Origin: a virus
Reading direction: 5' to 3' (one strand)
Virus record (IMG/VR): IMGVR_UViG_3300032323_000818
Coordinates: 1-28,824 of that record
Length of the DNA stretch: 28,824 nucleotides
Position numbers and translations under genes: made by a program. The notes beneath the pieces were generated by a model. It did not search any database and was not told where the DNA came from. It saw only the letters and a program-made list of their open reading frames with translations. Below, piece by piece: positions 1 to 28,824 of the stretch; within the stretch, counting starts at the first letter, position 1, and every line of letters starts with the position of its first letter.

Positions 1-395
1 GTTGCTCCGCTGATGTGTCTGATTTCCATTCTATTTCTATTAGGATCGACGTTTTCAATGGCTGTTTGATCTACTACTTTTCTATAAGTTTGATTATACA
101 AACTTGTATTAACTCCAACTGTGTTCGGAGTAAGATAGGTAATTATTCCTGTCGGATCAACTGTGGTTCCGCCAGTCCCAAAAACCATTTCATAGATAGT
201 TCCTTGTCCTTGATTTGAAAGACTGTTTACCATCGCCACGCTCATATTTTCGTAATGAATAGCGTTTCTTTTGTCGATGTAAACTTCTTTAGTTTCAGGA
301 TCGAAAATTTTAATATGCCCTTCAAAGTGAAATCCTCCGAGTTCATCGGGTTCTCTCGAAGGTTCTTGGGCAGTTTTTTGTGTATTTTCTGACAT
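1..395 (-). CDS. Conserved phage structural-type protein, N-terminal part (runs off left edge)
   Basis: Reading leftward from 395 there is an open frame of about 131 codons, still open at position 1, so the gene is partial. The protein begins MSENTQKTAQEPSREP (charged, probably flexible) and continues with FHFEGHIKIFDPETKEV, DKRNAIHYENMSVAMVNSL, and a Gly/Thr-rich stretch leading to YLTPNTVGVNTSLYNQTY. I recognise this style from uncharacterised virion proteins of marine T4-like phages but cannot name a function. Its position after gp6 and the giant protein suggests a baseplate or tail role (the T4 order would place gp8 near here). An upstream in-frame ATG at 419 exists, but a late-promoter motif at 424-431 would put the transcript start at or inside that codon. 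The ATG at 395, with a weak GAG six bases upstream, is therefore preferred. Confidence 0.75.
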   Translation of the reverse strand, partial: MSENTQKTAQEPSREPDELGGFHFEGHIKIFDPETKEVYIDKRNAIHYENMSVAMVNSLSNQGQGTIYEMVFGTGGTTVDPTGIITYLTPNTVGVNTSLYNQTYRKVVDQTAIENVDPNRNRMEIRHISGA

Positions 396-418
396 TTTGT
401 TCTCGTTTTCAGGTTTCA

Positions 419-432
419 TAGTGTATTTATTA
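419..432 (-). promoter_or_regulatory. T4-type late promoter for the leftmost gene
   Basis: The minus strand reads TAATAAATACACTA here; the core AATAAATA occupies 431-424. T4 late promoters are a single TATAAATA-type -10 box recognised by gp55, and marine relatives use NATAAATA. The same 14 bases recur in front of gp48. The site overlaps the stop codon of the giant gene (430-432), so the downstream gene gets its own late transcript. Assignment is by motif and position only. Confidence 0.65.
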
Positions 433-3400
433 CAGAACTTTAGTGGACTTCTGTCGGATGAATCTAGCAATAGCTGTATCATTTTTCAGCAATGTAATGC
501 CTTTGCTAGCGGTTAAGCCCGATCTTTCGTACCAAACAGATCCCTTACGTCTGATCACTGTAATTCGTGTTCCAGCAGGCAATGCTTTAGTTATCCTAAA
601 ATAAGGTGTTGTTCCAGTAACCGAGAACTCAGCTTCGATTTGTATATCGCCAACTGGGCTATACATTCCCTTGGTTTCGTCAAATACTGTTAGGGAATCT
701 TTACACAATCTCTTACCAGATACAAAAACTTCGATCTCGTCACACGAAAAATGAGTTTCTGGAATACTAGTAAATTCTGTAAATGCTACAGTTCCAGATC
801 CTAATGCCGGGCCAGTAGCTACAAAAGTTAATCCTACTAGATTTTCCTGTGCGCCATATAGGGTGAAATCAGTAGTTCCTAAAGCCACAATCCTATATCT
901 CAATCCAGCCTGCATAACATGGGCACCGAATATATGATCTCTTGTCTCTCGGAACCAAGTTGATTTGTCAGATCTTGTAGGAACAAACGGTAGCGGTCCA
1001 ATTTCAACAGTACTGCCGTCGCTGACAAAATCAAATCTTTCCTGTTCTTCTAAGTATGGTAATTGTTCAGAAACACTGACATCGATTACTGAAGTTCCTG
1101 CTAAGTGAACTGTTGCAATAGCAGTTCCTTGACTACCTCTTCTTAGTTGTGATAATTTGTTTCCGTCTTTTACAAGATATTCAATTCTTTCAGACCCGAC
1201 AAAAATTACGCCAGGCACATTTCTTTCTCGCATCGGGTTAGATAATCCAGAAGAATCACTTACAAACATTTCTGTATCGTAGTAAGAAAGATCCTGAGCT
1301 AACTGACAATCTGTTTCAGCGAATCTATTAAATCGATAGATATTCAACATATCTTTATTAATTTCATATGCTGAAGGTAAAGAATATGTATCGCTTGCAT
1401 ATTGAACTATTTTAATTTGATCTGTTAATTCTCCAACATCTTTTAGATAAACTTCACCATAAGGCAATTTAACATAAAAATCTTGATTTAGTGTTAATCT
1501 TTGGCCGTTTCTATAAACATAAACATAGCTGTCAGATAACGGTTTTCTAGATAAAACATACTTAAATTTGCCGCCTTCGTATTGATCAGAAATTATGCTT
1601 AATGATGGATATTCGCCAAACCATGTAACATCAATGTCGTCACTAGGGTTTAAATTGATCGTACTGTCAATTCTTAGATTATTATCTTCGATAAAATATT
1701 CTGCTCTTAAATCAACTTCAATACGAATTTCATCATCTAAAGTTAACGCTTGAGGATTAATAATTACCTGTCCTTGGTTACCGTCATAGGTATAATCAAC
1801 TACGAATCTTCTTAGGATATCATTGATGTATACTCTGATATTACCCGATGTAATAGTACCGATTGGTTCTTGTGGATCAACACCTACCTGAACGATATTA
1901 TTAACTCCGTCATAGACCTTATAGATAGTATCAACACCTTTTAATTGTCGTCCATTAACTTCTACTAAAATTGAGGATGCAGCAGATGCTCTAGATAAAT
2001 TTACAAAGTTATCAAGATCGAAGATTCTTGATGAACCGTCGTATACTAATCTTTGTTGATTTATTCTGACCAATGATAGTCCTGCAGAATCAGTATCAAG
2101 AGCTGCTCCTAGTACTACAACTTTAACAGACTGTGATCGAGCAGGCGAAATAGCAAACTCAACTAAAACTTTGTCTGGTGTATCGACTAGTCCTGTACTA
2201 GAAATAAACGAAGCATCAAACTGATCGCCGTCTAGTGTAACAAAAACGCTCTGAGCATCTTTAAAATTTGCTCTGGTTAAAAAGTATTTTGTTTCCCCGT
2301 CACCGGTAAATTCAGAATAGTCTAATATAGCAACACCGCCAACTCCAATTGAAGTTATTTCGATAATAGAGTTTACCGGTGGTGCTGTTACAAATTCAAT
2401 AGTTGAATCTGTAAAATCAATAGTATAATTAATCGTACTATCGCCTCGATATTCCTGTTTGACTTTGTCAACAAATACCATTACAGAATTTGGTTCAAAT
2501 ATTGTCTGACCGATATCATAAACTGTTTTAACACCGTCGCTGATAGCAATCTTAACTTTGAAAGGAGCAGCAGCAGCCGGTGTAAAATTATAAACCTTAA
2601 TACTAACTGAATCTAATATCTGTCCAGGAACATTTTCTTCTGGAGCAGGAACATTTTCCGGGCTTACAAACTTACCGCCGTCGATCGCTATTTCTTCAGC
2701 AGTCTTTCCTGTTGCAGTTACGTATGCGCCACTCATAGCACTTAGAGTACCGCCGCTGATATTAGTGTCAATAAGATTCACATCTGTGATCGATACAGAT
2801 CCATCGCTGTCTAGCGGTCTGAAAATTATTGTATCTCCTACTGTTGTATTAAGGAAACCTTGTATCTGCACTACTGATGTAGATCCGTCTCCGATAAAGG
2901 TTGGTATCAACGCATTAGGATTTGTTATAGGACCAGCATGTACTGTTGATTCAAATCTTAGATCTGGTTGCCAAACATTGTTTGGTGCAGCATAGATCCA
3001 ATCAATTAAGTTTTTGCTAAATTCAAAAGTTACTAAAACGTGATTTGTCGGCACGACTGTAGGCAACGGCAACTGAGCATCATCTTCAGCTTGCCATGTT
3101 TGAACATCCCATATATTTCTAGGAGTATCTACTGATCTATATTTCTTATTAGAAATCCCTGTGGTTAAATGATTATTATTCATAAACCAGTAATCATTAG
3201 GATATTTAAAAATCCTAATATCGGGATTTTCTTTTCCAACATAATAATCTAGTGCAACATAGCCCGGGGCTAAAGAAGCAGGTATTCTTGTATATGTTTG
3301 ATTGAATTCAGGAGATCCAGCATTCGTTATAACAATTTCATTGGTTGGATTTCTAGTAACAGTTACTCTTGTATCTGGCTGGACATAAACTCCATATACA

Positions 3401-6400
3401 TACCAACCTGTTTGAATCGCTGCGCCAGCATCACCTAAGTAACCTTCCTGCCCTGGAATTAGTCCAGCATTTTCAAGATAGGTGATTGTGTTTGTAACAG
3501 TAGTCGATCCATCATAATTAAATGGCGGATTAACTTCGTGATCTAATGTAACTTTTTCAATCTCTACAAAATTCGAATCATCAATTCTTATTGTTTTATT
3601 ATCAGCTATTCGTTTCAAGTAGATCGATAATATTTTTCCATTTTCTGGAACGGTTGGTAAAGTTACAAAGGCTGTTGAACCGTCTGCAACATAATAGTAG
3701 TCTGAGTTAGCTGCAACGCTGTCCCAACTGTCTGTGAACCAAGGCAACGCATCCCAACCACCTGTAATATCAAAAGTTGTTCCCTGTATCTGTACTCCGC
3801 CAAAATCAAAACCAGTCATTAGCTGAGAATAATCTCGTGATGTGATATTACCGGTATTATCAGTTATTACTGGTAATCCTTTCATACCCGGAGTTGGCTT
3901 ATAGAATTTTTCAATTCTACCTATGCTGTCAAATATCGATGAATTTTTATCAAAGGTTACAACTATCACCGAATTTAATGCCGGTGGAACAACAAATATC
4001 AACTTTCCTTTTAATATTGAATAAGTTCCTATATCTTGGAAATATAAGTTAATAGAATATTCGCTGTTTAAAATTAATTGGTCGTCTTTAAAGACTGTGA
4101 TGTTTCTCTTATCTAATGTCGGAGGATAATCCAATTCAAAGACTGCCGACTGACCTGTGGCTGTGAATCGTTGTACATATTGACTGGTAGCATATAAAGA
4201 TCTCTTATCAATACGATCAAATTTTAATGTAAGATCAAAGGAACGAGATTTATTGTCGCCAAGGATCACTGAACCTCTAGCTTTGTCCGTAGACGAACCG
4301 TTTCCGCCTACCAGCGTTACCATAGGGGTCTTTGTATAACCAGAACCGGAATTCGTAATTTTGATAGCCGATACTTTACCGTTTGATATGTAAGCCTGTG
4401 CTGTCGCACCTGTACCATCTCCCTCGATTATAACCTGCGGCGGTGCGGTATAATTAGAACCGCCATTAGAAATTAATATATCAACAACTGATAAGCCTTT
4501 ATTATCAAACCACCACTTCCACGGATATTCTGTAAATCTATTAAAGAACTGATTAACTGGTAAAATTTTTCCTTCTTCTTTCGAATAGGCCGGTGGTAAG
4601 TCGAAATCGATAGCAGAAACATTTGCATTTTCTAAATTCTTATATCTACTTGTATATTCTCTGATCGTTGTTCTATAAGGTTTGACTTCTTCAATATAAC
4701 GTTGATAGCTATCGAGGTTGTCATTCTTATAATTTAATTTTTGTTCAAGATCGCCAACATTGTGTATAGCATTCAAGAAGCTGGTCTTAAATGCCCAATC
4801 AATATATGGTTGTTCGGAGAATGCAAATTTTACTGCAGAGAAGAATAAGTTATTCCATTCTACTCTTAGGTCGTCTATGAAAATATCTTCTTTAACCGCT
4901 CTAAAAATATTTCTCATTTCTCGAGTAGGTTCGATATCATATTCCACAGCATCATATGTGCCTAAATTATCAAACCCAACAGATGAATCCTTAACGGTAT
5001 AAATCGTCGGAAGTATCTGTATAGTGCCATTATATCTTCCAACTATTTCAAAGTCTTCTACTAAATTTTCCGATGAGTTGGTTAACTTTTTCAGTAGTGC
5101 CCAACCGCCCTGACCGTATTCTTTGATTTTCACTAAATCATCTTTTTCTAATTCAATATCTACTAAATGATACAGATTTAGAATTTCTTTAACTACTCTA
5201 CTTTCAGAGCTGTATGTAGCTGCATACCAGTCAACGTATGACCAATATCTCGGAGTATCAAACGCCTGTGATCTACTTCTAAAAAATACTCTTCTGATCG
5301 AGTCCCAAGAATATATGCTCCATAGACCTTGAAGATTAGAATCTGTTCGTACTAGAACAGAGAAAGCTCTAATCTTAACATTGGCATAGGTATATTTTTT
5401 ACCCCTATTGGTAACAGTTACTGACGATACTCTACCTTGAGAGTCTATCGTGATATCTGCGGTAGCACCGACTCCGTCGCCTTCGATTAGAATAAATGGC
5501 GCATTTTTGTAACCGAATCCTCTATCATCGATATCGATAGTGTCAATTTCGCCGTTAACAATGTTAACTGACAGTTCTGCTTCTTTAATTCTAACAGTAC
5601 CTACATTTTGAAGATCAATAAAATTATCAACAGCAACGTCATAGATGTTGAGCAATTCGCTAGGAATACCATCTCTCAAGTTTAAGTTAACAAAATTAAT
5701 AGTATCTGCAAATGGTCTTGTTGCTAAGATAGAATTTATTTTATCAAAGGTAATCTTCAAGGCCAGAGTTCTATCAACGAACATACTCTGTAACGGTCTG
5801 AAAGAAATACCATATTTCAATTTCGTTGGCAGTTTAGGATCTGGTACCCTGTTTCCTGCACCGTCAAGACCTACTAAGCTATCAAGCCATTTTGTTTCTA
5901 AAGTTTCTGCTGGAATACTATCTACGCTGTTCTCTGTTAGTAATTGATACTCTCTGTGAACAAGATTCTGTTTTGCTTCATTGATGTATTCGATATTCAA
6001 TAGGCATTGATCAGAAGTCAATGTCTCTGGGAAATTGTAGGCTAAAAATTTATCTTTATCGATAAGAGAGATAAACGGAAGTCCACTTCCAATTGGGTTA
6101 GATATCAATGATGAAATATCCGATGCTGCTAGTCTTCTGCCTGGCACGTTTTGCGGAATTATCGCAGAGTTTCTTACCCAATAATAATATTTGGTAGATG
6201 TCGGAAGTTCTGTATTCGGATTGAAAATAACCTTTATACTGTAAACATCGTTGTTAGGATATAATGGCTGACCCGAAATTCCATTAGCAAGTCCCTCAGG
6301 AGTATCAGCTAACGCACTCCAATCAGAAGGAAGAAGCACTGTTTCGACCCATTCATAAACATCAATAGTAGATCCGTATGCTTGGGCGTTCCAGTTTCCT

Positions 6401-9400
6401 ATTCTATAAGAAATATCCCCTTGTTCATACAATGTCCATTTTGCTGTGGACAGGTTCCACCAAATTTTTCCAACATTTTTTTCAAACCATGCAACGTCCG
6501 GATCTACTACTTGATCATCAGTTCCGTCAGTGTAGACCGCTGGATCGTAAAGAGTTTTAAATGATATTTCTTGATCAGCTATGGATAGAATCTTATTCTT
6601 GTAGCTGTCGACGATATCGAGATCTCTGATCTTAATATTATTTTTACTATCAATTAAATTAATATTTTTTACCACTGAGATATCTGTTAGGTCTTCGGAT
6701 TTAGCAATCACTGTTAAAGAATCTTTAGAAGGATCTTTTCTAAACATTCTTACACGACCGAGCTTACCTGCAGGTGTTGCATAATCTGGAGATCCAACTA
6801 CAACAACTGAATCGCTACAGCTTATAGAGAATCCAAAAGATTCGTTATTCAAGAATGTAGCTTCTAATCTTTCTGCTAAGAAATACTTCTGTTCTTTTCT
6901 TTCAAACACATAGGCTCTACCAGGATAACCCAGATCGTCAAAGAACGTTGTTCTACCTTTATCATAGATAGTGTCTAGTGAAAGATCAAAGAATGTTGGT
7001 TGATTGTATAGAGCATTTTTTGCACCAATAGCTATTCTTTCTGTGCCGTCACTGATGCAAACGCTATAACCAAACTGTTCGTTACTGTACTTTTCAAAAC
7101 TTTGTAATTTTTGTTTTAATCTAAATTCTATATTGTTTAGATTATTGGTCTTGAAAACAAATACAGCACCCTGATTTATAAAATCAATGTCTGCGTCCGG
7201 ACTGCTAACTACCAATGTAGTTCCTGTTAGATCTAGATCTAAACTAAATCCGAATCTATCTCCAGATTCTAAAAATTCGTTTCCAATATCACTAAACTGT
7301 GAAAGAGAATCGGCTGTGATCGTCTGCACTAATTCATAACGATCGGTCGAACTTCTTTTATAGACAAATACTTTACCTGTCTTAATACCTTCTATTGTTC
7401 CTACATTCGTCCAAGGCAAACCTATATCCGGAACTTGATCTTTTACGGTATATGTAGAGTCGTTGGATGGATCCGGATCAACAAGTCTGTAATAATTAGT
7501 ACGATATTTTACAACATCGTCTTCTCTATATTCTTGATATGGATTATAGATTCCTCTAAAATTAGCAAAATATTTTCCGTCACTGCTTGGAACGCCTACG
7601 GCTAGAATTGATCCGTCGCCGTTCATAGTTAAGTTATAACCAAACTCGTCACCGGCCTTTACTAATTCTGCAAGTTCACTTTCTGATAATAGGCCCATGT
7701 CTAACGTGGACCCATCATCGTCTACTGATGCACTGCTAGGAATAGAGTTATGTGTAGCGATATCGTCTAATTTTTTCCAAGATTCAGAAGTGGTTATTCC
7801 GCTGCTACCATCGCCGAATGTTTCTTCAATCGCTTCGTATAACGCATTATCATACCAAACAATAGATCCTTTAGGATATGATTGTTCAGCACTGTAAACT
7901 CCTGAATAGTTTTGATTTTCTAAATGTCTCCAACCCTCTCTTCTAACCAGAGAAAATTCTAAAGATACTGTACATCCAGTACCGCCCGACGGAAATACCG
8001 ATGTAACCTGTGTCGACGAAACAGTGGTTATAAATTTACCTGGATCAGAAATTGTTAGCGACCTAACTACTCCATTTAGTGTAGACACTATAAATGATGC
8101 GGTTCTTCCACCAATGTTAACTGTTAATATATCGCCGTCGGTGTAATTTGTGCCGCCATTAACGATTGTAACATTCGAAACTTCGAATGTTCCAGTGGTA
8201 TCATATTGGTATAGATAAACTCTACCTTTTCTGTTTAGGGCACCCGGAGCACCCACTGCCATGTAATATATCGTTCCCTTTTTGCCGATAGTGACCGATG
8301 TTCCAAATTTTTCTCCATCGCCTTGCCTTGGGCTCACAAATGTGTCTGTTAATTCCCAAAACGTTCCACGATATTCGTAGACTGAGATTAAACCCTGATT
8401 GGTATACCCTTGATTTCTTCCGATGGCATTGACTTCAACAATATCAGCTAGAGCCCATAGTTCTGAATCGATATTGATAGTACTGCCGTCTCCTACGATA
8501 TTATCTAAAGCTCTCCACAGCCTGCCTCCGAAATAAACAATCTCACCTTGACGATATGTAGCAGAAGGATCGAAGGTTCCCATAAAGGAACTCGGAATTC
8601 CGCTGGCATTAGGAGACGCGATTACCAAGAATCTTTCGTCAGGGCTTATAGCCATGTTTTTACCGAAAGAGAATCCTAATCGATTTACTAGATTTTCAGG
8701 TGGAGCAATAATTTCTCTAACTCTAAGTCCCTGTGGGGTCTCAGCATAAATCATTACATATCCGGATTGAGGAATACTTGCTACAACATGGCCTGCTGTC
8801 TTCAAGTAAAGAACTTTGTATCCTGTTCCTACTGGAGTAGTAATTCCATACTCTAATAAATCTTTAAACTGATACTGTCTAGATTTTTCTATAACCTGCC
8901 ATCTGTCAGTGGTATTATCGATCCATAATTTTGCTCCCGAAGGAAGAACTGCTGCGGCTGCTGGATCTATTTCTTCATAAGACACTTCTCTAGCATCAAT
9001 GAATAAACTAGGATTGCAAACAACAGAACTATTGTCAAACTCAGGATCTGGATCTGTAGCTTTAATTCTTATTCTTATCTTTTTAAAATCTATCTGATAG
9101 ACTTTAAAAAATCCTGTTAGGTTAGGAATATCTTCAAAACCCACAATATCATCAACAGCTATATTATGATTTCTGTTGAATGTTATTTCAACAATATCTT
9201 TATTTTTTGTAAGCTCTTCTACTATTAAAAGAGGTTCTTTATTATATCTTAATACTGTCCATGTGTTTTTATCAAATGTAACCCACACATGATGATTGTC
9301 TCTAAAATTTGCAATATTGAGAGTTAATATTTCGTCTCTGTTTTTTACAACATGTTCAACTTGATCTAATCTAACATACCCTGCTGATCTGTTAAATTCC

Positions 9401-12400
9401 TCAAAGTTCTTTAGAGGGTTGATATCTTTAGTGAATATCGAATCAACTAAAGTAAATTTTGAAGAATTAATTCTATAGTATTGATCTTGAGGAAATTGTT
9501 CTTGAGAATCTGTAATCAAAATCGGCTGAGGATTAATTACAAACTTGTCTTTGATAATTTCAAATTCAATTTGATCAGTTTGATCTGTTCCACCAAATAG
9601 ACCTACTCTAAATGCCCATTCTTCTTTCAATACCAAACTGTCATCTGCGGTTCTGCTTGTTTTGTCAAATACCTTAACTAGCGCATTTGATGTGCCTTTT
9701 TCTCTAATGAAGCCTTGATATAATCTAAACTGTGTAACTTCATCTTCTGCAAGACCTTGTAGATAATCTCTCTTTTGATATCCGATCGCATGGCGTCCTA
9801 GGTCACGCTGGCTAGCGCCTACTCCATCGCTGTCAAGATTATAATAATCTTCAAATTGATTTATTCTATAATCAAAGTTTGGAACTAACTTCTTAGAAGG
9901 AGTAGAATCTAATTTACTCCACTTCGTATCATCGAAAACTTCTACGCCAACTTGAGTTACCTGGCTAACATAATTAACTGACTGATATGTTACAATATCG
10001 CCTAATTTATAATCAGTGAATGGTTGCCATGGATCTATTGAAACATTGTCAAATAAGAATCCCGGACTGGTATAATCACCATCCCAGTCTAAAGTCCTAA
10101 AGCCCCTAGTCTTAATTCTTTCTTGACGATATCCTGTGGTTTTGTCATAGATTACATCGTTAAACACTGTTCTGTCATCAAAGACTACTACATGCTCCTT
10201 AAGAACATAATAAATTTTTAAGAAGTAGATACCAGCAGTAGTATTAGTTGTTTCTATTGTAAATTTTTGGAAGTCTCTTTTTACATTTATAAAATTAGGC
10301 AACAAAGGCAATCCGTCGTTTCTTAAAATTTTATAATCATAAAAATCATTTATAACACTGTCAACTACACCAACAGGATTTGTTATTTCAATCTTATCCG
10401 CAATTGGACTTAATGAAATTAAAGAACCGATAGCCCAGTTATGATTGGTCCAGAACATGAATTCTTTACATGATGTGGAAAAATCTTTAGCAGTTTGTGT
10501 TGCTGAATCGTAACCATCAAATATCATTCCTTTAGACTTGAGATGTTCTTCATAGCCTAATAAAAAGTCTACTACTGATTGTATAGTGTTAAATTCAAAA
10601 CCATAAGGTATCTGTTTAATCTGTGTTGTATTAAAATTAGTTCTTCTAAAAGCATCAACTCCGCCGACCAAAGGAAGTTTAGGAATTTTTTTCCATAACG
10701 CAGTATTGAAAGTAGTTTCGGATGTATGACTCTTTAAACTTCTATAAAAATCATTATTGTATCTTACAATTACTCCGTTACCTATAAATGTTTCAGGCGC
10801 CCATTCAATAAATTTTTCGCTGACTCCGCCCACAGTCATAAACACGTCTGCTTGATTTGGAACAGCTAAGAAATAATCAAAGACCGGATTTAATTTATCA
10901 TATCCGTTTAATTTCCAGCCTCTTTCTGTTTTTTCTAAAATAACTCCGCTATATGTAAAAGTAGAGATAGGCGAACTTACATTAAAAATAATGTCGTAGT
11001 TTTCTTGAGGAATGAATACTGCACTAGACTTCGAGCTTGGAGACTTACTGTCTAAAATATATTTTTGATTTTCTTTATCAACAAATCCAGACAATCTGCT
11101 TGACAGCCCAACATCAATCCTATCGATGATATCTGAAATAATAGACGACGGCAAACCTCTGGTTTTTAAATAATCTACCACATAAGAAATCAATCCTGAT
11201 GTTCTTTCAGTAACGCTAGGCATGTTAATATCGCCCGGTTTGAAGAACCAATTACTTCCCTTATTAACTGTCTGGCCGATTATGTTTGTTGTAATCGAAG
11301 CTCGATCTAAACTCTGAGGAATAAATTCAAACGGTCTTAATAATGCCAATGCAGCAGTTACCGCAAACGGCCATTCTGAGCTAGTTCTCCAAGCGTGTTC
11401 TGATGGAGAAATATCACCTATTTTAAAATTACCTTTGTTGTTGATTAACACAAAATTCTGTGCAAGGTTCGAATTAAGAGGACTTAATAATTTTCCTTCA
11501 TCATCAGTTGGAATATGATTCATCAATGAAGGACGCTTATATCTATCATAAGTTCCTGCTTTAGCACCTCGACGAATTATACCGTCACGAAGGTCTTCCC
11601 AAAGAATCAAGTTATTTCTTGTATATGGAGCAGGACCATATTCTGCATCCCACCAATCTGGTTTTTCGCTGAACCCTAGCATCTCCCAAGGGTCTGTATG
11701 CGGTCTATCTGTATCATAGAACCATTGATATGCACCTCTCCACCATCCTGGTAAATTTTGAGTACCATCAGGACTGGTCATATTTGTATATGTGTAAGTG
11801 AAAGAATTTTCACTATCGAAATATTGATTTGTAATATAATCAATATTCGTGTCAGCTAACCAGTTTAAAAAGTATCTATCAACAATCTTATCTAAAGATT
11901 CTTTAGGATAGAATCCTGTTCTATAATATCCGCCTAGAACTAGATCGTTGTCAAATACTTTTTCTTCGTATTGCTGTTTTAAATTATTATAAATTCTAAA
12001 TTCAAGTTCTAAGATTAAGTCATCTCGATAATCATTAAATGCTGCAATTCGACTACCATCATGACCTTCAATTATCCAGCGAGGTACAACATATGTGTCG
12101 TCATAATATCTTCTCGGCAAGTATTTTTTGTACAGTCCTAACTTAGTAGGCGTAGCCGGAATAAAACAAAAACTAGTAGATACATATTCTCTGATCTGTA
12201 TTTTGTCGCCTTCTTCAAGATCGACTTTCAATAAAACAAAACCAAAGTTTACATTAAAATCATAATCTCTTTTGTATAAGAGTTGATTTCCATTTAGATA
12301 AACATAGACTGCTTTATTTGACAGCGTAGAAAGATCAAATTTTTCGTTCAAAGCAAATGTTTTAATTCCGGGATCTTCTACTTCGTAATCAATGCTGGTA

Positions 12401-15210
12401 AATGCACCAGTACCTACCATGTCTGTTTCAAAGAAAGGACTAGAATCAACTTTAGTCTTAGTCATTTCTTTTAAAATAACATCGACAAAATCTACAGTAT
12501 TTTGATTAAAAAACAGGTCTTCAGATAATTTAATAAAATTACTCTTAAAGGTCGAATAAGAATTTTTTGCGTATTCTATAGACTTTATAATATTTGCTTG
12601 TTTATCTGCTAATAAAGAAACTGCAAGGACTGGCAAGCCGCCATGCTTTAAAAAACGCTTTCCGTATTGAACATAATCAGACAGGTCTCTTAGATTATTA
12701 GGACCTATAACGCCGCCTATTAGTCTGTTATCAAATTCTAGAGCTGTTTCAACATGATCAATAAATGTTCCTAATGTAAAGGTATTGAGATCTTGATTTA
12801 AAGGATTTTTTTCTAAGCCTACTGGAACTTCGTAATATCCCTGTGCTGGATCGATGTCAGCAAAAAGTTTAATTACAACTGTGTCGTTTTTAACGAATGT
12901 GGTATCAAATGTAAACTGGCTAAGTGTAGCAGTATAAGGAACTGATAATTTTTTACCGTTTAAATAGAATACGATTAAGGTCGGTTTTCCTTCAGCTCTT
13001 AGTTTTTCAAAATGTTTCCAATCTACAGTAAAAAATTCTACTGTATTAGTATCTTCTTTGATAACTGTGTGATCAATAATAGGTTGCAAAAACCTATCAT
13101 CAGTTCTAACCCAACCATTTTGATATTCTAAGTTAGGCGAAAATATCTTATAAAAACCTACTTTTATTTCTGACTCGATCGTACTTCTTGAATCAAGATC
13201 CTTGTAGGTAAATGTATCTTGTTCCCAATCAAATTCAAATTGTATATCGCCTACATTATTAATATTCAGATAGCTGATAGGAAATTTAAGTTCAGCATCA
13301 ACTACTGAATTCCCCATCTTATAACTTAAAAGTTCTGTTCCGGCAAATGAGCTTACTAGATATTTTTCTGTATCTGAAAAACTTATTCCTGTTGAATCAA
13401 ACACATCAAACAGCGGCGGTTGATTTATCTCTGTTTTCTTTTGACTTAATGTCCATTTTCCTTTATAGAAATGGAACATGATATTTTTATATTTTAATCC
13501 TAGATTTATTAGGAGACACTCGCCTTCAAAGGATTCTGAATTTACTGTTGGCTTAAGGCTGATCTGTCTTACACCGTTATGGGTAATAAATCTTACTTCA
13601 TAGATTCTATTATTGGCTAACGTATCAGTATCAGCTACTACTAATAATTTTGCACCGTCAAATAGAGGCTCGCCGTCTACGATATAACCTCTACTGCCTT
13701 CGATAGTTGAAAACACATCAGTTGTAAAATCATCAATAAAATCTACTGCCCCTTTGAAAATAGATCCGTGATTAATTAACTGTATATTTGATTTAAATTC
13801 AATAATAGGTCTTTTAGCTCTTAATTCCTCATCAGAATTAAAATCAGTACCGTTTACTTTATGAGCATATTCTAATACTGATCTATGGAACCATCGATTA
13901 TATCTACTCCAAGGATTGAAATCTTTACTACCACGATCGATAGTGATATAATCTTTTGATCCTGGGAATCCGGTCGCATCGTCAAATGGGCCTGAGTCGA
14001 AACCAGCATCATCAAACACTACATCGGGAGCAGAAGTATTGATTGTTGGAACTTTTAATTCATCAAAATTTACCAAAGAAATTGATGATCCGACTCCTTG
14101 TACGATCCAATTGCCTGTAGCGTATTTCGCAGGTGTAACTTTTCCGCCGAAGGTAACTTTTAGACCGTTAGTAAACTCTACGCTGTTAGCAGAGCGATAA
14201 GTGGTCATTCCGATAATTTCTCTGTCTACGTTGATGCTGGTGTTTGATTCTATATTAGAAATTATGAATCGACCAAAACGATCAGGCTCTGTTAAACTTT
14301 GATAAAACAATGTTTCAGGAGCATCAAATGGAACTGTGAAAGTAACTGTTCCAGACTGTGCGCCGTTATTCGTAATTCCTTTAACATAGTCCAAGGCGGA
14401 GCCTTGACCGGCTTGCTCTACAAACTCCCAGTCTTGGGAATTTTCATCAATGGTGCTGCCGTCTTCAGGAAATACTGTAGTCTTAGCTCTCCATAATCTA
14501 CCGTCAAAAACCACTAACTGATCTTTGAAGTATGTTCTGTTAGGATTATATAATAATGATCCAGTGTCATAGTTGGTTCTAATATAAAAACCGTTATTAG
14601 GAACATTGACTATAAACTTATATGTCTGTCCTCGATATAAAGTAATCGTAGGATTATTAGTAAATCCGTCCGGAGCAAAAATAAAGACCGGGCCTGTTCC
14701 TAGTGAAACTCTATATGTAGCCTGCACTTCGTCGTTTTGACCAAATACCTTGATTGACGGTGGGCCGCTAGGTTGCCAATAGTACTCTCTATAGTTGATA
14801 AACATGTCCCAGTTTACAGGCGGGTTCCAACTATAATGTTCATGTGTACAGAATAAATCGTCTCTTTCGCTATCGTTTCCGAAAAACTTTAATTGATTTT
14901 TTAAATCAAGATAATCATAATATCTTTCAATCCTATCTTGATCTTCATTTTTAATAATGACGCCGGTTTCTAACTGATATCTGCTTCTTAATGTTTCGTC
15001 GTCGTCAAGATAAACATCCTGACCTTTGAAAGTCTTTCCGTATCGCTTGCCGATATATCCTACTGTCTTTTCAAGCGAGCCTGGCTGTATTAAAGGATCA
15101 ACTACTCCAGATAAAAATTTGTCGTTCGTCGGTGTTTGAAAAATCTGAGGTAATAACTCAGATGATTTTCTGATCGGTAATTGACTCTTTGGATAAAACT
15201 TATTTGCCAT
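430..15210 (-). CDS. Giant modular baseplate/tail structural protein (4926 aa, in the gp7 position)
   Basis: This single uninterrupted frame fills half the window and directly follows gp6 (2-nt gap, no clear Shine-Dalgarno, so probably translationally coupled). T4 has gp7 (about 1030 aa) here; this protein is nearly five times longer and I cannot show homology to gp7. Modules by approximate residue: conserved N-terminus 1-160 (LLPQIFQTPTNDKFL; WNPPVNWDMFINYREYYW); cupredoxin-like 183-320; NPWSRYNRWFH region about 440; Trp-rich core 1130-1450; beta-propeller of FG-GAP type about 2140-2830; GxGY repeats about 2340, 3215 and 3572; DGST beta-hairpin units 3680-4610; C-terminal LRRGSQGT and GTTDF modules about 4640-4810. 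Six CBM5/12-like modules are scattered from 222 to 2605. No catalytic motif, signal peptide or membrane segment was noticed. Likely a virion baseplate-periphery protein for host-surface binding (inference). Confidence 0.85.
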   Translation of the reverse strand: MANKFYPKSQLPIRKSSELLPQIFQTPTNDKFLSGVVDPLIQPGSLEKTVGYIGKRYGKTFKGQDVYLDDDETLRSRYQLETGVIIKNEDQDRIERYYDYLDLKNQLKFFGNDSERDDLFCTHEHYSWNPPVNWDMFINYREYYWQPSGPPSIKVFGQNDEVQATYRVSLGTGPVFIFAPDGFTNNPTITLYRGQTYKFIVNVPNNGFYIRTNYDTGSLLYNPNRTYFKDQLVVFDGRLWRAKTTVFPEDGSTIDENSQDWEFVEQAGQGSALDYVKGITNNGAQSGTVTFTVPFDAPETLFYQSLTEPDRFGRFIISNIESNTSINVDREIIGMTTYRSANSVEFTNGLKVTFGGKVTPAKYATGNWIVQGVGSSISLVNFDELKVPTINTSAPDVVFDDAGFDSGPFDDATGFPGSKDYITIDRGSKDFNPWSRYNRWFHRSVLEYAHKVNGTDFNSDEELRAKRPIIEFKSNIQLINHGSIFKGAVDFIDDFTTDVFSTIEGSRGYIVDGEPLFDGAKLLVVADTDTLANNRIYEVRFITHNGVRQISLKPTVNSESFEGECLLINLGLKYKNIMFHFYKGKWTLSQKKTEINQPPLFDVFDSTGISFSDTEKYLVSSFAGTELLSYKMGNSVVDAELKFPISYLNINNVGDIQFEFDWEQDTFTYKDLDSRSTIESEIKVGFYKIFSPNLEYQNGWVRTDDRFLQPIIDHTVIKEDTNTVEFFTVDWKHFEKLRAEGKPTLIVFYLNGKKLSVPYTATLSQFTFDTTFVKNDTVVIKLFADIDPAQGYYEVPVGLEKNPLNQDLNTFTLGTFIDHVETALEFDNRLIGGVIGPNNLRDLSDYVQYGKRFLKHGGLPVLAVSLLADKQANIIKSIEYAKNSYSTFKSNFIKLSEDLFFNQNTVDFVDVILKEMTKTKVDSSPFFETDMVGTGAFTSIDYEVEDPGIKTFALNEKFDLSTLSNKAVYVYLNGNQLLYKRDYDFNVNFGFVLLKVDLEEGDKIQIREYVSTSFCFIPATPTKLGLYKKYLPRRYYDDTYVVPRWIIEGHDGSRIAAFNDYRDDLILELEFRIYNNLKQQYEEKVFDNDLVLGGYYRTGFYPKESLDKIVDRYFLNWLADTNIDYITNQYFDSENSFTYTYTNMTSPDGTQNLPGWWRGAYQWFYDTDRPHTDPWEMLGFSEKPDWWDAEYGPAPYTRNNLILWEDLRDGIIRRGAKAGTYDRYKRPSLMNHIPTDDEGKLLSPLNSNLAQNFVLINNKGNFKIGDISPSEHAWRTSSEWPFAVTAALALLRPFEFIPQSLDRASITTNIIGQTVNKGSNWFFKPGDINMPSVTERTSGLISYVVDYLKTRGLPSSIISDIIDRIDVGLSSRLSGFVDKENQKYILDSKSPSSKSSAVFIPQENYDIIFNVSSPISTFTYSGVILEKTERGWKLNGYDKLNPVFDYFLAVPNQADVFMTVGGVSEKFIEWAPETFIGNGVIVRYNNDFYRSLKSHTSETTFNTALWKKIPKLPLVGGVDAFRRTNFNTTQIKQIPYGFEFNTIQSVVDFLLGYEEHLKSKGMIFDGYDSATQTAKDFSTSCKEFMFWTNHNWAIGSLISLSPIADKIEITNPVGVVDSVINDFYDYKILRNDGLPLLPNFINVKRDFQKFTIETTNTTAGIYFLKIYYVLKEHVVVFDDRTVFNDVIYDKTTGYRQERIKTRGFRTLDWDGDYTSPGFLFDNVSIDPWQPFTDYKLGDIVTYQSVNYVSQVTQVGVEVFDDTKWSKLDSTPSKKLVPNFDYRINQFEDYYNLDSDGVGASQRDLGRHAIGYQKRDYLQGLAEDEVTQFRLYQGFIREKGTSNALVKVFDKTSRTADDSLVLKEEWAFRVGLFGGTDQTDQIEFEIIKDKFVINPQPILITDSQEQFPQDQYYRINSSKFTLVDSIFTKDINPLKNFEEFNRSAGYVRLDQVEHVVKNRDEILTLNIANFRDNHHVWVTFDKNTWTVLRYNKEPLLIVEELTKNKDIVEITFNRNHNIAVDDIVGFEDIPNLTGFFKVYQIDFKKIRIRIKATDPDPEFDNSSVVCNPSLFIDAREVSYEEIDPAAAAVLPSGAKLWIDNTTDRWQVIEKSRQYQFKDLLEYGITTPVGTGYKVLYLKTAGHVVASIPQSGYVMIYAETPQGLRVREIIAPPENLVNRLGFSFGKNMAISPDERFLVIASPNASGIPSSFMGTFDPSATYRQGEIVYFGGRLWRALDNIVGDGSTINIDSELWALADIVEVNAIGRNQGYTNQGLISVYEYRGTFWELTDTFVSPRQGDGEKFGTSVTIGKKGTIYYMAVGAPGALNRKGRVYLYQYDTTGTFEVSNVTIVNGGTNYTDGDILTVNIGGRTASFIVSTLNGVVRSLTISDPGKFITTVSSTQVTSVFPSGGTGCTVSLEFSLVRREGWRHLENQNYSGVYSAEQSYPKGSIVWYDNALYEAIEETFGDGSSGITTSESWKKLDDIATHNSIPSSASVDDDGSTLDMGLLSESELAELVKAGDEFGYNLTMNGDGSILAVGVPSSDGKYFANFRGIYNPYQEYREDDVVKYRTNYYRLVDPDPSNDSTYTVKDQVPDIGLPWTNVGTIEGIKTGKVFVYKRSSTDRYELVQTITADSLSQFSDIGNEFLESGDRFGFSLDLDLTGTTLVVSSPDADIDFINQGAVFVFKTNNLNNIEFRLKQKLQSFEKYSNEQFGYSVCISDGTERIAIGAKNALYNQPTFFDLSLDTIYDKGRTTFFDDLGYPGRAYVFERKEQKYFLAERLEATFLNNESFGFSISCSDSVVVVGSPDYATPAGKLGRVRMFRKDPSKDSLTVIAKSEDLTDISVVKNINLIDSKNNIKIRDLDIVDSYKNKILSIADQEISFKTLYDPAVYTDGTDDQVVDPDVAWFEKNVGKIWWNLSTAKWTLYEQGDISYRIGNWNAQAYGSTIDVYEWVETVLLPSDWSALADTPEGLANGISGQPLYPNNDVYSIKVIFNPNTELPTSTKYYYWVRNSAIIPQNVPGRRLAASDISSLISNPIGSGLPFISLIDKDKFLAYNFPETLTSDQCLLNIEYINEAKQNLVHREYQLLTENSVDSIPAETLETKWLDSLVGLDGAGNRVPDPKLPTKLKYGISFRPLQSMFVDRTLALKITFDKINSILATRPFADTINFVNLNLRDGIPSELLNIYDVAVDNFIDLQNVGTVRIKEAELSVNIVNGEIDTIDIDDRGFGYKNAPFILIEGDGVGATADITIDSQGRVSSVTVTNRGKKYTYANVKIRAFSVLVRTDSNLQGLWSIYSWDSIRRVFFRSRSQAFDTPRYWSYVDWYAATYSSESRVVKEILNLYHLVDIELEKDDLVKIKEYGQGGWALLKKLTNSSENLVEDFEIVGRYNGTIQILPTIYTVKDSSVGFDNLGTYDAVEYDIEPTREMRNIFRAVKEDIFIDDLRVEWNNLFFSAVKFAFSEQPYIDWAFKTSFLNAIHNVGDLEQKLNYKNDNLDSYQRYIEEVKPYRTTIREYTSRYKNLENANVSAIDFDLPPAYSKEEGKILPVNQFFNRFTEYPWKWWFDNKGLSVVDILISNGGSNYTAPPQVIIEGDGTGATAQAYISNGKVSAIKITNSGSGYTKTPMVTLVGGNGSSTDKARGSVILGDNKSRSFDLTLKFDRIDKRSLYATSQYVQRFTATGQSAVFELDYPPTLDKRNITVFKDDQLILNSEYSINLYFQDIGTYSILKGKLIFVVPPALNSVIVVTFDKNSSIFDSIGRIEKFYKPTPGMKGLPVITDNTGNITSRDYSQLMTGFDFGGVQIQGTTFDITGGWDALPWFTDSWDSVAANSDYYYVADGSTAFVTLPTVPENGKILSIYLKRIADNKTIRIDDSNFVEIEKVTLDHEVNPPFNYDGSTTVTNTITYLENAGLIPGQEGYLGDAGAAIQTGWYVYGVYVQPDTRVTVTRNPTNEIVITNAGSPEFNQTYTRIPASLAPGYVALDYYVGKENPDIRIFKYPNDYWFMNNNHLTTGISNKKYRSVDTPRNIWDVQTWQAEDDAQLPLPTVVPTNHVLVTFEFSKNLIDWIYAAPNNVWQPDLRFESTVHAGPITNPNALIPTFIGDGSTSVVQIQGFLNTTVGDTIIFRPLDSDGSVSITDVNLIDTNISGGTLSAMSGAYVTATGKTAEEIAIDGGKFVSPENVPAPEENVPGQILDSVSIKVYNFTPAAAAPFKVKIAISDGVKTVYDIGQTIFEPNSVMVFVDKVKQEYRGDSTINYTIDFTDSTIEFVTAPPVNSIIEITSIGVGGVAILDYSEFTGDGETKYFLTRANFKDAQSVFVTLDGDQFDASFISSTGLVDTPDKVLVEFAISPARSQSVKVVVLGAALDTDSAGLSLVRINQQRLVYDGSSRIFDLDNFVNLSRASAASSILVEVNGRQLKGVDTIYKVYDGVNNIVQVGVDPQEPIGTITSGNIRVYINDILRRFVVDYTYDGNQGQVIINPQALTLDDEIRIEVDLRAEYFIEDNNLRIDSTINLNPSDDIDVTWFGEYPSLSIISDQYEGGKFKYVLSRKPLSDSYVYVYRNGQRLTLNQDFYVKLPYGEVYLKDVGELTDQIKIVQYASDTYSLPSAYEINKDMLNIYRFNRFAETDCQLAQDLSYYDTEMFVSDSSGLSNPMRERNVPGVIFVGSERIEYLVKDGNKLSQLRRGSQGTAIATVHLAGTSVIDVSVSEQLPYLEEQERFDFVSDGSTVEIGPLPFVPTRSDKSTWFRETRDHIFGAHVMQAGLRYRIVALGTTDFTLYGAQENLVGLTFVATGPALGSGTVAFTEFTSIPETHFSCDEIEVFVSGKRLCKDSLTVFDETKGMYSPVGDIQIEAEFSVTGTTPYFRITKALPAGTRITVIRRKGSVWYERSGLTASKGITLLKNDTAIARFIRQKSTKVL
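775..925 (-). other. C-terminal GTTDF-type module of the giant protein
   Basis: Residues about 4762-4812 read YRIVALGTTDFTLYGA followed by NLVGLTFVATG and GSGTV. This YxIxxxGTTDFTxxGAxxNxxGxxFxAT pattern is a small recurrent module of phage virion proteins with no known function. It lies just before the C-terminus, after a WFRETRDHIFG stretch. Confidence 0.55.
1085..1300 (-). other. SNP-PGVIF-ERIEY-RRGSQGT module of the giant protein
   Basis: Residues about 4637-4708 contain DSSGLSNP, VPGVIFVGSERIEYL and LSQLRRGSQGTA followed by HLAGTSVIDVS. I recognise this as a module repeated in marine phage virion proteins. Function is unknown; it sits between the beta-hairpin array and the C-terminal GTTDF module. 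Confidence 0.55.
1385..4175 (-). repeat. Divergent DGST-type beta-hairpin repeat array in the giant protein
   Basis: Residues about 3680-4608 hold at least seven related units with the pattern xGDGST/SxxYxLxx, then VxVxxxGxxxxxxxY, then IxFxxxPPxxxxIxV. Examples begin near residues 3679 (FTATGQSAVFELD), 3835 (VADGSTAFVTL), 4098 (IGDGSTSVVQI), 4220 (SDGVKTVYDIG), 4295 (FTGDGETKYFLT), 4382 (VYDGSSRIFDLD) and 4547 (GGKFKYVLSRKP). The units are diverged at DNA level, so this is an old domain duplication rather than a recent DNA repeat. Such units are common in phage fibre and baseplate-periphery proteins and probably stack as beta-sandwich or hairpin domains. Confidence 0.6.
2590..2740 (-). other. 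EEI-DGGKF-PEENVPGQ module within the hairpin array
   Basis: Residues about 4157-4207 carry TGKTAEEIAIDGGKFVSP, then PAPEENVPGQ and DSVSIKVYNF. This short module is familiar from phage virion proteins and sits between two of the DGST-type hairpin units. Function unknown. Confidence 0.45.
4305..4495 (-). repeat. GxGY repeat pair 3 in the giant protein
   Basis: Residues about 3572-3635: ISNGGSNYTAPPQVIIEGDG, then GATAQAYISNGKVSAIKI, then NSGSGYTKTPMVTLVGG. Two half-repeats of the form xxGxxYtxxPxVxixGdGxGAtAxaxxxxGxVxxIxI follow one another. They are most similar to the pair at 5375-5565. Confidence 0.65.
5375..5565 (-). repeat. GxGY repeat pair 2 in the giant protein
   Basis: Residues about 3215-3278: DDRGFGYKNAPFILIEGDG, GATADITIDSQGRVSSVTV, NRGKKYTYANVKI. 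Same unit as at 4305-4495, roughly 300 residues apart, separated by a region rich in Trp, Tyr and charged residues. Confidence 0.65.
7395..7555 (-). other. CBM5/12-like module 6 in the giant protein
   Basis: Residues about 2552-2605: IYNPYQEYREDDVVKYRTNY, then YRLVDPDPS, ending LPWTNVG. This fits the CBM5/12 pattern YxxxxxYxxGDxVxYxxxxYxAxxxxxxxxPxxxxxxWxxV with Gly replaced by Asp. It lies inside a propeller blade, between the GVPSS and GKVFVYK strands. Confidence 0.55.
7763..7905 (-). other. CBM5/12-like module 5 in the giant protein
   Basis: Residues about 2435-2482: GVYSAEQSYPKGSIVWYDNA, then LYEAIEETFGDGSSG, ending SWKKLDD. The aromatic/Gly/Val framework of the family is intact. It lies in the long insert after the second clear propeller blade. 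Confidence 0.6.
8030..8190 (-). repeat. GxGY-type repeat pair 1, inserted in the propeller
   Basis: Residues about 2340-2393: VTIVNGGTNYTDGDILTVNI, then GRTASFIVSTLNGVVRSLTI, then DPGKF. It is related to the pairs near residues 3215 and 3572 but more diverged. It follows directly after the blade strand GRVYLYQYD, so it is part of the insert that also contains CBM-like module 5. Confidence 0.5.
8445..8580 (-). other. CBM5/12-like module 4 in the giant protein
   Basis: Residues about 2210-2255: FDPSATYRQGEIVYFGGRLW, then RALDNIVGDGS, ending ELWALAD. This is the best match to the CBM5/12 (chitin-binding type) pattern in the protein, with Y, GxIVY, GRLWRA and the closing Trp all present. It lies between the strands IASPNASG and GLISVYEY of one propeller blade. 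Confidence 0.7.
9905..10035 (-). other. CBM5/12-like module 3 in the giant protein
   Basis: Residues about 1725-1768: DPWQPFTDYKLGDIVTYQSV, then NYVSQVTQVG, ending TKWSKLDS. The YKLGDIVTY core and terminal Trp match the family well. The preceding residues (GDYTSPGFLFDNVSI) mark the boundary from another region. Confidence 0.65.
10680..10805 (-). other. CBM5/12-like module 2 in the giant protein
   Basis: Residues about 1468-1510: WAPETFIGNGVIVRYNNDFY, then RSLKSHTSETTFN, ending LWKKIPK. The spacing from the first aromatic to the closing Trp is as in modules 3 and 4. Confidence 0.6.
14251..14664 (-). other. Cupredoxin-like domain split by a CBM-like insert, near the N-terminus of the giant protein
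   Basis: Residues about 183-215 (ITLYRGQTYKFIVNVPNNGF, then YIRT) and about 268-320 (GITNNGAQSGTVTFTVPFDA, then PETLFYQS and GRFIISNI) are the two halves of a module I recognise from marine phage virion proteins; in complete copies it ends LYYQCxxHxxMGGxI, like a cupredoxin. Here that tail reads FYQSLTEPDRFGRFI, so the usual His and Met are missing and metal binding is unlikely. Between the halves, residues 222-264, lies CBM5/12-like module 1 (TYFKDQLVVFDGRLWRAKTT, closing DWEFVE). Confidence 0.6.
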
Positions 15211-15212
15211 AA

Positions 15213-18200
15213 TTAGTTCGTCGAATTAATAATAGAATTTAGATCTGCTCTAATTTCTGATGCTGTGATTGCTGTTATAATTTCAATATCATCAACTGTC
15301 GCTCCGCTGACAAATATCTCATCAGAGCGGCTTTGTATTTCAAACAAGCTGCCGAATGTCTGGGAAACTTGTCTTGGAACAATAATAATATTGCTTACGT
15401 CTGGTGCTACTGAATTAGTTATATAGGTAATCAACTCTCCAAGATAAAACTTGTCACCAAAGTCCCAATTGCTGACTTCAAAGAAAGAATTAATAGCTAA
15501 TACTATTCGAACCTTTAAATCGTTATCGTTAATAGATCGACTAGAATTTTTAACAACTTTAAAAACTGCTCTCAATTTCTCATCTGCTGCTGGACCAAAT
15601 AATACTTTGTATTCAACTGGATGATAAATGATTTCATCGCTGATAGATTTTATAGGATCTAATTTAGATCCAAAACTAATTCTCAACTGGTCGCTGGTTG
15701 GCCTTTCTGGCCTAACTGATGTAGCACCTATAAGGAAATTTCTATAGGCAACATCGTATGCTCTTGTTAACAGATAAACGTCAATGATATTGCTGACGCT
15801 AGGATCTATACGTCTATCAACATTGGCGTTGTGTGTATATTGAAATTTCAATCCTGCTCTTCCGATGTTCGCTCTGTATTGAGGTTGGATGTCTAATGTA
15901 TTTGTAGATCTGTTTACTCTTTTAACTACTTCTTCATCTACTGTGTAAAAATAAATTAACTGTCCGTCGGAGAAATTGTTTACGCTAATTAACGATTCCT
16001 TTTCAAATACCAAGATAGTATTCAAAGAGTTATCAAAATATTCATATGATTTTTGTCCAAAGAAATCAAAATTCTCAACAAAGAAAATATATGACAATTC
16101 TGAATCGGCACCTGCTATCGCTTGAAACGCATCGGGATCATCTATAACTCCATCATCGTCACGATCAGCAAATGCTATTTTAATTTCTTTAGTAGATTGA
16201 TATCCGTCATCAAATCGTATTGTGTCACTAATTTCAAACTTAATATCATTTTTAAGAGGATTTATTCTTCCGTTATCTGTGTTAATTCCTAGAACAGAAA
16301 CTTGATCCTTGATAACTTTGTTTGTCTTAGAGTCGTATGTTTTTTCATTTTTGTCAAAATAAAATCTATTTTGATTAACACTACCAAAAACATAATCTAG
16401 TCCACGAACCCTAATAATATATTCATCAGCTTTTTTAACAAATGCCAGAGCCCAAGAAGAATCTAAATTAGTATTAGTGGTATCACCTGTCTTACCCAAG
16501 CTAAAATCTGCAGCTAAATTTAAATTTCCAGAAGTAATTATTTTCCAAGCAGATTCTAATACGTCGTATCTTAGACCAAAATTAATGCTCTGAGACATTA
16601 AATTAATCATCTCTGATTCTAATGCAGGCGGCAAATTGTTTACAAATTTCGGAACGATCTGTGATGCAACTGCACCGGAAGGAACAATATCATTGAATGT
16701 TACAGCTCCAAGTCCGTTGGCTAAAACTCCTCGGCCTGCATTGGTTCCGTCACCAACAACCTTGATAACTTTAGTCCATATTCTGGTTATTTGTTCAGGA
16801 TCTGTAGAATCAATGTCTACTATTTTTCCTCTTCTAAAGGCTTTTCCTGCCGGAGGAACAAATTTAATTAAGGATCCGACTGTGATATATCTTAAGTTAT
16901 TTGTTGTATAATTCGCTACCTTTTGTAAGGTTCCATCGATAGCGTTTGTAAAATAACCAGTAGTCTGATTAATATCTTGTGTAACCGAATTCCATAAAGT
17001 ATTAGCATCAGTGAACAATACTTTATTAAATTTTGTAAGATAAAAATTATAAAAATTGTCAGTGGTAAAAAGAGGTTCGATAGTTTTTCTAATATAATTG
17101 ATTATCTCAACTCTATTGTTAAATTTAAAAGCCAGCGACTGCTCTGTTTCATTTTTATAGATGTAACCGTCATCTGCAAAAACGTTAACATTTGAATATT
17201 TTCCGCTGGCATCAATGATATCAAAATTTCTACTGATGCCGCTAGATGTTCTGTTAATAGCCTTTACCTTAACAATTTCTTGAGAGTTTGCCAAGGGAGC
17301 AAGGTTATAATCTTCCGCAGTTATCATTCTATTCTGCGTATAATACTGTGCAGGAGCATTAGCTCTGATGCTGTCAACTGATTCAGAAGCTGCCGAATTT
17401 GAAACTGTATACTTTAAGCTCATACTGATTGTTAATGTATGGGCTACTCCTTGTTTATTAGCATAAGGAATTGAAATATTAATTCCTCTCATGTCTGCCG
17501 GAGCTATCTGATATACTATTCCGTTACTGATTCTGTAGTAAGTTCTAAAAGAGCCTTGTGGTAGTGCTCCGTAAACGCCGTCGGCGAAAACTAAATCTAC
17601 TCTATCTTCTTCTTTAGAAGCAACGGAATAAATGTTTCTTACGCTATTAACAATACTGTTGTAAGCGATATTATTTCCGGTTATGTCTGAAACCTTAGTC
17701 CACTTGTCTAATTGTACACCAGCTGAAGATAATGAGTACAACCAGATATCATCATTGTTAACACCTTCTGTATTAATTGCTACTATCTCGTTTGATGTAG
17801 GCACGTCAATATTAAAATCAGCTAATTCTAAACTGCCTTGTTTAAACATCATGAAAAATCCTGTATTAGGACTTGCGGCGCCGCGGCCGTCTTGACGGTA
17901 AACGAATCCTAATTGATTACCCGGTGTTGGATCTTCTTCATAAAAAACTTCTTTGTTTTTAAAACTAGTGCTGACTAGTTCAAACGACATTCTTCTTCCT
18001 GAAACAGGTTTACTAAAACTAAAAATTGGAACGTCCTGGCTAGTGGTTCTTAATCTATACTGGTCTGACGGGACACCTTGAATAACTGCCGATCCTTGAC
18101 TACGACCAAACTCTGTGTTGTCTGCCATGGCGGCATTTAGCACAAGAATAAATTGTTCTTGCCAGTTAGGGTTGGTAGTGTCATTCCAGATAATAGTTTG

Positions 18201-18617
18201 TTGGGAAAGATTTTTACTGTTGCTGTCAACTAGATCTTCAGTGGTGCTCACAGTATCAAATTTTAATAGGCCCTGTGCTGCAATATTTCTTTTAGCATTA
18301 TAGCTCAACATACGAGCTATTCTAAGAACACTGTCTTTTCTTTCAGCTAACTCGATAAAGTTTTCTCTGGATGCTAGGTCAATACGGAAACTTAGACTTT
18401 GTCCAAGAAATGCCACAGCGTCAATGAGAGCCATATATTCAGAACTTTCAATGTAATCGTTGAAATCTTCTGGATAGTTTTCACGTAGATATGTGATAAT
18501 GACTCTGCGAAGATTTTCAAAATCGTAAGATTTGAAATCCGCATTTTTAAAAGTCTGATAGATCCTGGTCCAATCTTCGTTTAAAATTAAATTATTTTGT
18601 CTAGCAGTTACCGTCAT
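15213..18617 (-). CDS. 6: Baseplate wedge subunit gp6
   Basis: This is the gp6 wedge protein, which in T4 forms the inner iris-like ring of the baseplate and joins neighbouring wedges. The N-terminus (NEDWTRIYQTFKNADFKSYD, RVIITYLRENYPEDFNDYIE, SSEYMALIDAVAFLGQ, RMLSYNAKRN) is typical of marine T4-like gp6. A baseplate-J-type motif, APAQYYTQNRMITAEDYN, falls near residues 416-434. The C-terminal part (YHPVEYKVLFGPA; ISDE; LGELITYITNSV) also fits a wedge protein. It has 1134 residues against about 660 in T4, so it carries extra sequence in the middle and C-terminal half. The start has AAGGA seven bases upstream and a late promoter motif at 18636-18644. It ends 2 nt before the giant gene. Confidence 0.88.
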   Translation of the reverse strand: MTVTARQNNLILNEDWTRIYQTFKNADFKSYDFENLRRVIITYLRENYPEDFNDYIESSEYMALIDAVAFLGQSLSFRIDLASRENFIELAERKDSVLRIARMLSYNAKRNIAAQGLLKFDTVSTTEDLVDSNSKNLSQQTIIWNDTTNPNWQEQFILVLNAAMADNTEFGRSQGSAVIQGVPSDQYRLRTTSQDVPIFSFSKPVSGRRMSFELVSTSFKNKEVFYEEDPTPGNQLGFVYRQDGRGAASPNTGFFMMFKQGSLELADFNIDVPTSNEIVAINTEGVNNDDIWLYSLSSAGVQLDKWTKVSDITGNNIAYNSIVNSVRNIYSVASKEEDRVDLVFADGVYGALPQGSFRTYYRISNGIVYQIAPADMRGINISIPYANKQGVAHTLTISMSLKYTVSNSAASESVDSIRANAPAQYYTQNRMITAEDYNLAPLANSQEIVKVKAINRTSSGISRNFDIIDASGKYSNVNVFADDGYIYKNETEQSLAFKFNNRVEIINYIRKTIEPLFTTDNFYNFYLTKFNKVLFTDANTLWNSVTQDINQTTGYFTNAIDGTLQKVANYTTNNLRYITVGSLIKFVPPAGKAFRRGKIVDIDSTDPEQITRIWTKVIKVVGDGTNAGRGVLANGLGAVTFNDIVPSGAVASQIVPKFVNNLPPALESEMINLMSQSINFGLRYDVLESAWKIITSGNLNLAADFSLGKTGDTTNTNLDSSWALAFVKKADEYIIRVRGLDYVFGSVNQNRFYFDKNEKTYDSKTNKVIKDQVSVLGINTDNGRINPLKNDIKFEISDTIRFDDGYQSTKEIKIAFADRDDDGVIDDPDAFQAIAGADSELSYIFFVENFDFFGQKSYEYFDNSLNTILVFEKESLISVNNFSDGQLIYFYTVDEEVVKRVNRSTNTLDIQPQYRANIGRAGLKFQYTHNANVDRRIDPSVSNIIDVYLLTRAYDVAYRNFLIGATSVRPERPTSDQLRISFGSKLDPIKSISDEIIYHPVEYKVLFGPAADEKLRAVFKVVKNSSRSINDNDLKVRIVLAINSFFEVSNWDFGDKFYLGELITYITNSVAPDVSNIIIVPRQVSQTFGSLFEIQSRSDEIFVSGATVDDIEIITAITASEIRADLNSIINSTN

Positions 18618-18635
18618 ATTTTTATCCTTACTCGA

Positions 18636-18644
18636 TATTTATTT
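18636..18644 (-). promoter_or_regulatory. T4-type late promoter for gp6 and the giant gene
   Basis: The minus strand reads AAATAAATATCGAGTAAGG in the 41-nt gap between gp25 and gp6. The AATAAATA core is 18 nt from the gp6 ATG, nearly the same distance as for gp48 (19 nt). The bases after the core differ from the CACTA that follows the other two sites, so it may be weaker. Confidence 0.6.
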
Positions 18645-18658
18645 GAAAAATTAACTGC

Positions 18659-19096
18659 TCAGTTTATGATAGAATTATTTCTATCAAAATCAAAACTCAT
18701 GCGTTCTGTTACGTTAAACGGCACATAAACAACTTCTGCTTCTATCCTAATTCCCATATCTGTGTTGTCTATAGAAACAGAATTTACAATAAGTCTTGGA
18801 TCATAATTTATGATCTGTTCTATATCTTGTGTAATAATTTTTTTAACATCTTCAGTCATTGGTTCAAATAATATATCCCAAATCACTGTACCAAATTCGG
18901 GATTCTGTAATTTTTCACCTTTGCGAATATAGAGATGATTTATTAGATCTTTTTTAACCAAATCTATATCGTATAGTTTAAAACCAGTCTTTGCTTCGTT
19001 GGAGCTAAAGCCTTTATAGGTATGAGAAAGATTTCCCTGTTTTCCTACAGAAGCTATATTGTTAGCTACTGATTTTTGATTATATAATTTTGTCAT
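18659..19096 (-). CDS. 25: Baseplate wedge subunit gp25
   Basis: A 145-residue protein of the gp25/GPW family (132 aa in T4), a core component of contractile baseplates that contacts the sheath and is conserved in tailed phages, type VI secretion (TssE) and related machines. The family hallmark NPEFGTVIWDILFEPMTEDV followed by IINYDPRL lies around residues 64-100. The C-terminus (YVPFNVTERMSFDFDRN) is also typical. The start has AAGGA six bases upstream, overlapping the stop codon of gp5, and the gap to gp5 is 9 nt. The following 41 nt hold a late promoter for gp6. Confidence 0.92.
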   Translation of the reverse strand: MTKLYNQKSVANNIASVGKQGNLSHTYKGFSSNEAKTGFKLYDIDLVKKDLINHLYIRKGEKLQNPEFGTVIWDILFEPMTEDVKKIITQDIEQIINYDPRLIVNSVSIDNTDMGIRIEAEVVYVPFNVTERMSFDFDRNNSIIN

Positions 19097-19105
19097 ATCA
19101 GATCC

Positions 19106-20662
19106 TTATTCTAATTCTCTGTCAGTTAAATTTGGTGTGTATAGTTTAGGCCCATAATTTTCATGCAATGGCCACGGTTCGTGCATAGGGATACGCTTAA
19201 TAATACTTGTCAACGGTGCTTGCTGGAAATATTTGGTCGCCGACCATTTTAAATCCTTATCGGTGACTAGATTTTTATGTGTTGGTAACGCTGTAGCTGG
19301 CACAGCAGGTGTAGCAGGCACACCATTCATGTGAATCACTCCTGCTGTTTCAAAATGTCCTACTGTACTTAAAATATTTGTAGATACCCCGGCTGTGAGA
19401 TTATTTGACTGGGTAGTGAAAATCTCTAGATCTGCTTTGGTAGTTATTTTTCCACCTTTGCCAATTATTATTTTTGTGTCATGTCGGCTTTCAATTTGTA
19501 CCCTACCGCTGTCAAATCCTAAATCATCTTTATCAGCATCTTTGCTGTAATCGGCTGCTGCTTTGATATTAACATTGCGACCTGCTTCTAAATTAATATC
19601 TCTGTCTGCACGAATGTTTAAATCATTTTTAGTATGTACGCTGATACTATCTTCAGCGAAAATATCTACTTTACCGTTAGATGTTAATTCTATCCATGTT
19701 GTTCCTCTAGCATTACCGATGTAAATTAAATCTTCACTGTTATGTAAAAGGATTTGATGGCCTGTTCTAGTGCGTACACGAAAATATTCGCTGAAGGGGA
19801 TGTCCGGGTCTCCGGTTTCTCTATTCTGAGTATCTGCATATTCAGACGGTCCTTCACTAGCTGGTTTTTTTCGTTGATATCTGCCATCACCGTCATCCAT
19901 TACAAATTGCGTTCCGCCCATTCTACTAACTGGAACTGGTTCTTTCGATGGATCTTGTTTAGTGCCTATGAACTTTTTAGTAGCGCCGGGTCGTCTATCT
20001 AAAGGTCCTGGTGACAAAATTCCAAAAGACATATTGGGAACTTCGCGTCTTGCTGATGTTGTAGAATAACCTCGTGTATCATCTTCTAACAGCCCTTGTT
20101 CTAAAAATCTATCTGCTATAGGATGAACAGCTTTTTTAACCTTGTCCACTGCCATGTTCTGAGAAAGGTCGTTGGCTTTACGATTAATTTCTGCTACAGG
20201 TAAAGGTGATGACGTTGCATATTTTTCTTTCTGTGCTGGAGATGCATCATTGTTAGTAGTAGCTCCGATTGCCGGTACCATCTGGTTACCAAACTTGCTA
20301 GGTATGCAGGCAAACCAATAACCTTCAGAAGGCTGTCCATCAATAAACGTAACTAATACAGTAACGCCCACATCCGGTGGTACGAACCACATACCGTATG
20401 ATTTCTGAGTATCATTGTAAGCACTATCATTTCCTACGTTGTTTCCCATAAATTCATAAGCTGTACTACCGTAGAATGGAGTAGCGCATTTTACTGTGTA
20501 AGTTTGTGTATCATCTCCTACACTATTTCCTGATTCTCTTAGTAGAGTAACTTCCAATCCTCCCATAAAAGAAGGATCTAGATGACTAACAACTTTGGCA
20601 AGATAAGGACCTGTTCCTATGTCCTTACCGGATTTTTCTGATTTTCGTATCTCTGTTGCCAT
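19106..20662 (-). CDS. 5: Baseplate hub/spike protein gp5 (no lysozyme domain)
   Basis: The 518-residue protein has the OB-fold of gp5/VgrG at residues about 15-130 (GPYLAKVVSHLDPSFMGGLE; WFVPPDVGVTVLVTFIDGQP; GYWFACIP). At about 290-375 it has a VgrG-like repetitive beta-helix (TGHQILLHN; TTWIELTSNGKVDIFAEDSI; DLNIRADRDINLEAG). T4 gp5 (575 aa) places a lysozyme domain between these. Here that interval (about 140-285) is polar and low-complexity, with no lysozyme-like Glu/Asp motif seen, so it probably acts as a non-enzymatic spike. The C-terminal KRIPMHEPWPLHENYG segment resembles other marine gp5 proteins. The gap to the hub gene upstream is 6 nt, with no strong ribosome site. Confidence 0.87.
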   Translation of the reverse strand: MATEIRKSEKSGKDIGTGPYLAKVVSHLDPSFMGGLEVTLLRESGNSVGDDTQTYTVKCATPFYGSTAYEFMGNNVGNDSAYNDTQKSYGMWFVPPDVGVTVLVTFIDGQPSEGYWFACIPSKFGNQMVPAIGATTNNDASPAQKEKYATSSPLPVAEINRKANDLSQNMAVDKVKKAVHPIADRFLEQGLLEDDTRGYSTTSARREVPNMSFGILSPGPLDRRPGATKKFIGTKQDPSKEPVPVSRMGGTQFVMDDGDGRYQRKKPASEGPSEYADTQNRETGDPDIPFSEYFRVRTRTGHQILLHNSEDLIYIGNARGTTWIELTSNGKVDIFAEDSISVHTKNDLNIRADRDINLEAGRNVNIKAAADYSKDADKDDLGFDSGRVQIESRHDTKIIIGKGGKITTKADLEIFTTQSNNLTAGVSTNILSTVGHFETAGVIHMNGVPATPAVPATALPTHKNLVTDKDLKWSATKYFQQAPLTSIIKRIPMHEPWPLHENYGPKLYTPNLTDRELE

Positions 20663-20668
20663 ATTATT

Positions 20669-23038
20669 TTATGTCCATTCTGTGTTATCATCAGAACCAG
20701 CAAATCCGGAAGGAACTGGTTCAACATTTTCTGTATTATATTGCATAACATCTTTAGTAATTGGTTTGAGCGGCGTATCGAAATCATTGATTTGATAATT
20801 CATTCTTACACCAGTAACAGACTGTCTAAAAAGTCCATCTCTTACTGTGCTTACCACTTTAGTAACCTTGTATATTCCGCTGAAAGGACTTTCAGACTCC
20901 GGTGGGAATTGAAAAGTTCCTTCTGGAAATCCTGCATAGTGATCAGGTTCGATTGGGGTTCTAAATCTTAAAAACACATAGGTGTCTCCGCCTTCATAAT
21001 CTGCATTACCGTCAGAATTAATCATAGGAGTTTCGCCAGGTCCGGCAAAATATCCTGCCTGACCGCTATCAGATAGCCAATAAGGATCGCCTAATATTTC
21101 TATAGTAATACCAACCATGTTAGTTACGTTCTGCAAAAATGCTGCATGAAAATTATTAGCGACTATTTGATCTGTGGTTAAATTACCTGATCCACCAAAT
21201 GGTAATTTTAAATCCTGACTTGGTTTCGATGTAACACCACCTGTCTTTGCGCCAGCGGTGGCATTAACACCGGCGCTGCCTTCTGATTTTTCTGCCTTAG
21301 AAACTGGAGTTTCTCCTCCTGACTCTTGATCTGGGTTTTTTAGTTTTCCCGAATCTGATTGTGCAGTTGGTGCAATAGCAGTAAAGAAAGCATTGTTAAT
21401 ATCGATGTCAAATTTTAGTACATCGACATTTTGACCTGTATAGATATAATTATATTCCTTGACAATAGATTTTGCTATAGCATTATATCCTGGCGGTACT
21501 GCTCCTGTATTGCTAAAGACGCTGCAATGTATTAGATAAGGCAATATTCTATAGATAATTCTTTTGCCCCACTGACCTGATTTTTCATCCCATTCAGTTA
21601 ATTGTATCTGTACATCTATTCTAAACCATTTAACATATCCTTCAGGAGTTACAAAATTCTTTTCCTTAATCGCCTCGGTGGCGTAATCAGAACTCAATAC
21701 TGTTTGAGTTATAATAGCAGTGATCGTTTGTCCTTGTGCATACTGAAAGGTTCTTTTCTTAGGGTCTATGGTCACTGTTTCTCTAACCACAACACCTGTC
21801 TTAGGATCTATAGCATCACTGGCTCTAGTATAGACAAAATTTCCGCCAGACGAAGGACTAAATCCGAATCCGGCACCACCAATGGCGTTGTCTCCAAAGT
21901 CAGGAGAATTTTTGTAAGATTTTCCCGCTTCCCTTAATACCGTTTCATTCTGTGGGTCTATTGTTGCTCTCTTAACTGCTTCAGATATCGGGCTTGACAA
22001 TGCGATAGGAGAATCCACTGCATCTGGAAAATGTACTTCATAAATGTCTGGAACTTTTTTTTGCTCCTTGCTTACTTTTCTAATTTCTTGTTCGTTTAGA
22101 GCAATACATAGACTTCTATCACTAGTTGTTAAAACTTCCTTGACAGTATCGCCTGTTAGCGCGATGTCGTTGAATGTATTATTGATAACACTACTGAATC
22201 CTTGAAGATTGTACGGTATTGCTGTAAGTGTATACCTCGATCCGCCTTCGTCTGTTTTAAATGTTGTATTACGTAAAGTAACTACAAAATATTTAGGCTT
22301 AACTGGAGTAACTGACATTCCCCATTGATTAAATCCGGTAAACTCCATTACTATAACATAAGGAGTACCGTTAAGATAGTTAGGTTGGCCTGCTTTTATT
22401 GCCGCAATTTGTAAACTTTGAAGAAACAGTCCCATCGAGTACGGTTCATATATTTCAAATTCTATATTTGTTTGTACAGACGATCCCTGAGCCTCTGTAC
22501 CAGTAGGAATAGTAGTAATAGAAAAACCGTTTACAAAATATTCAGGAGCAAAATCTGTATAGGCAGTATTAACTCGTTTAGATTCAAATCTGCCAGCTGA
22601 CGAAAATACTATATTGTCTAGAGAAGAGGGATTTCCTCGATATGAAAAAGGATTGTTACACTGTTCTTTAGTCAGTGCTGCCATTGTAAAAAGTACATTA
22701 TAGCTGGCAAATTTTTCTAATTCGTTTCTCTTTCCTCTAGTCTGATATTTTTTTCTATAACTGAAATCAGTTTCTATGGATAGATCGTTAACAGGATCTA
22801 CTGTCGCTCCTGGCGATTTGCCGCCGGTAAGTGCTTCTGCTACTCCTTTAGGAAGTGCTGATTTTAGAGCTGTGGTTAAAATTGGTGTTCCGTCGGGTTT
22901 ATTTCCTAATACAGTACTAGCGGCCACTCCAATGTTTCTTGCTGCCTGTACAAAGTTACCTGCAACCTGGCCTGCTCCTGAAACCACCGAAGATATTTTT
23001 GATGCAAACTGTGAAGCCGTTGTGTCGAAGATTCCCAT
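20669..23038 (-). CDS. Baseplate hub protein (gp27-like position)
   Basis: This 789-residue protein lies immediately before gp5, where a hub ring protein is expected, and I recognise its EYNYIYTGQNVDVLKFDIDI segment (about residues 525-550) from marine T4-like hub proteins. The N-terminal 80 residues are rich in Ala, Gly, Val and Ser. Residues about 95-520 look like the folded core, with YNVLFTMAALTKEQ and VIVMEFTGFNQWG. A Gly/Ser/Lys/Glu-rich linker at about 556-603 leads to a second folded part (NFHAAFLQNVTNMVGITIEI; GDPYWLSD; VFLRFRTP). T4 gp27 has only 391 residues, and I cannot show direct homology to it. AGGAG lies 5 nt before the ATG, which abuts the gp53 stop codon with no gap. Confidence 0.75.
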   Translation of the reverse strand: MGIFDTTASQFASKISSVVSGAGQVAGNFVQAARNIGVAASTVLGNKPDGTPILTTALKSALPKGVAEALTGGKSPGATVDPVNDLSIETDFSYRKKYQTRGKRNELEKFASYNVLFTMAALTKEQCNNPFSYRGNPSSLDNIVFSSAGRFESKRVNTAYTDFAPEYFVNGFSITTIPTGTEAQGSSVQTNIEFEIYEPYSMGLFLQSLQIAAIKAGQPNYLNGTPYVIVMEFTGFNQWGMSVTPVKPKYFVVTLRNTTFKTDEGGSRYTLTAIPYNLQGFSSVINNTFNDIALTGDTVKEVLTTSDRSLCIALNEQEIRKVSKEQKKVPDIYEVHFPDAVDSPIALSSPISEAVKRATIDPQNETVLREAGKSYKNSPDFGDNAIGGAGFGFSPSSGGNFVYTRASDAIDPKTGVVVRETVTIDPKKRTFQYAQGQTITAIITQTVLSSDYATEAIKEKNFVTPEGYVKWFRIDVQIQLTEWDEKSGQWGKRIIYRILPYLIHCSVFSNTGAVPPGYNAIAKSIVKEYNYIYTGQNVDVLKFDIDINNAFFTAIAPTAQSDSGKLKNPDQESGGETPVSKAEKSEGSAGVNATAGAKTGGVTSKPSQDLKLPFGGSGNLTTDQIVANNFHAAFLQNVTNMVGITIEILGDPYWLSDSGQAGYFAGPGETPMINSDGNADYEGGDTYVFLRFRTPIEPDHYAGFPEGTFQFPPESESPFSGIYKVTKVVSTVRDGLFRQSVTGVRMNYQINDFDTPLKPITKDVMQYNTENVEPVPSGFAGSDDNTEWT

Positions 23039-23338
23039 TTATACTCCTAAAAATCGTTGGAGGTTTGTTTTTTTAGGGATATAGATTTTTTTTCCTGGTT
23101 CGAAATCATAGATAGGATCTTTAAGTACGCTCATGTTTCTTTGAACAAATATCCACCACAATCTAGGATCTCCGTATAAGTCATAGGCTAATAAATCAGG
23201 TCTATGATTATATTGATTTTCAATCACATAAAGAAAATCATCTTTCTCTGCAGGAATAGGTCTGATAGTTAAAAGATCCAAATACAACGGATTCTGTGTA
23301 GTTTCTGCGTAGGGCGATGATTTAGAATATACTGTCAT
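23039..23338 (-). CDS. 53: Baseplate wedge subunit gp53 (short, LysM-like)
   Basis: A 99-residue protein with the gp53 hallmark around residues 40-90: IENQYNHRPDLLAYDLYGDP, RLWWIFVQRN, then DPIYDFEPGKKIYIP. The last part resembles a LysM fold, as described for gp53 proteins, here used for structural contact in the wedge rather than for peptidoglycan. T4 gp53 is about twice as long (196 aa), so this is a minimal form as seen in other marine T4-like phages. It sits 5 nt after gp48 without an evident ribosome site, and its TAA is immediately followed by the hub ATG. Confidence 0.9.
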   Translation of the reverse strand: MTVYSKSSPYAETTQNPLYLDLLTIRPIPAEKDDFLYVIENQYNHRPDLLAYDLYGDPRLWWIFVQRNMSVLKDPIYDFEPGKKIYIPKKTNLQRFLGV

Positions 23339-23343
23339 AATGA

Positions 23344-24423
23344 TTAATGGAATCCATAATTACCGATAGTAGCGCCTTGAGCAAAGTCCTCTAGGCTGAA
23401 GTCTCTTAATCGTGTTCTATTGTATATCGGTGCTACTGTAACCGAAATGGTACTCATGACCGGAACCCACGTAGAGCTAAGGCCCTCAATCCCGCATTTG
23501 ATATACTGCACATCATCTTTAAGATCAACTTGAAATGACTTAATAACCACAGGTACTGAATTAAAAATGTTTGCTCCGTAGCCGTTTAATTCACAGATTA
23601 TTGGCGGATTACCAACGTTCTCACCTCGACCGAAAAACATTTTTGTTGCAGACCTTAAGAATCTTGTAGCAGCGATCCAGTACAATGCATCGCGCTCTGT
23701 CTCACAGCTGAACTCTCCAGAGATTTGGATATCGTCAATTTGGCTGTTCTTGTATGCCATGAATGAATAATTATTATGTATAGGATCTTGTTGAGTGTAG
23801 CTTGCCTTAGATGATAGAGTAATGTTCGGCATATAAGGCCAAACCATTCCTCCCGTTGGCTTTAATGTTTTATTAAACAGGTCCGATTTAAAAAGATCCC
23901 AATTGCAATCTAATCGAACTCTCCAATCTGTAGAAGCTATCTGTTTCACTTCTGTGACTGTGCCTCTTGATGAAAATAGCTCGCCGCCTGCTGGTAAATT
24001 AGCACCTCTAATTCCGCTGAGTAGATTATTAAGCTGTCCTGCTGCTCCGGAAATTTTTGATGCGATGCCAGCAATGCCAGACGCTAATCCGCCTGAAGCT
24101 ATCTTATCAATTGATCTACCAATATCTGATGCAACATTGCTAATGCTGCCTGCAACGTTTCCTATATTTCTTAAACCACTGCCTACACTAGACACCACAG
24201 ACTGTACAGGATTTCCGGCACCGCCTAGCGCAGATTGGCTCGGGGCAGCAAAACTACCGTATCCGCCACCGTTGCTGACTCTGGATACAGTTTCACCTAC
24301 TTTTAATTTTCCGAGGTCGGCTTGTATTCCAGGAATAGGGTTTCCGGTCGAAGCTGCTGCTGGAGCTAGAGCTGCCGAAACTTGTGCTAGAATTGACGCC
24401 TGCGGATTTACTGATCTTGCCAT
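23344..24423 (-). CDS. 48: Baseplate tail-tube cap/initiator gp48
   Basis: A 359-residue protein matching T4 gp48 in length (364 aa) and position at the head of the baseplate cluster. gp48 sits on the hub and starts tail-tube polymerisation. The folded part begins near residue 160 (STDWRVRLDCNWDLF; GGMVWPYMPNITLSSKASYT; DDIQISGEFSCETERDALYW; RFLRSATKMFFG; VPVVIKSFQVDLKDDVQYIK). The first 150 residues are low-complexity, rich in Ala, Gly, Ser and Ile with a repeating pattern of small residues. AAAGGAA lies about 8 nt upstream of the ATG and a strong late-promoter motif at 24438-24451, making this the first gene of the minus-strand late block in this window. Confidence 0.88.
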   Translation of the reverse strand: MARSVNPQASILAQVSAALAPAAASTGNPIPGIQADLGKLKVGETVSRVSNGGGYGSFAAPSQSALGGAGNPVQSVVSSVGSGLRNIGNVAGSISNVASDIGRSIDKIASGGLASGIAGIASKISGAAGQLNNLLSGIRGANLPAGGELFSSRGTVTEVKQIASTDWRVRLDCNWDLFKSDLFNKTLKPTGGMVWPYMPNITLSSKASYTQQDPIHNNYSFMAYKNSQIDDIQISGEFSCETERDALYWIAATRFLRSATKMFFGRGENVGNPPIICELNGYGANIFNSVPVVIKSFQVDLKDDVQYIKCGIEGLSSTWVPVMSTISVTVAPIYNRTRLRDFSLEDFAQGATIGNYGFH

Positions 24424-24437
24424 ATTTTGAGTTCCTT

Positions 24438-24451
24438 TAGTGTATTTATTA
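24438..24451 (-). promoter_or_regulatory. T4-type late promoter for the baseplate operon
   Basis: The minus strand reads TAATAAATACACTA, identical over 14 bases to the site at 419-432. The AATAAATA core (24443-24450) is 19 nt from the gp48 ATG, leaving room for a short leader with an AAGGA ribosome site. This is the form recognised by gp55-loaded RNA polymerase with the sliding-clamp system in T4. Confidence 0.75.
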
Positions 24452-24462
24452 TTGAAAAAATG

Positions 24463-24471
24463 TGCTATTAT
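24463..24471 (+). promoter_or_regulatory. Possible extended -10 promoter for the gp55 operon
   Basis: The plus strand reads TGCTATTAT, an extended -10 shape (TGN plus TATNNT), 22 nt before the gp55 TTG. No good -35 box is found 17 nt upstream, so recognition by the host sigma factor is only plausible. An overlapping TATATT at 24469-24474 is an alternative. Confidence 0.3.
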
Positions 24472-24481
24472 ATTAATTAAC

Positions 24482-24486
24482 AGGAG
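24482..24486 (+). promoter_or_regulatory. Shine-Dalgarno that fixes the TTG start of gp55
   Basis: AGGAG lies seven bases before TTG at 24494. An in-frame TAA immediately precedes that TTG (24491-24493) and the next in-frame Met codon is near residue 64, so TTG is the only start that keeps the conserved N-terminus. Confidence 0.75.
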
Positions 24487-24493
24487 ATTTTAA

Positions 24494-25342
24494 TTGATTA
24501 CGCAACCACCAAAAATAAAGTATCTTACCAATAAAGACCTTTTAAAAGAAATACATAGAAGCAAGGTTACATTTTGCAGCTTTACTGCCCCTGAATATTC
24601 TGACTACGACTTGATCATTCCTAACTTATCAAAAGTTAATGTTAGAACAATCGCAGAAGCAAAAAGAAACCGAGCAGCAAAAATGTCTAAAGAAGCACAC
24701 GAACTAGCACAGTCCGGAGGTAAGAAGTTTCCGGCAAAAGACTTTGAAGTAGATTATAAAAAAATCGGCAAACAAGATGTAGTGTTTCGTGTAATGACCT
24801 TTGAACATGTGCCGTTAGCGCCGGGTCGTAAAAAGACACTAAAGAATACCGCAGACAGTCATGAAAAAGTAAACTTTCCTCCTTTCCAACATTGGAAGTT
24901 TGACGATAACGATAACTTAGTTTGTGTAGGAAAGAGTCACTGGAAGGGTCCTTTAACTACAGGCAAGTTTTCTAAGGATCACGGTCAGATGACTGATAAT
25001 CTAGCTCGCATGTTTATCAAACTCTGTGAGCGATATGCTACCAGAGGCAACGTTCGTGGATACACTTACAACGACGAGATGCGTGGACAGGCAATTCTTC
25101 AATTAACACAAATAGGACTACAATTCGATGAAAGCAAGTCTGATAATCCTTTTGCTTACTATACCGCTGCTGTTACTAATTCATTCGTTAGAATTATCAA
25201 CATTGAGAAGCGCAATCAAAACATTCGAGACGACATTCTTGAAATGAATGGTATGAACCCAAGTTGGACTCGTCAAAATGCTGGTCCAGGCAGTAGCGGA
25301 CCTGTTGTCAGCGGTTCTGTTGACGGCAGTGATTGGGATTGA
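24494..25342 (+). CDS. 55: Late-transcription sigma factor gp55
   Basis: gp55 replaces the host sigma factor and directs RNA polymerase to TATAAATA-type late promoters, coupled to the sliding clamp in T4. The family core spans about residues 165-250: HGQMTDNLARMFIKLCERYA, then GNVRGYTYNDEMRGQAILQL, QIGLQFDESKSDNPFAYYTA, and VRIINIEKRNQNIRDD. The N-terminal KYLTNKDLLKEIHRSK (about 9-24) aligns with YNYVNNKELLQAIIDWK of T4 gp55. Between them lies an extra segment of roughly 120 residues absent from T4 gp55 (185 aa); it includes DVVFRVMTFEHVPLAPGRKK and NFPPFQHWKF. The C-terminus is Gly/Ser-rich and ends GSDWD. Translation starts at TTG behind a good AGGAG. It is the first gene of the plus-strand block. 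Confidence 0.9.
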   Translation: MITQPPKIKYLTNKDLLKEIHRSKVTFCSFTAPEYSDYDLIIPNLSKVNVRTIAEAKRNRAAKMSKEAHELAQSGGKKFPAKDFEVDYKKIGKQDVVFRVMTFEHVPLAPGRKKTLKNTADSHEKVNFPPFQHWKFDDNDNLVCVGKSHWKGPLTTGKFSKDHGQMTDNLARMFIKLCERYATRGNVRGYTYNDEMRGQAILQLTQIGLQFDESKSDNPFAYYTAAVTNSFVRIINIEKRNQNIRDDILEMNGMNPSWTRQNAGPGSSGPVVSGSVDGSDWD

Positions 25343-25373
25343 TCTTTAGGGACAAAGAAGTTATTATAAATCT

Positions 25374-26384
25374 ATGAATCTATTCAAGAAAGCAGCCTGT
25401 TTTACAGATATCCACTTTGGACTTAAATCGGGTAGTAGGATACACAATCAAGACTGTGAAGATTTCGTAACTTGGTTCTGTGAAGAAGCTAAACGAGAAG
25501 GATGCGAAACTGCATTTTTCCTAGGTGACTGGCATCATAACCGCTCAACCACCGACGTTAGCACGATGAACTATACAGTTTCGAATCTAGAAAAACTGAG
25601 CAATAACTTTGAACGTGTATATTTTATCTTAGGAAATCACGATTTGTTCTACAAGGACAAACGTGAAATCAACTCTGTTGAGTTCATGCGGCTATTTCCT
25701 AATGTCATTCCTATCAAAGATCCCTTTACAGAGGGAGATGTTACTATACTGCCTTGGTTAGTGGCAGACGAATGGAAAAATATTCCTAATATCAAGAGCA
25801 AGTATATCTTTGGGCATTTGGAGTTACCTAGCTTTTATATGAATGCCATGGTACAGATGCCAGATCACGGACAATTACAACGAAGTCATTTCGTTAATCA
25901 AGAATATGTGTTTACTGGACACTTTCATAAGCGTCAGGCTACTAATAATATTGTCTATATCGGTAATGCTTTTCCGCACAACTATGCCGATGCTGGCGAC
26001 GACGATCGCGGTATGATGATTTTAGAATGGGGTGCTAAGCCAGAGTACCGTACATGGCCAGGTCAACCTGTTTATAGAACTTATAAATTAAGTCAAATTA
26101 TCGATACGCCGGACAAACTGCTTCGTGAAAAGATGCATTGTCGTGTAACTATCGACCTGCCTATTACTTTCGAAGAAGCTAACTTTATTAAAGAACAGTT
26201 TATTCCGCAGTATAATCTGCGTGAGCTAATGCTGATTCCAGAAAAAGTAGAAGTTGAAAGCAATGCTGTACCTATAGATATCAACTTCGAATCTGTAGAC
26301 ACTATCGTGATGAATCAAATTAATGCTATCGAAAGCGATACCTATGATAAAGGATTGCTATTGGAGATTTATAAAGAACTATGA
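25374..26384 (+). CDS. 47: Recombination endonuclease subunit gp47 (SbcD/Mre11-like)
   Basis: The 336-residue protein is a calcineurin-type metallophosphoesterase, the nuclease half of the gp46/gp47 complex that resects DNA ends for recombination-dependent replication and degrades host DNA. All metal-binding motifs are visible: D12-I-H14, G51-D52-W-H54, G87-N88-H89-D90, G147-H148 and G182-H183-F-H185. The length is as in T4 gp47 (339 aa). It starts 31 nt after gp55 with only a weak AAAGAAG upstream, and its TGA overlaps the gp46 ATG by 4 nt (ATGA), so the two subunits are translationally coupled. Confidence 0.94.
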   Translation: MNLFKKAACFTDIHFGLKSGSRIHNQDCEDFVTWFCEEAKREGCETAFFLGDWHHNRSTTDVSTMNYTVSNLEKLSNNFERVYFILGNHDLFYKDKREINSVEFMRLFPNVIPIKDPFTEGDVTILPWLVADEWKNIPNIKSKYIFGHLELPSFYMNAMVQMPDHGQLQRSHFVNQEYVFTGHFHKRQATNNIVYIGNAFPHNYADAGDDDRGMMILEWGAKPEYRTWPGQPVYRTYKLSQIIDTPDKLLREKMHCRVTIDLPITFEEANFIKEQFIPQYNLRELMLIPEKVEVESNAVPIDINFESVDTIVMNQINAIESDTYDKGLLLEIYKEL

Positions 26385-28162
26385 TCAAAATTAAGAATCT
26401 TACCGTAAGAAATTTCATGAGCGTGGGCAATCAGACCCAAGCTATCGATTTTGATCGCGGGCAGCTGACTTTAGTCTTAGGTGAAAATCTAGATCTAGGC
26501 GGTGATGACAGCGGAGCTCGTAATGGCACAGGTAAAACTACGATCATCAACGGACTAAGTTATGCTATCTACGGACAGGCATTGACTAATATCAAAAAAG
26601 ATAATCTAATCAATAAGATTAACAGCAAGGGCATGTTGTGTACTGTTACATTTGAAAAAGATGGCATCCAGTATCACATTGAACGTGGTCGTAAACCTAA
26701 TATTTTAAAATTCAGCATCGACGGTCGAGAACAAGAATTACAGGATTTAGACGAAAGTCAAGGTGACTCTAGAGAAACACAAAAAGCCATTGACGAAATG
26801 ATTGGTATGAGTCACGAAATGTTCAAGCATTTAGTTGCTCTTAATACCTATACCGAACCTTTCTTGTCAATGAAAGCTGCTGATCAACGCAGTATTATTG
26901 AACAACTTCTTGGAATTACTCAGCTTTCCGAAAAAGCAGAAGCATTAAAAGAACAGGTTAGATTAACCAAGGATGCTATCTCTACTGAAAATACTCGCAT
27001 TGAAACTATCAAGATTTCAAACGAAAGAATACAACAGAGTATTGAGTCTCTAGAAAGAAAGCAAAAGATATGGGAAGATCAAAAAGAAAAATCTCTAGAA
27101 GATATTAGAAAAAGCGTTGACCTATTAAGCAATATTGATATCGAAACTGAGATAGCCAATCAAAGAGCCCTATCAGAGTGGAGCAAGAATAAAAAAGAAT
27201 TAGACAGCCTTGCAGCTTTGATCGCTAAACAAACTTCTACTTTAGAAAAAGAACAGAAATCTTTAGAAAAACTAGAAAAAGAACTGACTAGTTTAGCAGA
27301 ACACAAGTGTCATAGCTGTGGTCAAGACATACATGATGTTAAACATGAAACTATGTTGACAGCTAAATCAAAGCAGGTTACTGATAGTAAATCTTTGATC
27401 AAAGAATATGAAACAGAATTGTCCGATCTCAACGAAGCTATATCATTGGTCGGCGATCTAGGTGCTTGTCCTAGTGTAACCTATGATAGTTTAGAAGAAG
27501 CACTGAACCATAAAAATACTCTAGACAGTTTAGAAAAAGACATAGCTGTTAAGGAAGCTGAACTCAATCCATACAGCGAGCAAATAGAAGAATTGAAAAA
27601 GACTGCGGTACAGGAAATCAACTGGGACGCTGTAAATGATCTAACTAAAGTCAAGGATCATCAGGAATTCTTATACAAACTACTGACCAACAAGGACAGT
27701 TTTGTACGTAAACGTATTATTGATCAGAATCTAGCGTTCTTAAATCAGAGATTAACACATTACCTAGACAAAATCGGATTACCTCATATCGTTGAATTCC
27801 AAAACGACCTAAGTGTGATCATCACACAGCTAGGTCAGGATCTAGACTTTGATAATTTAAGTCGTGGCGAGCGTAATCGTTTGATATTGAGCATGAGTTG
27901 GGCATTCCGTGATGTATGGGAAAACTTATATCACAGCATCAACCTGCTGTTTATCGATGAGTTAGTAGACTCGGGTATGGATTCTAGCGGTGTTGAGTCA
28001 AGTATTGCTGTACTGAAACGCATGACTCGTGAGCGTGACAAGAATGTATTCTTAATTTCTCATAGAGATGACTTAACTAGTCGTGTAAATCATGTGCTCA
28101 AAGTTATTAAAGAAAACGGATTTACTAGTTACAGCAACGATGTTGAGATAGTTGCGGCATGA
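26381..28162 (+). CDS. 46: Recombination endonuclease subunit gp46 (SbcC/Rad50-like ATPase)
   Basis: The 593-residue SMC-like ATPase is the partner of gp47. Walker A is GARNGTGKTT (K52, T53), the ABC signature is LSRGE at 493-497, Walker B is LLFIDE with D526-E527, and the switch His is H561 in LISHRD. Two coiled-coil arms (about 190-300 and 325-430, rich in Lys, Glu and Leu) flank a zinc-hook motif C310-H-S-C313. All parts needed for an active Rad50-type machine are present; T4 gp46 is 560 aa. It overlaps gp47 upstream and the small downstream gene by 4 nt each, so all three are probably made from one transcript. Confidence 0.95.
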   Translation: MIKIKNLTVRNFMSVGNQTQAIDFDRGQLTLVLGENLDLGGDDSGARNGTGKTTIINGLSYAIYGQALTNIKKDNLINKINSKGMLCTVTFEKDGIQYHIERGRKPNILKFSIDGREQELQDLDESQGDSRETQKAIDEMIGMSHEMFKHLVALNTYTEPFLSMKAADQRSIIEQLLGITQLSEKAEALKEQVRLTKDAISTENTRIETIKISNERIQQSIESLERKQKIWEDQKEKSLEDIRKSVDLLSNIDIETEIANQRALSEWSKNKKELDSLAALIAKQTSTLEKEQKSLEKLEKELTSLAEHKCHSCGQDIHDVKHETMLTAKSKQVTDSKSLIKEYETELSDLNEAISLVGDLGACPSVTYDSLEEALNHKNTLDSLEKDIAVKEAELNPYSEQIEELKKTAVQEINWDAVNDLTKVKDHQEFLYKLLTNKDSFVRKRIIDQNLAFLNQRLTHYLDKIGLPHIVEFQNDLSVIITQLGQDLDFDNLSRGERNRLILSMSWAFRDVWENLYHSINLLFIDELVDSGMDSSGVESSIAVLKRMTRERDKNVFLISHRDDLTSRVNHVLKVIKENGFTSYSNDVEIVAA

Positions 28163-28389
28163 CCACAGAAAGCCACGACAAAATGATTCGTGCGTTCCAG
28201 GAATACTTTAAGTGGCAGGAACGTTTTGAATACAAAGGCTCAGACGAAGCAGGCATTAAGGCACGATATTGGCTATCAGAAATACGCAACGAGGCAAGCA
28301 CAAGGCGAGTAGAAATACAAGAAAAGCGAGAACAACGTAAATTAGCCAGAAAAGGCAAGTTAGGCAGACCCCCCAAGGTAACTAAGTGA
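28159..28389 (+). CDS. Small basic protein with AT-hook-like tail
   Basis: A 76-residue protein of unknown function. The N-terminal part is amphipathic and aromatic (FQEYFKWQERFEYKG) and the middle carries ARYWLSEIRNEASTRR. The tail (residues 56-76) is very basic and ends with GKLGRPPKVTK, whose G69-R-P-P-K73 matches the core of an AT-hook that binds the minor groove of AT-rich DNA. Similar small proteins are familiar from marine T4-like phages, but I know of no assigned role. It overlaps gp46 by 4 nt (ATGA) and its TGA abuts the next start, so it is almost certainly co-expressed with gp46/gp47. A DNA-binding accessory role is inference. Confidence 0.82.
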   Translation: MTTESHDKMIRAFQEYFKWQERFEYKGSDEAGIKARYWLSEIRNEASTRRVEIQEKREQRKLARKGKLGRPPKVTK

Positions 28390-28824
28390 GTGCAATGGAC
28401 GTATCAAAATCAAACTGTAGAAGAAATACCAGAAGGCTACATTGGCTTTGTTTATCTCATCACCAACTTACAGACCGGACAGAAGTACATAGGCAAGAAA
28501 TTAGCACAATTCAAGCGTACTAAACCCCCACTCAAAGGCAAAAAACTTAAAAGAAGAAGCACAGTAGAAAGCGATTGGCGCGACTACTTCGGTTCTTCTG
28601 ATAGGCTCAACGCAGACGTCCAAGCATTAGGTCCGGAAAACTTCACCAGAGAAATACTTTATCTTTGCAAATCCAAGGCAGAAATGTCATATCTTGAAGC
28701 AAGAGAGCAGTTTGAACGCCGAGTTTTAGAAACAGATGACTATTATAATGGCATTATAAACGTCAGAGTAGGCGGATCAAACATACTTAGACAGCGTCTA
28801 GAAGAACATAAAAAGGCAAAATAA
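28390..28824 (+). CDS. GIY-YIG-type endonuclease (Seg-like)
   Basis: The 144-residue protein carries the GIY-YIG nuclease signature as G19-F-V-Y22 and K32-Y-I-G35 in GFVYLITNLQTGQKYIGKK. The rest of the fold follows: SDWRDYFGSS (61-70), GPENFTREIL (81-90), E103 in YLEAREQ as probable metal-binding Glu, and YYNGIINVR with N120. Such proteins in T4-like phages are usually called Seg-type or homing endonucleases. No separate DNA-binding domain is seen beyond a basic stretch at 36-56. It starts with GTG directly after the TGA of the small basic gene (AAGG about 9 nt upstream) and its TAA is the last codon of the window. It may be a homing nuclease or a fixed part of the recombination operon. Confidence 0.8.
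   Translation: MQWTYQNQTVEEIPEGYIGFVYLITNLQTGQKYIGKKLAQFKRTKPPLKGKKLKRRSTVESDWRDYFGSSDRLNADVQALGPENFTREILYLCKSKAEMSYLEAREQFERRVLETDDYYNGIINVRVGGSNILRQRLEEHKKAK

Follow-up and report, generated by a model that had tools for sequence, protein, structure and literature searches.

A predicted seven-bladed FG-GAP-type propeller with CBM5/12-like modules in its loops, in the giant baseplate-associated protein of an uncultured phage lineage

In integrins, the ligand-binding alpha-I domain is inserted between blades 2 and 3 of the alpha-subunit propeller (PMC10659397). Lactococcal and other siphophages carry an 'evolved Dit', a baseplate protein with inserted carbohydrate-binding modules (CBMs) that has insert-free 'classical' orthologues and a role in adsorption (PMC10688798, PMC6669499). 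In the cyanobacterial contractile injection system, the N-terminal domains of All3316/Cis13 bind the baseplate (PMC8894136). Whilst an FG-GAP propeller with an inserted domain is therefore known from integrins, such a propeller as a platform of a phage baseplate would be new.

The DNA that we analysed, here called the window, is an IMG/VR virus contig of 28,824 bases. A baseplate block lies on the minus strand, with genes for wedge-subunit, virion, hub/lysozyme, gp25-like and gp6-like proteins, followed by the gene for a giant virion protein of 4926 aa that belongs to the PHROG 10938 family (430..15210, minus strand; residue i starts at nucleotide 15210-3(i-1)). The gene immediately upstream encodes the gp6-like baseplate wedge protein (1134 aa; 15213..18617, minus strand), and the giant gene thus occupies the position of T4 gene 7, which in T4 comes after the gp6 gene. 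The plus strand encodes a late sigma factor and SbcD/SbcC, and the gene order matches that of the jumbo phages Cassandra, 121Q and fENko-Kae01, whose homologues of the giant protein are 24-30% identical to it; the record of the fENko-Kae01 homologue states that it was identified by LC-MS/MS. At the far end of the window, an ORF on the plus strand (28390-28824) matches PHROG 447 (NAD synthetase) and several homing-endonuclease PHROGs.

An earlier note, made from the letters of the window, had put the giant protein on the baseplate, and this is supported both by the gene order, in which the giant gene directly follows that of the gp6-like wedge protein within the block, and by the LC-MS/MS-recorded homologue. 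When a profile built from the first 1900 residues, which are conserved, was run against the PDB, it matched neither T4 gp7 nor any baseplate chain; its matches there were to chitin-binding domains only, reached through one of the CBM-like modules described below (module 2), and a direct phmmer search of the PDB with the whole giant protein returned no match. The baseplate placement therefore rests on gene order.

Alignment with phage isolates revealed two conserved blocks in the giant protein, at residues ~1-1900 and ~2860-3530, and the variable stretch between them is the propeller region. The Pfam family FG-GAP_2 (PF14312) matched the whole protein in four stretches (E 1.3e-13) and the propeller piece alone with E 7.5e-17 and 61.7 bits, against a curated cut-off of 23. 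In an AlphaFold2 model built from 39 sequences (mean pLDDT 82, pTM 0.80; model residue n is protein residue n+2089), the strands are arranged in seven sets (A to G) of four each, predicted to form a ring of seven four-stranded antiparallel blades. The top Foldseek match of this model in the PDB was the integrin alpha headpiece 4wk2 (E 9.5e-10), with TM 0.60-0.61 on the integrin targets 4wk2, 3zdz and 4wjk, and the family profile, from sequence alone, matched integrin alpha-M and alpha-E repeats. Foldseek also matched the model to FG-GAP proteins in a viral library, including a stand-alone one of phage Atu_ph07. Taken as predictions, these results confirm that residues ~2118-2850 (6661..8859, minus strand) form a seven-bladed, integrin-like FG-GAP-type propeller with inserted CBM5/12-like modules. 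The wheel with small, separate beta modules in its loops that the earlier note had envisaged is what AlphaFold2 and Foldseek return, in agreement with insert-free relatives; the blades that it listed are present, but there are seven in total, one of them preceding its first, and the span that it gave, 6730-8795, is slightly too narrow.

The same motifs could be read without a propeller, as the product of chance or of another repeat fold. Single FG-GAP repeats are indeed short and weak, FG-GAP itself (PF01839) had no match in the window, where FG-GAP_2 is the fitting family, and the AlphaFold2 model of an insert-free relative, L062, was poor (pLDDT 56, with only seven similar sequences) and was set aside rather than used. 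Nevertheless, Pfam, PDB profiles, AlphaFold2, Foldseek and the insert-free relatives concur by different methods, and we regard the absence of a propeller as extremely improbable.

The stand-alone FG-GAP propeller of Atu_ph07 (A0A2L0UZX4) is annotated as a hemagglutinin and has a TM of 0.70 to the window model, and the giant protein of that phage lacks a propeller. A self-BLAST for repeats gave the trivial self-match alone. Further GxGY-type repeats occur in the window's giant protein at residues 3202-3285 and 3572-3637 (window 5356-5607 and 4300-4497); these match PHROGs 438, 460, 22827, 19630 and 1922, which are common to unrelated virion proteins.

The blades and their inserts, all on the minus strand, could be delimited from the AlphaFold2 model and the alignment. 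Blade A (residues 2129-2170, 8701..8826) has no insert, its strands lying at model residues 44-47, 52-57, 62-68 and 73-79. Blade B is divided into strands 1-2 (residues 2180-2205, 8596..8673) and strands 3-4 (residues 2272-2294, 8329..8397) by CBM5/12-like module 4 (residues 2210-2258, 8437..8583), which sits in the strand 2-3 or 'GAP' loop. In blade C, a GxGY beta module (residues 2338-2425, 7936..8199) occupies the strand 3-4 loop, between strands 1-3 (residues 2300-2337, 8200..8313) and strand 4 (residues 2426-2434, the WRHLENQN region, 7909..7935). CBM5/12-like module 5 (residues 2437-2483, 7762..7902) lies in the strand 4-1 connection of blades C and D, and module 6 (residues 2552-2605, 7396..7557) in the strand 2-3 loop of blade D, separating strands 1-2 (residues 2514-2546, 7573..7671) from strands 3-4 (residues 2611-2634, 7309..7380). 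Blade E (residues 2644-2706, 7093..7281) is without an insert, as is blade G in this protein (residues 2787-2840, 6691..6852); blade F (residues 2707-2786, 6853..7092) has a loop extension of ~27 residues that is kept in relatives.

This layout agrees with the earlier reading in the order FLVIASPNASG, module 4, GLISVYEY and in the order LAVGVPSS, module 6, GKVFVYK. The third proposed series, GRVYLYQYD followed by the GxGY repeat and module 5, is likewise in the right order, and the GxGY piece does interrupt blade C; module 5, however, comes after strand 4 of that blade and so stands between blades C and D rather than within one. Of the later blades, said to be uninterrupted, E and G are plain but F carries its extension in the same loop. 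One face of a propeller usually has the 2-3 and 4-1 loops, and the opposite face those between strands 1-2 and 3-4. By this standard topology modules 4, 5 and 6 should share one face, and the GxGY module would be on the opposite face.

Three further CBM5/12-like modules lie outside the propeller, again on the minus strand: module 1 (residues 216-262, 14425..14565), whose sequence is nearest to those of modules 4 and 5; module 2 (residues 1466-1509, 10684..10815), in the conserved core; and module 3 (residues 1727-1768, 9907..10032), also in the core and a clean insertion relative to the isolates.

Relatives of the window protein show, from sequence and in line with the predicted model, that the modules are nested in the propeller. 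L062 and six kin (L089-L094) have a compact, insert-free propeller between the same flanks, which matches the window's blade columns alone with E 3.1e-44 over 440 columns, and the propellers of L077 and L084 are insert-free as well. L029 is without module 5, and the GxGY piece is missing from most relatives, in which the blade strands are intact. Over the 39 sequences, blade segments are nearly constant in length and insert segments widely variable. The occurrence of the same propeller without inserts argues against the modules being integral blade strands. In other relatives the scaffold holds more: L025 has a tandem CBM-like module, L056-L058 have ~400 residues inserted in blade C, L032/L034 ~100 residues in the GAP loop of blade G and the L061 clade (e.g. 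L059-L061, L063, L064, L071-L075, L087) ~600 residues after the CBM-like module of blade B. In L061 itself, this last insert is at residues ~2260-2840.

The modules fit a sugar-binding fold family. CBM_5_12 (PF02839) matched the whole giant protein in four stretches (E 2e-10) and the propeller piece alone (E 4.8e-6), with a score above the curated Pfam cut-off. A purpose-built profile, which had no match when the proteins were shuffled, found 393 CBM-like modules in 82 giant proteins, and the framework W/Y/F..Y..G..V.Y.G..Y/W.A....W is conserved across the 393. In the PDB, profile matches of the modules included the chitinase ChBD 2rts, the CBMs of a Vibrio chitin deacetylase and All3316. When aligned to chitinase A1 (ChiA1), module 2 has a Phe opposite the Trp of HTSLAGW, which we take to be W687, a chitin contact. 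At the aligned position, modules 2-3 have F and modules 4-6 most often I, V, L or S, and a Trp in this loop was found in 1 of 216 modules. It is unlikely, to judge from these residues, that a ligand would be bound in the canonical chitin-binding manner, although another mode of binding may apply.

What might such modules do? Our data are compatible with a model that starts from the predicted fold: in a baseplate-associated giant protein that stands where T4 has gene 7, the variable middle forms a seven-bladed FG-GAP propeller whose loops tolerate domain insertions. Two GAP loops and the connection of blades C and D have acquired and kept CBM5/12-fold modules, and a fourth loop holds the GxGY module. 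The side on which modules 4, 5 and 6 sit would then point outward and offer an accessory, low-affinity, multivalent contact to host glycans, perhaps helping the baseplate to settle once fibres have located the cell, as the CBM-bearing 'evolved Dit' of lactococcal phages would suggest. We put this forward as a plausible but tentative account. It draws on the finding that CBM insertions in lactococcal baseplate proteins promote adsorption (PMC10688798, PMC6669499). Against it stand the near absence of the aligned chitin-contact Trp, the relatives that have no inserts at all, and a conserved core that matches neither gp7 nor PDB baseplate chains, the placement coming from gene order. Receptor-binding tips are typically variable, yet the propeller modules evolve no faster than the protein on average (mean percentile 50, versus 49 for core modules), a negative result, on average, for hypervariable propeller modules. 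The earlier proposal of a multivalent sugar-binding receptor head agrees with the fold family, whereas the lack of the aligned chitin-contact Trp, the average pace at which the modules change and the presence of similar modules in the conserved core of relatives with very different hosts speak against it; as a multivalent sugar-binding head, the structure is possible.

A structural role for the modules, in subunit contacts or space filling and without any sugar, with the propeller as a scaffold within the baseplate, is a serious if somewhat doubtful alternative. Module 5 has its best PDB match (E 2.6e-4), with an alignment of almost the entire module, in the N-terminal part of All3316/Cis13, where these domains are baseplate-binding (PMC8894136). 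Modules of this kind are also part of the conserved core in relatives with very different hosts, module 2 being present in homologues from Pseudomonas, Agrobacterium, Sinorhizobium and Salicola phages, and the framework aromatics are kept where the aligned Trp is not. The slow, vertical inheritance described below would also fit structural units. Changes between relatives in the presence and size of the inserts would, however, be odd for load-bearing contacts, and individual close pairs have one module that ranks with the least conserved parts of the protein (module 4 in L019/L022; module 6 in L017/L018 and L032/L034). Adhesion and pure structure are close rivals, and we give adhesion a slight edge on account of the lactococcal precedent and of the variation of inserts between relatives.

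The propeller with its inserts is complete in at least 43 uncultured IMG/VR relatives, and ~20 more are divergent or partial, most of them with other inserts. The description of the nested arrangement as an unusual feature of one phage protein was accordingly too narrow. A tblastn search of 50,697 phage records gave no match to this propeller or to the insert-free one, and the giant proteins of the isolates PA5oct/Cassandra, Atu_ph07, Phosso, SCTP-2, 121Q and fENko-Kae01 have other material at the site. A one-blade 'propeller' match in Atu_ph07 (L003) was a lone weak match and was discounted. Extra CBM-like modules were seen elsewhere in isolates, at residues ~1490-1530 of the L004 giant protein and ~2965-2989 of the L003 one, and such modules at other positions indicate that CBM insertion recurs in the giant-protein family. 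Host assignment from metagenome-assembled genomes was rejected, as six contigs were binned in unrelated marine groups and are likely viral contigs caught in bins.

In a tree of the conserved N-terminal region (a quick tree with long branches), the first propeller bearers to split off are L077 and L084, which are insert-free; both later clades include propellers with CBM-like inserts, and the insert-free L062 falls inside one of these clades. This pattern makes it likely, albeit tentatively, that propeller inserts were gained and later lost. For 171 of 174 modules in the window's clade, the nearest neighbour is the module at the same site in another phage; the modules are therefore orthologous site by site, and the insertions old and maintained. 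Modules 1, 4 and 5 resemble each other (33-37%) more than they do other modules, as would be expected of old copies made within the gene. Such copying and the great variety of inserts in one scaffold, from none in L062, L077 and L084 to the large ones of L056-L058 and the L061 kin, would also be expected if CBM-like, GxGY and larger pieces were near-neutral, gained and lost by duplication and recombination with no shared function. We consider this very unlikely, since modules 4-6 have been kept in nearly all members of a 49-member clade with their framework residues conserved, unlike neutral inserts.

Insert-bearing and insert-free orthologues together show a phage baseplate protein gaining domains without loss of its fold, and such insertions help to explain the great length of these large-phage proteins. 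Because a single tree holds compact, three-module and five-module versions as well as those with 600-residue inserts, the role of propeller inserts in adhesion is directly testable. A bolder proposal, which as a whole we judge rather unlikely, is that the integrin-like propeller would serve this uncultured lineage as an interchangeable baseplate platform, with one face of CBM-like modules copied within the gene and another of GxGY or other pieces; the set of inserts would tune which envelope surface is gripped, as an independent viral solution in the style of the alpha-I domain.

Among described systems, the giant proteins of the isolates listed above are of the same family: they belong to PHROG 10938, follow a gp6-like gene and have both flanks conserved, whereas the propeller has no match in them. 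In Salicola phage SCTP-2, a 3096-aa protein encoded upstream of the giant gene (ORF141, L004:10612-19902) combines propellers of the WD40 type (E 4e-34) with von Willebrand A domains (E 6e-17), whose fold is also that of the integrin I domain. All3316/Cis13, from the thylakoid-anchored contractile injection system of Anabaena, shares with the window protein a baseplate context and a module that can be aligned to module 5, but it is a short, trimeric, tail-fibre-like protein without a propeller. The framework of the modules is that of CBM5/CBM12 (Pfam CBM_5_12, chitin-binding type 3); here, however, the aligned chitin-contact Trp is missing, and the modules sit in the loops of a virion protein, not in chitinases. 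As in 'evolved Dit', modules are inserted in a structural protein that has insert-free orthologues, although the carrier is a PHROG 10938 giant protein with an FG-GAP propeller instead of Dit, and the modules are CBM5/12-like, not BppA-like, and known from sequence and prediction, the adsorption role being that of Dit.

The integrin alpha propeller, which is among the top fold and profile matches, likewise has seven FG-GAP blades with an inserted domain, and the integrin device of setting ligand-type domains into a propeller thereby gains a viral parallel. The strict calcium loop Dx[DN]x[DN]GxxD, which joins strands 1 and 2 in calcium-binding blades, is absent from the window propeller and from residues 2000-3300 of all 82 giant proteins; FG-GAP_2-type repeats need not carry calcium-binding loops, and conformational signalling is a feature of the integrin. 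The phage protein, in the context of a baseplate, has not one domain between blades but three CBM5/12-like modules and one of GxGY type, some of which interrupt blades.
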